Below are positions 1 through 64,000 of a stretch of 64,000 bases of DNA, one piece after another. Position 1 is the stretch's first letter. Every line of letters begins with the position of its first letter. The stretch is taken from contig JAAYIN010000050.1 in assembly GCA_012523405.1 (NCBI GenBank), positions 1 to 64,000 of the forward strand, given 5' to 3'. Both the position numbers and the translations under genes were made by a program. The notes under the pieces are model-generated. The model did not search any database. It saw nothing but the letters and a program-made list of their open reading frames with translations, and was not told the DNA's origin. The DNA comes from Clostridiales bacterium (GTDB lineage Bacteria; Bacillota; Clostridia; Christensenellales; Aristaeellaceae).

Positions 1-97
1 ACACTGGAAATGGTATGATTTCTGCATGGGGACACTCTCCTTTTTGGGAGGTACGCGGTTTTGTTGCAGAAACATTGTACCAGAAAGGGTTGAGTGT
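1..97 (+). ncRNA. Possible rod-shaped structured RNA at left edge
   Basis: Nested complementary segments suggest a long imperfect stem: ACACT (1-5) with AGTGT (93-97), TGGTA (11-15) with TACCA (78-82), TTTCTGCA (19-26) with TGCAGAAA (65-72), and an inner CTCC/GGAG hairpin (37-40/47-50). Internal loops separate the helices. I do not recognise a family. It may be the end of a larger RNA cut by the window edge, or leader structure for dcd. Confidence 0.25.
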
Positions 98-151
98 CTT
101 CAACTTTCATTTAACTTTACAATACGTTTACGATATAGAGGAGGAAAAATC

Positions 152-679
152 ATGATATTATCGGGTCTGGAAATACAAAAGCAGGTCGAAGCATCAAAGA
201 TTTGTATTGAGCCTTTTAATCCCAAGCAAGTGAATCCCAACAGCTATAATCTGAGATTGCATAATGAGCTTCTTGTTTACACGGATGAAGTTTTGGATAT
301 GAAAAAGCCGCTAAACACAGAGCAAATTATGATACCGGAAGATGGACTGGTTTTGCAGCCGGGAAAGCTGTATTTGGGACGCACCTATGAGAAGACAAGC
401 ACGAATTACTATGTGCCAATGCTTGAGGGACGCTCGTCAATTGGTCGGCTTGGTCTATATATTCATGTAACAGCGGGATTTGGCGATATTGGGTTCTCGG
501 GATTTTGGACGCTGGAAATACAATGTGTGCAGCCAGTGAAAATTTATCCGATGATAGAGATTTGCCAAATTTATTATCACTCAATCCAAGGAGAACTCTC
601 CCCCTATAATAACGGTAAATATCAGAATAACACAGGAATACAGCCCAGCTTAATGCATAGAGATTTTGAAAACCGTTAA
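152..679 (+). CDS. dcd: dCTP deaminase
   Basis: A 175-residue protein of the trimeric dCTP deaminase/dUTPase family. Members deaminate dCTP to dUTP, or to dUMP in the bifunctional forms, to supply dTMP. The family hallmark EGRSSIGRLGL near residues 109-119 is intact, followed by an HVTAGFGDIGFSGFWTLE segment that carries the active-site region. Length is normal. The ATG at 152 is chosen because GAGGAGG lies 6-10 bases upstream; the reading frame stays open further upstream but without a ribosome-binding site. It is a single gene, ended by a strong hairpin. Whether it also has dUTPase activity cannot be told from what I can see. Confidence 0.9.
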   Translation: MILSGLEIQKQVEASKICIEPFNPKQVNPNSYNLRLHNELLVYTDEVLDMKKPLNTEQIMIPEDGLVLQPGKLYLGRTYEKTSTNYYVPMLEGRSSIGRLGLYIHVTAGFGDIGFSGFWTLEIQCVQPVKIYPMIEICQIYYHSIQGELSPYNNGKYQNNTGIQPSLMHRDFENR

Positions 680-739
680 TGCATTGTGAGTATGGCGGTT
701 GATGTCATGTTGTCAATGGGGCGTAAGCTGCCTATGCAC

Positions 740-780
740 AAAAATAGACGTTATCCAAAGGTTGGATAACGTCTATTTTT
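740..780. terminator. Bidirectional terminator between dcd and lacI-type gene
   Basis: A perfect 19-bp inverted repeat (740-758 and 762-780) with a 3-base loop. The arms start with A5 and end with T5, so it can terminate both convergent transcripts. Confidence 0.9.
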
Positions 781-819
781 GATGGCTTGATAGTGGTTTG
801 AGAAGCGGCTCTAGCCATA

Positions 820-1839
820 TCACAAGGTGGTTTGCCGCCCAATAAAGCTTGGGTTGATGATGATATGCTCGATGATATCGCTTTGGAAATTTGGCGTGTT
901 ATATAGTGCGATTTTTCGGATCATCATTTCCATGATGTTTTGAGCAAGTGCTTTGGTGTCTTGGGCAACGGTGCTGATGGTGATGATGCCTTCTTCTGTT
1001 AATGGTGAGTTATCAAACCCAATAATCTCAAGCTCGTCAGGGATTGAGATGTTTTTGCGAAAAGCTGAGTTTAGAAGTGAGCTGGCGATATTATCATTTG
1101 CACAGAATATGCCTTTTTTACCATCTGGATATTTATCAAAAACATAGGTGAGTGTATCGCTTGTAATGTTCATCATTTCCTGAAACACCAATGGGAATTC
1201 TCGGTATATGATCTCGTATTGCCGGTTGTTTTCTTGGCAGGTCTCCTCAAAGCCCGTGATGCGCTGGTAGGTAGGGGAAAGCGGAGATTTTTGATCGTTT
1301 AGGTGAAGGATAATATCACATTTGTCAGCTATGAGTTTTTTCGTGGCGAGGCGTGCCCCGACGTAATTGTTTGTACAACAGCTAGATAGATGCTGGTTTT
1401 CACGCTCGACCAAAATAACCGGTACTCTTAACTCTGTCAGTTCGCTGGAGGAGAGCGCATGGCTGAAATTAATCAACCCTTCAATCTTGTATGCCATAAG
1501 CTCTCGTATGCATTTGCGTTCGATTTTCTCGTCGTCATTGCTAACAAAGACGATGAACTTATACCCGTATTGCTGGTATGTGTTGATGATGCGATTGATC
1601 ATCACGCTATAAAACTGAAAATAAAAGTTTGGAACAATGATGCCAAGCAACTCGGTATGACCGCGTGCTAATATCTTCGCAACCTTGTTTTCTTGGTAAT
1701 TCAAGTCTTTCAGCGCTGTTTTGATAATGTCTCTGTTTTTGTCAGTCAGTGTTTCTGGCTTATTAAAATATCTGGAAATAGTCGTTTTAGAAAAACCGGT
1801 ATACTTTGCTACGTCGTCAAAGGTGATATTGTTCTTCAT
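820..1839 (-). CDS. LacI-family regulator of the fructan locus
   Basis: A 339-residue LacI/GalR-type regulator. The N-terminal helix-turn-helix (residues 3-50, VAKYTGFSKTTISRYF) is followed by a periplasmic-binding-protein-like effector domain with the usual LGIIVPN start and a C-terminal IGFDNSPL segment. ATG at 1839 is preferred because GGAAAGGGA lies upstream; an in-frame TTG two codons earlier is too close to it. The gene is divergent from a sugar ABC importer and glycosidase genes that carry a perfect 18-bp palindrome at their promoter, so it is most likely their local repressor, with a fructan-derived sugar as inducer. The ligand is inferred from context only. Confidence 0.88.
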   Translation of the reverse strand: MKNNITFDDVAKYTGFSKTTISRYFNKPETLTDKNRDIIKTALKDLNYQENKVAKILARGHTELLGIIVPNFYFQFYSVMINRIINTYQQYGYKFIVFVSNDDEKIERKCIRELMAYKIEGLINFSHALSSSELTELRVPVILVERENQHLSSCCTNNYVGARLATKKLIADKCDIILHLNDQKSPLSPTYQRITGFEETCQENNRQYEIIYREFPLVFQEMMNITSDTLTYVFDKYPDGKKGIFCANDNIASSLLNSAFRKNISIPDELEIIGFDNSPLTEEGIITISTVAQDTKALAQNIMEMMIRKIALYNTPNFQSDIIEHIIINPSFIGRQTTL

Positions 1840-1882
1840 GATCAAGTCCCTTTCCAGTCAATTGGCTTGTTTTCTATACAGT

Positions 1883-1912
1883 AGTTTATCCTATAACGGG
1901 TAGAAATGTCAA
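1883..1912 (-). promoter_or_regulatory. Sigma-A promoter of the lacI-type gene
   Basis: On the minus strand TTGACA (1912-1907), an 18-bp spacer and TAAACT (1888-1883) lie about 45 bases before the chosen ATG. Confidence 0.6.
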
Positions 1913-2038
1913 TCAAACGAGAAAAATAAAAAAATGAGGGAAGCGGTTATTTGGTAGAAATGAGCAAATACACACCAAATTATCCAGTAAAAACCAAACA
2001 CAATTAACATATATTAAGAAATTAACCCGAAATGCCTA

Positions 2039-2067
2039 TTGACGAACATATGGAAGCATGCTAAAAT
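2039..2067 (+). promoter_or_regulatory. Sigma-A promoter of fructan operon
   Basis: TTGACG (2039-2044), a 17-bp spacer and TAAAAT (2062-2067). The expected start site is near 2074, directly before the operator palindrome. Confidence 0.8.
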
Positions 2068-2077
2068 AAATCAAAAG

Positions 2078-2095
2078 AAAGTAACCGGTTACTTT
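2078..2095. promoter_or_regulatory. LacI-type operator palindrome
   Basis: A perfect 18-bp palindrome AAAGTAACC-GGTTACTTT with the central CG typical of LacI-family operators. It sits just downstream of the predicted transcription start, a position suited to blocking RNA polymerase. The flanking AG...CT differs from the TG...CA ends of catabolite-responsive elements. Confidence 0.8.
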
Positions 2096-2134
2096 CCGAG
2101 TGCAAAAACCACATAATGGAAGGAGACTACTCAA

Positions 2135-3523
2135 ATGAAGAATTGGAAAACTCGCATTTCTCTCTTTTTGGTTATCTGCCTGATGAGCACCATGCTGTTG
2201 GCATTCACTGCTGCCTCCGCATCAGCTCAGCCCCCTGTTTATGGCACCAATCTTATATGGGATGGTGCGGCCCAAGTGAACGAAGGTAATGATGTAAGCA
2301 TTGCTGTTTGGGCACCTAGCGGAACCATCGGTGATTACTATGTGAAATGGGCGGCTGAATACATGAACTGGCGGCCTAATGTGAAAATCGATGTACAGCT
2401 GCAAACAGACGATATAGCAGAAAAGGTGATTTTGAGTACGCAGAGCAACACAGCGCCGGAAATGTTCTTTACCCATAATGGATGGACGAATGCAATTGTC
2501 AATACTTGCGGTATGCCTTGGACACAGGATGTATTTAATCTGGATGGCATTATGAAAGATTATGTGGGTCTGGAGCAATTTCTCTATAATGACAACCTGT
2601 ATTATATCCCCTATGGCATAATGACCAATGGTGTTTTCTATAACAAAACGCTATGGGCTGATGCAGGCCTAACCGATGCAGATATTCCCCAAACATGGGA
2701 TGAGTTAATTGAAATTGCGAAGAAGCTGACCAAAGCAGATGATACAGGATACATTGAAGTAGCAGGCTTTGGCTTTAACGGCAATCAGAGCTTCCTGCTT
2801 GAAGCACTCAACTATAACGATGGACTTCCCCTGTTTGATAAGGACGGCGTTCCGATCATCGATGATCCTATCGTCACGAAGAACATTCAGTTCATCAAGG
2901 ATCTCTATGATGTACATAAGGTGAGCAGCCGCGATTTTGATACAGCAGCGAATACTTTTGCTACAGGCGAATCGGCAATGATATTCAACTGGGGTTGGCT
3001 AACCTATACGCTGCAATCCACCGCTCCTGATTTGGACTATGGCTATTTCCAAACACCGGTATGGGAAGCAGATAAGGCATATCCCAGCTATGGTCGTAAT
3101 GGCGGAGATTCCTCGCTGGCAGTCAGCGTTAAGGTAACTGATCCTGGTAAAATCGAAGCATCATTTGACTTCTTAACCTATCTCCTTGCAAATGATGATG
3201 CAGTATATGAGTTTGATGCTTTGCTAAGCATGTATCCGCGGAAGATTTCTCTGAGGGAGAACGCGGAGCTTATTGAACAGAATGTGGTTTTCAAAGTGCT
3301 AAAGGACTATGTTGATCGCACAGTATGGCCGGGACCTGTACCCAGCTCTTATATCGACATCAATTACCTCACCTATATCATTGAACCGATTTTCTTTGAG
3401 GATGCGGATATCGCAGCTACCTTGGCAGATGCACAAGGTATTTGTACGAAGGCATTGGAAGAGGACGGCGCATGGTTTAACGTGGAAAGGGATTATATCC
3501 ATGCAGATGAATTCATAAAGTGA
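2135..3523 (+). CDS. Sugar ABC transporter solute-binding protein (CUT1)
   Basis: A 462-residue family 1 extracellular solute-binding protein. A hydrophobic signal peptide (about residues 1-32) ends at an Ala-x-Ala type site before QPPVYG; there is no lipobox cysteine. The mature part shows the pattern of maltose/oligosaccharide binders: AVWAPSG near the start, a FYNKTLWADAGL segment, and GESAMIFNWGW near the domain crossover. ATG at 2135 follows AAGGAG. It heads the operon with two permeases, GH172 and GH32, so it should capture fructo-oligosaccharides or difructose dianhydrides outside the cell. The precise ligand is inferred from these neighbours. Confidence 0.85.
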   Translation: MKNWKTRISLFLVICLMSTMLLAFTAASASAQPPVYGTNLIWDGAAQVNEGNDVSIAVWAPSGTIGDYYVKWAAEYMNWRPNVKIDVQLQTDDIAEKVILSTQSNTAPEMFFTHNGWTNAIVNTCGMPWTQDVFNLDGIMKDYVGLEQFLYNDNLYYIPYGIMTNGVFYNKTLWADAGLTDADIPQTWDELIEIAKKLTKADDTGYIEVAGFGFNGNQSFLLEALNYNDGLPLFDKDGVPIIDDPIVTKNIQFIKDLYDVHKVSSRDFDTAANTFATGESAMIFNWGWLTYTLQSTAPDLDYGYFQTPVWEADKAYPSYGRNGGDSSLAVSVKVTDPGKIEASFDFLTYLLANDDAVYEFDALLSMYPRKISLRENAELIEQNVVFKVLKDYVDRTVWPGPVPSSYIDINYLTYIIEPIFFEDADIAATLADAQGICTKALEEDGAWFNVERDYIHADEFIK

Positions 3524-3535
3524 TACAACCTCCAT

Positions 3536-3564
3536 GCAGCCCACTTCGATGGGAGGTGGGCTGC
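3536..3564 (+). other. Intercistronic hairpin after binding-protein gene
   Basis: GCAGCCCAC (3536-3544) pairs with GTGGGCTGC (3556-3564) around an 11-base loop. There is no U-run, so it is more likely to protect the 3' end of the abundant binding-protein message than to terminate. Confidence 0.55.
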
Positions 3565-3600
3565 AAAACTGTCTGAACATGCTTTGGAAAGGTGATTGTT

Positions 3601-4512
3601 ATGCCCAATAGATCAAAAGGGATATCTCCGCAGGCAAAGGGGCAACGCAGACTCGTTTGGATTGTTGTAGGCGTTATGGTTGTGTGGTATCTAGTCTTTA
3701 TGATATTCCCGCTAGGCTATTCATTTGTAGGCAGCTTCTTTGATTGGAACATAGCAAATGGTACATTCAAATTCAATGGACTTGATAACTACAGAGTGAT
3801 ATTTACGACACCTAAATTTCGCGCGTCTTTGGTGAATGGCATTGTCTTTTCAGTGGTTACAACCATTGCACGTGTAGGGCTGGCCGCTATGTTTGCAGCA
3901 TTGATTTTCTTTTGCGGAAAGCGGATGCAGAAGTTCTATCGCGTTGTGTTTTTCCTGCCGATCGTTATCTCCTTTGTAGCAGCGAGTTATTTATGGAAAT
4001 GGTATTTTGACGGGAAGAATGGTTTGATCAACCATTTGATTTTTATGATTTCAGGAACGCGTGGACCTAATTGGCTAAAGAATGGCGACTATGCCTTAAC
4101 AGCGGTTATTATCATGACGGTTTGGAAGGATGTTGGTTTTGCTATTATCATGTATCTAGCTGGATTGCAGCAAATATCCAGTTCGATTTATGAGGCTGCA
4201 CAAATTGATGGAGCGGGGAGACTTAGAATGTTCCGTCATATTATGCTGCCATTGCTGGGATCGGCCTCTACATTTTTATTGGTGACCTCTTTGATTGGCT
4301 ATATTCCTGCGTTTGATCAGTTTTTTATAATGACATCAGGAGGACCAGGCACTTCAACGTATGTGCCGGGGCTCTATCTGTATGAAACGGCATTTAAGCG
4401 TTACAATTTTGGACAGGCATCAGCAACTTCATTTGTCATGTTTGCGATTGTATTGGTGCTATCTGTTATCAATCTAAAAATGCGTGCCAAAAGATCGGAG
4501 AAATTGCTATGA
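3601..4512 (+). CDS. Sugar ABC transporter permease, MalF/UgpA type
   Basis: A 303-residue binding-protein-dependent permease with about six membrane helices; the first is residues 17-42. The cytoplasmic EAA loop reads EAAQIDGAGRLRMFRHIMLP and is the contact site for the ATPase. ATG at 3601 has GGAAAGG 8 bases upstream; an in-frame GTG at 3592 overlaps that site and is less likely. The next permease overlaps it by 4 bases (ATGA). No ATPase gene is in the operon, as is usual for CUT1 systems that use a shared MsmK-like ATPase encoded elsewhere. Substrate assignment to fructans follows from context. Confidence 0.88.
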   Translation: MPNRSKGISPQAKGQRRLVWIVVGVMVVWYLVFMIFPLGYSFVGSFFDWNIANGTFKFNGLDNYRVIFTTPKFRASLVNGIVFSVVTTIARVGLAAMFAALIFFCGKRMQKFYRVVFFLPIVISFVAASYLWKWYFDGKNGLINHLIFMISGTRGPNWLKNGDYALTAVIIMTVWKDVGFAIIMYLAGLQQISSSIYEAAQIDGAGRLRMFRHIMLPLLGSASTFLLVTSLIGYIPAFDQFFIMTSGGPGTSTYVPGLYLYETAFKRYNFGQASATSFVMFAIVLVLSVINLKMRAKRSEKLL

Positions 4513-5345
4513 AGAAGCGAATAAAAAAAATCGGTTTTGCGGATGTGTTAATTCATACATTTTTGATGCTGGCTTCGTTACTTATGATAGGTACTTTTCT
4601 GATTTTGGTTATCTGTTCACTCAAGCCCAATCAAGATATTCTGAAATTTCCAAACGGACTTACCAGTCCTAATTGGACATTCTCTAATTACACATCAGTT
4701 TTTGAAAAACTGGATTTGGGCAGAGCTACCATCAATACATTTTTCATCACTGTTGTCAAAACATCTTTGGTGCTTTACAGCAGCGCAATCGCTGCTTATG
4801 TGTTGGAAAAAACACGGTTCAGGGGACGTAAGGCGCTGTTTTTTGCAGTGCTTTGCACGATGATGGTGCCTGGTACCACATTGGTGGTGCCCAATTATAA
4901 TATGATGACTTGGTTTGGGTGGCTGAACAACTATGCAGCGCTCATTGTACCATCGATTTTTAAAGCGTATGGCATTTTCTTGGTGAAGCAATATTTGGAA
5001 GGTATACCTGATTATTTTGTGGATGCAGCAAGGGTTGATGGCGCTTCGGAAACATTGATATTCCATAGGCTCATGCTGCCAATGATGCATGGCGCGCTGT
5101 TTCCCCTTGGCATAATGACAGTGATTGAAACATGGAACGACTTTATGTGGCCGTATATTATATTGAGTGATCGGGCTAAGTTTACTTTGCCAATTGCACT
5201 GCAAACGCTATCCAACCAATATTGGAATGATTTTTCATGGATGTTGGCAGGCGTTGTTATTTCTAGCATTCCGATTTTCCTTGTATACATCTTTGGTCAA
5301 GATAAAATCATTGAAGGGCTGGCATATTCAGGTACAACCGGCTGA
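4509..5345 (+). CDS. Sugar ABC transporter permease, MalG type
   Basis: A 278-residue second permease of the importer, translationally coupled to the first by ATGA. It has six predicted membrane helices (first about 15-37) and the EAA-loop signature DAARVDGASETLIFHRLMLP followed by the family's ETWNDFMWPY segment. Length and end (IEGLAYSGTTG) are normal for the MalG half. With the upstream permease it should form the transmembrane heterodimer. The glycosidase genes follow 10 bases after its stop, so transport and hydrolysis are co-expressed. Confidence 0.9.
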   Translation: MKKRIKKIGFADVLIHTFLMLASLLMIGTFLILVICSLKPNQDILKFPNGLTSPNWTFSNYTSVFEKLDLGRATINTFFITVVKTSLVLYSSAIAAYVLEKTRFRGRKALFFAVLCTMMVPGTTLVVPNYNMMTWFGWLNNYAALIVPSIFKAYGIFLVKQYLEGIPDYFVDAARVDGASETLIFHRLMLPMMHGALFPLGIMTVIETWNDFMWPYIILSDRAKFTLPIALQTLSNQYWNDFSWMLAGVVISSIPIFLVYIFGQDKIIEGLAYSGTTG

Positions 5346-5355
5346 GGAGGGCAAT

Positions 5356-6883
5356 ATGAAAAAATACACATATGTAGACCTGCTGGAAAGGCTTGTCTGT
5401 TTAAAGGATTTAGCCATACCACCAGAGGAAGGCGAGCAGTCAGGCTGCTTTTCCAGCTATGATCGAAGGAGTCAATATCAACCTGAAAGCAGAAAATATA
5501 TTGACTGGGGAGCAAACAACGATGGGGATGGCTATCTATACAGGCAAAGTGATGGCGTCGTAGCGTTTGAGATGGACGGACCTGGTGTTATCTGGAGGGC
5601 GTGGAGCGCAAACCCCTGTGGCGGCCATATACGCATCTTTTTAGATGGCAGCGCTCTACCTGTGATTGACATGCCCTTTCGAGATTTTTTTGAGCGTTAT
5701 GATGCAGATAATACGCAGCTTTGGCCGGGAAACTACCCGCAGCTTGTACCCACGCTGTCCAGGGGCAAAAATCGATTTATACCTATCTCGTTTCAAAAGG
5801 GCTGCAAAATTACATTGGCAGAGGGCTGGGGTGCATTCTATCACTTTACCTATACGAAATTTGCTGCGGATACTCAGGTGCCTACTTATAATGCGGCGCT
5901 AGGGCGCGAACATCAAATGCGATTGCGTGAAATAGATCGACAGCTTGCTATGAGGGGATATCTGCATCATGCCGGCGAGATGATGTGGAACAGCATTACC
6001 TGTGAAGGCGGGGAAGACACAATTGTTTATGAAGATGAAAACCCTGGTGCGCTCACCTGTATATCCGTCAGTGCTAATGATCCCAAAGAATTGGAGAACC
6101 TGATTTTGGAAGTGTGTTGGGATGGAGAATCATCGCCATCTGTACTATGTCCTTTGCCGAGATTTTTCTCATGCATAGAGGAGAGCACACCTTTTCGCTG
6201 CTTGCCGATATCCAAAAGCGCGAAAGAGTATAGCAGCTTTTGGTATATGCCATATGACAGAGCGCGCATTGTACTGAAAAACAGGCAAAGCAGTCCGATC
6301 ACCCTGTCGTTTGGTTATCACAAAGAAACTCTATCCATACAGGAAGCAGACTCGATGATGCGATTCTGTGCGCTTACCCATGGCGATGATTTTGAGGGAC
6401 TGGATGTTTCGAGATTTCAAAAGGAGGGTGACCGCTGGCCTGACTGGCCTGTCCTTCGCTGCAAAGGAAGGGGACGATTTTGCGGGATGCACCTGTCTGT
6501 GGATGATCGTTGGGATGAATCGGTAGGCGAGGCCATCAATTGGTGGTGGGGGCGAGGGTGATGAGAAATTCTTTGTAGATGGTGAGAAATTCCCGTCCAC
6601 CTTTGGCACTGGCAGCGAGGATTATATTGGATACGCTTGGGCAGCTGAGCCGCCGCATGTGCTTTTTGATTGTGCATACGCATGCCAAAATGCGGTGCCC
6701 ATTGATGGTAACGGATTAACATCTGTTGCACGCTACCATGTTGGGGATAATGTGCCTTTCCAGCATTCATTTGAGGCGTATATAGAAAAATATAAAGAAA
6801 ACAACTGGAATGAAGGACGTGCGATATGCGTTTATGAAGCAACCGCTTATTGGTATGTGATGCCGCAAAACCTTTATTCATGA
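5356..6883 (+). pseudogene. GH172 (DUF2961) glycosidase, interrupted by a frameshift
   Basis: Encodes a DUF2961/GH172 protein. Characterised members include a difructose dianhydride I synthase/hydrolase and D-arabinofuranosidases. Translation from ATG 5356 (RBS GAGGAGG) follows the family to NWWWG at 6547-6552 and then hits TGA at 6559-6561. Removing one G from the G5 run at 6548-6552 restores the family sequence GEGDEKFF, then [12 protein letters not shown], and continues to a stop at 6881-6883. This downstream part holds two conserved glutamates 21 residues apart, which I recall as the spacing of the catalytic pair in this family. The short product would therefore be inactive. A sequencing or assembly error, a recent mutation or recoding are all possible. 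There is no signal peptide, so it is cytoplasmic. Confidence 0.8.
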
Positions 6884-6898
6884 TTGGTGAGTGGAACA

Positions 6899-8377
6899 AT
6901 GAAAACGACGATCACAAAGCCCTATCTTTGGTTTCCTGTCCAAAAAGGTGCGCCCAAATGCACGGTTGAAGTATTTAGTGATAAGCGGAAAATATATGAG
7001 TTTGATATTGAGGCTTCTCTAGGCGGTTCGGCTGATTTTCATTCGCATTGGCATGTCGCTGAATGGGTGGGGGAAGAGCTTGAGTTTCAAAGCAATTGCC
7101 CGGATGGCTGGTGGGAGTTTGTCAGCCAGCAGGATGGTTGGGAGGAGATTGGTGAACACAGACCAAGCCTTCACTTCACAGCGCATACGGGATGGCTTAA
7201 CGATCCGAACGGTTTGCATTTTGATGGCGTAAATTATCATCTCTATTTTCAGCATAACCCGTATGGCGTTACATGGGGGAATATGCACTGGGGACATGCT
7301 GTTAGTAAGGATTTGATCCATTGGGAGCAACTGGATGAAGCGATGTATCCCGATGAACATGGCGTGATGTTTTCTGGGAGCGCATGTATACATCCAAAGA
7401 CAGGCAGCAATGATGTATTGATGTTTTATACGGCTTGGGGAGGCGAGCAGCGTTGGTCCAAAAATGCGCAAACCAGTCAGTGTTTTGCTCGGACTTTGGG
7501 CAGCGAAATTGTGAAGGAGCGCATGTGCTTTTGGGGACCCAATAAGGAGTCGCGCGATCCTAAAGTATTTTTCCATGAAAGTACCGCTGCGTTCGTCATG
7601 GTATTGTATTTGCATGAGAATGATTTTGGTATCTTTCGCTCGAATGATTTGCATCGATGGACGCAAACGCAGACGATAACATTGGCAGGTGCAACGGAAT
7701 GTCCTGATTTATTTTTACTGAAAAACAAAGAAGGGCAAAGCAGATGGGTGCTGCTGACTGCGGATGGGTTTTACTATATTGGTGATTTTGATGGATATTG
7801 CTTTACAAATTATTCCCATCGTCATCATGCGTATATGGGTAATCTGCCATATGCAGCGCAGACATGGTCCAATGTGATGGGTGAACGCACGGTTCTTATC
7901 GCGTGGCTTCGCACACTGAATACTGGGCATCGATACCGCGGCTTAATGTCACTGCCAATGGATGTTTCTTTAAACCGCAATGCAGATGCTTTACAATTGC
8001 ATCCGGCCAAGGAGTTTGAGAAAAACCGAAAGCGTGAGGTGCGGTATAGCGGTGAGCCTGTGAAGATGAGCATAAAACATGGAATGTATGAATTCGTATT
8101 GAAACTAGATGAAGATGAATCATGCAAGATGCTTATTGGTGAAAATGAGTGGGTTTTTAATCCGAAGCAGAAGGTTTTGATTGCTTTGAATGAACGATAC
8201 GATTGCTTATCAACACAGTTTAGGATATTTGTGGACTGTGATATAGTAGAAATTTTTGCGCTGGACGAGGGACTGTATTGCGCTGCTGAAATCAAGCAAG
8301 ATCCATATATGTTGGATATTCGGTTTTTAGGAATACCAAGGAAGGATGGTGCGATCAAGCTTTTCATTCATGAGTGA
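6899..8377 (+). CDS. GH32 beta-fructofuranosidase / exo-fructanase
   Basis: A 492-residue GH32 enzyme that hydrolyses beta-fructosyl linkages (sucrose, inulin- or levan-type oligosaccharides). All three family motifs are present: WLNDPNG (residues 99-105, nucleophile Asp102), RDP (219-221) and ECPD (acid/base Glu267). About 90 residues before the propeller form an extra N-terminal beta-rich region. There is no signal peptide, so it acts on imported substrate. ATG 6899 has GGTGAG upstream; an in-frame TTG at 6884 has no ribosome-binding site. It follows the GH172 gene by 15 bases and supports a fructan or difructose-dianhydride role for the operon. Confidence 0.9.
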   Translation: MKTTITKPYLWFPVQKGAPKCTVEVFSDKRKIYEFDIEASLGGSADFHSHWHVAEWVGEELEFQSNCPDGWWEFVSQQDGWEEIGEHRPSLHFTAHTGWLNDPNGLHFDGVNYHLYFQHNPYGVTWGNMHWGHAVSKDLIHWEQLDEAMYPDEHGVMFSGSACIHPKTGSNDVLMFYTAWGGEQRWSKNAQTSQCFARTLGSEIVKERMCFWGPNKESRDPKVFFHESTAAFVMVLYLHENDFGIFRSNDLHRWTQTQTITLAGATECPDLFLLKNKEGQSRWVLLTADGFYYIGDFDGYCFTNYSHRHHAYMGNLPYAAQTWSNVMGERTVLIAWLRTLNTGHRYRGLMSLPMDVSLNRNADALQLHPAKEFEKNRKREVRYSGEPVKMSIKHGMYEFVLKLDEDESCKMLIGENEWVFNPKQKVLIALNERYDCLSTQFRIFVDCDIVEIFALDEGLYCAAEIKQDPYMLDIRFLGIPRKDGAIKLFIHE

Positions 8378-8597
8378 AGTGCCTAACACACCCACTGATG
8401 CGGAGGCAAACAAATGGAATGACGGATGCTATCGTAAAAAAAGCTGCTATAAACGGTTCGTATGAATCGCTCATTAGCAGTCTTTTATATTTATCTGGTA
8501 AACATCACATGACGGCATCGACCATCGCTTCAGCAATGCTATGGGTTTGCAGGATGATACGGAAGAATTAAGTAGCGGATGATTAACATCAATCCTG

Positions 8598-8624
8598 TTG
8601 TATTCCCTTAAGATGTGATAAACT
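8598..8624 (+). promoter_or_regulatory. Possible promoter of the MutS-like gene
   Basis: TTGTAT (8598-8603), a short 15-bp spacer and TAAACT (8619-8624) preceded by TG one base upstream (extended -10). The rest of the 8378-8655 gap holds no convincing gene. Confidence 0.4.
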
Positions 8625-8655
8625 ATCTATTATCAGGCCGTAATGTTAGGAGGTC

Positions 8656-10278
8656 ATGAAGCGTATGTCTTTTCAATCAGTATTTGGTGAAATAAAGAAG
8701 ACATTGGGTATCCGCACGCGCGACAAACGCAAAGGGGAGTTCTGTGCCCAACCAATGGAACAACTTGAGCTTGAGACTACAAAAGAATACTGGAAAGAAA
8801 CATGCCTGCTGACTAACTCAGGGCAGACAGTAGACGATACCACGTGGAATGATCTGGATATGGACTTGGTATATGAATCGCTGCGCTTTACATGCTCTAC
8901 GATAGGCGACGAGATACTCTACGCAATGCTGCGTGATACCGATGTGCCGCAAGAGGCACTGGAGCAAAGACGGTTGATGATGGATGCTTTTGCCGATGGG
9001 ACCTATCGAGAAAAGATTCGAAAGATCATGGGTAGACAGTCCAGACAAGCATACCATGGTGCAGGTACATATTTATTCCATCCCAAAGATAAAGTGCCGG
9101 GCAAACTTGCGCTGTATATGGCGCTTCCTATTGTGCTGGTGGTTTTTCTTGTGCTGGGGTTTGTCAACCCGATTTTCTTCTTTGGCGTGGCTTGCTCGTT
9201 TGCGGTCAATCTCATTGTATACTATTATAGCGGTTCATTATGGATGCGGGAAATCACAGCCGTACGCCATATTGCGCGGGTGATCAATGTCGCTACGAAG
9301 CTCGCACCCCAATTGCCGGACTCCCTTTCAGATGTGGCGGCGCAATTGCGAACGCTGACGGACGAGATGAAGCCCGTCGCACGCTGGAACGCCTTGTTTG
9401 CAATGCAGAAGATCACGGATATGGATTATTTGATTGACTATATACGTATTTTGTTTCAACTTGATATGATTTGTCTGAACAAACTGGCGGTTTTCTTTTC
9501 CAACCACAGTTCCACGCTACGCCGCCTATACCAACTGGTTGGCGAGATTGATGCATATCAAGCCATTGCGGCATACCGCTTGTCTGGTGTTATGTACTGT
9601 GAACCCATATTTGATTCGAAGCTTGAGGTAGAGGCGAAAGGGCTTGCCCATCCTTTGGTTGCGGCACCTGTTCGCAACGATCTGGACTGGACCCGCTCGG
9701 TGCTTATCACAGGTGCAAATGCCTCTGGTAAGTCTACCTTCACTAAAACCATGGCGGTCAATGCCATACTGGCGCAGAGCATTTTGACTTGCACAGCTGA
9801 GCGCTTTGTGATGCCTCGTGCACATATCATGACGTCCATGGCAATGCGCGATAGCTTGCAAAGCGGCGAAAGTTACTTTATCGTTGAGATTCGCAGTCTC
9901 AAGCGCATTGTGGATGCACTTGAGCAGCTTCGGCCTGTGTTGTGCTTTATAGACGAAATCCTGCGTGGTACCAATACCATTGAGCGGATATCGGCATCGC
10001 AGGCATTGCTCAAATACATCGCAGGACAAAACTGTCTGTGTATGGCAGCCACACATGATTTGGAGCTTACACGGCTGTTGCCAGAGTACCGCCAGATGCA
10101 CTTTCGCGAGGATTTGACGGAGGAGGGCATGCACTTTTCGTTTAAGATCATTGAAGGACCGAGCAATACCAGAAACGCAATCGCATTGCTCTCGCTGATG
10201 CATTTTCCCGAAACGGTGACCCAAAGTGCTGCGCAAGTTGCAGAAGAATTTGCGCAAACTGGGCAGTGGACTGGCTGA
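8656..10278 (+). CDS. Membrane-anchored MutS-family ATPase
   Basis: A 540-residue protein whose C-terminal third is a MutS core/ATPase domain: Walker A GANASGKST (residues 353-361), Walker B LCFIDEILRGTNT (about 429-441) and a following ATHDLELT switch. It lacks the mismatch-recognition domain of MutS. Instead it has two hydrophobic helices at about 150-190, so it is probably membrane-bound. Such MutS-like proteins are widespread in Firmicutes but their role is not established. ATG 8656 has a perfect AGGAGG. It stands alone, with its own terminator, and is unrelated in context to the sugar genes on either side. Confidence 0.75.
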   Translation: MKRMSFQSVFGEIKKTLGIRTRDKRKGEFCAQPMEQLELETTKEYWKETCLLTNSGQTVDDTTWNDLDMDLVYESLRFTCSTIGDEILYAMLRDTDVPQEALEQRRLMMDAFADGTYREKIRKIMGRQSRQAYHGAGTYLFHPKDKVPGKLALYMALPIVLVVFLVLGFVNPIFFFGVACSFAVNLIVYYYSGSLWMREITAVRHIARVINVATKLAPQLPDSLSDVAAQLRTLTDEMKPVARWNALFAMQKITDMDYLIDYIRILFQLDMICLNKLAVFFSNHSSTLRRLYQLVGEIDAYQAIAAYRLSGVMYCEPIFDSKLEVEAKGLAHPLVAAPVRNDLDWTRSVLITGANASGKSTFTKTMAVNAILAQSILTCTAERFVMPRAHIMTSMAMRDSLQSGESYFIVEIRSLKRIVDALEQLRPVLCFIDEILRGTNTIERISASQALLKYIAGQNCLCMAATHDLELTRLLPEYRQMHFREDLTEEGMHFSFKIIEGPSNTRNAIALLSLMHFPETVTQSAAQVAEEFAQTGQWTG

Positions 10279-10297
10279 TAAGAACATTTAAAACAAG

Positions 10298-10336
10298 CGC
10301 CCCTCATTCTGCTGCTATCAGAATGAGGGGCGTTTT
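10298..10336. terminator. Terminator after the MutS-like gene
   Basis: A 14-bp perfect stem (10298-10311/10319-10332) rich in GC with a 7-base loop and T4 on the plus strand. It also lies just beyond the stop of the convergent esterase gene. Confidence 0.85.
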
Positions 10337-10350
10337 GTGATATCGCTAAA

Positions 10351-11232
10351 TCAGTCCATATACTTCTTGAAAAAAGCACATTCCTCAGCGTTGCAGCGAT
10401 GAGCTGCGTCTGATTTCATGTTGCAGTGAAACACATGCCCCAATCCCTTTGCACCTTCACTGTAGAAATGCAGCTGGAACGGCACGTTGCATTTCATGAG
10501 CTGCGGCATGAGAAGTGCAGGCTGCTCGGTCAGGAAATCGTCGGTACAGGTCATGAGGAAGGTGGGAGGGAATGCCTCTGTGACGAAATTCACGGCACTA
10601 ATACTGTGCAGCTTTTCAGGTGTGGAGCCGTCGAGAAACAAGTCATCCATGAGGACGTTGGTCATTTCATCTGAGCTGTTTCCCTCAAGAGAATACACCC
10701 CGCAGTTCAGGGCAATTGCGGTGGGGATGAAGCCCTTAGGCGCGGAGAATGAAAAGGTCTGTGCATAGTCTAAATTGGAGCACAGCGCAGCGTATAAGCT
10801 CAGCAGATGACCGCCGGCGGAGTCTCCCAGCGCAAATACATGACTTGCGTCCATGTTGTATTTTGCAGCATTGTCTTGTACCCATGTGAACACGGTGTTG
10901 ACATCCTCAAGCTGCGCGGGGAATTTGGCTTCTGGCGCTAAACGATAGGAGAAGTTGACCACAGCAAAGCCATGCTCCGCTAAGCTCATGCAGTAATACT
11001 GGTAGCGCTCTTTATCTCCATATACCCAGCCGCCGCCGTGAACGCTGACGATAACAGGCAGTGTTTCGCCTGCTCTTGCCTTGGGACGATACAGATCCAT
11101 CACCTGCAGCACGTCCGCTCCATAGGGGATGTCGTCAAAACGTTCGATGGTTTCGGGCGTTTTAAGACCTGCATCCCGAATGTCATCGCCTTTTTTGAAG
11201 TTGATACGCACCATATTGCTCATGTCAGACAT
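10351..11232 (-). CDS. Alpha/beta-hydrolase esterase (HSL-like)
   Basis: A 293-residue carboxylesterase-type alpha/beta hydrolase. It has the oxyanion motif HGGGWVYG, the nucleophile elbow GDSAGGHL, an acidic residue in TCTDDFL and the catalytic His in GLGHVF. No signal peptide, so cytoplasmic. ATG 11232 is preferred because GGAGGG lies 6 bases upstream; an in-frame TTG two codons earlier is too close to that site. It is the last gene of the minus-strand array that runs from the RbsB-type binding protein through the importer and an MBL-fold protein. Its place suggests it cleaves an ester or acylated sugar brought in by that transporter. Confidence 0.82.
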   Translation of the reverse strand: MSDMSNMVRINFKKGDDIRDAGLKTPETIERFDDIPYGADVLQVMDLYRPKARAGETLPVIVSVHGGGWVYGDKERYQYYCMSLAEHGFAVVNFSYRLAPEAKFPAQLEDVNTVFTWVQDNAAKYNMDASHVFALGDSAGGHLLSLYAALCSNLDYAQTFSFSAPKGFIPTAIALNCGVYSLEGNSSDEMTNVLMDDLFLDGSTPEKLHSISAVNFVTEAFPPTFLMTCTDDFLTEQPALLMPQLMKCNVPFQLHFYSEGAKGLGHVFHCNMKSDAAHRCNAEECAFFKKYMD

Positions 11233-11246
11233 AGTCAACCCTCCGA

Positions 11247-12056
11247 TTAGATGTTGTTTTTGTTGTAAACGATGTTGCCCACAACGCCGTCCATGCGGGA
11301 CATGGTTTCGGGATTCATCGCCTTGGCAATGAACCCGTTATGGCCTTTGAAGGAGAAGGGTACATCGTCAGTAGTTCCTGCCAGGATGTCATCGCAGACA
11401 GCGATAACACTAGGAATAATGGACGTTGGGCCATTGCCATCGCCATGGGATAGCAAAATGGCATCATACTTTCCATCTGTTTCAGCCTTCAGCTTCATCA
11501 AACTATCGCGATAGGCGGTGATGGGTGTGGAGTAATCCTCAAACATGAATGAGAAGGGATTGCAGCCGTCGCCTGTTAACAGCATACGCTCCTCGCGGAT
11601 TAACATCGCCACTGAACCATAAGTATGACCCACACAATCATAAATGTCAATATGGATACCACCCAAGTCGAAGCTGTCTCCGCCCTTCACATCTTGAAAA
11701 CGCGTATAGTCATCAGTTGGGATGTAGTCCTCCGGCGGTAGGCTTAGCTCATTAAAATCCGCTTGTCTGAAAGAATCAGCGCCATGGGGGACGAAAATAT
11801 AATCATCTTTTCGATTCATGTAGATCGTATCAAATTCCTTTGTACCCATGGCGTGATCTACATGCCCGTGGGTCAAAAGAACGAGGATTGGCTTATCGGT
11901 CAGCTTGTCTACGCAGGCTTTGAGGCTGCCAAAGCCGCTGCCTGTATCCAGAAGTGCTGCATAGCGATCGCCCTCTATCAGATACATAAGCTCTGTGCAT
12001 AGTCCAAAAATACGGGTGATTCGATTGGTGATCTTCTCGGTTTTGAATTCTACCAT
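11247..12056 (-). CDS. MBL-fold metallo-hydrolase
   Basis: A 269-residue metallo-beta-lactamase-fold hydrolase with the metal-binding motif THGHVDHAMG and downstream ligands in GHTYGSV and LLSHGDGNG. ATG 12056 is used because AAGGAGA sits just upstream; the frame stays open for 21 more codons without one. It lies between the importer permease and the esterase with a 14-base gap to the latter. Substrate is not predictable from the fold; lactone, thioester or phosphoester cleavage are all possible. The operon suggests processing of the imported compound. Confidence 0.8.
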   Translation of the reverse strand: MVEFKTEKITNRITRIFGLCTELMYLIEGDRYAALLDTGSGFGSLKACVDKLTDKPILVLLTHGHVDHAMGTKEFDTIYMNRKDDYIFVPHGADSFRQADFNELSLPPEDYIPTDDYTRFQDVKGGDSFDLGGIHIDIYDCVGHTYGSVAMLIREERMLLTGDGCNPFSFMFEDYSTPITAYRDSLMKLKAETDGKYDAILLSHGDGNGPTSIIPSVIAVCDDILAGTTDDVPFSFKGHNGFIAKAMNPETMSRMDGVVGNIVYNKNNI

Positions 12057-12073
12057 CTTGTTCTCCTTAATAA

Positions 12074-12117
12074 GTGAGAGTCCTGCATTCCGCAGTACGG
12101 ATCGACAGGACTCCCAC
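12074..12117 (-). other. Intercistronic hairpin between permease and MBL genes
   Basis: GTGaGAGTCCTG (12074-12085) pairs with CAGGACTCcCAC (12106-12117), with one mismatch. No U-run follows in the direction of transcription, so it is probably a processing or stability element. Confidence 0.5.
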
Positions 12118-12147
12118 ATTTAAATTTATTTTTGCATCATTAATTCA

Positions 12148-13143
12148 TTAGGCCGCAATTGCTTCTTCTTTGCGCTTGTTGGCAGCAATTGCACGGCGAC
12201 CCATCTGGAATGCGTCAAACCACATAACACCTAGCATGATCGCACCCTTGACCACAAACTGATAGTAGGTGTTCAGTCCGGCTAGCTGCATACCGTTGGC
12301 CAGCAGACCCATGATCAGCACACCTGCAACGCAGTTTGCGATCTTGCCGTCGCCGCCGCGTACCGATACGCCGCCAACCAGCACGCCTGTTAGAACCGTA
12401 ATCTCTGTGCCTGCTGCTGTACCAGCCGCTGCAGCGCCTACGCGCGAGCATAGAACGATTGCACCAATGCCGCAGAATAGACCTGCAACGCCGCCAACGA
12501 GGTACTTCATACGCTTCACGTTGATACCTGCTAGGCGAGATGCAGCTTCGTTGCCGCCCAATGCGAAGACATAGCGGCCAAAGTAAGTGCGGTTCATGAG
12601 GAAGCTCATAATCAGACCCGCGATGACCATGAACACGGTCGCATAGGTCAGGCTGGGATGAAAGATCGTTCCTTGACCGATGACCTTAAAGGCAGCGGGA
12701 AGACCTGAGATGGTCTTGGAACCCGTGATAACATACGCAAGTCCCTGATAGACGGTGCTCAGTCCGATGGTGCAGAAGATGCGGGGGAGCTTTAGCACCT
12801 GCTCCAGCAAAGTAGCGAGCATGGAAAAGGCAATGCTCAGCAGGATTGTCACGATGACAGCAGCGATGACAGGAACACCTGACGTGATCATCATCGCGCA
12901 GACAACGCCGCAGATACTCATCTGGTAGCCAACCGACATATCCAGCCCGCCCGACATCATGATTAGCGCGATACCATAAGCGCAGATGATGACGTATGAG
13001 TTTTGGTTGAGAATGTTCAGGAGATTCTTAACCGTCAGGAAGTTTGGATTGGTGAAGCTAAAGACGATGCAAATGATGACCAATAAAACCCATGCCAGAT
13101 TTCTTCTGCAGAAATCGATGATCTTTGCAAGACTCTTGTTCAT
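12148..13143 (-). CDS. RbsC-type sugar ABC transporter permease
   Basis: A 331-residue permease of the ribose/galactose (CUT2) class with 8-10 predicted membrane helices. The family features SGGLDMSVG near residue 65, FGRYVFALGGNEAASRLAGI in the cytoplasmic loop and a Gly-rich LVGGVSVRGGDGKI region near the C terminus are intact. RBS GGAGGA precedes ATG 13143. It starts 3 bases after the ATPase gene and works with it and the RbsB-type protein as one importer. CUT2 systems usually carry monosaccharides or related small polar compounds. Confidence 0.92.
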   Translation of the reverse strand: MNKSLAKIIDFCRRNLAWVLLVIICIVFSFTNPNFLTVKNLLNILNQNSYVIICAYGIALIMMSGGLDMSVGYQMSICGVVCAMMITSGVPVIAAVIVTILLSIAFSMLATLLEQVLKLPRIFCTIGLSTVYQGLAYVITGSKTISGLPAAFKVIGQGTIFHPSLTYATVFMVIAGLIMSFLMNRTYFGRYVFALGGNEAASRLAGINVKRMKYLVGGVAGLFCGIGAIVLCSRVGAAAAGTAAGTEITVLTGVLVGGVSVRGGDGKIANCVAGVLIMGLLANGMQLAGLNTYYQFVVKGAIMLGVMWFDAFQMGRRAIAANKRKEEAIAA

Positions 13144-13146
13144 ACG

Positions 13147-14637
13147 TTATTCCTCCACAATGCCAGAGGCCAATTCGAGGATTTTCTCCTGGCAGAAATT
13201 ATTTTTGGAAACTTCGCCGCCAACCGTACCCTCATGGAGCACGATGATGCGGTCGCTCATACCCAGTAGTTCTTCCATTTCAGATGAAATCATCAATATG
13301 GACTTACCGTCTTCCACTAGCGAATTCATCAGCTTGTAGATTTCTTGCTTGGCACCCACGTCGATGCCGCGAGTTGGTTCATCAAAGATCAAAATATCGT
13401 TTTGTGCAGCTAAGACCTTTGCTACGACTACCTTTTGCTGATTGCCGCCGGATAGATTGCGCACGAGCTGCTTTACGGTCGGCGTTTTGATATCCAAGGT
13501 CTCGTTATAGGTTTCAACCAGCTCATCGATCTTCTTGAAATCCATGAAACTCCATTTGCTGTTTTGGCGCAGCGCCATGATGGCGATGTTCCACTCGATG
13601 GAGTATTCAAGGAATGCACCTTCCTGTTTGCGATCCTCGGGTACAAGCCCGATGCCAAGATCCACGCCGTCAGCCGCAGAATGTGCTGTCATCTGCTTGC
13701 CGCGGACGAGAATCTTGCCGCTATCAGGCTTTACATCGCCGCAAAGCATCTTTGCAAGCTCCGTGCGTCCTGCTCCGACAAGTCCTGCCAGACCTAAGAT
13801 CTCGCCCTTGTGCAGTGCCATGTTAATATGAAAATCGCCGTTGCCGCTTAGATCCTGAACCTCCAAAACCGGCTCCCCGATCTGTGCATTACGAGAAGGA
13901 AACTTCTCTGTCAGCTCGCGGCCGATCATATAGCGAATCAAGTCTTTTTTAGTGATGTCCGCAACGTTTTGCGTGGTGACATATTTGCCGTCGCGGAATA
14001 TCGTCACGCGGTCGCAGATCTCAAATAGCTCTTCCAAACGGTGGCTGATGTAAATGACAGACACACCGCGTGCTTTTAGTTTGCGAATAATACGGAACAT
14101 GTTCTGGACTTCTGCCATTGGGATGGAGGCGGAGGGCTCGTCCATGATCAAAACCTTGCAGTTTTTAATCATCGCCTTTGCAATCTCTACGATTTGCATC
14201 TGAGCGGTGGAGAGCATCTGAACCTGCGTGTTCACATCGATCTTGACACCAAGTTCTTCCATGATGTCTTGAGAGCGGCGCTTCATTTCCTTGAAATCGG
14301 GACAGCCGCGCGTTTTGCCTACTTTGTCGCCTAAAAAAATGTTCTCTGCTATGCTTAGGGAGGGAACTAAATTGAATTCCTGATAGACTACGCCAATGCC
14401 TGCTTCTTTTGCAATCGCGGGCGTTAGTTTTGTATATTCCTTGCCTTCGATAACGATGCTTCCCGATTCGGCTTGGATAGCACCTGAAATGGTTTTGATG
14501 ACCGTTGACTTACCTGCGCCGTTTTCGCCGATGAGGGCAAGAACTTCGCCTGCCTCCACATCAAAGGAGACATCATCCAGTGCTACAACACCCGGATAGA
14601 TTTTCGTCACATTTTTGACTTCGAGAATCTTTGCCAT
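13147..14637 (-). CDS. RbsA/MglA-type double ATPase of sugar ABC importer
   Basis: A 496-residue ATPase with two nucleotide-binding domains, as in CUT2 importers. The N-terminal half has Walker A GENGAGKST (near 37-45), a weak signature LSTAQMQIVEIAKAM and Walker B VLIMDEPSA. The C-terminal half lacks a full Walker A, as in the family, but has signature LSGGNQQKVV and DEPTRGIDVGA. This is the catalytically competent ATPase of the locus. The other ABC-like protein (15782-17233) lacks these residues. It follows the binding-protein gene after a hairpin and abuts the permease gene. Confidence 0.92.
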   Translation of the reverse strand: MAKILEVKNVTKIYPGVVALDDVSFDVEAGEVLALIGENGAGKSTVIKTISGAIQAESGSIVIEGKEYTKLTPAIAKEAGIGVVYQEFNLVPSLSIAENIFLGDKVGKTRGCPDFKEMKRRSQDIMEELGVKIDVNTQVQMLSTAQMQIVEIAKAMIKNCKVLIMDEPSASIPMAEVQNMFRIIRKLKARGVSVIYISHRLEELFEICDRVTIFRDGKYVTTQNVADITKKDLIRYMIGRELTEKFPSRNAQIGEPVLEVQDLSGNGDFHINMALHKGEILGLAGLVGAGRTELAKMLCGDVKPDSGKILVRGKQMTAHSAADGVDLGIGLVPEDRKQEGAFLEYSIEWNIAIMALRQNSKWSFMDFKKIDELVETYNETLDIKTPTVKQLVRNLSGGNQQKVVVAKVLAAQNDILIFDEPTRGIDVGAKQEIYKLMNSLVEDGKSILMISSEMEELLGMSDRIIVLHEGTVGGEVSKNNFCQEKILELASGIVEE

Positions 14638-14666
14638 TTTGTGAGTCCTTTCTCGGTTAAGAAGAT

Positions 14667-14690
14667 ATGAGGCTCCTTTCGGAGCCTCAT
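14667..14690 (-). other. Hairpin with GNRA-like loop after binding-protein gene
   Basis: On the minus strand ATGAGGCTCC, loop GAAA, GGAGCCTCAT, with outer pairing of GTTAAG/CTTAAC at 14656-14661 and 14694-14699. No U-run, so probably a stability hairpin raising binding-protein mRNA over downstream genes. Confidence 0.65.
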
Positions 14691-14702
14691 GAGCTTAACT
14701 GC

Positions 14703-15689
14703 TTAATTCTCTGGGAAGTAAGTAGCGATGGTTTCGGGGGTGATAGCGATGCATTCTTCCTTGTACTTGCCATCAACGATGCGGTCAGACCATTCGCCTA
14801 GCAGCATGTAGCAGGTATAGGGGGTGCCTTCGCCCAGCATTACGGTGCCGCGGATAGCGGATTCGTTGGCGGGGGATAGCTTAATGCGATCACGGATATA
14901 TTCAGCTGTATCAACTGTGAAGATAGCGAACTGGGATACATCGCCGGATTTCATTGCGATTTCGTCAGCGCCCTGGCCAAGGTCAGTGCCATAGGTCATG
15001 ATGACTTTGATTTCAGGATGTTCCATCAGACCGATTTCCACCAATTCCTGTGACTTTGAAGCAGTTGCCTCAACGTTTGCATTCTCGGTTGTGTAGACAA
15101 CCTTTGCCTTGGGGCATAGGGCTGTGATTTCGTCCATGCCGTTGGAACGAGCGAGTGCGTCTTCGGAGTCGGTTACCTTCATAACCATGACTTCGATGGA
15201 AGCGTCGGCGGCATCGGGGAAGGTCTTGTTAATCCAGTCGGCAGCCATCTGAGCCTGAACTGCACCTGTGTTGTACTGATCAACGTTGATGCAAACATCA
15301 TATGCGTCGGGATCGGATAGCGCGGTGCCGATAACGATGATGAAAGCGCCGTCGTCGCGTGCAGACTTAGCAGCGTCGGAGATAGCGGTCGCATCAACGG
15401 GGAACATGATGATGTAATCAGTGCCGTTAGCAACGAAGTTCTCGATATTGGAGATCTGTGTCTCAACGGACATGTTCGCATCAGCTGCGGTGTAGTTCAT
15501 GCCAGCGCTGGTGAAGTAATTGTCGAACTGGTCGGACATATCAGCGAAGAACTCGGAGGCTAGAGAAATAGCGGAGAAACCGACTTTCTTGCCAGCTAAT
15601 TCTTCGGCAGTTGTGGTTTCAGCGGTTGCGCAAGATACCATAGCCAGCATCATTGTGAGAGCCAGGAGCAACGCGAGAATTTTTTTCAT
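14703..15689 (-). CDS. RbsB-type sugar ABC solute-binding protein
   Basis: A 328-residue periplasmic-binding-protein-like sugar binder (peripla_BP_4 type). The signal peptide (1-24) contains MVSCATAE. This could be a weak lipobox (Cys20) or a type I Ala-x-Ala site. The mature domain starts with KVGFSAISLASEFFADMSDQ, close to ribose/galactose-binding proteins. It has its own promoter just upstream and a strong hairpin behind it, so it is likely expressed above the ATPase and permease. Together with the upstream histidine kinase genes it may also deliver the ligand signal, but this is inference. Confidence 0.88.
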   Translation of the reverse strand: MKKILALLLALTMMLAMVSCATAETTTAEELAGKKVGFSAISLASEFFADMSDQFDNYFTSAGMNYTAADANMSVETQISNIENFVANGTDYIIMFPVDATAISDAAKSARDDGAFIIVIGTALSDPDAYDVCINVDQYNTGAVQAQMAADWINKTFPDAADASIEVMVMKVTDSEDALARSNGMDEITALCPKAKVVYTTENANVEATASKSQELVEIGLMEHPEIKVIMTYGTDLGQGADEIAMKSGDVSQFAIFTVDTAEYIRDRIKLSPANESAIRGTVMLGEGTPYTCYMLLGEWSDRIVDGKYKEECIAITPETIATYFPEN

Positions 15690-15739
15690 GTTTTCTTCCT
15701 CTTTTCATATTAGTCATTGTATGACCTGTTGATACTTAT

Positions 15740-15768
15740 ATTATAGGGGGTGTATGCAGGCAGTGAAA
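15740..15768 (-). promoter_or_regulatory. Sigma-A promoter of RbsB-type gene
   Basis: On the minus strand TTTCAC (15768-15763), 17-bp spacer, perfect TATAAT (15745-15740), about 50 bases before the ATG. It could separate importer expression from the two-component genes upstream and is a likely target of the AraC-type response regulator. Confidence 0.7.
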
Positions 15769-15781
15769 GGCGAAATATGTG

Positions 15782-17233
15782 TTATTTGGTGGTCATTCTT
15801 ACAATGCATCCATTTTTGTTGGTTAAAATGAGACCGCAATCCATTTGAAACTGCTCCACCGAGCGTCCTACAAAAACGACTTTGATGCCATTTGATTGCA
15901 TTTGGTCGAGGTATTCACGCAGTATTTCCTGTTCTTGCGCACTGAAACTTGAAAGTGGATTTTCCAGAATCATCACCTTGGGTTTCTGCAGCGCCCAGCG
16001 ATATATGGAGAGGATTTTTCGTTGCACACGCGTTAGCTGAGCTACGATTTGCTTTGCTTGTGTGATGTTCATGTAGCTGCAAAATTCTCGGTTCAGCCGA
16101 TCCTCAATTGCCGGCGCAATATAGCCGAATTTCCCATTGGAAACCCTGTTTTTGAGCGGCAGCATCAGGTTTTGTTTGACGGTCAAGTTGCTTAGCAGCA
16201 TACTCGCGCTTTCCCTTGGAATCAAAGCTGTGCCATCCGCCCAGCTTTCTCCTTCAGGCGGAATTTCGCCGCCTACGTAAGCATCCCAAACATCACGGTT
16301 TTCCTCCCGAATGGTGCGCATCGCCTGCCATAAGCTGTCGCGGCTGGTACGCTCGTAGTCCACCAGTCCAACAATATTCGGATTTGGTGATCGCTGACTG
16401 AACATGCCCGAATAGGCATTGCTGCGCAAGCGCTGACGCAAGTTGTCGGTAAGCCCTGTCCACTCCTTTAGCTCGCGCCCCTCTGAAATCACCTGTATTC
16501 TGGTCGCGATTTCTGCAAAAATGGCGTAATTATCCGAGCAAATGACAAAGGAAATACCCTCGGCATTAACGGTAAGGATCAAGTCACATAGCGCTTCAAC
16601 TTCCCTGCTCTCATAAATGTCGCTGGTCAAATCCAGCACCACTAGCTCTGCCTTGAGAAGCTTCGCCTTCAGCACGCTCAATTTGTTTTGTTCCAGTTTG
16701 CTAAGCGCCCATAGTCTGGTATGCACGGAGGCATCCAGACCGTATTTTTGAAGGTAGCACTGTACACGCTGCTCTGCTTTTTTTCGGCTGTAGAATTTCA
16801 AAGGTGAGGATGGTACGCCGATCGCCGCTAGATTATCACCTACTGTCAGGTTTTCCACCAAATCCATACCTGCGGTAATCGTATAAATACGGTGGGAGAT
16901 GGCTGTATTGCGATTGTAACCAACCGTTTCCTCGCCCCAAAGAAGCATTTTACCTGATTTCAAAGCGCAGTCGCCAGCCAGAACATTGACCAGCGTCTTT
17001 AGACCGCTGCCGCGCAGCCCTTGAATATAGACGATATCCCTCTCGTAAACTTCTAGGTTGTAATTGACTAGCCCGCCTGTTGGGATTTCGCTTGTGCGCA
17101 GCGTGCTATTTGCGGCCTGCATACCATTGCCGCGCTGATCACGCATGAAATCCAATGGCAGTTGTTTGCGCGTTGCTGCACTGTCCAAAGGACCGTCGGC
17201 AACGCCATGAATAATCCGCAAAACTTCTTTCAT
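15782..17233 (-). CDS. Degenerate ABC ATPase (pseudo-ATPase) linked to two-component system
   Basis: A 483-residue protein with the layout of an RbsA-type double ATPase but degraded key residues. Walker A reads GLRGSGLKT (72-80), with the lysine displaced by one. The signature is LSKLEQNKL. Walker B ends LVVLDLTS (197-204) with no catalytic Glu, and the H-loop position reads CSDN. The second half has ILENPLS instead of LDEPT. ATP hydrolysis is therefore unlikely; nucleotide binding could remain. Its ATG overlaps the histidine kinase stop (ATGA), and a normal RbsA-type ATPase is encoded downstream. A regulatory role, for example coupling transporter state to the kinase, is my inference. Confidence 0.75.
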   Translation of the reverse strand: MKEVLRIIHGVADGPLDSAATRKQLPLDFMRDQRGNGMQAANSTLRTSEIPTGGLVNYNLEVYERDIVYIQGLRGSGLKTLVNVLAGDCALKSGKMLLWGEETVGYNRNTAISHRIYTITAGMDLVENLTVGDNLAAIGVPSSPLKFYSRKKAEQRVQCYLQKYGLDASVHTRLWALSKLEQNKLSVLKAKLLKAELVVLDLTSDIYESREVEALCDLILTVNAEGISFVICSDNYAIFAEIATRIQVISEGRELKEWTGLTDNLRQRLRSNAYSGMFSQRSPNPNIVGLVDYERTSRDSLWQAMRTIREENRDVWDAYVGGEIPPEGESWADGTALIPRESASMLLSNLTVKQNLMLPLKNRVSNGKFGYIAPAIEDRLNREFCSYMNITQAKQIVAQLTRVQRKILSIYRWALQKPKVMILENPLSSFSAQEQEILREYLDQMQSNGIKVVFVGRSVEQFQMDCGLILTNKNGCIVRMTTK

Positions 17234-18105
17234 CTCTCGGCACCGCTTTCCATGCGGTTTTCATAGCCTGCGCGAGTAAAGACATCCACGACTGGAAGCG
17301 TCACGAAAGCATCCGTTCCTTCGCCCTCAATGGAATGATATCTGATCCCATAATCATTGCCGAAGATAATTCTGATCTGCGTGCTGACATTGCGCAGGGC
17401 TATGCCGCTATGGCGGCTGGATGAGCTAGTGGGCTTGGGGCTTGATTCGTTTTCCATGCGGCTGTTGAGCTTGTCCAGATTCATCGCGCTCATTCCTGCA
17501 CCATCATCTGATACGACGATCGTCAGCCTGTTTTGAGTGCAAAACAAGCGGAGGGTGATATGACCTTGCCCCGGTACTTTTTCCAGACCGTGAATCAAGG
17601 CGTTTTCAACAATAGGTTGAAGCGTCATTTTGGGCAGATATAGGTCATTGATATATTCGGATTCCATATGGATGCTCATCAGGAATCGATCTTCAAATCT
17701 GTATTTCTGAATGTAGAAGTAATCCTCTATATGGCGTATTTCTTCGCCTACCGTCACAAGCGCATCCGAACCGCTAATGCAGTAACGAAAAAAATGCGAA
17801 AGCGTTTCCGTTGCTTTTGCAATTTCATGTTGATTTGCTTGTAAGGCCTGACTCCGGATGGAATCAAGGGTGTTGTAGAGAAAATGCGGGTTGATTTGTG
17901 ATCTGAGATAACTCAGCTCGATCTGTTTTCTGGCGCGCTCTTGCTCGGGTGTACCTACTGCCTGGATACGCAAGCGTTGCTCTTCTCGCATCGTGAATCG
18001 CAAAAGATTCCTCTGGCGCAAATAGAGGATCAATACCACCACAAATAATGCTGCAAATAATGCGCAGGCAATCCAGCCAATCCATTTCATATTCCAGCAC
18101 CTCAT
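17230..18105 (-). CDS. Sensor histidine kinase, YesM/LytS type, minimal N terminus
   Basis: A 291-residue kinase with one membrane helix (residues 8-29) and almost no extracellular part. A short linker leads to the His_kinase domain with the phospho-acceptor His74 in QINPHFLYNTLDSIR. The HATPase domain follows (VENALIHGLEK, DDGAGM). YesM proteins normally have a large extracellular sensor between two helices, which is missing here. Signal input must therefore come from the membrane or a partner, and the overlapping degenerate ABC protein is the obvious candidate. It overlaps the response regulator by ATGA. Confidence 0.88.
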   Translation of the reverse strand: MRCWNMKWIGWIACALFAALFVVVLILYLRQRNLLRFTMREEQRLRIQAVGTPEQERARKQIELSYLRSQINPHFLYNTLDSIRSQALQANQHEIAKATETLSHFFRYCISGSDALVTVGEEIRHIEDYFYIQKYRFEDRFLMSIHMESEYINDLYLPKMTLQPIVENALIHGLEKVPGQGHITLRLFCTQNRLTIVVSDDGAGMSAMNLDKLNSRMENESSPKPTSSSSRHSGIALRNVSTQIRIIFGNDYGIRYHSIEGEGTDAFVTLPVVDVFTRAGYENRMESGAER

Positions 18106-19712
18106 CCATAAATCCGACGGTAATCTGTTGGTTTGATTCCTGTTTCTTTTTTGAATAGCTTAGAGAAGTATTTCTCGTCCAAATATCCAACCTGCAATGC
18201 AATCTTTTTCACAGGTAGGTTTGTTTTGGCGAGCAAACGCTCCGATTCCTTCAAGCGAAACTGCGTTAAATAGTCATTGAATCCAATATTCATTTCGCTT
18301 TTGAAAAGCTTGCTGAGATAGGTTTCCGATACGCCGACCGCCTCCGCTACATCGCGAAGCGCAATCTGATCGCGGAAATGCTCCTGAATGTACTGCACTG
18401 CAACGATGATGGGCTTCCCTTTTTTCTCCTTTAAGCCCTGCAATTCTTCCTCAATGTGGCGCACGAGCATCAAATAGAGATTTTCAACCAATTTCACATA
18501 GTTTCGAGCGTTCAGATAGGCGTAATAGTAGTTTTCACGGAAGCGCTCTTTCTTTTCCTGAGGCACATAGAGGAGCAATTTATCCTCTAAATGATAGAAG
18601 GATTTTTGAAGCACACCTGGAAAAACATCATTTCTCTCGCTTACTGCTTTGCTAAGCTCTGCAAATGTTTTTCCCAGTGCCTCAATCCGAAAATACCTGA
18701 CGCTATCCACGATCGAATCAAGATAGGCTAGTACTTTGGGAGAATTGAGTGAAATGCGGGGCAGTTGTTCAATCTGCTTGAACTCCATGATGCCGTTGCC
18801 GGCGGTCATGAGGCGACCCCACTCAGCGCAAAGAGCTTCTGAGAGAATCTTGGACAATTCGCTAAAATCACTGGTCTCGCTGCTGATGCCGAAATTCAGC
18901 TTCATTTCACCATATACTTCCCGCAGATCCAATATGTAATAGTAGAGCGCTTTGATTGCTAGCCGAACAGATTCTCGCTGCTCGGGTTGGTAATTAAAGA
19001 TCAGCACATATCCCATAAACGTGCGGTTGTAATACACCTGCATCTGATGAGTCAGGTTCTCTTCGATAAAGTGTTCTATTTTTTGATTACCCAATGAATT
19101 GGCTTCCTCAAACATAGCATTGAGGCTGGATACAATACACAACGCGAGAAAACATCCATGCGAAATATCCATGCCAAGCATTTCGTTGCAGGCATCAATA
19201 GAACACAGATGCGGTGAATTTCCCTTTTCCCACATGCCATTGAGCAGCGGTTCCCAGAATTTCTCCCGCAATAATAGCTGCCTCATTGGCTCGAGATCGG
19301 ATAGGGTTGTCATATTCAGTTGCTCTTGTCGCTGGGCGTCGATGTTTAGGCAAACCTTCTCAAGCACTTGATTGAGCTGTTCTTCTTCGATGGGTTTCAG
19401 CAGATAATCCACCACATTGAGCTGAACCGCGCTGCGGGCATACTCAAAATGACGATAGCCTGAAATCAGCACGAAGAAAGGGTTGACCTCTGCTTGGCGC
19501 ACCCTTTTGATAAGCTCAAGCCCGTCAAAAACAGGCATCTTAATGTCTGACAGAACTAAGTCCGGTTTGAGTTGACATATGCAGTCATACGCATCCTGAC
19601 CCGTGGTGCATTCTGCGACGATTTCAATGCCCAAGGTATCCCAATGACCAAGCTGCTTGATAAGTTGTATGATTTTTGGTTCATCATCGGCAATGATCAC
19701 TGTATACTTCAT
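18102..19712 (-). CDS. Response regulator with AraC-type DNA-binding domain (YesN-like)
   Basis: A 536-residue regulator. An N-terminal receiver domain (1-120) has the phosphorylation site Asp56 in LVLSDIKMP. A long middle region of unknown fold follows (about 150-420). The C-terminal AraC double helix-turn-helix (about 435-536) contains RDVAEAVGVSETYLSKLF and KKIALQVGYLDEKYFSKLFKKETG. It pairs with the overlapping kinase gene. RBS GAGGTG precedes ATG 19712, only 25 bases after the lpdD stop, so it may be co-transcribed with the decarboxylase genes. The likely target is the promoter of the RbsB-type gene. Confidence 0.9.
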   Translation of the reverse strand: MKYTVIIADDEPKIIQLIKQLGHWDTLGIEIVAECTTGQDAYDCICQLKPDLVLSDIKMPVFDGLELIKRVRQAEVNPFFVLISGYRHFEYARSAVQLNVVDYLLKPIEEEQLNQVLEKVCLNIDAQRQEQLNMTTLSDLEPMRQLLLREKFWEPLLNGMWEKGNSPHLCSIDACNEMLGMDISHGCFLALCIVSSLNAMFEEANSLGNQKIEHFIEENLTHQMQVYYNRTFMGYVLIFNYQPEQRESVRLAIKALYYYILDLREVYGEMKLNFGISSETSDFSELSKILSEALCAEWGRLMTAGNGIMEFKQIEQLPRISLNSPKVLAYLDSIVDSVRYFRIEALGKTFAELSKAVSERNDVFPGVLQKSFYHLEDKLLLYVPQEKKERFRENYYYAYLNARNYVKLVENLYLMLVRHIEEELQGLKEKKGKPIIVAVQYIQEHFRDQIALRDVAEAVGVSETYLSKLFKSEMNIGFNDYLTQFRLKESERLLAKTNLPVKKIALQVGYLDEKYFSKLFKKETGIKPTDYRRIYG

Positions 19713-19737
19713 AATGTATCACCTCATAATTTACATT

Positions 19738-20079
19738 CTAGCATAACATGACGGACGCTTCAATCTCTCCGAGCAAAAGGGTGCATGCGTTCAAAATCTG
19801 AGCGATTTGCGCTGGGCTCGCGTGATCATAATGGATGCCGCAGCGAACCGTGACAGGCTGCTGCGATGCTTTTGCAAGCGCTACTGCCCAAGACTCGGAT
19901 AACATGGCTTCCTTATGCCCGGCGCGTTCCATGGTTTGATGCGTGCTATTTGATTCTGCGAAGGTAACAGCACCTACATGGCTGCTGTCTCCGCCCAAAA
20001 GACTGACATCAAGCCCCTCGTCCAGCTGCAAAACGGTTGCGGTAATGCTGCGGTCAAGAACGGTGATGGTTTTGGTCAT
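19738..20079 (-). CDS. lpdD: LpdD-like UbiD-associated subunit
   Basis: A 113-residue protein resembling the small third component (LpdD/BsdD, gallate decarboxylase subunit D) that accompanies UbiD- and UbiX-type genes in Firmicutes. It begins inside the UbiX stop (ATGA), so the two are translationally coupled. The Gly-rich LLGGDSSHVGAVT stretch and conserved GHKE are visible. LpdD proteins have been described as assisting prenylated flavin transfer or decarboxylase activity. No catalytic residues can be assigned. Identification rests on size, gene order and overall resemblance. Confidence 0.7.
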   Translation of the reverse strand: MTKTITVLDRSITATVLQLDEGLDVSLLGGDSSHVGAVTFAESNSTHQTMERAGHKEAMLSESWAVALAKASQQPVTVRCGIHYDHASPAQIAQILNACTLLLGEIEASVMLC

Positions 20080-20645
20080 TTCATTCCCTCCCAGCGGATG
20101 AATGTTTCTGGCGCGTATCCCAGTTGATCCAGAATCTTGCCGACCATATGGTTTGTCATGTCCTCGATGGTTTGAGGACTGCTGTAGTAACTGAGCATGG
20201 GCGGCAGAATTCTAACGCCCATTTGGCTCAGATCAAGCAAATTCCGAAGATGAATCTGAGAAAGAGGGCTTTCTCGTGGCACTAAAATCAGCTTTCTGCC
20301 TTCCTTTAGCACGACATCCGCAGCTCGAAGCAGCAGATTATCACTATAGCCGCTATGGATGCCTGCGACTGTTTTCATGCTTGCAGGGGCAACCACCATA
20401 CCGCAGGCGGTGAACGTTCCCGAAGCGAGCGCAGCACCGATATTGCTGTTATCATAAGTTACATCCGCAAGCTTGGATGCATCCTCCAAGTTCATTCCGC
20501 ATTCCTGTGAAAGCGTCATCTCTCCGCCCTTGGTGACCACCAAATGCGTTTGGACGGGCATGCTTTGCAGGGCTTTAAGCAATGCTACGGCAATGGGCGC
20601 GCCGGAAGCCCCAGAAATACCGATGATCAGTCGTTTTTCAACCAT
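20076..20645 (-). CDS. ubiX: UbiX-type flavin prenyltransferase
   Basis: A 189-residue flavoprotein. The family makes prenylated FMN from FMN and dimethylallyl phosphate, the cofactor of UbiD decarboxylases. The N-terminal IIGISGASGAPIAVALLKAL is the FMN-binding start. CGMVVAPASMKTVAGIHSGYSDNLLLRAADV and LVPRESPLSQIHLRN follow, both close to family consensus. ATG 20645 starts inside the end of the ubiD-type gene and has GGAGG 13 bases upstream. The gene is placed between its client decarboxylase and LpdD, as in bsdBCD-like loci. Confidence 0.92.
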   Translation of the reverse strand: MVEKRLIIGISGASGAPIAVALLKALQSMPVQTHLVVTKGGEMTLSQECGMNLEDASKLADVTYDNSNIGAALASGTFTACGMVVAPASMKTVAGIHSGYSDNLLLRAADVVLKEGRKLILVPRESPLSQIHLRNLLDLSQMGVRILPPMLSYYSSPQTIEDMTNHMVGKILDQLGYAPETFIRWEGMK

Positions 20646-22093
20646 TTGGTGTAATCCACCTCCAAAAACTGAGAACGCTTGAATTGTGATTTCAAGTGAA
20701 AGGGTACAGTGCAGTCGTAGATTGTTTTGCATGAAATACCGACATGTGAAATGCTAGGGCTATATTCTGGGCAGGAACTTGGGTCGAGCGGATGGCACCT
20801 AACACCTGGAATTGTGATGATATCACGGTCCCCTTGAAATCTGGTATTCATCGCCCAAAGCACATCATCCGTATCAAAAATATCCACATCCTCATCCACC
20901 AAAATGACGTGCTTGAGTTCTGGGAAAGACGAGAATGCTAAAAGAGCCGCTTGTCTCTGCTTGCCTTCGTCGGTGGGTACGGACTTTTTGCATTGCACAA
21001 TTGCCATGTACTTCCCGCCGCCTGATGGATGCGCATATACGTTGGTGATTTTCCCAGGCATGGCTTTTTCAAGCATATTGAGAATGGATGCTTCAGTAGG
21101 GATGCCCGCCATGGACACATGCTCGCCTGAGGGACCGATGCAGGTTTGCAAAATAGGGCTCTTGCGGTGCGTAACCGCCTTTACGCGAATTTCCCAGCAG
21201 ACACTGCTGGCGGCACCTGTATATCCAGGGAATTCAGGCATGGCGTAGCCTGTATGCGAATGCTTATCCTCTTGAATGCGATGTCCCGTAATGATTTCGC
21301 CTTCGATGACGAACTCTGCATTGGCTATGCAGTTCTCCTTGACAGAGACGCAGGGAGCTAATTCCACAGCTTTTCCGCGGACAGCACCTGCGATGGATAG
21401 CTCGTTGAAACCAAGGGGGGTGGTAGGAGGCTCAAAGCATGAGGCGATTTCAATGGCAGGGTCGACGCCGATCGATATGGAGATGGGCAGAGTTTGTCCT
21501 AATTCCTCTGCGCGTTCAGCCATGGCGCCGATATGACGTGAACCGGGTTGCAGGAACACGGACAATTCATCAGGACCTTGCAGGCATAGACGATGTATGG
21601 TTACATCGGACAACTGCGTATCAGGATGAGTCGCGTAGCACATGCCCATGGTAATGTAGGGACCTGCATCCTGCGGCGTGTTCTTGGGCGCAGGGACAAT
21701 TTCGCGTATGTCAAAGCCCGCATCGGTTGCCAGATGGACAACCTCTTGGCATTGAGGTTTTTGAGTGATCACCACAGGATCAATTGGATTTCGCGCAGAG
21801 TCGCACAGAAGGCGGCCTAAGTCCTCCTTGGGGCAGTCCAGCAACGCAGCAACACGACTGCGTGAACCTACTACGCCAATGGCGACCTTCACATCTGAAA
21901 ACCCATTAACGTTTTCAAATAACATGGCAGGACCGTTGATATTTGTCGGGCGCTGGACTGTGCCGCCTGCACCGATATAGCGATATACCCCCGATAGCTC
22001 TGCTTCGGGATCTACGGCAACTGTGGTTTCCAGCAACATTTTATTCTCACGCAGCAAGTTAAGTGCGCTGCGCAGGTCATGTACTTGAGCCAT
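20627..22093 (-). CDS. ubiD: UbiD-family decarboxylase (hydroxybenzoate/gallate type)
   Basis: A 488-residue UbiD-type decarboxylase, using prenyl-FMN to decarboxylate aromatic or unsaturated acids reversibly. Visible family segments include DPVVITQKPQCQEVVH, APKNTPQDAGPYITMG, GEIITGHRIQEDKHSHTGYAMPEFPGYTGA and VDEDVDIFDTDDVLWAMNTR. The order ubiD-ubiX-lpdD with a divergent LysR gene matches the phenolic-acid decarboxylase loci bsdBCD and lpdBCD. A hydroxybenzoate substrate (for example gallate, protocatechuate or 4-hydroxybenzoate) is therefore likely but not proven. ATG 22093 has GAGGTG 8 bases upstream and is preferred over the in-frame ATG at 22108. Confidence 0.9.
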   Translation of the reverse strand: MAQVHDLRSALNLLRENKMLLETTVAVDPEAELSGVYRYIGAGGTVQRPTNINGPAMLFENVNGFSDVKVAIGVVGSRSRVAALLDCPKEDLGRLLCDSARNPIDPVVITQKPQCQEVVHLATDAGFDIREIVPAPKNTPQDAGPYITMGMCYATHPDTQLSDVTIHRLCLQGPDELSVFLQPGSRHIGAMAERAEELGQTLPISISIGVDPAIEIASCFEPPTTPLGFNELSIAGAVRGKAVELAPCVSVKENCIANAEFVIEGEIITGHRIQEDKHSHTGYAMPEFPGYTGAASSVCWEIRVKAVTHRKSPILQTCIGPSGEHVSMAGIPTEASILNMLEKAMPGKITNVYAHPSGGGKYMAIVQCKKSVPTDEGKQRQAALLAFSSFPELKHVILVDEDVDIFDTDDVLWAMNTRFQGDRDIITIPGVRCHPLDPSSCPEYSPSISHVGISCKTIYDCTVPFHLKSQFKRSQFLEVDYTKWLKND

Positions 22094-22193
22094 TCTATTG
22101 CACCTCATTCTTTTATTTTGGAGCTTTTATGTGTCGCGACTTCGCGATTTTATTCACAAATGGTTTGATTGATAAAGAGTCTCCATTGATTTG

Positions 22194-22222
22194 ATTATAG
22201 AATGATCCCATATGCGTAGCAA
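22194..22222 (-). promoter_or_regulatory. Sigma-A promoter of ubiD operon
   Basis: On the minus strand TTGCTA (22222-22217), a 17-bp spacer and perfect TATAAT (22199-22194). The leader to the ATG is about 95 bases. Confidence 0.75.
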
Positions 22223-22238
22223 TTCGATAATACAAGAA

Positions 22239-22261
22239 ACACATTCCAAAACGGAATGTGT
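22239..22261. promoter_or_regulatory. Probable LysR-type operator between divergent promoters
   Basis: A perfect 9-bp inverted repeat, ACACATTCC and GGAATGTGT, with a 5-base spacer AAAAC. It lies between the -35 boxes of the ubiD and lysR promoters, the usual place for a LysR regulatory binding site. Confidence 0.7.
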
Positions 22262-22302
22262 TTGCATGGGCGCAAAACCATTGAAAAGTTATCAATTACG
22301 TG

Positions 22303-22330
22303 TTGACACATAAACAAAAAGAACTACACT
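22303..22330 (+). promoter_or_regulatory. Sigma-A promoter of lysR-type gene
   Basis: TTGACA (22303-22308), 16-bp spacer, TACACT (22325-22330), about 22 bases before the GGGAGG ribosome-binding site. Confidence 0.7.
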
Positions 22331-22358
22331 ATCAATAGAGCGTACGGGAGGTATTGAT

Positions 22359-23258
22359 GTGAAGCTTGAGTATATCAAAGAGTTTGTGATGCTGGCACAG
22401 CTGGGTGGTTTTCAAGAAACGGCAGACGCATTGTTCATCTCCCAGTCCACCCTCTCCAAGCATGTCAAGGCCATCGAGGGAGAATTGGGTGTCCAGCTGC
22501 TTGACCGGAGCAGCAGAAAGGCATCGCTAAATCAACATGGACAAACCTTCTTGCTGTATGCTCAGCAAATCTCTGCATTGCAGGAGCAATATACCCAAGA
22601 CATCCGAAATCAGTATTCAAACGTCAAAAGCACCGTTGTTTTAGGTACCATTCCTGTTATGGCGCAGTATCATATCACGGATATAATTGCAATGTTCAAG
22701 CAAAACGAAGAGCATCTTGCGGTTGCTATCGTTGAAGCAGATACGCTGGTTCTACTGGACATGCTGCGCAATAAAGAATGTGAGCTTGCGTTTTTGCGGA
22801 AAGGCGATATTGTTTGTGCCGAATTTGCATATATGGATTTTGCGCCCGATACATTGGTTGCAATCACATCGCAAAAGCATCCGCTGGCATCGCATTCTTC
22901 TGTTAAGCTGCAAGAGCTTCAATACGATGCGCTGCTGATGCTTGAGGAGCAAACGCTGCTCAATGACCTTTGCATGAAGGCCTGCCATCAAGCGGGATTT
23001 ACGCCTAACGTAGCCTTTAGCGGACATCGAACAGACAACATCATTGACCTTGCAGCCAAAGGCTTAGGTGTCGGTCTTCTGATGAAAAAACAGGTCACCT
23101 TTCACAATCGCAATGACATTGCCATGCTGGAAATCATCCCTGTGATCCACTCGGATATTTGCCTTTGCTATTTGAAAGATGTACGGCTATCTGATGCGGC
23201 GATGCATTTCATACATTGTGTGGAACGATTAAAAATGAATGATAGAGTCGGAATATGA
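22359..23258 (+). CDS. LysR-family regulator of the decarboxylase operon
   Basis: A 299-residue LysR-type regulator. The N-terminal winged helix (residues 1-60, GGFQETADALFISQSTLSKH) is followed by a substrate-binding domain starting near 90. The start is GTG 22359 after GGGAGG; the nearby ATG is out of frame. It is divergent from ubiD-ubiX-lpdD, as the LysR regulator bsdA is from bsdBCD in Bacillus, so induction by a phenolic acid is the natural hypothesis. The gene ends inside the left arm of the palindrome-rich element that follows. Confidence 0.9.
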   Translation: MKLEYIKEFVMLAQLGGFQETADALFISQSTLSKHVKAIEGELGVQLLDRSSRKASLNQHGQTFLLYAQQISALQEQYTQDIRNQYSNVKSTVVLGTIPVMAQYHITDIIAMFKQNEEHLAVAIVEADTLVLLDMLRNKECELAFLRKGDIVCAEFAYMDFAPDTLVAITSQKHPLASHSSVKLQELQYDALLMLEEQTLLNDLCMKACHQAGFTPNVAFSGHRTDNIIDLAAKGLGVGLLMKKQVTFHNRNDIAMLEIIPVIHSDICLCYLKDVRLSDAAMHFIHCVERLKMNDRVGI

Positions 23259-23552
23259 AAACAGGCGAGCGTTACAGCCTGTCGAAAAATCCCTGGTGGT
23301 ATCGGAGGGGCGAAAAATCAACGAGCGAAGCTCCTCTGATCAACAATCCGAAAGCAGCGGGGCTTCGCCCGTCGATTGTGCGGTGCTTTGGGGACCTTGC
23401 GTAGCAAGGGTTCCCTACGCAAATCCCTGACCGTGAGCGAACAAGGGATTTGTGCAAAATAAGAGGGCGACAGCCCCGGCGAAAAAGATCGCGCTAGCGA
23501 GCTTTTTTGACGCACTGCGTTATCCATAAGGATAATGTTCGCCTGTTTTCAT
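23255..23552. repeat. Palindrome-packed element bounded by 14-bp inverted repeats
   Basis: A 298-bp segment framed by ATGAAAACAGGCGA (23255-23268) and its exact complement (23539-23552). Inside are many short hairpins: ACAGGC/GCCTGT (23261-23282), ACAATC/GATTGT (23343-23348/23374-23379), CCTTGC/GCAAGG (23395-23409), CAAATCCCT/AGGGATTTG (23420-23428/23444-23452), AAAAAG-A-TCGC/GCGA-G-CTTTTT (23482-23507) and TTATCC/GGATAA (23520-23535). It has no plausible gene. It could be a miniature mobile or REP-type element, or a structured RNA; its copy number elsewhere is unknown. Confidence 0.65.
23482..23508. terminator. Terminator-like hairpin inside the palindromic element
   Basis: A nearly perfect stem AAAAAG-A-TCGC, loop GCTA, GCGA-G-CTTTTT, ending in T6. 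The A and T tracts on either side let it serve both the lysR-type and the convergent msrAB gene. Confidence 0.6.
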
Positions 23553-23578
23553 GTGGTGCTAATGGCAGTGCTACAAGT

Positions 23579-24535
23579 TTACTGTGCAGCGTCCTTTAGG
23601 TATCCATAGCCTGCTGCCTCCATTTGATCGTAAGGAATGAACTGTAGGGAGGCGCTATTGATGCAGAAACGCACTTCGGTTGGCGATTCGTTTTCGCCGT
23701 AAAACACATGTCCCAAATGGCTGTCGCCTGCACGGCTGCGCACCTCTGTGCGGTTCATGCTGTGGGAGGTATCCTGCTTGTATACAATCACATTTGGGTC
23801 AATCGGTTCGGAAAAGGATGGCCAACCACAGCCACTGTCAAACTTCTTCGAGGAACTAAAAAGAGGCTCGCTGGTCGCAATATCCACATAGATACCGCGC
23901 TTGTGACTATCCCAATAAGCATTTTGATGCGGGCGCTCAGTGCTGCCGTTTTGCGTTACGTCATATTGCTCTTTGGTAAGGCGTTGCTTCAAAACCTCAT
24001 GTGCCGGGCGCTTGTAATGCCCTGGGTCAATTGTTCCTTTGGCAAGCATAGCTATTTCCTTCAGGGGGATATGGCAATAACCATTAGGGTTCTTATCAAG
24101 ATAGTTTTGATGATATTCCTCTGCATCATAAAACTTCGTCAGCGGAGCAATTTCCACATGGAATGTAGCACAGCGATGTTTCTCAACCTGCGTGATGCGG
24201 TCAATAATTTCCTTGCTTTCATCATCTGTATAGTAGATGCCCGCCTGATATTGTGTACCGATATCATTGCCTTGACGGTTGATCAATGTGGGATCGATGA
24301 CGGCAAAATATGCAAAGAGGATGGCGTCAAGGCTGATGCGATCAGCGTCGTAGGTAACCCGTACGGTTTCACGATAACCCGACTCGCCTTTGCAAACCTC
24401 TTGATAATTCGGATCATCCGTATGCCCGTTGGCATAGCCGCTCATCACATCAATCACGCCTGATAAAGACTTCATGAGCTTCTCCATACCCCAGAAGCAT
24501 CCTCCCGCAAGCCAAATTGTCTTTTTGTTGATCAT
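23579..24535 (-). CDS. msrAB: Fused methionine sulfoxide reductase MsrA-MsrB
   Basis: A 318-residue two-domain repair enzyme. The N-terminal MsrA domain (1-160) carries the catalytic Cys13 in GGCFWGMEK and reduces S-sulfoxides. The C-terminal MsrB domain (about 180-310) has GCGWPSF, RSRAGDSHLGHVF and the catalytic Cys in RFCINSASLQF, and reduces R-sulfoxides. There is no signal peptide, so it works on cytoplasmic proteins or free methionine sulfoxide. ATG 24535 follows GAAAGGA. The gene stands alone; I did not find a convincing promoter in the 24536-24787 stretch upstream. Confidence 0.95.
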   Translation of the reverse strand: MINKKTIWLAGGCFWGMEKLMKSLSGVIDVMSGYANGHTDDPNYQEVCKGESGYRETVRVTYDADRISLDAILFAYFAVIDPTLINRQGNDIGTQYQAGIYYTDDESKEIIDRITQVEKHRCATFHVEIAPLTKFYDAEEYHQNYLDKNPNGYCHIPLKEIAMLAKGTIDPGHYKRPAHEVLKQRLTKEQYDVTQNGSTERPHQNAYWDSHKRGIYVDIATSEPLFSSSKKFDSGCGWPSFSEPIDPNVIVYKQDTSHSMNRTEVRSRAGDSHLGHVFYGENESPTEVRFCINSASLQFIPYDQMEAAGYGYLKDAAQ

Positions 24536-24787
24536 GTTTTTTGGTTCCTTTCAAAAGTTGATGCCTCAACGGAAGCTTATGATCTATGTTAACCCGACGA
24601 TAAAGAATTCAACCGATCGAGTAACGCTTTTGATCGCTTTGATGGCGTGAGTTTGCTTAGTATACAGCAGCTGATGGGCAATCAAGGTGAACGCTTCCAA
24701 GAAAAATCATATAAACGGAGACTGCGCGCAGCGCTTATCTGCTATTCTATGGTCAAGGCATTTAAATGTCAATATTCCCATGATGAA
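24536..24787. other. Intergenic stretch without recognised features
   Basis: Between the divergently unrelated msrAB start and the MFS terminator I see no convincing gene, promoter with both boxes, or repeat. A short open frame here runs through the terminator and is not credible. Confidence 0.5.
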
Positions 24788-24829
24788 AAACCTCTCCCTA
24801 TAGGCGATTGTGCCTGTAGGGAGAGGTTT
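24788..24829 (-). terminator. Terminator of the MFS exporter gene
   Basis: A perfect 13-bp stem (24788-24800/24817-24829) with an inner AGGC/GCCT hairpin. On the minus strand the 3' arm runs straight into T5, the expected form for the gene ending at 24871. Confidence 0.85.
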
Positions 24830-24870
24830 GATCATAGCATAGAATCTGTAGCAAGCGAGCTTCATCTCAA

Positions 24871-26124
24871 TTATGCAGTGACAGAATTCGCCTCGGGTTT
24901 CGCTGTGACAAAGTTATATAGTTTCTTGACGCCAAAGCGTTTGGGCAGAATCAAGAACAAAATAGCGACAAGGTAGAAGCCTTGGAAGCCAATTTGGATC
25001 GTCCAGTAGGGGAATACTTCGCCCAGTGCACCAACCAATAGTCCGCCAACAAATGTGGCGGCGGAGGTCATGATGGAGAAGAGTGCATTTACCTTTGCTC
25101 GCTGCGTGGCGGGCACTCGTGCCTGTATGGAGCTTGAGCGAATATTAGCGCTGTTCATGCCTAGAATGCCTAGAATAAAACGGGTAGCGCATAGAAAACC
25201 GAAGGGCATGAGGTATAGCGGGCCTTCCAGTAGGATAAAGCAGAAATAGACAAAGATAGCAATCATAAAACGCTTGTTGTCGGGTATTTTAATCACATAA
25301 TGGAGCAGCCCACCCACCAGATAGCCTGCGCTGCGGATGGAAAGCATCAGGGCGTAATGGTCATTTGTCAGAAGCGGGTTGGTATTGAAATACGGATACA
25401 TCAGCACCGAGGTGGAGCAATCCGACAGCATGATGAGCGTAAATGCGAAATATACGGCTAGTATCGCTTTATCTTCGCGTAGATAGCGGAAAGCGCTGGC
25501 TAAGTCTTGCCCATATTCTTTAATAGAAGTCTTTTTTGCCTTGATAAACGCAAAGTCTACCTTGATACGGCTTTCCAATGCTGCGTCAATCAATGTCGTG
25601 ATTCCGTAGGCGATGAGGATGATCGGCATGCCGAACTTATCAAACAAGAATAACGCAACGGGTGAAAACAGCACGGAACACAGCGGGTATATGACGTTGA
25701 TTACGGCATATCCGCGCATATAATGTTCTTTCTCCATAATCTGAGGAATGACGCTGCTAGATGCAATCTGCGATATCACGCCAAAGCAGGAAAGAAGCAA
25801 AGAGAACACGAGATACAGCGTGTAGTTAAAGCCCCAGAAAATGGTGATAATCGCCGTTGCGAAGAAGAGTATGGCGAGGATGATTTCGTTGCGTACCAAC
25901 ACCTTCAATGGATTGCGCCTATCTACAATAGGACCGATGATCAAGGGTAGAATAATACGCGGAATAATAGATAGAGCACCGAATACTGCTGTTAACATGG
26001 TAGAGCCGGTCTGCTGGAATACCACAACGCCGAGTGCAACTGTTAAACCAACATCACCTGCGGCGGAAATAACCATGCCGACCACGGCGAGGATAAAATT
26101 CCTGTTCCATAGTTTACTTTTCAT
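24871..26124 (-). CDS. MFS transporter, probable drug exporter
   Basis: A 417-residue major facilitator with 12 predicted membrane helices; the first starts at NFILAVVGMVISAAGDVGL. The loop 2-3 motif is PLIIGPIVDRRNPLKVL. It resembles the macrolide-efflux branch found in Firmicutes. ATG 26124 is chosen for GGAGGTGA upstream; the frame is open 30 codons further without one. It lies 92 bases downstream of an HTH-TPR regulator, and a palindrome covers its -10 box, so it is probably controlled by that regulator. Substrate unknown. Confidence 0.8.
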   Translation of the reverse strand: MKSKLWNRNFILAVVGMVISAAGDVGLTVALGVVVFQQTGSTMLTAVFGALSIIPRIILPLIIGPIVDRRNPLKVLVRNEIILAILFFATAIITIFWGFNYTLYLVFSLLLSCFGVISQIASSSVIPQIMEKEHYMRGYAVINVIYPLCSVLFSPVALFLFDKFGMPIILIAYGITTLIDAALESRIKVDFAFIKAKKTSIKEYGQDLASAFRYLREDKAILAVYFAFTLIMLSDCSTSVLMYPYFNTNPLLTNDHYALMLSIRSAGYLVGGLLHYVIKIPDNKRFMIAIFVYFCFILLEGPLYLMPFGFLCATRFILGILGMNSANIRSSSIQARVPATQRAKVNALFSIMTSAATFVGGLLVGALGEVFPYWTIQIGFQGFYLVAILFLILPKRFGVKKLYNFVTAKPEANSVTA

Positions 26125-26140
26125 ACTATGTTCACCTCCA

Positions 26141-26155
26141 AAGGTATTATACCTT
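26141..26155. promoter_or_regulatory. Palindrome over the -10 box of the MFS gene
   Basis: AAGGTAT-T-ATACCTT is a perfect 15-base dyad, and its centre contains TATAAT on the minus strand (26151-26146). No good -35 box is visible 17 bases upstream (TTCATT at best), as expected for a promoter needing an activator or held by a repressor. Confidence 0.55.
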
Positions 26156-26216
26156 GGCAGTGTGATCAAATGAAAGGGGGTAGTTGTGGGAAAGTAAGCG
26201 GGATCTAACAGCAATT

Positions 26217-27398
26217 TTAATCAAATAGCGGTATATCGAATGAAAACTTGAACTCGTTGGCATGTTTGATGGCTTTTTTATATTGCTTGGTTGAAATATA
26301 GGCCTCCACCAAAAAATAACTATAGAAGTCCATCATTCCACGAAAGCGGCGTTTCTTGGCGGTCTGGACACAGGCTTCCAGCAAAGCGCAATATTCCTTG
26401 TTATGCATGAAATCAGGATGCTCCAGCATGTAGGCAAGCAACAAGACCAAGGGTGTATCTATGACCGTGATCAGCGGCATGCGCTGCGCAGCCTCCTCGG
26501 GTCGTCCAACCCGAAGCAATGCATAGATCATTTTTTGATAGAGCAAATCCTTATCGACTTTATCGTGCTTGTGCGCCACTTCAGCACGCAAGAAATAGGC
26601 AATGGATTGCTCTGCCTTGCCGTACATCAGCAGCGTTGCCCCCATATTATATTCAAGCGTGTAGTTCAGTGAAATGTTTTTGGTGGTGTGGTTGATGTTT
26701 TTAGCGATGGAATACCAGTATTGCATTCGTTCACTTCCCTGCGTATTGGCGTAGCAGCTGCCGGCATGCATTGCACAATCAAGCATCCCCTGGATATTTC
26801 CTTGGGTTGCACAAACCTGATAGCCATGCTCAGCTTCCACTATGGCGGCAGTGTAATCGCCTATGCGAAAATAAATCTCTGCCAAGATCGAATACACCCA
26901 GCCTTCATTAGTGGTTTTGACGGTTTGCAGCAAAGCGGTTGCTTGTTGATCCTCCCCAATGCTTCGATAGTATAAGCATTTGACATACGCGTAGAGCAGG
27001 TTTTGCTCGCTTGTTAATTGCTCTCTGTTAAATTGCAAAGAGGCTCTTTGATTGGGATCATATAGCGCGCAAAGCAAACACGCATCCACTCCGCGGGGCG
27101 AAAACCTAAGCTGATGGCATAGGGCAACTGCCTCGGGATCAGTCTTGGGTAAATCATCGGTTTGCCTAAGGGCCGTAAACGAAGCCTTATATAATGCATC
27201 CAGCGTTTCAAGAGCCGTCGGATCGGTGACATACGTAACGTTCAAAACGTGAAATAATTCGCCTAGAAGCTCCGTCGTTCCCTTCGCTGCTCCTGTTTCA
27301 ATCTTTGATAGGTATGACGTTGCGCAGATGCCATGGCAAAGCGTTTCTTGGCTCATGTTTTGGGATAAGCGCTCTTTTTTCAGCAATGCACCAATCAT
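26217..27398 (-). CDS. HTH-TPR transcriptional regulator (RRNPP/Rgg-like layout)
   Basis: A 393-residue regulator: an N-terminal XRE-type helix-turn-helix (1-60, RLSQNMSQETLCHGICATSYLSKIE) followed by a helical repeat region to the end with TPR-like units (for example YSILAEIYFRIGDYTAAIVEAEHGY and FYSYFLVEAYISTKQYKKAIKHA). This layout is that of RRNPP regulators, which often respond to short peptides. I found no credible peptide gene beside it. AAGGAGG precedes ATG 27398. It is likely the regulator of the MFS gene behind it. Confidence 0.75.
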   Translation of the reverse strand: MIGALLKKERLSQNMSQETLCHGICATSYLSKIETGAAKGTTELLGELFHVLNVTYVTDPTALETLDALYKASFTALRQTDDLPKTDPEAVALCHQLRFSPRGVDACLLCALYDPNQRASLQFNREQLTSEQNLLYAYVKCLYYRSIGEDQQATALLQTVKTTNEGWVYSILAEIYFRIGDYTAAIVEAEHGYQVCATQGNIQGMLDCAMHAGSCYANTQGSERMQYWYSIAKNINHTTKNISLNYTLEYNMGATLLMYGKAEQSIAYFLRAEVAHKHDKVDKDLLYQKMIYALLRVGRPEEAAQRMPLITVIDTPLVLLLAYMLEHPDFMHNKEYCALLEACVQTAKKRRFRGMMDFYSYFLVEAYISTKQYKKAIKHANEFKFSFDIPLFD

Positions 27399-27430
27399 AA
27401 AGATCCTCCTTTGACATGGTGTCGGTTCAT

Positions 27431-27459
27431 ATTCTACAATAAGCGTTCTGGATTAGCAA
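27431..27459 (-). promoter_or_regulatory. Sigma-A promoter of the HTH-TPR gene
   Basis: Minus strand TTGCTA (27459-27454), 17-bp spacer, TAGAAT (27436-27431), about 33 bases before the ATG. Confidence 0.65.
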
Positions 27460-27567
27460 CTATCAGGTGCTGGAAAGGCAAACCAGCGAAGAGAAAATCC
27501 TATGGCATTTGGTATTTGCTTTGACTGTGCTGCTGCGGAACGTGAATGGCTGTTGTTGCGACATAGT

Positions 27568-27619
27568 ACAAAGAGCATCCGATCGCTTATCGCTAAAGCG
27601 CATGGATGCTCTTTGTTTT
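27568..27619. terminator. Terminator hairpin after the ABC exporter-type operon
   Basis: ACAAAGAGCATCC (27568-27580) pairs perfectly with GGATGCTCTTTGT (27604-27616), with an inner CGCTT/AAGCG stem. The T-run is better on the plus strand (TTTT), but the minus-strand operon ends just upstream at 27634 and is its likely user. Confidence 0.6.
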
Positions 27620-27633
27620 GGCGGTGCTGCGGT

Positions 27634-29388
27634 TTAAACGCTCCAGCCTAAGCTCTCCTGCTGGATTGTATAGAGCTTGTGATATAGTCCCTTTTTCTTT
27701 AGCAGTTCCTCGTGTGTACCTTCCTCAACCGCTTGCCCCTGATCAAGTACGATAATCTTGTCGGCGCTAGAGATGGTGCGCAATCGGTGGGCGATGACGA
27801 TAACCGTTTTGCCTTGGATTAACTCGCTGATCGCCTGCTGAATGTAGGCTTCACTTTCTGGGTCAAGGCTTGCGGTGGCTTCATCAAGCAGTACGATGGG
27901 TGCATCCTTGAGAAGTGCTCTGGCAATGGACAGGCGCTGGCGTTCTCCGCCTGATATCGTGCTGCCGTTTTCGCCAAGCATGGTTTGATATCCATTGGGC
28001 AGCTTGTCTGCGAATTCATCGCATCTCGCAGCTTTTGCAGCGGCGTAAATCTGCTCGTCGGTCGCATCCATATTGCCGATTTTGATGTTGTTGTAGATGG
28101 TGTCGTTAAACAGTATGACATCCTGAAATACGAAGGACATATGGCCCATCAAATGCTCTGGATCAAGCTCTTTAACGTTCACGCCGCCGATCTCAACACT
28201 GCCGCCTGTTGTATCCCAAAAGCGCGCGATGAGCTTTGAAATGGTGCTCTTGCCGCTTCCGCTTGGACCTACAAGTGCGGTGATGCCGCCCTTTGGAATG
28301 GTAATGCTGACGTTTTTGATCGTCTCCTCGCCAGTTTCGTTATAATGGAAGGAAACGTCATTGAGCTTAATATCATATTCCTTGATTTCCTTGGTGGCGT
28401 CGCCTTCCATAGGATCAATCGCCCTGAGGGCACGCATGCGTTTGATAGCGATCTGATGGTAGAATAGTTCGGGCAACAAGGTCAGCTCAACGAGGATAGG
28501 TCCATAGATGCGCGTTACCACCAGCAGGCAGAGCAGCATGGGGATCAGCTCGATTTGTCCGCCTGTGAGCAGTGTGGTTCCTGCAAATACAGTCAGTGCA
28601 ATGCCTGCCTGCAAGAACATTTGCGCACTTGTAATGAAGATACCTGTGCCAAATTCAAACTTGATGGCTAAATCACGCATCGTGCGAAGGGAATTTTCAA
28701 GTGCGGTAAATTGTTCGCCGTCAAGGTTACAAGCCTTAATTACCTTGATGCCTTCAATGTACTCCTGCACTTGATCGGATGCTTCTAGCTTGGAGGCAGC
28801 ATGCTTCTTGCCAAGTTTTGCTTGAATGCCTTTGCTTGCGATAACGATGAAAAATGCCGCGGGAACGGAAATAAAGATCGCAAGCGCCATGCGCCAATCC
28901 CAGATGGCGAACATCAAGCAGATGACGGTGATTGAAATCGCATTGGCGATTAGCTGTGGATATACATGGCTGAGCACATGTTCGGCTGTTCCGACATCGC
29001 CCATGAGGTTCGTGGTTAGCTCAGAGAGATTCTTTGAATTAAACACGCTCATAGGAAGCTTTCTGATATGCTCGGCAAGGGTGGTGCGTGCATTCTCACT
29101 CTCCATATAGGACGCGACGTAGGTTTTCTTGTAGTCGTTCTTATTGCAGAAGAACACAACAATCGCGCCTGCAATGCCTATCGTAAATAGCGTCCACATC
29201 TTTGTCCATGAGATAGCGCTGCCAGTGAAAGGGCCAATTAATTCCACGATGATTTGAAGCATGACGATAGAGGGAAGCAGCATAGAGAAATTGGTTAGTG
29301 TGCAGGCGCCAATGGCTGCTTTGAGATCCGTATAGCCTTTATCTGTCAGCATCAGTGCGTCTTGCAGCTTGGAGGGCTTATTAGACAT
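27634..29388 (-). CDS. ABC transporter with fused membrane and ATPase domains, subunit 2
   Basis: A 584-residue half-transporter of the type IV exporter fold: six membrane helices (about 20-310), then an ATPase domain with Walker A GPSGSGKST, signature ISGGERQRLS and Walker B PIVLLDEATASLDPES, and the switch His in IAHRL. Its ATG directly follows the stop of the preceding half-transporter, and the two should form a heterodimer. The pair resembles the YbtP/YbtQ-IrtA/IrtB class that imports siderophores despite the exporter fold. The flavodoxin and DUF3793 genes upstream support a metal role, but direction and substrate are inferred. Confidence 0.8.
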   Translation of the reverse strand: MSNKPSKLQDALMLTDKGYTDLKAAIGACTLTNFSMLLPSIVMLQIIVELIGPFTGSAISWTKMWTLFTIGIAGAIVVFFCNKNDYKKTYVASYMESENARTTLAEHIRKLPMSVFNSKNLSELTTNLMGDVGTAEHVLSHVYPQLIANAISITVICLMFAIWDWRMALAIFISVPAAFFIVIASKGIQAKLGKKHAASKLEASDQVQEYIEGIKVIKACNLDGEQFTALENSLRTMRDLAIKFEFGTGIFITSAQMFLQAGIALTVFAGTTLLTGGQIELIPMLLCLLVVTRIYGPILVELTLLPELFYHQIAIKRMRALRAIDPMEGDATKEIKEYDIKLNDVSFHYNETGEETIKNVSITIPKGGITALVGPSGSGKSTISKLIARFWDTTGGSVEIGGVNVKELDPEHLMGHMSFVFQDVILFNDTIYNNIKIGNMDATDEQIYAAAKAARCDEFADKLPNGYQTMLGENGSTISGGERQRLSIARALLKDAPIVLLDEATASLDPESEAYIQQAISELIQGKTVIVIAHRLRTISSADKIIVLDQGQAVEEGTHEELLKKKGLYHKLYTIQQESLGWSV

Positions 29389-31194
29389 TCAAACACTTCC
29401 CTTCGTTTTCATCGTCCACGTCGAGGTTTGATTGTAGGTGCGCCACATGGCGGCGTATTTTGCTTCCTTAGCCAGGAGCTCCTCATGCGTTCCAGTCTCG
29501 GAAATATATCCTGAATCCATCACGACGATTTGGTTTGCACTGCGAATGGTGGCAAGCCTGTGGGCGATGATGATAACGGTTTTGTTATGCATGAGCTTCT
29601 CAAAGGCTTTTTGAATGAGGTGCTCGTTCTCGGGATCAGCAAATGCGGTTGCTTCGTCAAGCACAACAATAGGCGCGTCCTTTACGATCGCGCGGGCAAT
29701 CGCGATGCGCTGCTTTTCGCCGCCGCTGATGTGAATTCCCTTCGTACCGATGACCGTATCATAGCCGTTGGGCATCTTGGTGATGAAGTCGTGGCATTGT
29801 GCAGCTTTTGCAGCAGCGATGATTTCGGCATCGGTTGCATTCTTGTTGCCTAGACGGATGTTGTCCTTGATGCTTTGCTTGAACAAGAACACATCCTGAA
29901 ACACAAAGCTCACTTGATTCATCAAGTACTCACGGTTCATATCGCGAACATCCACCCCGCCAACGGATACGCTGCCCTCCTGTACATCAAAGAAGCGCGG
30001 GATCAGGTGCGCGATGGTGCTTTTACCGCCGCCGGACGGACCGACAATCGCTGTTACCTCACCTTGCTTTGCCATGAAACTAACATCGCTCAAAGCTTCG
30101 ACTTCCTGCGAAACATCATAGGAGAAGGAGACATGGCTGAAGGCAACATCGAATTGCTTGGTGGTTTTAGGATGATCGGGCTCGGATAGTTCAGGCTCTG
30201 CGAGGATTTTGTCCATGGCTTCAATGCCGTTTAAAATACGCATGCTATCGCTGTTCACATACATGAGCTTCATGAGGATGGAAGCGATGGAAGGAACAAA
30301 AATCAAGTAGAAAATAAAGGTGATAGCATAGGTCTGATAGTCTGTGGTGTTCATGCCGATCAAAATACCCACAGGCAAAAGCAACAAGTAAATATGATTG
30401 ATGATTGTTGTGAAGGCAGAAAACGAATTCTCCCAGCTAAGCGTATAGGGGATAACCATTGCGGTATATTCCTTGATGGTATCGTGCAGGCGGCGGAAGG
30501 AATAGACGGTTTGCTTGAACGCCTTGACAACGGAAATTCCGCGAATGTACTCAACGGATGCGTTGTTCATATTTTCAATCGCTGTTTGGTATTGGGACAT
30601 TTTGACCCTTGCGCCTTCATTGCCATACATCGACATTTGCAGCACGAACGCAATCGCCATGCCAAGGATAGCCGTCAGACCAAAACGCCAGTCCACTGCC
30701 AGGAGTATCAATGCCATTACAATAGGCGAAACGGAGGCGGCAACGATGTCGGGAAGCGAGTGCGCGATGAATTTCTCGATGTTCTCAATGTTTTCATCCA
30801 TGATCTTGCGCAGCTTACCGCTGCCAATAAACAGATGAAATCCAAGCGGAACCTTTGCAATGTGCGAGGAAAAGTTCACCTTAAGCTCGTACAGTGTACC
30901 AAAGGCAGCCAAATGCGAGCACATAAGCGCGCCGAAGTACAGGACGATGTTTGCAATCATTCCGCCAAGCGCCATCCAGCCATAGTTAAACAATGCTGAT
31001 TGATTGAGCGTATCAAGGTTTGGATAGACGGAAATGATCTCCTTCACGATTTGGTAAATGGCAAGATACGGAATAAAACTCATGACTGCTGCTAGTGAGG
31101 CGAGGATGACAGAGGCGATGACCAGTGGCTTTTTCGTCATCGCAAGCTGCATCAGCCTAGCCATACCTGTTTTGGGCTTCTCGTTTTTCTTCAT
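29389..31194 (-). CDS. ABC transporter with fused membrane and ATPase domains, subunit 1
   Basis: A 601-residue half-transporter paired with the next gene. Six membrane helices precede an ATPase domain with Walker A GPSGGGKST, signature ISGGEKQRIA and Walker B PIVVLDEATAFADPENE. The ATAFADPENE form is one I associate with siderophore-type IrtAB/YbtPQ transporters. ATG 31194 has GGAGGG 7 bases upstream and is preferred over in-frame starts at 31227 and 31209. It lies 218 bases after the flavodoxin gene, with a hairpin between, and is still on the same strand and probably in the same operon. Confidence 0.8.
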   Translation of the reverse strand: MKKNEKPKTGMARLMQLAMTKKPLVIASVILASLAAVMSFIPYLAIYQIVKEIISVYPNLDTLNQSALFNYGWMALGGMIANIVLYFGALMCSHLAAFGTLYELKVNFSSHIAKVPLGFHLFIGSGKLRKIMDENIENIEKFIAHSLPDIVAASVSPIVMALILLAVDWRFGLTAILGMAIAFVLQMSMYGNEGARVKMSQYQTAIENMNNASVEYIRGISVVKAFKQTVYSFRRLHDTIKEYTAMVIPYTLSWENSFSAFTTIINHIYLLLLPVGILIGMNTTDYQTYAITFIFYLIFVPSIASILMKLMYVNSDSMRILNGIEAMDKILAEPELSEPDHPKTTKQFDVAFSHVSFSYDVSQEVEALSDVSFMAKQGEVTAIVGPSGGGKSTIAHLIPRFFDVQEGSVSVGGVDVRDMNREYLMNQVSFVFQDVFLFKQSIKDNIRLGNKNATDAEIIAAAKAAQCHDFITKMPNGYDTVIGTKGIHISGGEKQRIAIARAIVKDAPIVVLDEATAFADPENEHLIQKAFEKLMHNKTVIIIAHRLATIRSANQIVVMDSGYISETGTHEELLAKEAKYAAMWRTYNQTSTWTMKTKGSV

Positions 31195-31238
31195 TCGCTT
31201 TCCCTCCATATGATTGATCAATGACAATATTGCGTAGA

Positions 31239-31271
31239 AAACGCCACGGGCTTAAGAAGCTTATGGCGTTT
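31239..31271 (-). terminator. Hairpin between flavodoxin and ABC genes (possible partial terminator)
   Basis: AAACGCCA (31239-31246) pairs with TGGCGTTT (31264-31271). On the minus strand it ends in TTTT. It could partly terminate after flavodoxin or process the operon message. Confidence 0.5.
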
Positions 31272-31412
31272 CTGAGTTTTGCAAAGTTTTTGGCTGTGAG
31301 CGCCATGGATTGGAGCTATAGGCTATAGTGCTTTGCAATGGATGGCCCACAAACGCTTTGGAGTCATGCTTTTCCAAAACGCTTGCGGTATGGTGTGCTC
31401 AACAATATTTGA

Positions 31413-31835
31413 TTATGCTAATGCTTTGCCAAGCGCTACGCAGGCTTGCTGTGCATCGGCATCAGGTGACTCGTTGCAGATAACGGACTCGCAAGCAATG
31501 GCTGCCCTTGCGCCCTGGCAACGTTCGTCCCAGTTGCGCATCCACTCGCCATCGCCCCAACCGTATGAACCAAACAGAGCGATTTTTTTGCCGTTTAGCT
31601 TTGACTCGCAACCTTCAAACATGGGCTCAAATTCGTCTTCTTCCAGGACTTCCGAACCCATTGATGGGCAGCCAAAGGCAATAGCGTCAAAGCCATCCAT
31701 CAAATCAGAAGAAAACTCAGATGGAGTAAATAGGGAAACTTCAGCGCTTGCTGTCTTTGCGCCCTCGGCGACAAACGTAGCCATCTGCTCGGTATTGCCT
31801 GTTCCGCTCCAATATACAACTGCGACCTTACTCAT
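31413..31835 (-). CDS. Flavodoxin
   Basis: A 140-residue short-chain flavodoxin. The phosphate-binding loop WSGTGNTEQMA (residues 9-19), the FGCPSMG loop and the FGSYGWGDGEWM FMN-binding stretch are all present. It carries electrons in place of ferredoxin and is often induced by iron limitation. A TGAGGT element lies upstream of ATG 31835. Its place between DUF3793 and a siderophore-type ABC pair suggests reduction of imported ferric iron or replacement of Fe-S proteins. Confidence 0.92.
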   Translation of the reverse strand: MSKVAVVYWSGTGNTEQMATFVAEGAKTASAEVSLFTPSEFSSDLMDGFDAIAFGCPSMGSEVLEEDEFEPMFEGCESKLNGKKIALFGSYGWGDGEWMRNWDERCQGARAAIACESVICNESPDADAQQACVALGKALA

Positions 31836-31866
31836 AATACATACCTCAATTCATTTGATTTATACG

Positions 31867-32415
31867 TTAAGCAGCTACTGTAAGCTGTATAACGCTGGTT
31901 CCATTGCGCCAATGCCTAAGATAGACAGCGGTGCATTTTTTGAACTTTGCAAAAAGCCGGAGTGCTTCTTGCTCATTGCCGTAGACTTTCCAATAGCCGC
32001 AGGCCTTGCAGTTTTGTCCCTTGTGATGGATAAATGCCTGCACATCATCAAAGGGATAGCTGAGGAATAAGCCGATCTCATGGGGGAAGGAGTCAAGGGA
32101 CTGGATGCGTGTTTTTAAATGCTCAACAGCCTCCTGCACGGTAGTGTATTGATACCCATGCACGCATAAAAAGCATCGCACGGATTCCTTTTGTAAATCT
32201 TCCGCGAGCTTGCTTTCTCTGTACACATAGACGAGCGCTTTTTGACTTGATCTGCGCAGCATGGTTACATGTACACCCTTCGCGCTTAGCAGCTCATCCA
32301 ACTTCTGAATTTCATTTTCCAGCTCCTGAGCGGTGTTATAAGCTACGGTAAATAAATTGGCTGTCTTTAATGAAGCTAGGGTCGGAGAGCAATGCGCAAT
32401 GAGGAGATTTTCCAA
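31867..32415 (-). CDS. DUF3793 family protein
   Basis: A 182-residue protein of the DUF3793 family, function unknown, often found next to flavodoxin genes in Clostridia. The family features IAHCSPTLASLKTANLF at the N terminus, FPHEIGLFLSYPFDDVQAFI in the middle and CGYWKVYG plus F-KKC toward the end are present. Cysteines near the middle and end could bind a metal or be redox-active. The start is TTG 32415, with AAGGAGG 8 bases upstream. It is the first gene of the operon after a long structured leader with two palindromic sites. Confidence 0.85.
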   Translation of the reverse strand: MENLLIAHCSPTLASLKTANLFTVAYNTAQELENEIQKLDELLSAKGVHVTMLRRSSQKALVYVYRESKLAEDLQKESVRCFLCVHGYQYTTVQEAVEHLKTRIQSLDSFPHEIGLFLSYPFDDVQAFIHHKGQNCKACGYWKVYGNEQEALRLFAKFKKCTAVYLRHWRNGTSVIQLTVAA

Positions 32416-32440
32416 AGTAAGTTCCTCCTTATACTGAGAA

Positions 32441-32456
32441 GTTAGAATCGGCTAAC
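32441..32456. promoter_or_regulatory. Operator-like palindrome GTTAG-N6-CTAAC, copy 2
   Basis: GTTAG (32441-32445), 6-base spacer AATCGG, CTAAC (32452-32456), between the leader hairpin and the ribosome-binding site of the DUF3793 gene. It has the same half-sites and spacing as the upstream copy. Confidence 0.6.
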
Positions 32457-32473
32457 CTCTGGAGATTTTATAT

Positions 32474-32500
32474 GCGCTCGGGGGGCTGAATCCCGAGCGC
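32474..32500 (-). other. GC-rich leader hairpin
   Basis: GCGCTCGGG (32474-32482) and CCCGAGCGC (32492-32500) form a perfect 9-bp stem in the 5' leader of the DUF3793-flavodoxin-ABC message, between the two GTTAG-N6-CTAAC sites. Confidence 0.65.
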
Positions 32501-32516
32501 TGAGGGTGGCCTAGGA

Positions 32517-32542
32517 GGTTGGTTAGCGGCGTCTAACTAACC
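32517..32542. promoter_or_regulatory. Operator-like palindrome GTTAG-N6-CTAAC, copy 1
   Basis: GGTTGGTTAG (32517-32526), spacer CGGCGT, CTAACTAACC (32533-32542): 10-bp arms with one mismatch, placed at the predicted transcription start. The half-sites recall the GTTAG/CTAAC of DtxR/IdeR iron boxes, but the spacing differs from the classical box. Confidence 0.65.
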
Positions 32543-32550
32543 ATGCGCAT

Positions 32551-32579
32551 ATAATACCATGTTTTGGTTTCGCTGTCAA
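32551..32579 (-). promoter_or_regulatory. Strong sigma-A promoter of DUF3793-flavodoxin-ABC operon
   Basis: Minus strand TTGACA (32579-32574), 17-bp spacer, TATTAT (32556-32551). A repressor bound at the adjacent palindrome would block initiation. The leader to the TTG start is about 130 bases. Confidence 0.8.
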
Positions 32580-32745
32580 CACATCTATCGTGAGATGTTT
32601 TATATATGTTTAAATACATAATATCATAACGAAAAATGAGTGTATACAAGCGTTTGGTGCTAATTGATAATAGACGATAGAAGTGAAATGAGTTTTCATT
32701 GCAAATAAAAAGGAAAGTTTTAACATGATGGGCTTATTTTGGTTC
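32580..32745. other. AT-rich intergenic stretch
   Basis: It holds a small ACATCT/AGATGT hairpin (32581-32598) and otherwise AT-rich sequence without a recognised gene, terminator or promoter. It separates the metal-type operon promoter from the end of the next lacI-type gene. Confidence 0.4.
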
Positions 32746-33798
32746 TTACCCCAAACGACGATAGCCTAGCTTTGCTCCGCAGCTTTCGCGTACCACCAGC
32801 GTTGCGTCCCTGACGATTGTAAAGGACTGACGGACGCTGGACTGCTTGGACATGAGCAACTCGCAAATGGCGCTTCTGGCATGTTCGTCAGGATGCAGGT
32901 CAATGGAGGTGAGCGGGGGATCGGTATAGGGGCAAAAGAACTGGTTGTCGCATCCGATAATTGCCATATCATCAGGAAGCTTAAGCCCCATGAGCTTGAG
33001 TTGCTTGATTGCGCCAAGGGCAACAAGATCATTAAATGCGACAAGGGCAGTGGGCTGCTGCTCCTTTGGGAGGCTTGATAAAAGGCGCTGAACGGAGCGT
33101 TCGCCGCTCTCTGCGTCAAAGCCGCCTTCTAGGTGATAGGCGGGGATGTCTGGCAAACCCAGATCTCTCAGTTCCTCCAAGAAGCCTTGACCGCGCGCGC
33201 CTGATCCGCCAACCTGAAAAGAACCGCCGATGAATGCAATTCTGCGGTGACCCAGCACATGCAAATGCCTCACGGCATGCCGAACGCAGCTGATCAGATC
33301 GTTATACAGACAGATGCAATCCAAACCTGTGATGGGCGGACAAATGGCGACGATGGGCATGTATTGATTGAGGTGGGAGAGTGCAGCGCGGAGACCGGGC
33401 TTACATGCCTCCCAAATGCCGCCTACGAAGAATGCACCTTCAAGCCTGCGGCGAATTAACTCATTGACAACTTCGCTTTCAATTTCCTGATTGGCTGGGA
33501 GCTGATACAGTAAGACGGAGTAACCATTCCTGCGGGCTTCATCCTCAGCGGCAGAGAATAGCTGCGCAAAATAAGGGCTTGTGACGCTGGGCATGATGAT
33601 GCCCAGCGTTTTATTGTTACCGTTCTCCAAATCGCGTGCAATGGCACTGGGCGTATAGCCGTGCAGATCAATCACCTGCTGAACACGTTCGCGTGTGGCG
33701 GGGCGTACATTGTTTTGACCTGACATGACGCGAGTGACAGTTGCGGTAGAAACCCCTGCTTCCCGCGCAATGTCATAGATGGTAAGTTTTTTATTCAA
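32746..33798 (-). CDS. LacI-family regulator of the uronate-glycan locus
   Basis: A 350-residue LacI/GalR regulator with a standard DNA-binding head (LTIYDIAREAGVSTATVTRVMSG, residues 5-27), a hinge, and an effector domain beginning LGIIMPSVTSPYFAQ. The start is TTG 33798, with AGGAGG 7 bases upstream; no ATG fits. It is divergent from an eight-gene glycan locus. Two TGTTA/TGTAA-type palindromes lie in the shared region, one beside its own promoter, so it probably represses both itself and the locus. The inducer is likely a uronate-containing sugar. Confidence 0.88.
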   Translation of the reverse strand: MNKKLTIYDIAREAGVSTATVTRVMSGQNNVRPATRERVQQVIDLHGYTPSAIARDLENGNNKTLGIIMPSVTSPYFAQLFSAAEDEARRNGYSVLLYQLPANQEIESEVVNELIRRRLEGAFFVGGIWEACKPGLRAALSHLNQYMPIVAICPPITGLDCICLYNDLISCVRHAVRHLHVLGHRRIAFIGGSFQVGGSGARGQGFLEELRDLGLPDIPAYHLEGGFDAESGERSVQRLLSSLPKEQQPTALVAFNDLVALGAIKQLKLMGLKLPDDMAIIGCDNQFFCPYTDPPLTSIDLHPDEHARSAICELLMSKQSSVRQSFTIVRDATLVVRESCGAKLGYRRLG

Positions 33799-33855
33799 AA
33801 TCGTTCCTCCTGCAAAAAATGGTGGGGAATTACGTATAGATTAGATGATAATAGC

Positions 33856-33884
33856 ATTATATATCATAGTGAAGTTGAATGCAA
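33856..33884 (-). promoter_or_regulatory. Sigma-A promoter of the second lacI-type gene
   Basis: Minus strand TTGCAT (33884-33879), 17-bp spacer, perfect TATAAT (33861-33856). The palindrome at 33892-33905 lies just upstream of its -35 box. Confidence 0.75.
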
Positions 33885-33891
33885 TAAGGAA

Positions 33892-33905
33892 TGTTAGCGG
33901 TAACA
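33892..33905. promoter_or_regulatory. LacI/CcpA-type operator, distal copy
   Basis: TGTTAGCGGTAACA matches the relaxed catabolite-responsive consensus TGWNANCGNTNWCA and is part of a 16-bp dyad ATGTTA-N4-TAACAT. It could be bound by the adjacent LacI protein, by CcpA, or both. Confidence 0.65.
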
Positions 33906-33983
33906 TAAAGTTGCAATGCGTAGCTTAAATTAATTAGATGAATTTACTGGCATTTGAGAAATAAATAAAAGTGAAAAAAGATG

Positions 33984-34012
33984 TTGACAATTTGATGGTA
34001 GATATGTATAAT
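33984..34012 (+). promoter_or_regulatory. Consensus sigma-A promoter of the uronate-glycan operon
   Basis: TTGACA (33984-33989), 17-bp spacer, TATAAT (34007-34012): a perfect consensus promoter, so expression must be held down by a repressor. Confidence 0.92.
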
Positions 34013-34072
34013 AAAGCCATCAAAAAAGGTGAAACCAAATAGAAATGGCATGGAATTAACTCGCGTTGTGAA

Positions 34073-34086
34073 TGTAACCGATAACA
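34073..34086. promoter_or_regulatory. LacI/CcpA-type operator, proximal copy
   Basis: TGTAACCGATAACA fits the strict cre consensus TGWAANCGNTNWCA at every position. It lies about 55 bases downstream of the predicted start site, a roadblock position. The distal copy is about 180 bp away, suitable for looping. Confidence 0.75.
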
Positions 34087-34130
34087 TTTCGTGGTTTTGC
34101 CGAACAAGACAATATTGAGGAGGTAACCCA

Positions 34131-35378
34131 ATGAAGAAACTTCTATCTTTACTTCTCTGCTTAATGATGCTGGCATCAATCGGCTTTGCATCAGCTGAAG
34201 CAACCACCACGCTCACGGTAGCTTGCTGGGATCTTACAACCACCCCTTATTATGAGGCAATCAAAGTCGGCTACGAAGCCGCTCATCCCGGTGTAACCAT
34301 TGAGTATGTTGACCTTGCATCGCAGGACTACAACATCAAGGCTTCCACCATGCTCGCTGGCGGCGACACAACCGACCTATTTTGCATCAAAGAGCTTAGC
34401 GACCTTCAGAACTGGGCAAGAGACGGCCAGATCATCAATCTAAATGATAAGATCGCTGGCGCTTCCTATGACATGAGCAAGTATGCAGGCATGGACAACT
34501 GCTACACCCTTATTGGCACAGAAGATTATTATGCACTTCCTTTCCGTGCGGACTACTGGGTCATGTTCTACAACAAGACATTGTTTGACGCTGCTGGCGT
34601 AGCACTTCCCACCAACGACATGACATGGGATTCTTATGCTGAACTAGCCACCTCCATGACCGGTGATGGCGTATACGGCACTCACTACCACACCTGGCTG
34701 TCCGCAGTTGCTAACTGGGCAGTATGTGATGGCGTGAACACCTTGGCTGATGGCGAATACAGCGATCTTAAGTATTTCTACGAGCTGTATCAGGGTCTAG
34801 AGGATGCTGAAGTTTGCATGTCTTATGACGAGCTAAAGGCTTCCGGCCTCCACTACTCAGGCGCTTTTGCACAGGGCAACATCGCTATGGTTCCTATGGG
34901 CTACTGGTATGCATCCACAATGATCGGCTACATCAATGATGGCACTGCTGATTTCGAATGGGGCATCACCGCTGTTCCTCACCTTGATGACGTAGCTGCT
35001 GGTTCTTCCTTTGGCTCTCCCACAGGCATGGCTGTTAACGCGAAGAGCGAAAACGCCGACGCTGCTTGGGATTTCGTTTCATGGCTATGCGGCGAAGAAG
35101 GCGCAAAGATCGTTGCTGCAACAGGCACACGTCCTGCGTATGTAAGCTCCGAAGTTGCTGACGTTATGGCTTCCGCTGAAGGATTCCCCACCGACGAGAC
35201 TAGCCTAGCAGCATTGCTGCCCACCGCTATCGCTCTTGAGTGGCCGATCGGCGAAGGCGTGAACGAGATCAAGACCCTTGTAAACGAAGAGCACACCTTG
35301 ATCATGACCCGTGAGGTTAGCATTGACGAGGGTATCGCTTCTATGGAAGAACGCGCTGCTGAATTCATCGTTAAGTAA
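34131..35378 (+). CDS. Sugar ABC transporter solute-binding protein (uronate-glycan locus)
   Basis: A 415-residue family 1 solute-binding protein. The signal peptide (1-22, ending FASA before EATTT) has an Ala-x-Ala type site and no lipobox. The mature protein begins LTVACWDLTTTPYYEAIK and has the typical FYNKTLFDAAGV and GNIAMVPMGYWYAS segments. Codon use is noticeably more C-ending than its neighbours, as expected for a highly expressed gene. RBS GAGG precedes ATG 34131. It heads the operon and should bind oligosaccharides with uronic acids. It is followed by a strong attenuator-type hairpin. Confidence 0.88.
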   Translation: MKKLLSLLLCLMMLASIGFASAEATTTLTVACWDLTTTPYYEAIKVGYEAAHPGVTIEYVDLASQDYNIKASTMLAGGDTTDLFCIKELSDLQNWARDGQIINLNDKIAGASYDMSKYAGMDNCYTLIGTEDYYALPFRADYWVMFYNKTLFDAAGVALPTNDMTWDSYAELATSMTGDGVYGTHYHTWLSAVANWAVCDGVNTLADGEYSDLKYFYELYQGLEDAEVCMSYDELKASGLHYSGAFAQGNIAMVPMGYWYASTMIGYINDGTADFEWGITAVPHLDDVAAGSSFGSPTGMAVNAKSENADAAWDFVSWLCGEEGAKIVAATGTRPAYVSSEVADVMASAEGFPTDETSLAALLPTAIALEWPIGEGVNEIKTLVNEEHTLIMTREVSIDEGIASMEERAAEFIVK

Positions 35379-35392
35379 TACACGCGAAATTC

Positions 35393-35422
35393 GGGGGTGA
35401 GCGGTCAGCTCATCCCCTTTTT
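35393..35422 (+). terminator. Attenuating terminator after the binding-protein gene
   Basis: GGGGGTGAGC (35393-35402) pairs with GCTCATCCCC (35408-35417), including one G-U pair, and is followed by T5. It lies between binding-protein and permease genes, so partial readthrough would give more binding protein than permease. Confidence 0.8.
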
Positions 35423-35447
35423 CTTACAATGTTGGGAGGACAACGGA

Positions 35448-36389
35448 ATGGTTAAAGCAACATCGCCGCACAGGAGGATGACGAAGCTGGAAAAGAAGAA
35501 TACGCTGACGGCTTATTCGTTTCTAGCGCCTAATTTCTTGGGATTTATCATCTTCACAATGATTCCAGTCATCTTTTCTATCGTGCTTGCGTTCCTTGAT
35601 TGGAGCGGTGGCTCAACATTCACTTGGGTAGGTCTTGATAATTTCCGTTTTATCTTTAAGGATTTTAGCTTTACAAAAAGCAATCTGGGAATTGCTTTAA
35701 AAAATACAGTTTTCTATACTTTGGCGACCGTACCGCTGACGATTGCTTGTTCGCTTGGTTTGGCACTTGTGCTGAACAAGGCTGTGAAAGGCGCAAAAAT
35801 ATTTCGCACAATTTTCTTCTTTCCTTATGTTGCATCCTTGGTCGCAATCTGCGTTTGCTGGAACTTCCTGCTGATGAAAACAGGTCCTGTCAACCAGATT
35901 TTAAACGCCCTTGGCTTCAATATGACAAAATCTTGGACATCCAGCCGCGACTTGGCCATATGGGCGATTGTTATTGTCAGCGTGTGGCGGAACGCGGGTT
36001 ACTATATGGTCATGTATTTAGCAGGGCTGCAAGCCGTGCCCGGCGAACTATACGAGGCGGCGAAAATGGATGGCGCCAGCCCTTGGCAGGTTTTCCGTAA
36101 GATCACATTGCCTATGCTCACGCCTACCACCTTCTTTGTTTCGATTATGCTTGTGATTAGCTGCTTTAAGATTTACGACGTTGTCGCGATCATGACACAA
36201 GGCGGCCCGGGACGATCCACAAAGATGCTCGTTACCTATATTTTCGAGTTGAGCTTTGGTGCGGAAGGCGTTGCAACCTCCGCGCAATATGGCGTAGCGA
36301 GCGCAGTATCAATGGTGCTGTTGGTCATCGTTCTGGCTATCACATTTGTGCAGTTTAGAGCGGAGAAAAAATGGGTCAACTACATGTAA
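35448..36389 (+). CDS. Sugar ABC transporter permease, MalF/UgpA type (uronate locus)
   Basis: A 313-residue permease with six predicted helices (first about 24-47). The EAA loop is EAAKMDGASPWQVFRKITLP, followed by the family's TQGGPGRSTKMLVTYIFE. ATG 35448 is chosen because GGGAGGA lies 7 bases upstream; the frame is open 17 codons further into the attenuator hairpin. Its partner permease follows 18 bases downstream. As in the fructan locus, no ATPase gene is present, so a shared ATPase encoded outside the window is expected. Confidence 0.9.
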   Translation: MVKATSPHRRMTKLEKKNTLTAYSFLAPNFLGFIIFTMIPVIFSIVLAFLDWSGGSTFTWVGLDNFRFIFKDFSFTKSNLGIALKNTVFYTLATVPLTIACSLGLALVLNKAVKGAKIFRTIFFFPYVASLVAICVCWNFLLMKTGPVNQILNALGFNMTKSWTSSRDLAIWAIVIVSVWRNAGYYMVMYLAGLQAVPGELYEAAKMDGASPWQVFRKITLPMLTPTTFFVSIMLVISCFKIYDVVAIMTQGGPGRSTKMLVTYIFELSFGAEGVATSAQYGVASAVSMVLLVIVLAITFVQFRAEKKWVNYM

Positions 36390-36407
36390 TGAAAGGGGGA
36401 CGCAACA

Positions 36408-37271
36408 ATGACAACCATGGTAAATACCTACAGAAAGCCCAAGAAAACACCACTTCAAATCATTGGTACTGTTTTGAAGTATGGCATACTCATTTTTATG
36501 GCAACCATTGCGCTGATTCCTTTCGTTTGGATGATTTCGTCCTCGCTGAAGACGAGTGTTGATGTTTTCTCCATTCCCATGAAATGGATTCCCGAAACCT
36601 TCCACTGGGAGAATTTCCAGCAAATTTGGCAAAAGGTTCCGCTGCTTACCTACTTCAAAAATACAACGATTGTTGCCATTGTCGTAACACTCATGCAGAT
36701 TATTACATCATCCTTTGCAGCCTATGCGTTTGCGAAAATGAACTTCAAAGGCCGCGATTTCCTGTTCATGTGTTACATCGGTACAATCGCTGTGCCGTGG
36801 CAGGTGTACATGGTGCCCCAGTTCATCATGATGCGTGCAATTGGGCTGTATGATACGATTGGCTCGCTGATGGTGCTGCAATCCTTCTCCGCGTTCGGCG
36901 TGTTCTTGATGCGTCAGTTCTATCAAGGCATTCCAAACGAGCTGAGCGAGGCAGCGCGAATTGATGGTCTCAGCGAGTACGGCATTTGGTCGAGAATCAT
37001 TCTGCCTCTGAGCAAACCCGCTATCGCAACTTTGGCTATCTTCACATTCGTCAATACATGGAATGACTACATGGGCCCCATGATTTATTTGACAACAGAT
37101 GTGAAAAAGACCATTCAGGTTGGTCTCAAACGCTTCATTCAGGCGTACTCGGCTGACTATAACCTGATCATGGCAGCATCGCTTTGCTCGCTCATTCCTG
37201 TATCGATTGTATTCTTTAGCTTACAAAAGTATTTCATTGAAGGCATTGCAACGACTGGCCTGAAAGGTTGA
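36408..37271 (+). CDS. Sugar ABC transporter permease, MalG type (uronate locus)
   Basis: A 287-residue permease, second half of the importer. Six predicted helices, EAA loop EAARIDGLSEYGIWSRIILP, then FVNTWNDYMGPMIYL. It ends with YFIEGIATTGLKG, the usual C terminus. RBS GGGGGA precedes ATG 36408. The next gene starts within its stop (TTGA), so the first polysaccharide-acting enzyme is translationally coupled to transport. Confidence 0.92.
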   Translation: MTTMVNTYRKPKKTPLQIIGTVLKYGILIFMATIALIPFVWMISSSLKTSVDVFSIPMKWIPETFHWENFQQIWQKVPLLTYFKNTTIVAIVVTLMQIITSSFAAYAFAKMNFKGRDFLFMCYIGTIAVPWQVYMVPQFIMMRAIGLYDTIGSLMVLQSFSAFGVFLMRQFYQGIPNELSEAARIDGLSEYGIWSRIILPLSKPAIATLAIFTFVNTWNDYMGPMIYLTTDVKKTIQVGLKRFIQAYSADYNLIMAASLCSLIPVSIVFFSLQKYFIEGIATTGLKG

Positions 37272-39091
37272 TCAGATTGTTTCATGCATTTCTGCAAGAT
37301 CATGATCTAGGCGTGCTTCTCTTGCCCAGAGAAGCGCGCCATCCGTTTCCAAAACGTGAAGACCGAAAGGATTGGGATGCGCTTTGCTTACAAAGCAAGG
37401 CGGAGATCATTAAATGGGGCAATGAGGCTCTAGAGGGGTATCCGCTGCTGACAGCAACGCAGTTCCTCGCCTTTGTGAGAACTGGCGATCGACAGGCGTA
37501 TGAAGTCCCTTATTTCCAGCGTAGAAAGAAATTGATCGGCGCGGTTTTAGCGGAATGCATCGTGAATGATGGCAGCTATTTGGATGCTGTGATTGATGGG
37601 CTGTGGCTGATTTGCGAGGAAACATCGTGGGTCATCAGCGCGCATAATGGCAGCTCGCACCGTGGCATGCCGCCTGCAAAGGAGCGTCCTTTGCCTGATG
37701 TACAGAATCCTTATATCGATCTTTTTGCTGCGCAAACTTCTGCAACCCTTTCCTATGCGCTGTACTTTCTAGAGGACAGGCTCGATGCGGTATCGCCGCT
37801 GATTGCTCGCCGTGTGCGTCAAGAGATTGAGCATAGAATCATTCGTCCTTTTATGTCTCGGGATGATTTTTGGTGGATGGGCATGATTCGCAAAGACATG
37901 AACAACTGGACACCTTGGATTTTGTCCAATATCATTGATACATTGCTCCTTGTGGAGAATGACGATATTCGCCTTGCTCAAGGGCTCAAACGCGCCCTTT
38001 TGATGCTGGATAGTTATCTGGATATTATGCCAGCGGATGGCGGCTGCGACGAAGGTTGCGGTTACTGGAATATGGCGGGCGGCTCGCTGCTTGACTGTTT
38101 GGAAAGCCTTTATCTGGCAACAGGCGGACAGGTGAATTTCTACGACAATCCTCATATTCGCGCCATCGGTGCATTTCCTATGCATGCGCATATTGAAGGG
38201 GAATACTACCTGAATTTTGCGGATTGCGACGCTAAGCCCATGCTGGATGCAGAACGCCTATACCGCTACGGTATGCGCACGGATAACGCTGTTTTATGTA
38301 ATTTGGGCGCAAGCATAGTTCATGCTGCGCCCGTGAAGTCCGCAGATACGCCCCAGATGAACCGCGTGCTGTTCTCGCTTTTTCATCATGTGGAAGAAGT
38401 GAATACTGAAGTGCAAAGCCCAATGGCGCATGTGATTCTGCCTGATTTGCAGATCTACACATGGCGCAAGAATGGCTTTTATGCGGCCATCAAGGGCGGT
38501 CATAATGCGGAGGGACATAATCACAATGACTGCGGTCAGTTCGTGATTTATGTGGATGGACAGCCCAAAGTGATTGATGCGGGTAATATGCTGTATACTG
38601 CGAAAACCTTTAGTGAGGAACGATACACGTTATGGAATACGCGAAGCATGTATCATAATGTGCCGATCATTGGCGGCTTTGAGCAGCACGAGGGCAGAGA
38701 ATTCGCGGCGAAGGTAGCGCATGCGGACGATACGAGCGTGACCTTTGAACTTGCGAAGGCGTATCCTATGGAAGCGGATGCGGTGAGTTTTGAACGCACG
38801 CTTGAAATGATGGATGCGGGGGCTCGGATACGCGACCATATCACGCTTGCGAGGGAAGCTGAGATCAGCTGGGTACTGATGCTTCGTGATAAGCCGAAAT
38901 GCACTGACGATGTGCTGATCATGGAAGGATTAACCATTCGTTATTGTAAATCGTTAACCGTGTCAATCGAAGAGATACCTGTTGCTGATGAACGAATGCG
39001 CAAGAATTTTGAGGGCAGCTTATGGCGAGCTGTATGTACCGCCTGCCCATCTATGAGTTTTGATATCACCTTTGAATTTGTGAGGAGCTGA
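37268..39091 (+). CDS. Heparinase II/III-family protein (putative oligouronide lyase)
   Basis: A 607-residue protein with an N-terminal alpha/alpha-toroid (about 60-330, with HNGSSHRGMPP and DEGCGYWNMAGGSLLDCLE) and a C-terminal beta-sandwich. The family signature GHNHNDCGQFVIYVDGQPKVIDAG (near 415) is split here only for naming; its NHND core is intact. Related enzymes beta-eliminate uronic-acid polysaccharides. No signal peptide, so it acts on imported oligosaccharides. The start is TTG at 37268 overlapping the permease stop; TTG 37277 is better spaced from AAAGG and may be the true start. Its product would feed the GH88 enzyme two genes on. Confidence 0.8.
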   Translation: MIRLFHAFLQDHDLGVLLLPREARHPFPKREDRKDWDALCLQSKAEIIKWGNEALEGYPLLTATQFLAFVRTGDRQAYEVPYFQRRKKLIGAVLAECIVNDGSYLDAVIDGLWLICEETSWVISAHNGSSHRGMPPAKERPLPDVQNPYIDLFAAQTSATLSYALYFLEDRLDAVSPLIARRVRQEIEHRIIRPFMSRDDFWWMGMIRKDMNNWTPWILSNIIDTLLLVENDDIRLAQGLKRALLMLDSYLDIMPADGGCDEGCGYWNMAGGSLLDCLESLYLATGGQVNFYDNPHIRAIGAFPMHAHIEGEYYLNFADCDAKPMLDAERLYRYGMRTDNAVLCNLGASIVHAAPVKSADTPQMNRVLFSLFHHVEEVNTEVQSPMAHVILPDLQIYTWRKNGFYAAIKGGHNAEGHNHNDCGQFVIYVDGQPKVIDAGNMLYTAKTFSEERYTLWNTRSMYHNVPIIGGFEQHEGREFAAKVAHADDTSVTFELAKAYPMEADAVSFERTLEMMDAGARIRDHITLAREAEISWVLMLRDKPKCTDDVLIMEGLTIRYCKSLTVSIEEIPVADERMRKNFEGSLWRAVCTACPSMSFDITFEFVRS

Positions 39092-39096
39092 GATAC

Positions 39097-40887
39097 ATGA
39101 GTAATCCTGTGAAAGACAATCCGCTGCGTACGCGTGCGGATGTAGAGCGCGCTGCTGCGCAATTGATAGAACCGCTCATGCCGCTGTTAAGCAATGGCTG
39201 TGCAAGATTACACCTTGGGGAAACAGGCGCTGCATATCCTGCGTCAATTGCGGAAATGGAAGCCTACGCACGTCCGCTTTGGGCGATTATTCCGATGCTT
39301 GTGGGTAAATGCGAGAGCGTCCGCCCGCTTTGGGAAAAATGGCGAGAAGGCTTGATCAATGGCACTGACCCCAATCACCCTGAATACTGGGGTGAGGTTA
39401 CTGACTACGATCAACGCCTTGTTGAAATGGCTGTGATGGGTCTTGGCATGTCGATTGCACCTGAAGAATTCTACCAAAAGCTTCCCGAAGCTGCACAGAA
39501 AAATCTGTATAATTGGCTCGATCAAATCAATCATCATGACATGCCAAAGAACAACTGGACATTCTTTCGAGTGCTGGTGAATATGGGCTTTATCGTCAAT
39601 GATCTGCCGTATCCCAAGCACCAGATGGAGATTGACCTTGCTGCAATTGACGAGCATTACGAGGGCGATGGCTGGTATTTTGATTACTTCAATCAGCGCG
39701 AATACTATACCATGTGGGCTTTTCATTACTATGGATTGGTCTATGCGTCGGTGATGAAGGACAGAGACAGCGAGCGATCCGCGGCGTTTATTCGCCGCGC
39801 AAAGATGATGTCACGTGATTTTGCTTGCTGGTTTGACAAGAATGGCGAAGCCCTTCCCTACGGCAGAAGCCTCACGTATCGCTTTGCCCAATCTGCGTTT
39901 TTTGCTGCACAGGCATATGCAGGGGCAGAGGACGAGTGGGTCGATTACGGCGTGATGAAGCATTTGCTTTTGTCCAATATGAGGCAGTGGTTTTCCTTGC
40001 CAATATTCACGCGCGATGGTGTGCTTACGATCGGATATCATTATCCCAATCTGCATATGGCAGAAGGATATAACGCCCCTGGTTCGCCGTACTGGGCAAT
40101 GAAATCATTCCTATGCCTTGCGTTGCCAGAGGATCATCCGTTCTGGCAAGCCGAAGAAAAACCAAACCCAGCGGTCAGGGTGAGCTTGCAACCGCATGCA
40201 CGCATGCTGGTCACGCGAAGTGAGGACGGCAGCCACGTTATGGCGTTTGAAGCAGGCAACCACGCACACGAGCATTCCCATGATGAGGCAAAATACGAGA
40301 AGTTTGTCTATTCGACTGTATTTGGATTCAGCGTACCAAAGGCGCAGAAGCTTCTGCGCGACGGTGCTTTTGATAATATGCTTGCACTCAGCGAGGACGG
40401 CGATACGTACCACCCGCGCTATGGATGCGAAAACTATGAAATAACGGATACCTATGTTCGCTCGGTTTGGAAGCCGTTTGCTGATGTGACTGTGGATACA
40501 ACCATCACGCCGGTTGGCGAGTGGCATGTGCGCGTGCATCGGATCAATTCCACGCGCCCCATGCATGTGGCTGAAGGCTGCTACGCGATTAGCCGCGATG
40601 GCGATGGCGTGATGAGCCAAGAAGAATGCGCAGAGCATGCGGTCATCAAAGCGGCGTGGGGGATTAGCGGGCTTGTGAACCTACAGGGCTTTGCAGGCGG
40701 CACAATTGTTTATCCTGAACCCAATACCAATCTCATGGCACCGCGCACATTGATTCCAACGCTCGTAGGAGAGATTCCCGCAGGCGAAACCGTACTGGTT
40801 TCAGCAGTGCTTGGAACGGTCACAGGCGGCGAGGCGTTGTGGAATAGCATACCAAAGGAGGTTGTGGAGCATGCAAAAGTGGATTGA
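39097..40887 (+). CDS. GH154 (DUF2264) glycosidase, probable beta-glucuronidase
   Basis: A 596-residue DUF2264 protein, now family GH154, whose founding activity is exo-beta-glucuronidase. The N-terminal RTRADVERAAAQLIEPLMPLL and ARLHLGETGAAYPASIAEMEAYARPLW segments and the toroid motif WYFDYFNQREYYTMWAFHYY are characteristic. A C-terminal beta-rich domain starts near 360. AGGAG lies 9 bases before ATG 39097. No signal peptide. The GH88 gene starts inside its last codons. Being next to a second, unrelated glucuronidase (GH2), the two probably differ in linkage or chain length. Confidence 0.85.
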   Translation: MSNPVKDNPLRTRADVERAAAQLIEPLMPLLSNGCARLHLGETGAAYPASIAEMEAYARPLWAIIPMLVGKCESVRPLWEKWREGLINGTDPNHPEYWGEVTDYDQRLVEMAVMGLGMSIAPEEFYQKLPEAAQKNLYNWLDQINHHDMPKNNWTFFRVLVNMGFIVNDLPYPKHQMEIDLAAIDEHYEGDGWYFDYFNQREYYTMWAFHYYGLVYASVMKDRDSERSAAFIRRAKMMSRDFACWFDKNGEALPYGRSLTYRFAQSAFFAAQAYAGAEDEWVDYGVMKHLLLSNMRQWFSLPIFTRDGVLTIGYHYPNLHMAEGYNAPGSPYWAMKSFLCLALPEDHPFWQAEEKPNPAVRVSLQPHARMLVTRSEDGSHVMAFEAGNHAHEHSHDEAKYEKFVYSTVFGFSVPKAQKLLRDGAFDNMLALSEDGDTYHPRYGCENYEITDTYVRSVWKPFADVTVDTTITPVGEWHVRVHRINSTRPMHVAEGCYAISRDGDGVMSQEECAEHAVIKAAWGISGLVNLQGFAGGTIVYPEPNTNLMAPRTLIPTLVGEIPAGETVLVSAVLGTVTGGEALWNSIPKEVVEHAKVD

Positions 40888-42001
40888 CAGCACATTTGAT
40901 AAGATTGTTGATAAATTCCGAGTTTCAACTGCAAAAGCCAAAGAGCAAGGCTTGATTCCATACCGAAGCGAAGGCAAGGAATGGATTGGCTCACCCTTTG
41001 ATGGCAACAGTTGGTGGACAGGCGGCTTTTGGCCGGGCGCAATGTGGTTGCTGCACAACGCCACCAAAGAAGAATGCTTCCTTAAAGAGGCACTCCGCGT
41101 GGAAAAGTTGCTGGTACACGAACTGATGGAGTTCACGCACCTAAACCACGACGTTGGCTTCATGTATATGCTTAGCTGTGGTGCGCATTATCGCTTCACA
41201 GGTGATAGCGAAGCACATAGAAATACCATGCATGCCGCTACCATCCTAGCAGGTCGCTTCAATCCCAATGGCTATATCAGAGCGTGGGATAAGGATCGCG
41301 CGGGCTGGGCAATCATCGACTGCATGATGAATCTGAGCCTGCTTTATTGGGCAAGTGCTGAGGAAAACGATCCGCGCTTTGAGCAGATCGCGCGCATTCA
41401 TGCTGACACCAGCATGAGAACTTTCGTGCGCGAGGACGGAAGCTGCAATCATATTGTTATTTTTGATCCCAGCAATGGAGAGGTACTCGATTGCCCCGGC
41501 GGTCAGGGATATGCGGCAGGTTCGAGCTGGAGCCGCGGGCAAGCGTGGGCGTTGTACGGCTTTGCACTGAGCTATATGCACACGGGTGACAAGCGTTATT
41601 TGGAAACTGCTGAGCGCATCGCTAATTATTTCATCGCTAATATCCGTCCTGATGGTCTTACGGATAGTGATTTCTGCCAGCCAAAGGACGAGGAGCGCAT
41701 TGATAATATCGCAGGTGCATGCGCTGCCAGCGGTTTACTTGATCTAAGTGATCTGACGGAGGATACTGTGCTCAAAGAAAGCTACCGAGATGCTGCAATC
41801 AAACTGCTGCAGGGAATTGATGCGCACTGCGCTGACTGGACGGAGGAGACGCTGGGGATCATGCAAAAATGCACTGCGTCCTATCATAATGATGGCGCAG
41901 GTCGTCATATCAACATTCTCTATGGTGATTATTTCTTTGTGGAAGCGATCTGCAAGCTTCGCGGGGCAGATGCAAAACTATGGTCACCTATGAGCAAATA
42001 A
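40871..42001 (+). CDS. GH88 unsaturated glucuronyl hydrolase
   Basis: A 376-residue GH88 enzyme. The family removes the unsaturated uronate left on oligosaccharides by polysaccharide lyases, by hydrating the vinyl ether. The two expected aspartates are Asp94 in LNHDVGFMY and Asp150 in GWAIIDCMMNL. The SSWSRGQAWALYGFALSY stretch and the toroid repeats are typical. ATG 40871 has a perfect AAGGAGG inside the end of the GH154 gene (17-base overlap). Its presence implies that a lyase step precedes it, supporting a lyase role for the heparinase-like protein. Confidence 0.92.
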   Translation: MQKWIDSTFDKIVDKFRVSTAKAKEQGLIPYRSEGKEWIGSPFDGNSWWTGGFWPGAMWLLHNATKEECFLKEALRVEKLLVHELMEFTHLNHDVGFMYMLSCGAHYRFTGDSEAHRNTMHAATILAGRFNPNGYIRAWDKDRAGWAIIDCMMNLSLLYWASAEENDPRFEQIARIHADTSMRTFVREDGSCNHIVIFDPSNGEVLDCPGGQGYAAGSSWSRGQAWALYGFALSYMHTGDKRYLETAERIANYFIANIRPDGLTDSDFCQPKDEERIDNIAGACAASGLLDLSDLTEDTVLKESYRDAAIKLLQGIDAHCADWTEETLGIMQKCTASYHNDGAGRHINILYGDYFFVEAICKLRGADAKLWSPMSK

Positions 42002-42014
42002 GGGAGCGGAGCAT

Positions 42015-42794
42015 ATGAATCAAATTAGCATATGGCGCGGCACAGAGCGATTGGCAAGCATTCAGGGCGAGACCGAGGCACAGCTCGAATTCAAAGGCGA
42101 ATATCAGGCGGGCGACCTCATTGTCTTTGAAGCGGAGTACAAGCATGCGCTTATTTCGGTCGATCAAGCGCTGCAAACAGCACGCGTTTATTTGCCAAAC
42201 GGTGCATTTGAATACCGTATCCCGCTAGCTGGCGATAATCTGCTGGTTTATCCGCCGCATGCATTCAGCGGCGATCAGCACGTCCTCTCTATCTGCGAGG
42301 ACATCAGCAATGAATATCGGAATCTGGCAGTCAATCCAGCGGATCAGCGCGGGGACATTACCGCCTATCCGCATGCAACTGCTAATGTGGAAACACGCGA
42401 TGAAAGCGTGTTCTGCGCCCGAAACGTCATTGACGGCATGCACATTGCCCGTGGGCATGGCGAGTGGCCGTATCAAAGCTGGGGGATTGGTGCGCGAACC
42501 GATGCCCATCTCACCGTTGAGTTTGGCAGACAGGTAACGGCTGACCAAATGGCGCTATACCTTCGTGCGGATTTCCCGCATGATGCATACTGGATCGCGG
42601 GAACAGTCACGCTGTCCGACGGTTATCAGCAAACATTTGAACTTAAGGGCGTTGAGGGCAAACAACTCATCAAGTTTGATGGGAGTCACAATATCACATG
42701 GGCTAAGCTTGACCAATTGATCAAATGCGATATGCCGTCAGCGTTTCCTGCGCTTCGTCAATGGGAAATCTATGGGCAGGATATAGGTATGTGA
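42015..42794 (+). CDS. Beta-rich protein of unknown function, lectin/discoidin-like part
   Basis: A 259-residue protein without a signal peptide that I do not recognise. The N-terminal 90 residues look like a small beta-sandwich. The rest, with FCARNVIDGMHIARGHGEWPYQSWGIG and LTVEFGRQVTADQMALYLRADF, resembles the galactose-binding/discoidin fold (an RNVIDG-like start and a strand carrying an aromatic). It sits between GH88 and GH2 with a good GGAGCG-type ribosome-binding site. It may bind intracellular oligosaccharides or act as an accessory to one of the enzymes. A catalytic role cannot be excluded. Confidence 0.6.
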   Translation: MNQISIWRGTERLASIQGETEAQLEFKGEYQAGDLIVFEAEYKHALISVDQALQTARVYLPNGAFEYRIPLAGDNLLVYPPHAFSGDQHVLSICEDISNEYRNLAVNPADQRGDITAYPHATANVETRDESVFCARNVIDGMHIARGHGEWPYQSWGIGARTDAHLTVEFGRQVTADQMALYLRADFPHDAYWIAGTVTLSDGYQQTFELKGVEGKQLIKFDGSHNITWAKLDQLIKCDMPSAFPALRQWEIYGQDIGM

Positions 42795-42810
42795 AAGGAG
42801 TGGGATCATT

Positions 42811-44571
42811 ATGGAGAATAACCGCAAAGATCATGACAGCATCCTTCTAATTGACCCGATTACGCAGTATGACGTCGCGCCCATTACGGCAGAGCAATCG
42901 TTCTTATCACTTGGTCTGCGGGACAGAGAATTGCTCAATGGCAGATGGCATTTCTCTGTCGATGTCTACAATACCTTTTTACGCAAGCAATTGTTTTTAC
43001 AACCTCCTACCGATGCATATGGTAAGATTGCTCCCGTTGATCATGACTATGAGCAATGGGAAAGAGTCAATCTGCCGTCAAATTGGAATTGTGAAAAAGA
43101 AAAATATTGGCATTATGAGGGCAGCGGCATCTACACGAGAACCTTTCCCTATGAGCCAAAGGCACAAGGCGAGCGTGTGTTTCTGCGCATTGGTGCGGCT
43201 AACTATATCTGCCGTGTGTGGCTCAATGGTGCGCTGATCGCACGGCATACGGGTGGATTTACGCCCTTTGCGATGGAAATCAGTGACAAACTAACGTCCG
43301 ATAACCGCATCATTCTTGAGGTGGACAGCACGAGGCGCATCAAGCAAGTACCTTCTCTTAATTATGACTGGTTTAACTACGGCGGTGTATACCGCGATAT
43401 TGAGTTTGTTCGTATGCCAAAGACATTCATTCGCGATGCGTTTGTCTCGCTTGACCCTGTGAAGGATGTCATCGATGTGCAGGTGCATGTGGATGGCGAT
43501 GCAGTAGGGATTCACGTGCGGATTGATGAACTAGACGTAGACGCAGATATCGAAGTGAATGCGCAAGGCAAAGCACAGGGGAGCATTGGCGTATCGCCTG
43601 AGCTTTGGTCGCCTGAAAACCCGAAACTGTACCGTGTACAGATCACCTGCGATGGCGATAGCTGGCAGGACGATATCGGCTTTAGGCGCATTGCGGCACG
43701 CGGCAAAGACATCTACCTCAATGGTGAAAAGCTCTTCCTAAAGGGCATTTGCTGCCACGAGGAAGTCCCAAACCGCGGGCATGCGCTCACCAAGGAAGAT
43801 ATGATCCAAACCCTGCAAGATGCCAAGGAGCTTGGCTGTAACATCATGCGTTTGGCGCATTATCCGCATCATGAGCAAATGTCGCGCCTTGCGGATCAGA
43901 TGGGTATATTGCTATGGGAAGAAGTGCCGGTATACTGGGCACTGTGTTTTGACGCGGAGGAGACCCTCGCTTCTGCACAAAACCAAATGCGAGAGCTCAT
44001 CATGCGAGATCGCAATCGTGCCAGCGTGGTTCTATGGAGCGTGGGCAATGAGAATCCGGATACGCAAGCAAGGCTTGACTTCATGAAGAGCCTCATTGCT
44101 ATTTGCAAAGAGCTTGACCCAACACGGCTAACTACTGCGGCATGTCTTGTAAATGGTCAGCAAAAGTGCGTTTCTGATAGGCTTTGTGAATACGTTGATG
44201 TGATTTCTATCAATGAATATTACGGATGGTATATCAGCGACTTTGATGAACTAAGGCAAATCTTAGAGAACAGCCAGTTTGATAAACCGCTCATGATATC
44301 TGAAACTGGCGCAGGAGCAAAGAGCGGTCATCACGGCGTGCAAGGGGAGTTCTTTACAGAAGAACACCAAGCCTATGTATACCGCAAGCAAATCGAGATC
44401 ACCGATGGCAAGCTCGCTGGTTTGCTGCCGTGGATACTGTATGATTTCAATACACCGCTGCGGATGAACGCCTTCCAAGAGGGATATAACCGCAAAGGCT
44501 TGATTGATGAGTCTAGAAATCATCGCAAATTGGCGTGGCATGTGCTGCATGATTATTATGTAAATCGATAA
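42811..44571 (+). CDS. GH2 beta-glucuronidase
   Basis: A 586-residue GH2 enzyme with the sugar-binding, immunoglobulin-like and TIM-barrel domains in order. The acid/base is Glu414 in WSVGNENP and the nucleophile is Glu498 in MISETGAG. ISINEYYGWY (near 466-475) matches the equivalent segment of beta-glucuronidases. Asn560 and Lys562 in YNRKG supply the N-x-K motif that recognises the substrate carboxylate, which separates glucuronidases from GH2 galactosidases. No signal peptide. It is the last gene of the locus and would release glucuronic acid (or another uronate) from imported oligosaccharides. Confidence 0.88.
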   Translation: MENNRKDHDSILLIDPITQYDVAPITAEQSFLSLGLRDRELLNGRWHFSVDVYNTFLRKQLFLQPPTDAYGKIAPVDHDYEQWERVNLPSNWNCEKEKYWHYEGSGIYTRTFPYEPKAQGERVFLRIGAANYICRVWLNGALIARHTGGFTPFAMEISDKLTSDNRIILEVDSTRRIKQVPSLNYDWFNYGGVYRDIEFVRMPKTFIRDAFVSLDPVKDVIDVQVHVDGDAVGIHVRIDELDVDADIEVNAQGKAQGSIGVSPELWSPENPKLYRVQITCDGDSWQDDIGFRRIAARGKDIYLNGEKLFLKGICCHEEVPNRGHALTKEDMIQTLQDAKELGCNIMRLAHYPHHEQMSRLADQMGILLWEEVPVYWALCFDAEETLASAQNQMRELIMRDRNRASVVLWSVGNENPDTQARLDFMKSLIAICKELDPTRLTTAACLVNGQQKCVSDRLCEYVDVISINEYYGWYISDFDELRQILENSQFDKPLMISETGAGAKSGHHGVQGEFFTEEHQAYVYRKQIEITDGKLAGLLPWILYDFNTPLRMNAFQEGYNRKGLIDESRNHRKLAWHVLHDYYVNR

Positions 44572-44627
44572 GGTCATGAAGGGCGAAACAAACCCATTTC
44601 CAAAGCAGATGAAATCCTCAATCAAAT

Positions 44628-44684
44628 AAACCTCTCATCGCATCATGCTGCTCTATTGGCAGCGTAGTGCGGTGGGAGGTTTTT
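44628..44684. terminator. Terminator of the uronate-glycan operon
   Basis: A 15-bp stem (44628-44642/44668-44682) with two G-U pairs on the plus-strand reading and an inner GCTGC/GCAGC stem, followed by T5. It lies between convergent genes and may serve both. Confidence 0.8.
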
Positions 44685-44717
44685 GTATACGTGGGTAGAT
44701 GTTTTTTTCGAACTTTG

Positions 44718-45344
44718 CTAAAATGTATCTACAATATCATAAGAGAGCCCATTCCAGATGGCGGGCTTGGGATTGCAGGCATGTAGCTGCGCTATCAAAT
44801 CCGCTTGGGTGAAGACCTGCTCAGGTAGCCAAGTGACATACTTTGCAATCTTCTCATATACATGCGCATCACTGGCACCGATTGGTTTCAGTCCGAGTTC
44901 TTGGCAGTATTGAAGGGCCTTACGATTTGCCTCCAGGCTTGTGCTGCCATTGAGCACTTCCACACCGTGCAGTCCATGAACCCGCTTGAGATCGTCCTCG
45001 AGTCCGCGGTTGTTATTCCTGAAGGGATGACATGATACGCAGAATCCGCCATGATGATTAACATGGTCAATGAAATCTTGCGCATCCACCCTATGATCAG
45101 GGAAACTATCAATGCCCCATGCAGTAACATCTCCCTGCAAGGAATAAAATTCCACACCAACAAAGATGGGGAAATCCACTTGCTTTGCGTATTCGGCGGC
45201 ATATTGGGTTAGACCCATGCTGTCATGGTCGGTGATGCACACTGCATCCAGTCCGCGGGCTTTGGCAACCGTTACGATTTCCTCAAGGCTGATCATACTA
45301 TCGGGTGAATGTGTTCGTTCGTGAAGGTGCATATCGATAAGCAT
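44718..45344 (-). CDS. PHP-domain metallo-phosphoesterase
   Basis: A 208-residue stand-alone PHP protein. Metal ligands appear in order: DMHLHERTHSPDS (residues 4-16), ITDHDSMG, a Glu in GVEFYS, SCHPFRNNNRG and the final GASDAHVYE. Such proteins hydrolyse phosphoesters, for example 5'-3' nucleoside phosphates or small cyclic phosphates, but the substrate here is unknown. ATG 45344 follows AAGGA; the open frame upstream overlaps yqeB and has no ribosome-binding site. It lies 19 bases after yqeB on the same strand, so is probably in the molybdenum-accessory operon. Confidence 0.8.
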   Translation of the reverse strand: MLIDMHLHERTHSPDSMISLEEIVTVAKARGLDAVCITDHDSMGLTQYAAEYAKQVDFPIFVGVEFYSLQGDVTAWGIDSFPDHRVDAQDFIDHVNHHGGFCVSCHPFRNNNRGLEDDLKRVHGLHGVEVLNGSTSLEANRKALQYCQELGLKPIGASDAHVYEKIAKYVTWLPEQVFTQADLIAQLHACNPKPAIWNGLSYDIVDTF

Positions 45345-45363
45345 TGCAGTGTTCCTTTCAATA

Positions 45364-46161
45364 TCAGATAGCAGCATGTGAAGCATGCATAGATAGTATG
45401 GCTTCCAGTACGCCTCCGCCAACAGCTCTTGCTTTGTCTGAAATAGAGTAGCAGTGTTCCTTTCGGCAACGCGGGTCGATATCACCTGATTTCATGCCTT
45501 CATGAACGGGCGTACCTTCTGGCAACAAACCGCGCAAAACACCTGTAATCTGCGCAAGCATAAGTGAATCGCCTATGCGTCCTACGGCTTGTCCTTTTTC
45601 TACATGGTCGCCGATTTGGGCCAAAGGCACAAAGGTTCCTGCGGCGGGCGCACGAAGCAACCGCTCAGTTGTATATCCTCCAATGTCGCCCGGAATTCCT
45701 GTATTTGCAGTAGGGCTGCGATCCAGCAATACGCGGCCAAGGTCATGTCCGCGTTGGGTCTCCACGGCAGCATGACAATCCTTGCCAGGGGTGAAGCCCG
45801 GTCCCACGCCCACAACGCAAGGTGCATCTGTGATGGAGGTGCCTAAATTGTGCTTGGCTAAAATGGAATCGACAACAGCAAAGGGATGCAGTTGCGAAAT
45901 CACATGAGCGAGAGGATCGATCAATATAGCAATGGCTCTGCTTTGGGCGATTGTAAGCGCTTCGTCTGGGGTTTTAGCTAAAACAGCGTGAATGCCTTCG
46001 ACTTCTGCTTTTCCCACATAAACAGCAGGGGAAAAGGCAACGGTGCAGCGGACGGTTGTTGGCTGAGCGGTTTCAGTCATGATCACATCAAATCCACTTC
46101 TAAACAGCCGACACGCAATGCCTGTTGCTAAATCGCCGGCTCCTTTGATAACAATCAGCAT
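45364..46161 (-). CDS. yqeB: YqeB, selenium-dependent molybdenum hydroxylase accessory protein
   Basis: A 265-residue protein of the EF2563/YqeB family linked to selenium-dependent molybdenum hydroxylases. The N-terminal IVIKGAGDLATGIACRLFRSGFDVIMTE is a Rossmann-like start. GPGFTPGKDCHAAVETQRGHDLGRV in the middle and a C-terminal biotinyl-like RAPAAGTFVPLAQIGDHVEKGQAVG region complete the family pattern. AAAGGAG precedes ATG 46161. It follows yqeC by 2 bases. The family is thought to help insert or mature the selenium-containing cofactor, but the chemistry is not established. Confidence 0.85.
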   Translation of the reverse strand: MLIVIKGAGDLATGIACRLFRSGFDVIMTETAQPTTVRCTVAFSPAVYVGKAEVEGIHAVLAKTPDEALTIAQSRAIAILIDPLAHVISQLHPFAVVDSILAKHNLGTSITDAPCVVGVGPGFTPGKDCHAAVETQRGHDLGRVLLDRSPTANTGIPGDIGGYTTERLLRAPAAGTFVPLAQIGDHVEKGQAVGRIGDSLMLAQITGVLRGLLPEGTPVHEGMKSGDIDPRCRKEHCYSISDKARAVGGGVLEAILSMHASHAAI

Positions 46162-46163
46162 TC

Positions 46164-46898
46164 TTAATACACTCCTTTTATACAGTCTGCATCATGCAAT
46201 GCAGTTAATACGACCCGACAATGAGGCAAATACTGCTTGATTTGGGCGGCGGTCTCTTCTCCCTGCGTGATGGCACTTGGGTCATCGGCTTGGTTTAGCA
46301 CGACTCGAAACTGCGCTGGATCATCCACATCTTTATACTGTCCGTACTTTGATGTGAGCAGCCTTGCCAGAAGATCGGGGGTGCAAATGGTTTGTTCATC
46401 GACTCCTAGCATCTGACAAGCCAGCTCCTGTCTTTGGCAGATCGCGCTTAAGGGTTGACCTAGTGCGCTCAATCCTGCAACAGCGATGACCAAGCTATCA
46501 TGAAGCAGCACGGGTTCGTGCGGCGCTGGTGCTTTGATGGGCAATTTACGTGATCCATCCGCTTCTGCGATCACCCAATGTGCAAGGGAACGGCTAGCTT
46601 CTAGCAGCTCTGGCGCTGGTGCGGACAGTTTGCAGGGTGTGCCGGAGGATGAAGCAATACACACAACACTGTGCGTTGCAAGGGCTTCGTTGAGTGCTGC
46701 TACATTATTATCAAGCAACAAAAAGTCGGCTGCCTCTCCTTGTTTGCGCAGAATATGTGTGGTAGTGGTAATGACTACGCGCTTGGAATCACTCGCTAAT
46801 TCCTTTGCAAGGCGCAGCATCAGTGTGCTTTTTCCACCGCCGCCAACAAGTGAAATACAGCCCTCATTATGCAAATCTAAAGCATCAGAGAGTCTCAT
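46164..46898 (-). CDS. yqeC: YqeC, selenium-dependent hydroxylase accessory GTPase-like protein
   Basis: A 244-residue P-loop protein of the YqeC family. A Gly-rich loop VGGGGKSTLMLRL lies near residues 17-29, TTTTHIL near 46, and IAEADGSRKLPIKAPAPHEPVL is the family signature in the middle. It accompanies YqeB and XdhC-type proteins in molybdenum hydroxylase clusters. Two ATGs are adjacent; 46898 is better spaced from GAGGTG than 46901. It is divergent from the ModE-XdhC fusion and shares a palindromic double promoter with it. Confidence 0.85.
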   Translation of the reverse strand: MRLSDALDLHNEGCISLVGGGGKSTLMLRLAKELASDSKRVVITTTTHILRKQGEAADFLLLDNNVAALNEALATHSVVCIASSSGTPCKLSAPAPELLEASRSLAHWVIAEADGSRKLPIKAPAPHEPVLLHDSLVIAVAGLSALGQPLSAICQRQELACQMLGVDEQTICTPDLLARLLTSKYGQYKDVDDPAQFRVVLNQADDPSAITQGEETAAQIKQYLPHCRVVLTALHDADCIKGVY

Positions 46899-46933
46899 CA
46901 TGACACCTCTTAATCAGTCGTTATTCTACAAAA

Positions 46934-46973
46934 AGAATAACATGTTGACAGCTTATTGTCAAACCTCTATAAT
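46934..46973. promoter_or_regulatory. Divergent sigma-A promoters with palindromic -35 boxes
   Basis: Plus strand: TTGACA (46945-46950), 17-bp spacer, TATAAT (46968-46973). Minus strand: TTGACA (46962-46957), 17-bp spacer, TATTCT (46939-46934). The two -35 boxes form a TTGACA-N6-TGTCAA dyad inside one another's spacers. The polymerases face away but cannot both bind, and one regulator on the dyad could control yqeC-yqeB and the modE-xdhC to modC genes together. Confidence 0.85.
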
Positions 46974-47016
46974 GTTAGCAGTATGATAAAAATGTTAAAA
47001 TAAGGAGGCGGCTTAT

Positions 47017-48393
47017 TTGAAACGGTCGATTTCTGTAAAAATTGCGACCAGACTGTTTTTGGGGAATGAAAAGTGCTTTGGTCCCGGAATCGCTTCTTTG
47101 ATGGATGGCATAGACCGCGGGGGCTCGCTGAGTGCGGCAGCTCGTGAAATGGGGATGGCTTATTCCAAGGCGTGGACTGTGTTTCAAAACTGTGAAGAAG
47201 TCTTAGGTTTACCACTTTTGCAGCGGCAGAGCGGCGGACGAAAGGGCGGAAAATCAACCCTTACACCAGAAGGGCGTGCGTTGCTGGCGCATTATCGCAG
47301 CATTCAAAAAAGCCTTGAAGATACGGGCGAAATCCTGAGCATGCAGCTTAATGAAGTCTATGATATGCCAAAGCTCAAAGGAAGCACAATGGATGCTTGG
47401 GTCAACATGGCTCAGCATCATTTAGCATGCGGAAAAGAACTGGTCTTGGCTACTGTAACAGCGCGCTCGGGCTCTGCACCAAGGGGGGCAGGAGCAAGGA
47501 TGCTGGTAGGTAGTGAGGGACGCATATGGGGTACGGTAGGCGGAGGGCTTATTGAAAGACAGACTGAGCTTCTCTGCATGGAAGCGCTAAAAGAAAAAAG
47601 AGGCTTTTTGCGTGATTTTAACTTGGATACCGATGAAGCAGGATCCATTGGTATGGTATGCGGCGGAAACGTGACGATCATGGTTCAGTATTTGTCATGC
47701 CGAAACGAAGAACTTCTGCATCTTTGTGCACAGACGCAAAAGCTCCTTGAATCATGCGAGGATGGGTGGCTTATTTCATGTCTTGATGAAGCGGGAGCAG
47801 AATCTTTTATGCTTTGCTCAAGTGAAGAAGGAGCAGAATATGATTCGCGTCTGAAAGATATGCAGAGTGATAAACTGCATTTTCAGCGGGCGTCCACCTA
47901 TTGTTTTGCACAGCGGCTTGCTCCGGGCGGGACAGTCTACATTTTTGGCGGAGGTCATGTGGCGCGTGAGTTTGCGCCGCTGCTGGCTCGTTTGGATTTT
48001 CCGCATGTAGTGATGGATGATCGCGTTGAATTTACGAAGACAGAGGATTTTCCGGATGCAAGAAAGGTGATCTGCGCAGATTTTTCGCAGATTTTAGAGC
48101 AAGTAACGCCGCGAGCATCCGACTATGCTGTGGTGATGACCCGAGGTCATGCGTATGATCTTGAGGTGCAAAAGCAGCTTTTAACTACGCCAGTTGGTTA
48201 TATTGGCGTAATGGGGAGCCGCAGAAAAAAAGACTATGTATTTGGTGAACTGCGAGGGTGCGGGTTTGGAGATGCTGATTTAGCTCGTATTGTAACGCCT
48301 GTAGGGTTGGCCATTGGCGGCGAAACACCGGCAGAAATTGCGCTGAGCATAGCGGCTCAGCTGGTGCAAATACGTGCTCAAAAGGATGGGTGA
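47017..48393 (+). CDS. Fusion of ModE-type DNA-binding domain and XdhC/CoxI domain
   Basis: A 458-residue two-part protein. Residues 1-110 are a ModE/LysR-like winged helix (GGSLSAAAREMGMAYSKAWTVF, then GRKGGKSTLTPEG). From about 126 it is an XdhC/CoxI protein: TARSGSAPRGAGARMLV, TVGGGLIE, MVCGGNVTIMVQ and a C-terminal Rossmann domain starting YIFGGGHVAREF (308-319) and ending near VTPVGLAIGGETPAEIA. XdhC proteins bind molybdopterin cofactor and aid its sulfuration before insertion. Fusing this to a DNA-binding head suggests a regulator that senses cofactor. The start is TTG 47017, with AAGGAGG 8 bases upstream. Confidence 0.85.
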   Translation: MKRSISVKIATRLFLGNEKCFGPGIASLMDGIDRGGSLSAAAREMGMAYSKAWTVFQNCEEVLGLPLLQRQSGGRKGGKSTLTPEGRALLAHYRSIQKSLEDTGEILSMQLNEVYDMPKLKGSTMDAWVNMAQHHLACGKELVLATVTARSGSAPRGAGARMLVGSEGRIWGTVGGGLIERQTELLCMEALKEKRGFLRDFNLDTDEAGSIGMVCGGNVTIMVQYLSCRNEELLHLCAQTQKLLESCEDGWLISCLDEAGAESFMLCSSEEGAEYDSRLKDMQSDKLHFQRASTYCFAQRLAPGGTVYIFGGGHVAREFAPLLARLDFPHVVMDDRVEFTKTEDFPDARKVICADFSQILEQVTPRASDYAVVMTRGHAYDLEVQKQLLTTPVGYIGVMGSRRKKDYVFGELRGCGFGDADLARIVTPVGLAIGGETPAEIALSIAAQLVQIRAQKDG

Positions 48394-48399
48394 TTTTTT

Positions 48400-48810
48400 A
48401 TGCAATCGAACGTTTTTCGAAAAACACTCGATGAAAAGAATAATCCAATGACCTTTGATATCAGAGTGAGGCTATTGCGAGAAACACCCTTCTATGGTCC
48501 TGGTGTTTCAGAGCTCATGGACCTGATTGAGCGGTTTGGCTCTGTTGCGGGGGCATGCGAGGAAATGGGCATGTCCTACTCCAAGGGCAGGGGAATCATT
48601 CGCAAGATGGAGAAAATGCTCGATTTTCCCATTGTACAGCGCGTTCAAGGCGGACGCGGAGGTGGGAGTGCAAAGCTAACACCAAGAGGCAAAGAGCTTC
48701 TGGACGCTTATATTGCATATGACGAGGATATTAAGGAATATGCAAAAGCGCGATTTGATGAAGCCTTTTGCAGCTTTACACGGAACACAAATGAGGAGGG
48801 CTGCGTGTGA
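48400..48810 (+). CDS. ModE-type winged-helix regulator, stand-alone
   Basis: A 136-residue protein made of one ModE/LysR-like winged helix (about 18-115): DIRVRLLRETPFYGPGVSELMDLIERFGSVAGACEEMGMSYSKGR is broken here into its recognisable core FGSVAGACEEMGMSYSKG, then VQGGRGGGSAKLTPRG. It lacks the molybdate-binding MOP domains of full ModE. It is closely similar in layout to the head of the preceding fusion, so the two may arise from duplication and could form heterodimers on the same dyad. No strong ribosome-binding site precedes ATG 48400; coupling to the gene 6 bases upstream is likely. Confidence 0.82.
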   Translation: MQSNVFRKTLDEKNNPMTFDIRVRLLRETPFYGPGVSELMDLIERFGSVAGACEEMGMSYSKGRGIIRKMEKMLDFPIVQRVQGGRGGGSAKLTPRGKELLDAYIAYDEDIKEYAKARFDEAFCSFTRNTNEEGCV

Positions 48811-49832
48811 AACTGATCAAGACTGAGGATGCAGTTGGGCAGGTGCTCTGCCATGACATCACTCAAATTATCAAGGGCGTATCAAAGGGCACGGTGTTTC
48901 GCAAAGGGCATATCGTGACGGAAGAAGATATTCCTGTTCTTTTGCGTGTGGGTAAGGAAAACCTCTATATCTGGGAGCATAATGAATCGATGCTTCACGA
49001 GGATGAGGCGGCTGAGATACTGCGCGATATTTGCCACGGGGAGCATATGCATGCATCGGCTCCTAAAGAGGGAAAAATTGAACTGATAGCTGATATGGAT
49101 GGTCTCTTTGTGGCAGACACGGAGCGCTTGCAGGCGATCAATGCGCTGGGCGAGATGATGATTGCGACTCGTTCGTCTAGCTTTGCTGTGAAAAAAGGGG
49201 ACAAGCTTTGTGGAACGCGCGTTATTCCGCTGGTGATTGAAAAGGAAAAGATGGCTCGGGCGGTTGCGGTTGCAGGAGAAGAACCGATTTTGCAGGTACA
49301 TCCTATGCATCCCAAACGCTTTGGTGTGGTGACAACTGGGTCTGAAGTGTTCCGCGGACGAATTACCGACACCTTTACACCTGTTCTGGAAGAAAAGCTC
49401 GGCGAGTTCGGTTGCAAAATGGCTTGGCACCAGATTGTGGATGATGATCCTGCAGCTATCACAAATGCGATCACGTCCATGCTGGCGGAGGGTGCGGAGC
49501 TGGTGCTATGCACAGGCGGCATGAGTGTTGACCCTGATGACCGAACACCGCTGGCTATTCGCAATGCAGGTGCTAATATCGTTTCATATGGGGCCCCTGT
49601 ATTGCCTGGCGCGATGTTTTTGATGTCTTACATGCCTGATGGCACGCCTGTTTGCGGCTTGCCGGGATGCGTGATGTACGCCAAGAGAACGATCTTTGAT
49701 TTGGTTTTGCCCTTCCTGCTGGCGGATGTGCCAGTGACCCAAGAGTGGCTGTCTACGCTTGGTAAGGGCGGCTTATGCCTTGATTGCGCTGAGTGTCACT
49801 TCCCCAATTGTGGTTTTGGAAAGGGCGGTTGA
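48807..49832 (+). CDS. MoeA-like molybdopterin-binding protein with C-terminal Cys cluster
   Basis: A 341-residue MoeA-related protein. The MPT-binding fold (about 170-315) has VVTTGSEVFRGRI, VLCTGGMSVDPDDRTP and GLPGCVMY. It is shorter than the classical MoeA and ends with four cysteines in CLDCAECHFPNCGFGKGG, suggesting a metal site. Such short forms are common in clusters for selenium-dependent molybdenum hydroxylases. GTG 48807 overlaps the previous stop, with AGGAGG upstream. It probably inserts or transfers molybdenum. Confidence 0.85.
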   Translation: MKLIKTEDAVGQVLCHDITQIIKGVSKGTVFRKGHIVTEEDIPVLLRVGKENLYIWEHNESMLHEDEAAEILRDICHGEHMHASAPKEGKIELIADMDGLFVADTERLQAINALGEMMIATRSSSFAVKKGDKLCGTRVIPLVIEKEKMARAVAVAGEEPILQVHPMHPKRFGVVTTGSEVFRGRITDTFTPVLEEKLGEFGCKMAWHQIVDDDPAAITNAITSMLAEGAELVLCTGGMSVDPDDRTPLAIRNAGANIVSYGAPVLPGAMFLMSYMPDGTPVCGLPGCVMYAKRTIFDLVLPFLLADVPVTQEWLSTLGKGGLCLDCAECHFPNCGFGKGG

Positions 49833-49837
49833 TCGTT

Positions 49838-50323
49838 TTGAATTTCTCGCATCTGGATGGAGAAGGTAATGCGCTGATGGTTGATGTGACCCAAAAGGCA
49901 GAGACCGAGCGCATGGCAGTGGCTAGCGGACGCATTCGCATGAGTGAGGAGTGCTTTGCGCTGCTTGAGGCAGGTAATATGAAAAAAGGCGATGTGCTGG
50001 GTGTTGCGCAGGTGGCTGGCATTATGGCAACCAAAGAAACTGCGCGGTTGATTCCGCTATGCCATAGCTTGGGGCTGACAGGTAGCACACTCACATTTAC
50101 GCTGCTGCCTGAGAGCTGCGAGGTGGAAGCGCGCTGCACAGCTACTTGCCATGGTAAAACAGGGGTAGAGATGGAAACGATGACAGGGGTTAGTGTCGCG
50201 CTACTCACTGTGTATGATATGTGCAAAGCGGTTGATAAACGCATGGTCATTGGCGATATCCACCTAGTGGAGAAAAAAGGCGGCAAGAGCGGTCATTTTT
50301 ACTTCGAGGAGGATCTGGCGTGA
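49838..50323 (+). CDS. moaC: MoaC, cyclic pyranopterin monophosphate synthase
   Basis: A 161-residue MoaC. With MoaA it makes cPMP from GTP, the first step of molybdenum cofactor synthesis. Family blocks are complete: DGEGNALMVDVTQKAETERMA at the start, KKGDVLGVAQVAGIMATKET, IPLCHSLGLTG, GVEMETMTGVSVALLTVYDMCKAVDK (lysine of the active site) and a C-terminal GGKSGHF. The start is TTG 49838, 5 bases after the MoeA-like stop, with GGAAAGGGCGG upstream; TTG 49829 is an alternative. It overlaps moaA by 4 bases (GTGA). Confidence 0.93.
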   Translation: MNFSHLDGEGNALMVDVTQKAETERMAVASGRIRMSEECFALLEAGNMKKGDVLGVAQVAGIMATKETARLIPLCHSLGLTGSTLTFTLLPESCEVEARCTATCHGKTGVEMETMTGVSVALLTVYDMCKAVDKRMVIGDIHLVEKKGGKSGHFYFEEDLA

Positions 50324-51291
50324 AAGATCAATACGGCAGAGAGATTGATTATCTCCGCATCTCCATAACCGATCGCTGCAATCTTCGCTGTCAATATTGC
50401 ATGCCGGATGGGATTCAGCATCTCAGTCACCGAGATGTTCTGAGGTATGAAGAACTCCTGCGCGTGTGCCAAATAGCGACGACGCTTGGTATCACAAAGT
50501 TTAAGGTGACAGGCGGGGAACCCTTGGTTAGAAAGGGTTGCGTGGATTTCGTCCGTGACCTCAAAGTATTGCAGGACGTTGAGCAAGTGACATTGACTAC
50601 CAATGGCATGCTTTTGGAAGAACACGTAGATGCGCTCGTGCAAGCGGGTATCGATGGGATCAATATCAGCCTTGATACGCTGGATGATGATATCTATTCC
50701 AGACTGACGGGTGCACCACCGCAAGCAACGGCCATTGTCAGGCGTGCAGCTGCGGAATGCGTAAAAAGCGGGATTCGCACGAAGATCAACGCGGTGTTGC
50801 TGCCTGAAACGCTTGATAGCGTTGCAGATTTGGCAGCATTGGCTGAGAACCTTGCTATGGATGTTCGGTTTATTGAGTTCATGCCTGTTGGAACAGAGAC
50901 AGGGGATTCGCCCATCACAGCGGCTCGGGTGCTGCAATTGCTTCGTTTGCGTTGGGACGATTTGCATCCTGCCAATGAATACCGCGGAAATGGTCCTGCT
51001 ATTTACTATCAAAGCGATAAGCTAAAGGGCAGGATTGGCTTCATCAGCGCAATGAGCCACAAATTTTGCGATACTTGTAATCGAATCAGGCTTACCAGCA
51101 CAGGGGAACTCAAATCATGTCTGTGCTTTGAAGGCGTGAACGATCTGCGCGAACAACTTCGCGGCGGAGCAACAGATGAAGAGATTGAATTAGTACTAAA
51201 AGATTGCATTATAAACAAACCATGTGCGCATCGCTTTGGCGAGCGTGGTGCAGGCACAGAGGGCAGAAGTATGCATGAAATTGGAGGGTAA
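50320..51291 (+). CDS. moaA: MoaA, GTP 3',8-cyclase (radical SAM)
   Basis: A 323-residue radical SAM enzyme. The N-terminal cluster is bound by Cys20, Cys24 and Cys27 in CNLRCQYC. The C-terminal cluster motif FCDTCNRIRLTSTGELKSCL is present, and the protein ends in Gly-Gly as required for MoaA. It cyclises GTP to the MoaC substrate. The GTG start 50320 overlaps the moaC stop, so the two partners are translated together. Length and all motifs are standard. Confidence 0.96.
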   Translation: MKDQYGREIDYLRISITDRCNLRCQYCMPDGIQHLSHRDVLRYEELLRVCQIATTLGITKFKVTGGEPLVRKGCVDFVRDLKVLQDVEQVTLTTNGMLLEEHVDALVQAGIDGINISLDTLDDDIYSRLTGAPPQATAIVRRAAAECVKSGIRTKINAVLLPETLDSVADLAALAENLAMDVRFIEFMPVGTETGDSPITAARVLQLLRLRWDDLHPANEYRGNGPAIYYQSDKLKGRIGFISAMSHKFCDTCNRIRLTSTGELKSCLCFEGVNDLREQLRGGATDEEIELVLKDCIINKPCAHRFGERGAGTEGRSMHEIGG

Positions 51292-51295
51292 GGCC

Positions 51296-52240
51296 ATGGG
51301 ACAAGTGATGGCTATTTGCACAAGCACGGTTCGAGGTGTGGCAAAGGAGTATATCGGCAGCGCGGCGTTCACCCCTGAATGGGGTATTGTGGGGGATGCG
51401 CATGGCGGAAAATGGCATAGACAGGTAAGTCTGCTTGGTGCTGAAAAAATCAGAGAGTTCAACAAACGAGGTGCGGAGGTTTCCCCTGGTGCATTTGGCG
51501 AAAATCTGGTAGTGGAAGGTTTTGACTTCAGGTCACTTCCTGTCGGAACGCAGCTTAGATGCGGGCAGGTGCTGCTAGAAATGACGCAAATTGGCAAGGA
51601 GTGCCACAGTCATTGCGAGATTTACAAGCGCATGGGCGATTGCATCATGCCGAGGGAAGGCGTATTTGCAAAGGTGCTGGAAGCGGGTACGATCTCGGTT
51701 GGTGATGAAATGGAGATCGTATCTTCTGCTGGAAAAGCTCATTATCGAGCAGCTGTTATTACGCTTTCCGATAAGGGCGCAGCAGGAGAGCGCGAGGATC
51801 AATCAGGTCCGGCTATTGCCAAGCGCTTGGAAGCTGCCGGCTACGAGGTGATTGAGCAGCTTTTGCTTCCTGATGGCAGAGAAAAGCTTGAGCAGCAGCT
51901 CATCAGGCTCTGTGATCAGCGGCAGCCCCATTTGATTATCACCACAGGCGGGACGGGCTTTTCCCCGCGTGATCTAACACCGGAAGCTACCTTGGCGGTG
52001 GCTGAGCGAAACGCGCCAGGCGTGGCGGAGGCAATCCGCGCATATTCAATGTCCATTACCAATAGGGCCATGCTTTCAAGGGGTGTGGCGGTTCTTCGAA
52101 AGAAAACGCTGATTGTCAACCTCCCAGGGAGCGTAAAGGCTACGCAGGAGAGCTTGGACTGCATATTGGATGTGTTGCCGCACGGTTTGGATGTACTCGC
52201 GGGCACATCGGGAGATTGCGGCAGCCCCGTTATCAATTGA
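51296..52240 (+). CDS. Fusion of MOSC domain and MogA/MoaB domain
   Basis: A 314-residue fusion. Residues 1-145 are a MOSC domain (GIVGDAHGGKWHRQVSLL, GAFGENLVVEG, and a Cys-containing GKECHSHCEI loop), linked in this family to sulfur-transfer to cofactor. Residues 155-314 are a MogA/MoaB domain that adenylylates molybdopterin (ITLSDKGAAGEREDQSGP, LIITTGGTGFSPRDLTPEA, and LPGSVKATQESLD). ATG 51296 has GGAGGG upstream and lies 4 bases after moaA. This fusion is known in Clostridia. It carries the pathway from MPT to MPT-AMP for the MoeA-like protein. Confidence 0.9.
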   Translation: MGQVMAICTSTVRGVAKEYIGSAAFTPEWGIVGDAHGGKWHRQVSLLGAEKIREFNKRGAEVSPGAFGENLVVEGFDFRSLPVGTQLRCGQVLLEMTQIGKECHSHCEIYKRMGDCIMPREGVFAKVLEAGTISVGDEMEIVSSAGKAHYRAAVITLSDKGAAGEREDQSGPAIAKRLEAAGYEVIEQLLLPDGREKLEQQLIRLCDQRQPHLIITTGGTGFSPRDLTPEATLAVAERNAPGVAEAIRAYSMSITNRAMLSRGVAVLRKKTLIVNLPGSVKATQESLDCILDVLPHGLDVLAGTSGDCGSPVIN

Positions 52241-52287
52241 TAAAATGCACTGATTGTGCTTTTATAAAACAAAAAGGAGTTTTACTT

Positions 52288-53109
52288 ATGAAAATGATGA
52301 AAACGCTTGCTATGGTACTTGTACTCGTTCTATCCCTTGGCGTATGCAGTGGCGGACTGGCAGCGGACGCTGAACCAACGGAACTGATTGTATTTGCTGC
52401 AGCATCTATGACCGATACTTTGCAGGAGGTCGCAAAGCTCTATGCTGAGGCTGCGCCCAATGTGACGATTTCCTTCAACTTCGATTCGTCAGGCACGCTC
52501 AAAACACAGATTCAGGAAGGCGCAGAATGCGATCTATTCATCTCGGCAGGTCAAAAGCAGATGAATCAGCTTGACATTACCGCCAGCGCTGATGTGAACA
52601 CAGACGGACTTGATATGGTTGCTAGCGAAACCCGTATTGATCTTTTGGAAAATCGCGTGACATTGGTTGTAGCAGAAGGAAACCCCAAGGGCGTTGAGAG
52701 CTTTGATGATCTGGTCAAAAAGCTCGAAAGCGCAGAAGTGTTCATGGCAATGGGCAACAGCGATGTTCCCGTAGGTCAGTACACACAGAAAATCCTTGCT
52801 TTCTATAATCTTGATGAAGCGACTTTGGCCAGCAGCGGCGTTTTGACCTATGGCTCAAACGTCAAAGAAGTAACTACCCAAGTAGCGGAATCCAGCGTGG
52901 ATTGCGGCGTGGTCTATTGCACAGATGCTTTCAGTGCGGGACTCACAGTTGTTGACTCTGCTACCGCTGAGATGTGCGGACGGGTTATTTACCCCGCAGC
53001 TGTGCTCAAGGAGAGCAAGCAAGCTCAGGCTGCTGCTGATTTCCTAGCCTATCTAACCGAAGATGCAGCGATGGCAGTGTTTGAAAACGTTGGCTTTTCC
53101 AAGCCTTGA
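52288..53109 (+). CDS. modA: ModA, molybdate-binding protein
   Basis: A 273-residue molybdate binder of the ABC importer ModABC. After a signal peptide (1-25, MKMMKTLAMVLVLVLSLGV then CSGGLAADA) the mature protein begins ELIVFAAASMTDTLQEVAKLY. It has FNFDSSGTLKTQIQEGAECDLFISA and VDCGVVYCTDA, all close to ModA. The Cys in the signal region sits in LGVC, a poor lipobox. ATG 52288 follows AAGGAG. It is followed by a strong hairpin before modB. Confidence 0.93.
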   Translation: MKMMKTLAMVLVLVLSLGVCSGGLAADAEPTELIVFAAASMTDTLQEVAKLYAEAAPNVTISFNFDSSGTLKTQIQEGAECDLFISAGQKQMNQLDITASADVNTDGLDMVASETRIDLLENRVTLVVAEGNPKGVESFDDLVKKLESAEVFMAMGNSDVPVGQYTQKILAFYNLDEATLASSGVLTYGSNVKEVTTQVAESSVDCGVVYCTDAFSAGLTVVDSATAEMCGRVIYPAAVLKESKQAQAAADFLAYLTEDAAMAVFENVGFSKP

Positions 53110-53133
53110 TGAAATAGCATAGTTGCCTAAAAG

Positions 53134-53162
53134 CGCGGCAGAGAAATGACTCTGCCGCGTTT
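53134..53162 (+). terminator. Hairpin between modA and modB (attenuator)
   Basis: A perfect 10-bp stem CGCGGCAGAG (53134-53143) / CTCTGCCGCG (53150-53159) followed by TTT. It probably lowers permease expression relative to the binding protein. Confidence 0.65.
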
Positions 53163-53179
53163 GAAAGGAGATGGTAGGT

Positions 53180-53845
53180 GTGGACTTGTATCCGCTGTGG
53201 AACTCGTTGCGCATTGCTGCAATTAGCAGTGTGCTTGTGTTTTTCATGGGCATCTTTGCGGCCTATTACGCAGTGCGGCTACCAAGAGTTCTCAAAGGGA
53301 TACTGGATGTATTCCTAACATTGCCTTTGGTGCTGCCGCCTACGGTGTGCGGCTATTTTCTATTGCTTTTACTGGGCAACAAGCGACCGTTGGGTATAGT
53401 CTTGGCGCAATTTGGAATTAAGTTTGTCATGACATGGTATGGCGGCGTGATCGCTGCTACGGTGGTGGCATTTCCATTGATGTACCGAACGGCAAGGGGT
53501 GCTTTTGAGAGCTTTGATGAAACGCTCGCCTATTCGGGGCGCACGCTTGGATTGTCCAATACGTATATCTTCTGGCGAATCCGAATGCCCGCCTGCAAAC
53601 AGGGCATCATGGCAGGAATGGTTCTTGCATTTGCCAGAGCTTTGGGCGAATATGGTGCAACAAGCATGCTCATTGGCTATACCCCTGGAAAAACGGCGAC
53701 TATTTCAACCACGGTCTATCAACTCTGGCGAACCAATGACGACGAGGGAGCATTCATCTGGGTGATGATTAATCTAGCCATCAGTGCGGCGGTCTTGCTC
53801 ACGGTCAACATGCTGGAGCGTCGCAATAGGAGGGCTGCGGTATGA
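53180..53845 (+). CDS. modB: ModB, molybdate ABC transporter permease
   Basis: A 221-residue permease with five or six helices. The start LYPLWNSLRIA, the TLPLVLPPTVCGYFLLLLLG segment and the FARALGEYGATSMLIG cytoplasmic loop are typical of ModB. GTG 53180 is preferred because AAAGGAG lies 9 bases upstream; the in-frame ATG at 53171 is only one or two bases from that site. It overlaps modC by 4 bases (ATGA). Confidence 0.93.
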   Translation: MDLYPLWNSLRIAAISSVLVFFMGIFAAYYAVRLPRVLKGILDVFLTLPLVLPPTVCGYFLLLLLGNKRPLGIVLAQFGIKFVMTWYGGVIAATVVAFPLMYRTARGAFESFDETLAYSGRTLGLSNTYIFWRIRMPACKQGIMAGMVLAFARALGEYGATSMLIGYTPGKTATISTTVYQLWRTNDDEGAFIWVMINLAISAAVLLTVNMLERRNRRAAV

Positions 53846-54885
53846 GCTTAGTAGTGGATATTCAAAAACGATTGGGCAGTTTCTGTCTTGATGTCAGCTT
53901 TGAGACAGAAGGGGGAGTGCTTGGGCTGCTGGGCGCTTCGGGCAGCGGGAAAAGTATGACGTTGAAGTGCATTGCAGGAATCGAACGCCCGGACAAAGGA
54001 CGAATCATCCTTAATGGCGTGACGCTGTTTGATGCAAAGAAGCATATTGACCTGCCGTCTCAGAAGCGGCATGTAGGCTATCTCTTCCAAAACTATGCCC
54101 TTTTCCCTACGATGACGGTGCGCCAGAATATTCTCTGCGGTCTTCACTGGGAGCATGACAAGACAAAACGAGAGAATGCACTTGCCGAGATCATTGGATT
54201 AATGCAGCTCACTGGTCTTGAAAAAAGGCATCCGCATCAGCTTTCGGGCGGTCAGCAACAACGGGTTGCTTTAGGCCGAATATTGGTGAATCGACCGGAA
54301 CTGCTAATGCTTGATGAGCCCTTTAGTGCGCTTGACCGCCATTTGCGTGATCAATTGCAGATACAGATGCAGGAATTCCTGCGTCATTTTGGACGAGAGA
54401 CGCTCATTGTCACGCACGATCAAGACGAAGCATACCATCTTTGCCATCGAGTTGCAGTTGTGGATGAGGGCAAAGTCCATTCGCTCAAGGAAACAACTGC
54501 ACTCTTTCACAATCCAGCTAGCAGACAAGCGGCCATTTTAACAGGCGTTAGGAATATTGCGCCATCAGCCGTGAAAACTGGTGAATATGAGGTGGAAATA
54601 CCCGCGTGGGGTCTGAGACTGACAACGCTGGATTGTGTGCAGGATGGGCTGGATACGGTGGGGATTCACGCAGAGGCGTTTTTGGCAGATTGCGAGGTAA
54701 ACAGATTCCCCATTGAAGTGACAGGCGAAATGCGAGAACCTAGCGGTGACCGCATTCGGTTTCATTGGGCAAGCCAAGCGGCTGAGTCGCCGCATTTGTG
54801 GTGGAGAACCCAAAATAGCTGTTTAAATGGAAATGTATCTGAATTGGGCGTTGCGCCTAAGGATGTTTTGCTCTTATATCCATGA
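53842..54885 (+). CDS. modC: ModC, molybdate ABC transporter ATPase
   Basis: A 347-residue ATPase: Walker A GASGSGKSM (near 31-39; Met replaces the usual Thr/Ser), Q-loop FQNYALFP, signature LSGGQQQRVALGR, Walker B LLMLDEPFSALD, H-loop VTHDQDEAY. The C-terminal third (about 235-347) is shorter and more divergent than a standard MOP domain. It powers ModAB. Being at the end of the molybdenum cluster, it couples supply of molybdate to cofactor synthesis genes upstream. Confidence 0.92.
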   Translation: MSLVVDIQKRLGSFCLDVSFETEGGVLGLLGASGSGKSMTLKCIAGIERPDKGRIILNGVTLFDAKKHIDLPSQKRHVGYLFQNYALFPTMTVRQNILCGLHWEHDKTKRENALAEIIGLMQLTGLEKRHPHQLSGGQQQRVALGRILVNRPELLMLDEPFSALDRHLRDQLQIQMQEFLRHFGRETLIVTHDQDEAYHLCHRVAVVDEGKVHSLKETTALFHNPASRQAAILTGVRNIAPSAVKTGEYEVEIPAWGLRLTTLDCVQDGLDTVGIHAEAFLADCEVNRFPIEVTGEMREPSGDRIRFHWASQAAESPHLWWRTQNSCLNGNVSELGVAPKDVLLLYP

Positions 54886-54891
54886 TGGATT

Positions 54892-54920
54892 ACCCATTAG
54901 CTATGCATGAGCTGATGGGT
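54892..54920 (+). terminator. Probable terminator after modC
   Basis: ACCCAT-T-AGCT (54892-54902) pairs with AGCT-G-ATGGGT (54910-54920), followed by a loose T-rich stretch. A moderate terminator at the end of the molybdenum cluster. Confidence 0.55.
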
Positions 54921-55084
54921 ATTTCTCTGTTTTGGAATGCAATGTTATAAAGTACACGGAAATATGTTCCAAGCATCACAATGTCGATGCTGCTTTTTAT
55001 ATCAAGTCCTTTTAGCGATAGCTCTATGCAAATCGCAATGAACGTGGTATCATTGATCGGTTAGTTAAATATGGAGGTCATAGG

Positions 55085-56470
55085 ATGAATAACGAGAGAT
55101 CCGCCCGTTTGGGCACGATGCCCATGCCACAGTTGATGTGGAAAATATCCCTTCCCATTATGTTTTCGATGTTGATACAAGCGCTATATAATATTGTTGA
55201 CAGCATGTTTGTTGCCAAATATTCAAGCCAAGCATTGGCGGCTGTATCATTAGCATTTCCAGTACAAATGTTGATGATAGCGGTTGGCGTCGGTACAGGT
55301 GTTGGACTCAATAGTCTAATTTCCCGTTTGCTTGGTGAAAAACACTTGTCTGAAGCTAGAGCGACAGCAAATAATGGTATCTTTCTGGCTGTTATCAGCT
55401 GGGCTGCATTTGCGTTGATTGGCGGATTGCTCAGCGAGCCTTTTTTCCGCGCATTCACTCAAGATGAGGCAACCATTGCCATGGGCAATGATTATTTGCG
55501 TATCGTTACCATATTCTCTTTTGGTTTGTTTATGCAGCTGGCGGTAGAAAAAATCATGCAAGCCAGCGGCAACACGGTCTACAACATGATCGTTCAATGC
55601 GTTGGTGCAGTGATTAACATTGTGCTTGACCCGATCTTTATCTTTGGATTGGGACCAATTCCTTCCATGGGCGTAGCAGGTGCTGCTATCGCAACGGTTA
55701 TTGGTCAATTTGCCGCGATGATTCTTGGGTTTATCATAAACCAAAAGAAAAACAAGGAACTGTCCATTAAGCTAAAAGGCTTTAGACCAAACAAAAGGAT
55801 TATTAAATCCATCTACATCGTTGGATTCCCAAGCATTATCATGCAGTCCATCGGCTCGGTGATGACAATCTTCATGAACATGATTTTGATTTCATTTGGA
55901 GATATTGCTGTGTCCGTGCTAGGGGTATACTTTAAGCTGCAAAGCTTTGTGTTTATGCCGGTCTTTGGTCTGACCAACGGATTGATTGCTGTTATTGGCT
56001 ATAATTTTGGCGCGAGAAACAGAAAGCGGATCTATGATGCTATTAAGGTGGCGCTGATCTATGCCCTGATAATCATGGCAGTTGGCACCCTTGCATTTAT
56101 GCTCGTTCCTGAAACTTTGCTCTCGTTGTTTGAATCGCAGGAAGAAGCCATTGCTGGCGAATTAACCAGAATTGGCGTGCCTGCGCTGCAAATCATCAGC
56201 ATAGGCTTTTTGATGGCGGCTGTGGGAATTATCTTGTCTACGGTCTTTCAAGCGATCGGTAATGGTGTTTTAAGCCTGATCATGTCACTGGCTAGGCAGC
56301 TGATTGTTCTTTTGCCTATGGCGTGGCTGCTTGCGCAATGGAAGGGACTGGATGCAGTATGGTGGGCATTCCCCGTTGCGGAGGTTGTCTCGCTGATCAT
56401 TTGTCTGTTCATGTACCGCTGGGCTGACAAGAAGTACCTCAAGCCTATTGGTGCTGCTTTAGAAGAATAA
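55085..56470 (+). CDS. MATE-family efflux transporter
   Basis: A 461-residue MATE transporter with 12 predicted helices in two halves; the first half starts PQLMWKISLPIMFSMLIQALYNIVDSMFVA, quoted here only as its core SLPIMFSMLIQALYNIVD. The N-terminal MGTMP-like LGTMPMPQL and the second-half GYNFGARNRKRI are typical. Such exporters use Na+ or H+ gradients to expel cationic drugs or metabolites. GGAGG lies 7 bases before ATG 55085. It is a single gene with its own terminator; substrate unknown. Confidence 0.9.
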   Translation: MNNERSARLGTMPMPQLMWKISLPIMFSMLIQALYNIVDSMFVAKYSSQALAAVSLAFPVQMLMIAVGVGTGVGLNSLISRLLGEKHLSEARATANNGIFLAVISWAAFALIGGLLSEPFFRAFTQDEATIAMGNDYLRIVTIFSFGLFMQLAVEKIMQASGNTVYNMIVQCVGAVINIVLDPIFIFGLGPIPSMGVAGAAIATVIGQFAAMILGFIINQKKNKELSIKLKGFRPNKRIIKSIYIVGFPSIIMQSIGSVMTIFMNMILISFGDIAVSVLGVYFKLQSFVFMPVFGLTNGLIAVIGYNFGARNRKRIYDAIKVALIYALIIMAVGTLAFMLVPETLLSLFESQEEAIAGELTRIGVPALQIISIGFLMAAVGIILSTVFQAIGNGVLSLIMSLARQLIVLLPMAWLLAQWKGLDAVWWAFPVAEVVSLIICLFMYRWADKKYLKPIGAALEE

Positions 56471-56495
56471 GCAAGTTTTTTGCCTGAGAAACCTA

Positions 56496-56539
56496 AAATG
56501 CTCCAGATGAGAACAAACGCTCATTTGGAGCATTTTTTT
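56496..56539 (+). terminator. Terminator of the MATE gene
   Basis: A 16-bp stem (56496-56511/56520-56535) with one G-U pair and an 8-base loop, followed by a T7 run. Confidence 0.88.
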
Positions 56540-56587
56540 GATCATTCTATTGAGCGGCGTCAATAAAGATAGCCTTTCAGCAGGTTC

Positions 56588-56617
56588 TTGTTCATTTCTT
56601 TTGAAACATGATACAAT
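56588..56617 (+). promoter_or_regulatory. Possible promoter of the sigma-factor operon
   Basis: TTGTTC (56588-56593), 18-bp spacer, TACAAT (56612-56617). This is a housekeeping-type promoter. An ECF-type promoter for self-activation was not found. Confidence 0.4.
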
Positions 56618-56704
56618 GAATATAATATTTTTCAAATGACAATCAAACAAACCAGTCGTTCGTCTAATAGGTGTAAGAGCTCTACAACACCAAGGAGGTA
56701 TACC

Positions 56705-57172
56705 ATGACACGGGATGAATTTGAGCAACAGGTCACATCTTCCCAAGGGCGATTGTACCGCATTGCCCGAAGCTATCTGCAAAGCGAGCATGACTCATTG
56801 GATGCGGTGTCAGAGGCCATTCTTAAAGCTTGGCAAAAACTTGGCACACTTCGGAATGAACAATATTTCAACACGTGGATGACGCGGATTCTCACAAGAG
56901 AATGTATCAATATAATGCGGAAACAAAAGCGAATGACACCTGTGGCGGATGTGCCGGAACAAGCAGCTCCGCCCACAGAAAATGAGTCGCTTCGCTATGC
57001 ATTGGATGCGCTTCCTCAAAAACTGCGCATCGTAACAGTTATGCACTATATGGAGGGTTATTCGGTGGCGGAAGTGGGAGAGATTTTGCGCATCCCAAAG
57101 GGAACGGTTTGTTCAAGACTTCATGATGCTCGGCTTGAGCTGCGCGGCTTTCTTAAGGAGGATATCAAATGA
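56705..57172 (+). CDS. ECF-type RNA polymerase sigma factor
   Basis: A 155-residue sigma-70 family protein with only regions 2 and 4. Region 2 contains LYRIARSYLQSEHDSLDAVSEAILKAW and FNTWMTRILTRECINIMRK. Region 4 has LPQKLRIVTVMHYMEGYSVAEVGEILRIPKGTVCSRLHDARLEL with its helix-turn-helix core VAEVGEILRIPKGTVCSRL. AAGGAGG precedes ATG 56705. It overlaps the next gene by ATGA, the usual sigma/anti-sigma arrangement. It would direct transcription in response to an envelope or extracellular signal. Confidence 0.92.
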   Translation: MTRDEFEQQVTSSQGRLYRIARSYLQSEHDSLDAVSEAILKAWQKLGTLRNEQYFNTWMTRILTRECINIMRKQKRMTPVADVPEQAAPPTENESLRYALDALPQKLRIVTVMHYMEGYSVAEVGEILRIPKGTVCSRLHDARLELRGFLKEDIK

Positions 57173-57969
57173 AAAAAATGACGAATGCTGATTGGCAGCG
57201 TGCCTATGAGCCGTTGCCTGACATGCTTGAATCTCGCGTTCAGTATACACTCTCACATTTAGAGGGGGAAAAGCATGTGCGGAAATTTTCAATGCGAACC
57301 GCAGTTTTAGTACTAGCGCTTCTACTAGCACTGGGTGGTGTGGCATACGCCATTATCCACAGCCAGACAGCGGAGTTTTTCGGTGAATTCTATGGAGAAG
57401 AGCGCAAAGAGGAAATGCTGGCGGGGGATCTGGCGCAGATCGGGCAATCCTACCAGCTTGGAGATGTGAATTACACGATCGAAGATGCGATTTATAAAAG
57501 CGTGGGAACACAAAAAGGAATGTATGGCGTGATTCGCATCAAACCAGTGGAGGGCAGCGGCGCCATTCTGTTGCCTTCGGATTATAGCGTTAATGACCCC
57601 GCGGGATACGTGCTTCATATGGGTAATGACGAAGCGATTCCGGATGATGCACCATCTTATGCAGAACTTGCGGGGCAGACGGGCGGAAAAATCCTTCATT
57701 GCCGTGCTTCTGTTCAACGAATCGTTGTGGGCGGCGAAGAGCACCAATCAGATTTTGGTGAGGTCTGGGTGGCACAACCGGATGGTTCTATGCTGGGTAG
57801 TTTTGAAATCCTAGGTGATTATGAACGCTCGGATAGCTACGAAATCACCTTCGGGCTTTCTAACTGGGAGGTTACAACTGAAGGCGAATGGCTGCGCGAA
57901 GAGCCGAATAACACGTGGCTGAAGGAAGCGTGGACGCTAACGGTGACGCCTGAAAGGACGGGTGAATAA
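57169..57969 (+). CDS. Membrane-anchored anti-sigma-like protein (DUF4179-like)
   Basis: A 266-residue protein with a short cytoplasmic N terminus (1-43), one membrane helix (about 44-63, AVLVLALLLALGGVAYAII) and a large extracellular beta-rich domain. Position and topology are those of the anti-sigma factors or DUF4179 proteins that follow ECF genes in Firmicutes. The N terminus would hold the sigma factor and the outer domain would sense. No zinc-binding ZAS motif is seen. It overlaps the sigma gene and the binding-protein gene follows at once, so all three act together. Confidence 0.78.
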   Translation: MKKMTNADWQRAYEPLPDMLESRVQYTLSHLEGEKHVRKFSMRTAVLVLALLLALGGVAYAIIHSQTAEFFGEFYGEERKEEMLAGDLAQIGQSYQLGDVNYTIEDAIYKSVGTQKGMYGVIRIKPVEGSGAILLPSDYSVNDPAGYVLHMGNDEAIPDDAPSYAELAGQTGGKILHCRASVQRIVVGGEEHQSDFGEVWVAQPDGSMLGSFEILGDYERSDSYEITFGLSNWEVTTEGEWLREEPNNTWLKEAWTLTVTPERTGE

Positions 57970-57970
57970 T

Positions 57971-59260
57971 ATGAAACGACTGCTGATGCTGGTTTTGACA
58001 CTTTGCTTGGTAACCGGCGGCATGGCAACGGCTGAGGACGGGAGTGATGCGCTGCGGATACTTGATGGTTGGCGTGTCAATCATTTTCAGGAGATGTATC
58101 CTGATCATAATGTCCAAGAAATCAAAGTGGTCTATGACGATGATGGATTTGGCAACAAAGCAGAGTTGTTAATGAGCGGTGATTGGGATGTGGCATACTT
58201 TCATGAAACAGAGTATGATCTTGCTAAGCTCGCAGAAGCGGTACCGCTCCTTGATTTGAGTACAGAGGCTGTCTATGCTCAGAAGCTTAGCCAAATCTAC
58301 CCCAACGTACAGGAAGCCGTCACAAAAAATGATCAGATGCTAGCGCTGCCTGTATGGCTGGACGCGGCGGTTATGCAAATGGAGTATGTGGGGACGGTGA
58401 TCACGAGGGAAGGCGAGATGATTGATCTGGGTGAGCAGCTAGGTATTGCTGCTGATGAAATCCCTACGACCTTCAGCGAATTATGCGACCTTGGCGTAAA
58501 ATATATGGCACTGCCAAGAGAAACCCGCAAAGGTACGAGCTTTAATGCGTTCATCACAGAGCAGGCAAGCAATGATTCCAAGCATTTCTATTTAGACTAT
58601 CTAGTAGAATTATATGCGTCGGAAGTCGTTGGTGAAAACGGAGTGGTGAATTTTGATACACCTCTATTCCGCACAAGTCTGGAGGATCTTGACCGACTGC
58701 ACACAGCACTAAAGAGCGATCCTAAAAGAACTTACGGCGAAAAACGAACGCTCTACAGTGTGGTAACAGATGCGAGCACAGGGTTCCTGCAAGACGATAT
58801 CCTCCACCTTCGTGTGGCGGATGGAGAACAAATTCCTGCAAGACTCGGCGTTTTGGTGATCAATGCAAATACCAAGCACAAAGCGGAAGCGTTGGATTAT
58901 CTGGAGTTTTTATCCAGTGAGTTTATGATGCAGTTTGGCCCTGTCATCTATGAAGTGTTTGATTATGATGCGGCTGTTCGTCAAACCTATGACTTGACTA
59001 TTGAGGCGCAGCAGACCCAAGAAGAAGAGCAATCCGTGATTGATGAACTAATTCGTATGCGTGATGCGGGCGACACTTCACGCTTCTATTCTCTTGAGTT
59101 GATTGATGCCTATCGCCAAAACATAGCGCCGAATCTGACGTTCCATGTTATTCCCCGACCCTATACATATAACATGACAAAGGATTATGCTTATGGGAAA
59201 GTAACAGCAGACGAATTGGTTGAGAAGCTCAACGCGGCATATCAAGATGCGATGAAATAG
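57971..59260 (+). CDS. Orphan extracellular solute-binding protein in sigma operon
   Basis: A 429-residue protein with a signal peptide (1-22, ending MATA before EDGSD; no lipobox) and the fold pattern of ABC solute-binding proteins (DVAYFHETEYDLAKLAEAVPLLDL, QMLALPVWLDAAVMQ, and LGVLVINANTKHKAEALDYLEFL). No permease or ATPase gene is near. ATG 57971 starts one base after the anti-sigma-like stop and is favoured over an overlapping GTG at 57962. It may bind an extracellular ligand and present it to the anti-sigma-like protein. This is inference from position. Confidence 0.75.
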   Translation: MKRLLMLVLTLCLVTGGMATAEDGSDALRILDGWRVNHFQEMYPDHNVQEIKVVYDDDGFGNKAELLMSGDWDVAYFHETEYDLAKLAEAVPLLDLSTEAVYAQKLSQIYPNVQEAVTKNDQMLALPVWLDAAVMQMEYVGTVITREGEMIDLGEQLGIAADEIPTTFSELCDLGVKYMALPRETRKGTSFNAFITEQASNDSKHFYLDYLVELYASEVVGENGVVNFDTPLFRTSLEDLDRLHTALKSDPKRTYGEKRTLYSVVTDASTGFLQDDILHLRVADGEQIPARLGVLVINANTKHKAEALDYLEFLSSEFMMQFGPVIYEVFDYDAAVRQTYDLTIEAQQTQEEEQSVIDELIRMRDAGDTSRFYSLELIDAYRQNIAPNLTFHVIPRPYTYNMTKDYAYGKVTADELVEKLNAAYQDAMK

Positions 59261-59280
59261 GCTTTGAAAACAATATAAAA

Positions 59281-59329
59281 CAACAAAGAAACTGCCGGCG
59301 CTAAGCAAGTGCCAGTGGTTTCTTTGTTG
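59281..59329 (+). terminator. Terminator of the sigma operon
   Basis: CAACAAAGAAAC (59281-59292) pairs perfectly with GTTTCTTTGTTG (59318-59329); the loop contains a smaller complementary pair. A T-rich 3' arm fits termination. Confidence 0.75.
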
Positions 59330-59362
59330 TCTAATAATATGGCTTATTATCCCTTCGCTATA

Positions 59363-59392
59363 TTGACATTGCGCCAATGCTTCTGATATGCT
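59363..59392 (+). promoter_or_regulatory. Sigma-A promoter of the GH112 gene
   Basis: TTGACA (59363-59368), 18-bp spacer, TATGCT (59387-59392) with a TG one base upstream (extended -10). Confidence 0.7.
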
Positions 59393-59513
59393 CAAGTAAG
59401 ATGAAAGCAATCATTACACCAAAACAAACAAACAATGCAGGATGAACCATTATAAGCTGCAAAATAGCGGACGAAGCAGCCTAAAATCAGATAATGAATT
59501 GGAGGATTTTAAG

Positions 59514-61673
59514 ATGAGCCAATCGAAAGGTCGCCTTACGCTCCCCACTGACATCGATATTGTAAAAGAAACATTGGAAATCGCAAAGCGCTGGGGAGCA
59601 GATGCGTTTCGGGATGCGGATGGAACGGAGTTCCCGCCTGAGCTGCAAAGCGTAGATGGGAAAATCTACTCAACTTATTACACAACTCGAAAAGATAATG
59701 CGTGGGCAAAATCAAACCCTGATGAAGTGCAGCAATGCTATATCATGACAGGCTTTCACACTGCCGTTTCGGATACTCTTTCAATCAGCATTATGCAGGG
59801 GATATCCCCCGAGATGATGAAACCGAATACCTATGATGATATCAAGCGCTGGTGGGAGGTCATTGACCGCACCACAGGTCAAGTAGTGCAGCCTGAGAAA
59901 TGGCAGTACGCTGAGACTAGTGGTGAGGTTTTTATTCTTGAGGCAGAGGAATTCCATGAGTATACCGTCAGCTTTTTGGCCTATTTGATTTGGGATCCTG
60001 TACATATGTACAATAGCGTAGTCAACGAATGGAAAGATGTGGAGCATCAAATTACCTTTGATGTCAGGCAACCAAAGACCAAAGAGTTTTCATTGCGCAG
60101 ACTACAAAAGTATATTGATGAACATCCATGGGTGGACGTGATACGATTTACAACTTTTTTTCATCAGTTCACGCTTGTATTTGATGAACTTCATAGAGAG
60201 AAATATGTGGATTGGTATGGTTATTCAGCTAGCGTAAGTCCCTATATCTTAAATCAATTTGAAGCGGAGGTTGGTTATCCCTTCCGCCCTGAATATATCA
60301 TCGACCAAGGGTATTATAACAGTCAATATCGTGTGCCGTCGAAGGAATTCAAGGATTTCATGGCGTTTCAGCGCAGGGAAGTTGCAGCACTCGCCAAGGA
60401 AATGGTGGACATCACGCATGCAGCTGGCAAAGAAGCGATGATGTTTTTAGGCGACCATTTCATAGGGACCGAGCCATTCATGGAGGAATTTGCATCCATT
60501 GGATTAGATGCAGTTGTGGGCAGCGTTGGCAATGGCAGTACGCTGCGGCTTATTTCTGATATTCAGGGCGTAAAGTACACTGAAGGTCGTTTCCTGCCTT
60601 ATTTCTTCCCCGATACTTTCCATCAGGGCGGCAAGCCCACTCAGGAAGCAAAGGAAAATTGGGTGACGGCGCGCCGCGCAATACTGCGCAAGCCTATTGA
60701 CCGCATTGGATATGGCGGTTACCTTAAGTTGACGCTGGATTTTCCTGAGTTCGTGGATTATATCGAGCAGGTTGCCGATGAATTCAGAGCCTTATATGAC
60801 AATATACAAGGTGGGGCACCGTACTGCGCGAAGGTGGTGGGTGTGCTGAATTGCTGGGGCAAAGCACGCAGCTGGGGCTGCCATATGGTGCATCACGCGC
60901 TATATCAAAAGCAGAATTACAGCTATGCGGGTGTGGTGGAAGCGCTGTCGGGAGCTCCCTTTGATGTGCGGTTTATCAGCTTTGACGATATCCTTGAAGA
61001 TGCCGATATTTTAAAGGACATTGATGTTTTGGTGATGCTTGGCGATGGTGATACCGCTCATACGGGTGGGCTTTATTGGGAGAACCCAAAGATTGCCCAG
61101 ACGCTTCGCAGCTATGTATACAGCGGAGGCGGCTTGATCGGCGTAGGAGAACCATCGGGTCACCAATATCAAGGTCGGTTCATCCAGCTCGCGGGCATTT
61201 TTGGCGTAGAAAAGGAAACAGGCTATACACTAGGTTATGACAAGTACAATTGGGAAGAAAAGCCGCACTTTATCCTGGAGGATTTGGAAGGTGATGTGGA
61301 CTTTGGCGAAGGCAAAAAGAGCATGTATGCAATGCCTGATGCAACGGTACTCGTCCAGCGAGACCGCGAAGTGCAGATGGTAACAAATGAATTTGGCAAA
61401 GGGCATAGTGTTTACATCAGCGGCTTGCCATACAGCTTTCGTAATGCACGCGTGCTTCATAAAGCGATTCTTTGGGCGGCTGGTGCGCCTGACGAGCTGC
61501 ATTGCTGGTTCAGTTCAAACTACAATGTGGATGTGAATGCTTATGTGGCAAACGGGAAATATTGTGCGGTGAACAATACGGACGAGGTTCAAGAGACAGT
61601 GATCTGGCGCGGAGACGGATCAAGCTTCGCGCTTACCATGGAGGCAGGCGGCATACAGTGGTTTTCCATTTGA
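59514..61673 (+). CDS. GH112 galactosyl-HexNAc (or galactosyl-rhamnose) phosphorylase
   Basis: A 719-residue GH112 protein. The family phosphorolyses beta-1,3-galactosyl-N-acetylhexosamine (lacto-N-biose, galacto-N-biose) or beta-1,4-galactosyl-rhamnose to galactose-1-phosphate. The start GRLTLPTDIDIVKETLEIAKRWGADAFRDADGTEFP is typical; only its core RWGADAFRDADGT is given here as marker. The toroidal barrel and the later GVLNCWGKARSWGCHMVHHA region are intact. No signal peptide. ATG 59514 has GGAGG 8 bases upstream. Which acceptor sugar it prefers cannot be read from the sequence by eye. It is a single gene with its own promoter and a strong terminator. Confidence 0.9.
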   Translation: MSQSKGRLTLPTDIDIVKETLEIAKRWGADAFRDADGTEFPPELQSVDGKIYSTYYTTRKDNAWAKSNPDEVQQCYIMTGFHTAVSDTLSISIMQGISPEMMKPNTYDDIKRWWEVIDRTTGQVVQPEKWQYAETSGEVFILEAEEFHEYTVSFLAYLIWDPVHMYNSVVNEWKDVEHQITFDVRQPKTKEFSLRRLQKYIDEHPWVDVIRFTTFFHQFTLVFDELHREKYVDWYGYSASVSPYILNQFEAEVGYPFRPEYIIDQGYYNSQYRVPSKEFKDFMAFQRREVAALAKEMVDITHAAGKEAMMFLGDHFIGTEPFMEEFASIGLDAVVGSVGNGSTLRLISDIQGVKYTEGRFLPYFFPDTFHQGGKPTQEAKENWVTARRAILRKPIDRIGYGGYLKLTLDFPEFVDYIEQVADEFRALYDNIQGGAPYCAKVVGVLNCWGKARSWGCHMVHHALYQKQNYSYAGVVEALSGAPFDVRFISFDDILEDADILKDIDVLVMLGDGDTAHTGGLYWENPKIAQTLRSYVYSGGGLIGVGEPSGHQYQGRFIQLAGIFGVEKETGYTLGYDKYNWEEKPHFILEDLEGDVDFGEGKKSMYAMPDATVLVQRDREVQMVTNEFGKGHSVYISGLPYSFRNARVLHKAILWAAGAPDELHCWFSSNYNVDVNAYVANGKYCAVNNTDEVQETVIWRGDGSSFALTMEAGGIQWFSI

Positions 61674-61700
61674 CGGACTGTATAAACAATTGACATATAA

Positions 61701-61737
61701 GAAAAACAAGCCGCTCGTGCAGCGGCTTGTTTTTCTG
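61701..61737 (+). terminator. Terminator of the GH112 gene
   Basis: A perfect 15-bp stem (61701-61715/61721-61735), loop CGTGC, with A5/T5 in the arms, so potentially bidirectional. Confidence 0.92.
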
Positions 61738-61870
61738 TGACCAATTGCGCGTTTGAAATTGCCTGAAAAGTTTAATCGGCAGACTGCGGTCTTTTCATGC
61801 GTCTAAAGACATATGCATGGAGAGGAATGTATGTGTTTGAATATCCTTATTGAAGAAATAGCATGCAAAG

Positions 61871-61905
61871 AAAAGACTGACACCGCTTTATAGCGATGTC
61901 AGTCT
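61871..61905 (-). terminator. Terminator of the ArsR-like gene
   Basis: AGACTGACA (61874-61882) pairs with TGTCAGTCT (61897-61905), with an inner CGCT/AGCG stem. On the minus strand it ends TTTT. It lies just after the stop at 61914. Between the two terminators (61738-61870) I see nothing. Confidence 0.8.
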
Positions 61906-61913
61906 GCATGTCA

Positions 61914-62831
61914 TTACTTTTCATTTGTATAATGCATTCGTACCTTGATGCCCTGATCATAGTTGCCAAATCCACGCCCATAGATGGAAAGTCCACCTGC
62001 ATGAACGGCATCCTTTGGCGCGGCAATGCGGAGCCGCAATCCGCTGTTTGGCTGGATGTTTAAATCTGTCAGCGTTACGTCCGATAGCTTTCCGCTATCA
62101 ATAAATGTACCTTCTTCGCTGACGGAAAGCAATTTGAACAAACCGAATTGATTCCAATTGCGGTCCCACCACTCAGGGTTATAAATTCCTCGTGTACGGC
62201 CAAAATCACCCGGACTTGTCCATATGCCAACAGACATGCCATTGATCAAGAAACGTATGTCGCTGGGCCAATCATCGCATGAACCGGGGGCTTCGCTGCC
62301 GATTTCAAGCGATATCTGAAGCTCGATTGCCTTCTGACCCGGTTCTAAATAGTTTGGAATCAAATATTCAACAAACCCATGACCGAGCCATAGCATTTGT
62401 GCATCGATGCGCTCAGGTGAAGCAAAATAGCGCGGGTCATCTTCCTCGCCGATGATCTTCCCCGCTGATGCTAGTCCGCAGGTGGGGAAGGCTTCGTACT
62501 GAATGTACTGTCCAACGCCGATTTCTGCTTCATATACATTTGGATTGCGTGAAATTTGTGTTGGATCAATCAAAATACGCTCGCCGCTGGCACTGCACAT
62601 TCTTTGAACGCCGTGCTTGCCGGTGACGAACTCCACCGTTACAAAGCCGGCACTCGTCAGCATCTTGATATGGCTGGTCAGCGCGCCGTTGGTGATGCCA
62701 AGCTCGGTAGCGATATCCCCCATGGATAGCGAACCTTGTTCGTAGAGCAGTTCCATAATAGCGACTCTAGTATCGGATGAAAGGCATTTAAACAAGGGAA
62801 GCCCTTCGCGTAAATCGGAGATGTGAAGCAA
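61914..62831 (-). CDS. ArsR-like regulator with large C-terminal domain
   Basis: A 305-residue protein. The N-terminal winged helix (about 5-85) contains LFKCLSSDTRVAIMELL and MGDIATELGITNGALTSHIKML. The remaining 220 residues are a predicted beta-sandwich with IDAQMLWLGHGFVEYLIPNYL and SGLRLRIAAPKDAVHAGGLSIYG, probably sugar- or ligand-sensing. Classic ArsR proteins end after the first domain. The start is most likely TTG 62831, with GAGGTG 5 bases upstream; ATG 62858 lacks a site. It is divergent from a binding-protein gene, which it probably controls through the dyad at 62906. Confidence 0.78.
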   Translation of the reverse strand: MLHISDLREGLPLFKCLSSDTRVAIMELLYEQGSLSMGDIATELGITNGALTSHIKMLTSAGFVTVEFVTGKHGVQRMCSASGERILIDPTQISRNPNVYEAEIGVGQYIQYEAFPTCGLASAGKIIGEEDDPRYFASPERIDAQMLWLGHGFVEYLIPNYLEPGQKAIELQISLEIGSEAPGSCDDWPSDIRFLINGMSVGIWTSPGDFGRTRGIYNPEWWDRNWNQFGLFKLLSVSEEGTFIDSGKLSDVTLTDLNIQPNSGLRLRIAAPKDAVHAGGLSIYGRGFGNYDQGIKVRMHYTNEK

Positions 62832-62874
62832 TGGAATCACCTCATAGTATATTTGCATTATTGGTTTCGTGAAA

Positions 62875-62903
62875 AGTATACCATAATCCAATTGAAAGGG
62901 CAA
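62875..62903 (-). promoter_or_regulatory. Sigma-A promoter of the ArsR-like gene
   Basis: Minus strand TTGCCC (62903-62898), 17-bp spacer, TATACT (62880-62875). Confidence 0.7.
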
Positions 62904-62905
62904 TT

Positions 62906-62927
62906 CATTTTAGCATAATCTAAAATG
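62906..62927. promoter_or_regulatory. Operator-like dyad between divergent promoters
   Basis: CATTTTAG (62906-62913), 6-base spacer, CTAAAATG (62920-62927): a perfect 8-bp inverted repeat placed just upstream of the ArsR-like gene's -35 box. A related TCTAATTAGA palindrome overlaps the end of the opposite promoter (62988-62997). Confidence 0.7.
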
Positions 62928-62959
62928 AAAAAAGATTCATAGTTTTTTTGCACAAACTA

Positions 62960-62988
62960 TTGACATTTATATGGTCAGGGTGTATATT
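62960..62988 (+). promoter_or_regulatory. Sigma-A promoter of the last binding-protein gene
   Basis: TTGACA (62960-62965), 17-bp spacer, TATATT (62983-62988). The leader to the ATG is about 115 bases. Confidence 0.8.
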
Positions 62989-63111
62989 CTAATTAGATTT
63001 AGAGCACGGCATTGCTTTAGAAAACACTTAACTAAATATCTCGAGAGGAGGATTGTTCGTTTCTAATTTTACCATATCATTTTTGAAAGAAGTAAAGGAG
63101 GAAACCCCATT

Positions 63112-64000
63112 ATGAAAAAATTATTAGCTAGTATTCTATTTGTCTGCATGCTCTTTAGCATGTGCGCTCTTCCCGCGTTGGCAGATGACGCTACCCCAAT
63201 CACTTTCTGGAGCTTCCAAGCTGCTCATGTTAAGTTCATGGAAGATGCAGCTATCCGCTGGAACGAAACCAATCCCGATCGCCCCATTGATCTAAAGGCA
63301 GAAACCCTTGGCTATGATGACCTGCATAACAATCTGCTGATCTCATTGCAGACTGGCACAGGCGCACCTGATATCGTTGATATCGAAATCTCCATGTATG
63401 CAAACTTCATCACTGGTGATGAGGAGTATATCCCACTGGTTCCGCTGAATGATATCATTGAGCCCGACAAAGAAGACCTGATCATGGGTCGTTTTGAAAA
63501 CTACGAAAACCATGGCAACTATTATGGTGTTGACTACCACGTTGGCGCAGCAGCTATGATGTACAACAAGGACATCTTCGCTGAAGCTGGCATGGATATC
63601 GCAGACATCGTTACATGGGCTGATTTTGTAGAAGCTGGCAAGGTTATTAAGGAAAAGACCGGCAAATACATGATGGCTGTTGAAACCACAGAGCACTGGA
63701 CCTATTATCCCCTGATCACACAGCAGGGCAGCGATTTCTTTGACAAGGAAACTGGCGAAGTCATCCTTGATAACGAAATTAATGTGACAACCCTTCAGTG
63801 GCTGCTTGATGGCCTCAACGAAGGTATCTTCGTTGCAATGCCTGGCGGATTCTGCCATTCTGAAGAGTGGTATGCTTACATGAACGAAGGCAATGTAGCT
63901 TGCATCGCAATGCCTCTATGGTATTTGAATCGCTTCACCGATTACATGCCCGACCTAAATGGCAAAATGGCTGTGACCACCATGCCCGTATGGACTGAAG
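63112..64000 (+). CDS. Sugar ABC transporter solute-binding protein, 5' part
   Basis: An open frame from ATG 63112 (RBS AAAGGAGG) to the window end, giving 296 residues without a stop. The signal peptide (1-24, ending ALPALA before DDATP) has an Ala-x-Ala site and no clear lipobox. The mature protein starts ITFWSFQAAHVKFMEDAA and has MMYNKDIFAEAGMDIADIVTWADF, typical of family 1 binders. About 120-150 residues are missing at the right edge. Permease genes are expected next. The divergent ArsR-like gene is its probable regulator. Sugar unknown; the nearby GH112 gene makes a galactoside plausible but is not in the same operon. Confidence 0.85.
   Translation, partial: MKKLLASILFVCMLFSMCALPALADDATPITFWSFQAAHVKFMEDAAIRWNETNPDRPIDLKAETLGYDDLHNNLLISLQTGTGAPDIVDIEISMYANFITGDEEYIPLVPLNDIIEPDKEDLIMGRFENYENHGNYYGVDYHVGAAAMMYNKDIFAEAGMDIADIVTWADFVEAGKVIKEKTGKYMMAVETTEHWTYYPLITQQGSDFFDKETGEVILDNEINVTTLQWLLDGLNEGIFVAMPGGFCHSEEWYAYMNEGNVACIAMPLWYLNRFTDYMPDLNGKMAVTTMPVWTE

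Follow-up and report, generated by a model that had tools for sequence, protein, structure and literature searches.

The window, the whole stretch of 64,000 nucleotides analysed here, carries on its reverse strand a regulatory gene set followed by the genes of a sugar-type importer. The features are listed below in the order response regulator, kinase, pseudo-ATPase and then the intact RbsB-RbsA-RbsC importer.

18102..19712, (-): response regulator of 536 aa with a receiver domain (PF00072, 9.8e-23) and a C-terminal AraC-type HTH (HTH_18, 3.9e-22)
17230..18105, (-): YesM-type histidine kinase of 291 aa, sensorless, with one hydrophobic segment (PF06580, 2.2e-27; PF02518, 7.1e-10)
17230..17233, (-): ATGA overlap of the kinase stop and the pseudo-ATPase start, read from the sequence
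15782..17233, (-): pseudo-ATPase of 483 aa, an RbsA-type protein with two NBDs and no functional ATP sites (motifs, weak RbsA-family matches)
14703..15689, (-): RbsB-like substrate-binding protein, Peripla_BP_4 (PF13407, 1.5e-26)
13147..14637, (-): canonical RbsA-type ATPase (full-length NCBIfam AraG/RbsA matches of ~532 bits, intact motifs)
12148..13143, (-): RbsC-type permease, BPD_transp_2 (PF02653, 4.7e-33)

The coordinates and reading frames of the original prediction proved correct when re-examined on the window sequence. Overlaps of 4 nt are present at both the response regulator/kinase and the kinase/pseudo-ATPase junctions, and the kinase and its partner gene also overlap by 4 nt in 17 of the 19 loci of the family set. 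The ATGA overlap suggests that the kinase and the pseudo-ATPase are translationally coupled. Within the window operon, the sole match to a substrate-binding protein is encoded after the pseudo-ATPase gene, beside RbsA and RbsC.

The pseudo-ATPase matched the YtfR/AraG/RbsA-type models in two stretches that lie in both of its halves, with a best score of 101 bits against a cut-off of 850, and matched ABC_tran at 2.7e-15. It is 20% identical to the RbsA of the window across ~200 residues of NBD1. In this domain the Walker A region reads GLRGSGLKTL with no in-register Lys, the Walker B motif keeps its Asp and has Leu in place of the catalytic Glu, and the H-loop His is replaced by Asp, giving L, D, L, D at the K/D/E/H positions. 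These motifs bear out the original prediction of an RbsA-shaped protein devoid of a proper Walker A, the catalytic Glu and the H-loop His. They also go beyond it, as NBD2 is likewise degenerate and shortened: its Walker A is absent, its Walker B is EN and its signature is LTRVQ. The protein thus has the two-NBD architecture of ~500 aa of an RbsA-type importer ATPase and lacks the NBD1 K/D/E/H residues of one. Meanwhile, the ATPase encoded downstream at 13147-14637 is the normal RbsA that had been predicted there, with intact GENGAGKST, DEP, SHR and LSGGNQQ motifs. AlphaFold2, run on the pseudo-ATPase with the window RbsA as the single additional alignment row, gave a pLDDT of 42.9, and this model was set aside.

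Searches with the window pseudo-ATPase as the query found, at E <1e-20, only itself among the genomes of the genus (17) and of the family (300), matches of NBD1 length only in 396 order genomes, and one distant match in further genome contigs; in the family and order genomes, 4-5 candidates per genome were scored. From these poor matches, an oddity of this window alone initially seemed likely. This was overturned by a second triad of regulator, kinase and pseudo-ATPase in the same genome, found beside another RbsABC through a kinase search, and by the loci that the kinase profiles revealed. The pseudo-ATPase is thus poorly detected by its own sequence. The kinase-profile searches placed the kinase clade in 19 of the 300 family genomes, in 10 genomes of the order outside the family and in 3 genomes outside the class, all such kinase-based counts of the pair being lower bounds.

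Of the 38 kinase-clade loci, 36 have an RbsA-like gene, called the partner here, adjoining the kinase or the regulator, and the two exceptions (L098 and L101) are cut by contig ends. The gene order differs among the loci and the association of kinase and partner holds. The pair thus recurs in other genomes, the check that the original prediction had named, and the contrary outcome, a pseudo-ATPase gene that is never near a kinase, is excluded. For comparison, 36 control stretches were picked from the next-best kinases of the profile searches, a selection from all such kinases; none of them had an ABC ATPase without Walker A inside 6 kb, and 15 had an intact RbsA-type gene there. Locus L212 (genome G994, E 4.1e-79) is counted neither among the 38 loci nor among the controls, as its HAMP-containing kinase is truncated at the edge of the contig and is followed by a gene for a substrate-binding protein.

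The kinase of the window consists of His_kinase and HATPase_c domains with a single hydrophobic segment at residues 5-35 and has no ectodomain. Its domains, topology and junction agree with the predicted YesM-type kinase having one membrane helix, no extracellular sensor and an ATGA overlap. YesM-type kinases usually, but not obligatorily, carry two transmembrane helices around an extracytoplasmic sensor. In the linked clade, the hydrophobic segments could be measured in 36 kinases. Of these, 31 had one segment or a gap of ≤5 aa between segments, and five had 89-119 aa; the window kinase is therefore sensorless, as are 30 of the 35 relatives measured. In the control kinases, the gap between hydrophobic segments was at least 125 aa in 34 of 36, and a single segment was detected in the other two. 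The kinase tree, built with L057 and 28 of the 36 controls (of the others, seven were left out and L219, with its motif missing, was removed), grouped the window kinase with the other linked kinases with a support of 98/94 and placed one control kinase, L216, inside the linked group.

The NBD1 K/D/E/H residues are kept in all 33 true RbsA proteins compared, and 31 of the 36 partners keep two of them at most. The five partners with three or four of these residues are those of the five linked kinases having an ectodomain. All five cases fall in one genus, and this agreement of ectodomain with ATPase state may go back to a single evolutionary event. The clean count for this comparison is 30 sensorless kinases and 5 with an ectodomain; the Fisher test on it used 31 sensorless kinases, among which L101 shows no partner and the kinase frame of L104 reaches the contig edge. 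In the ABC tree, one branch with a support of 100/99 separates the 36 partners from the 33 true RbsA proteins, with the window pseudo-ATPase on the partner side. By BLASTP, the latter matched the pseudo-ATPase of L056 with an E of 8e-8 and its own RbsA with 9e-13, and is thus not nearer to its L056 counterpart than to its own RbsA; its probable place among the partners is judged from the kinase, from gene order and from this long-branched tree.

Since kinase-led searching could bias the link, an RbsA-family search and census served as a check. Among 94 RbsA-family genes of four genomes chosen for carrying triads, those with a defective NBD1 had a YesM kinase within 2 kb in 9 of 10 cases and those with an intact NBD1 in 2 of 84 (Fisher p 5e-10). 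The DE of the NBD2 Walker B is missing in 19 of the 84 genes with an intact NBD1, and the telling losses are therefore those in NBD1.

The co-occurrence with RbsC was found as well, since both RbsA and RbsC are encoded in the fetched stretch at 31 of the 38 loci. In five of the other seven, the contig or stretch ends soon; L094 has ~7 kb on either side without these genes, and L139 has ~7.5 kb on one side. The best match to the L056 RbsA in the L139 genome is just 51%. Genomes G001, G015 and G304 carry triads without a nearby RbsA or RbsC and encode, on another contig, an RbsA 75-78% identical to that of L056. The L056-type RbsA occurs in 35 of 215 genomes, which include every triad genome (12) numbered below G215. 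At an identity of at least 74%, it was found in 13 genomes, 11 of which have the triad while the other two end in contig breaks. Below 74%, it was found in 22 genomes with the triad only in G028, indicating that the importer works without the triad.

Identity between the dead protein and its cognate RbsA peaks in the LSVAxN segment that follows Q-loop 1 (0.49 versus 0.195 overall). In the corresponding segment behind Q-loop 2, 36/36 partners and 33/33 RbsA proteins have the Asn. The Q-loop cores themselves have diverged in the dead proteins, with identities to RbsA of 0.18 and 0.15. Segments like LTVxEN are general among ABC ATPases, and their retention may reflect the fold rather than docking. 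Judged from the alignment, the well-kept segments would also fit docking on a permease. In MalK, the Q-loop forms part of the cleft that receives the coupling helix, according to the accessible part of PMC7658222.

We give an even chance to the reading that the response regulator, the sensorless YesM kinase and the dead RbsA form a transporter-coupled two-component system with the dead RbsA as the input subunit. The dead RbsA would stand in for the missing sensor of the kinase. Co-produced with the kinase through the overlapping genes, it would bind the kinase in the cytoplasm and dock by its retained surfaces on the partner RbsC permease. The state of the substrate-binding protein and permease, substrate-loaded or idle, would then set the kinase activity, and the AraC-type regulator would pass this output on to the expression of the importer operon. 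As for the transporter-coupled system of the original prediction, the conserved pair, its location mostly near RbsABC and the missing sensor stand; the coupling itself is put forward as a proposal. A tentative extension is that the dead ATPase would displace the live RbsA by docking on RbsC2 and so make some of the permeases non-transporting receptors ('transceptors'); the kinase would then read the engagement of the binding protein with the permease and not transport. The dead two-NBD ATPase would have replaced the extracytoplasmic sensor, and an intermediate stage would survive in the genus whose kinases have an ectodomain and whose partners are partly intact.

It is rather unlikely that the dead RbsA is a cytoplasmic kinase subunit that makes no permease contact and either detects a small molecule such as a nucleotide or sugar phosphate or governs the stability of the kinase. 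The link to the kinase is indeed tighter than that to the importer, with a partner in 36/36 uncut loci versus RbsA and RbsC near in 31/38, but the L056-type RbsA is present, though unlinked, in G001, G015 and G304, and occurs in the 12 triad genomes. Nucleotide binding is thinkable for some partners of sensorless kinases (L106, L139, L147, L148 and L209-L211), which retain Lys or Arg in Walker A but not the catalytic residues; the retained post-Q-loop segments speak against this subunit role. That the dead RbsA throttles import by competing with RbsA for RbsC, its coupling to the kinase gene being mere co-expression, appears improbable. Such competition had been suggested in the original prediction and would suit an RbsA paralogue encoded near RbsABC at most loci. 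However, the 4-nt overlap ties the gene to that of the kinase and not to rbsA or rbsC, the partner remains beside the kinase at loci with no RbsABC in the vicinity (L094, L139), and its ATPase state tracks the kinase ectodomain. Decay to a pseudogene, or an artefact of alignment, as the ~20% identity to RbsA and the lost motifs could suggest, is refuted to near certainty by partner frames that are open over 455-520 aa in 19/19 family-set loci, by dN/dS values of 0.041-0.173 in seven pairs, which denote purifying selection, and by the occurrence of the partner both in other families and beyond the class.

In the known routes, an ABC transporter reports to a two-component kinase through its outside part (substrate-binding proteins on ectodomains) or as a working transporter (Bce modules). 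If the input-subunit reading is true, a dead importer ATPase serving as a dedicated kinase partner would be an inside route and a pseudoenzyme with a signalling job. The loci would then form a natural series from a near-intact to a dead ATPase that goes with the loss of the kinase's own sensor, and genes that annotation models class as sugar-importer ATPases would not be transport ATPases. A literature search for kinases paired with an ABC ATPase that is dead or degenerate found no earlier description among the matches listed, which covered subscription journals thinly.

In the Bce-type modules (BceAB-BceRS), as far as the accessible text describes them, the working BceAB itself binds the kinase by transmembrane helices, and what is sensed is its ATPase cycle. 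The window kinase resembles theirs in having no sensor domain. In contrast to BceB and BceA, the window encodes a BPD_transp_2 RbsC and two-NBD RbsA-type proteins, the importer being of the RbsABC type, with a PF06580 kinase, an AraC-type regulator and, next to the live ATPase, a dedicated dead one. XylFII-LytS is a three-component system with an extra substrate-binding protein beside the kinase. Likewise, in CuaD-CuaS-CuaR, a paralogue of a transporter part encoded beside the kinase is the kinase's partner, according to the available part of PMC10384115. In both of these systems the paralogue is the outside part, a substrate-binding protein on an ectodomain, whereas here it is the inside part, the ATPase, beside a kinase without an ectodomain; the window operon contains no extra substrate-binding protein acting on an ectodomain. 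A gene resembling those of substrate-binding proteins abuts 12 of the 36 control kinases, and in some cases may encode the importer's only one. The dead RbsA is like the RbsA/MglA/AraG-type two-NBD ATPases in family, length and a weak match over both halves, but differs in its missing ATP-site residues, its link to a kinase and its separate tree branch. The 5TMR-LYT kinases with an ECF S-component fold are an example of evolutionary exchange between transporters and sensor kinases (accessible part of PMC11109136). They share a membrane part with transporters, whereas in the system described here the shared part is the ATPase.

The triad of the window, formed by the genes of a response regulator, a YesM-type kinase and an RbsA-like protein, is followed by an importer set:

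18102-19712, minus strand: receiver/AraC-type response regulator, first gene of the triad
17230-18105, minus strand: YesM-type kinase, second gene of the triad
15782-17233, minus strand: RbsA-like protein, third gene of the triad
14703-15689, minus strand: RbsB, after the RbsA-like gene
13147-14637, minus strand: RbsA, after RbsB
12148-13143, minus strand: RbsC, after RbsA

ABC models match both halves of the RbsA-like protein, and motif reading confirmed the original prediction that its ATP-site residues are absent, while they are retained in the cluster's own RbsA, the normal ATPase expected downstream. In the kinase there is a single hydrophobic segment and no ectodomain, in agreement with the predicted single-helix kinase lacking an extracellular sensor. 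Its gene overlaps that of the RbsA-like protein by 4 nt, as had also been claimed, and the regulator and kinase genes overlap by 4 nt as well. Directly upstream of the triad lies a decarboxylase-type cluster (19738-22108, minus strand) encoding UbiD, a UbiX-like flavoprotein and a 113-aa PAC_bac protein, beside a divergent LysR gene (22359-23258). The genes after RbsC (10351-12119, minus strand), for a metallo-beta-lactamase-fold protein and a BD-FAE/Abhydrolase_3 esterase, may be part of the same operon, which would hint at an esterified substrate.

The nearest relative of this kinase in its own genome (43% identity) sits in a second regulator-kinase-RbsA-like triad (L056), which adjoins another RbsA-RbsC-RbsB set. 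A two-row kinase profile was searched against 300 genomes of the family and gave 21 places in 19 genomes at E <1e-79, followed by a sharp break to 9.9e-55. The open frames of 20 of these kinases span 309-428 aa, and those of weaker matches mostly 480-650 aa. The remaining frame, of 543 aa, begins with its contig (L104:1-1632, genome G028) and carries both regulator and kinase similarity, being either a regulator-kinase fusion or a frame accident. A 19-row profile searched against 396 genomes of the order added 14 places in 10 genomes outside the family (E <=2.7e-76; next 3.7e-68), and a 21-row profile searched against 348 genomes of the phylum added three outside the class (E <=1.1e-112; next match outside the window's own genome 1.4e-82). 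The latter profile found no further triad-type kinase in 18 genomes of the family of genome G371.

The pairing sought in other genomes was present in 36 of the 38 kinase loci examined (window and L056 included), with an RbsA-like gene adjoining the kinase gene or that of the regulator; the exceptions, L098 and L101, lie on contigs that stop before that position. The order is regulator-kinase-partner in most loci, partner-regulator-kinase in L140, L144, L145, L146 and L149, and convergent in L141 and L142. The kinase/partner junction is a 4-nt overlap in 17 of 19 loci of the family set.

The Walker A Lys, Walker B Asp, catalytic Glu and H-loop His of NBD1, as well as DE and SGG of NBD2, are present in all 33 RbsA proteins compared (32 from triad loci and one from L057, an own-genome locus). 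Of these four NBD1 residues, the 36 partners keep none (5 proteins), one (25), two (1), three (3) or four (2). The partners with three or four all belong to one genus (g80; L140, L144, L145, L146 and L149), and it is their kinases that have gaps of 89-119 aa between hydrophobic segments. For the other 31 measured linked kinases the gap is 0-5 aa, in some cases because only one segment was found; for 30 of them the partner is in view, and each keeps at most two residues. The same genus also holds sensorless kinases with dead partners (L141, L142, L147, L148 and L150).

As controls, 36 other YesM-type kinase loci were picked from the matches that ranked next in the kinase-profile searches. Their kinases have gaps of at least 125 aa in 34 cases and a single segment in two. 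No ABC ATPase without Walker A was found within 6 kb of any control kinase; an RbsA-type gene (>300 bits) lay within this distance in 15 loci, always with Walker A. The window's own genome also carries the other kind of arrangement, at L057: here a YesM kinase has a 124-aa gap and an extra RbsB-like gene alongside, and the importer set is RbsB-RbsA-RbsC-RbsC.

For a kinase-independent census, four genomes that bear triads were searched with a profile of the RbsA family, and 94 genes with a length of 420 aa or more were read from the fetched stretches. The NBD1 residues were complete in 84 and incomplete in 10; a YesM kinase lay within 2 kb of nine of the 10 defective genes versus two of the 84 intact ones (Fisher p 5e-10). 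Together with the 36 of 38 loci, this excludes that homologues of the pseudo-ATPase are never near a kinase. The tenth defective gene, in genome G371, likely starts at 7489 of L342 and comes right after the gene of a DeoR-family regulator (6677-7474; the two span 6677-8970); it is divergent to an RbsABC set. Its product has a degenerate NBD1 and an NBD2 that looks intact (GVGKTT, LDEPTRGVD). This may be a separate case in which a degenerate importer ATPase became paired with a one-component regulator. From this 3-Mb genome the census read 53 RbsA-family genes (420 aa or longer), of which 48 have an intact NBD1.

In the ABC tree, one branch divides partners from RbsA (100/99; all 200 bootstrap trees), and the partner nearest RbsA is the least degraded one (L146); the inner order is unsure because of long branches, the window's being the longest (3.66). 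The 36 linked kinases entered in the kinase tree form one group (98/94), which also includes control L216. Seven close pairs, two of them sharing L100, gave dN/dS values of 0.041-0.173 for the partner, 0.098-0.262 for the kinase and 0.074-0.271 for the regulator; RbsA, measured in six, gave 0.020-0.093. The L140/L144 pair is of the three-residue type, and the L141/L142 pair has dS >1.3. Constraint on the partner is similar to that on the kinase and regulator and mostly weaker than on the live ATPase.

Partners and cognate RbsA share 19.5% of positions (17 loci). Walker A 1 (0.26), Walker B 1 (0.19), Walker A 2 (0.14) and the Q-loop cores (0.18 and 0.15) are largely lost. The best window (LSVAQNMFLGR/LTVADNVFVLR, identity 0.49) directly follows Q-loop 1 and is also one of the two stretches that the partners conserve best; its Asn occurs in 33 of 36 partners, and that of the segment after Q-loop 2 in all 36. 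The kept segment presumably lies at the entry of the helical subdomain. Its retention fits docking, whereas the changed Q-loop does not; this evidence is of moderate strength. In MalK, the cleft receiving the permease coupling helix involves the Q-loop (PMC7658222) and the helical subdomain (PMC3150292).

The proposed co-occurrence with RbsC was borne out in most cases: the stretches fetched for 31 of the 38 loci contain both RbsA and RbsC. L093, L098, L104 and L138 are short contigs, L149 reaches RbsA only, and in the stretches of L094 and L139 the two genes were not both found. L137 (5575-6755) has RbsB divided over two overlapping frames, either a frameshift or an assembly error. The genomes of L094, L093 and L138 (G001, G015 and G304) carry on another contig an RbsA 75-78% identical to that of L056; in G001 and G015 the stretch around it also contains RbsC and RbsB, with no match to a kinase. 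RbsA of the L056 type (E <=1e-165) occurs in 35 of 215 family genomes, among them all 12 triad genomes with handles below G215. At 74% identity or more there are 13 genomes, 11 with a triad; in the other two (G036 and G038) the contig breaks, at a regulator gene in G036. Below 74%, the family kinase-profile search found a triad only in G028 among 22 genomes, so this importer can live without the triad.

Pfam assigned ABC_tran to each of 20 pseudo-ATPases compared, plus one weak AAA_21, and for six of them none of the best 25 NCBIfam models listed for each reached the cut-off. None of the literature matches listed describes a two-component kinase whose partner is a dead ABC ATPase. We file the unit as a variant of transporter-coupled two-component systems for which no earlier description was found.

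Our preferred reading, held at about even odds, is that the dead RbsA is the input subunit of the kinase, most likely by reading the RbsC permease. The strongest support is that the protein accompanies the kinase rather than the importer, and that copies degenerate throughout occur beside sensorless kinases. In 12 of the 36 control loci, a gene resembling those of substrate-binding proteins, an outside part of an importer, lies within 150 nt of the kinase; the partner in the triads resembles an ATPase, an inside part. Both arrangements seem to solve one task, from the outside and from the inside. In Bce modules, an ABC transporter can drive a sensorless kinase (PMC10314905), and in CuaDSR a paralogous transporter part can serve as a dedicated kinase partner (PMC10384115).
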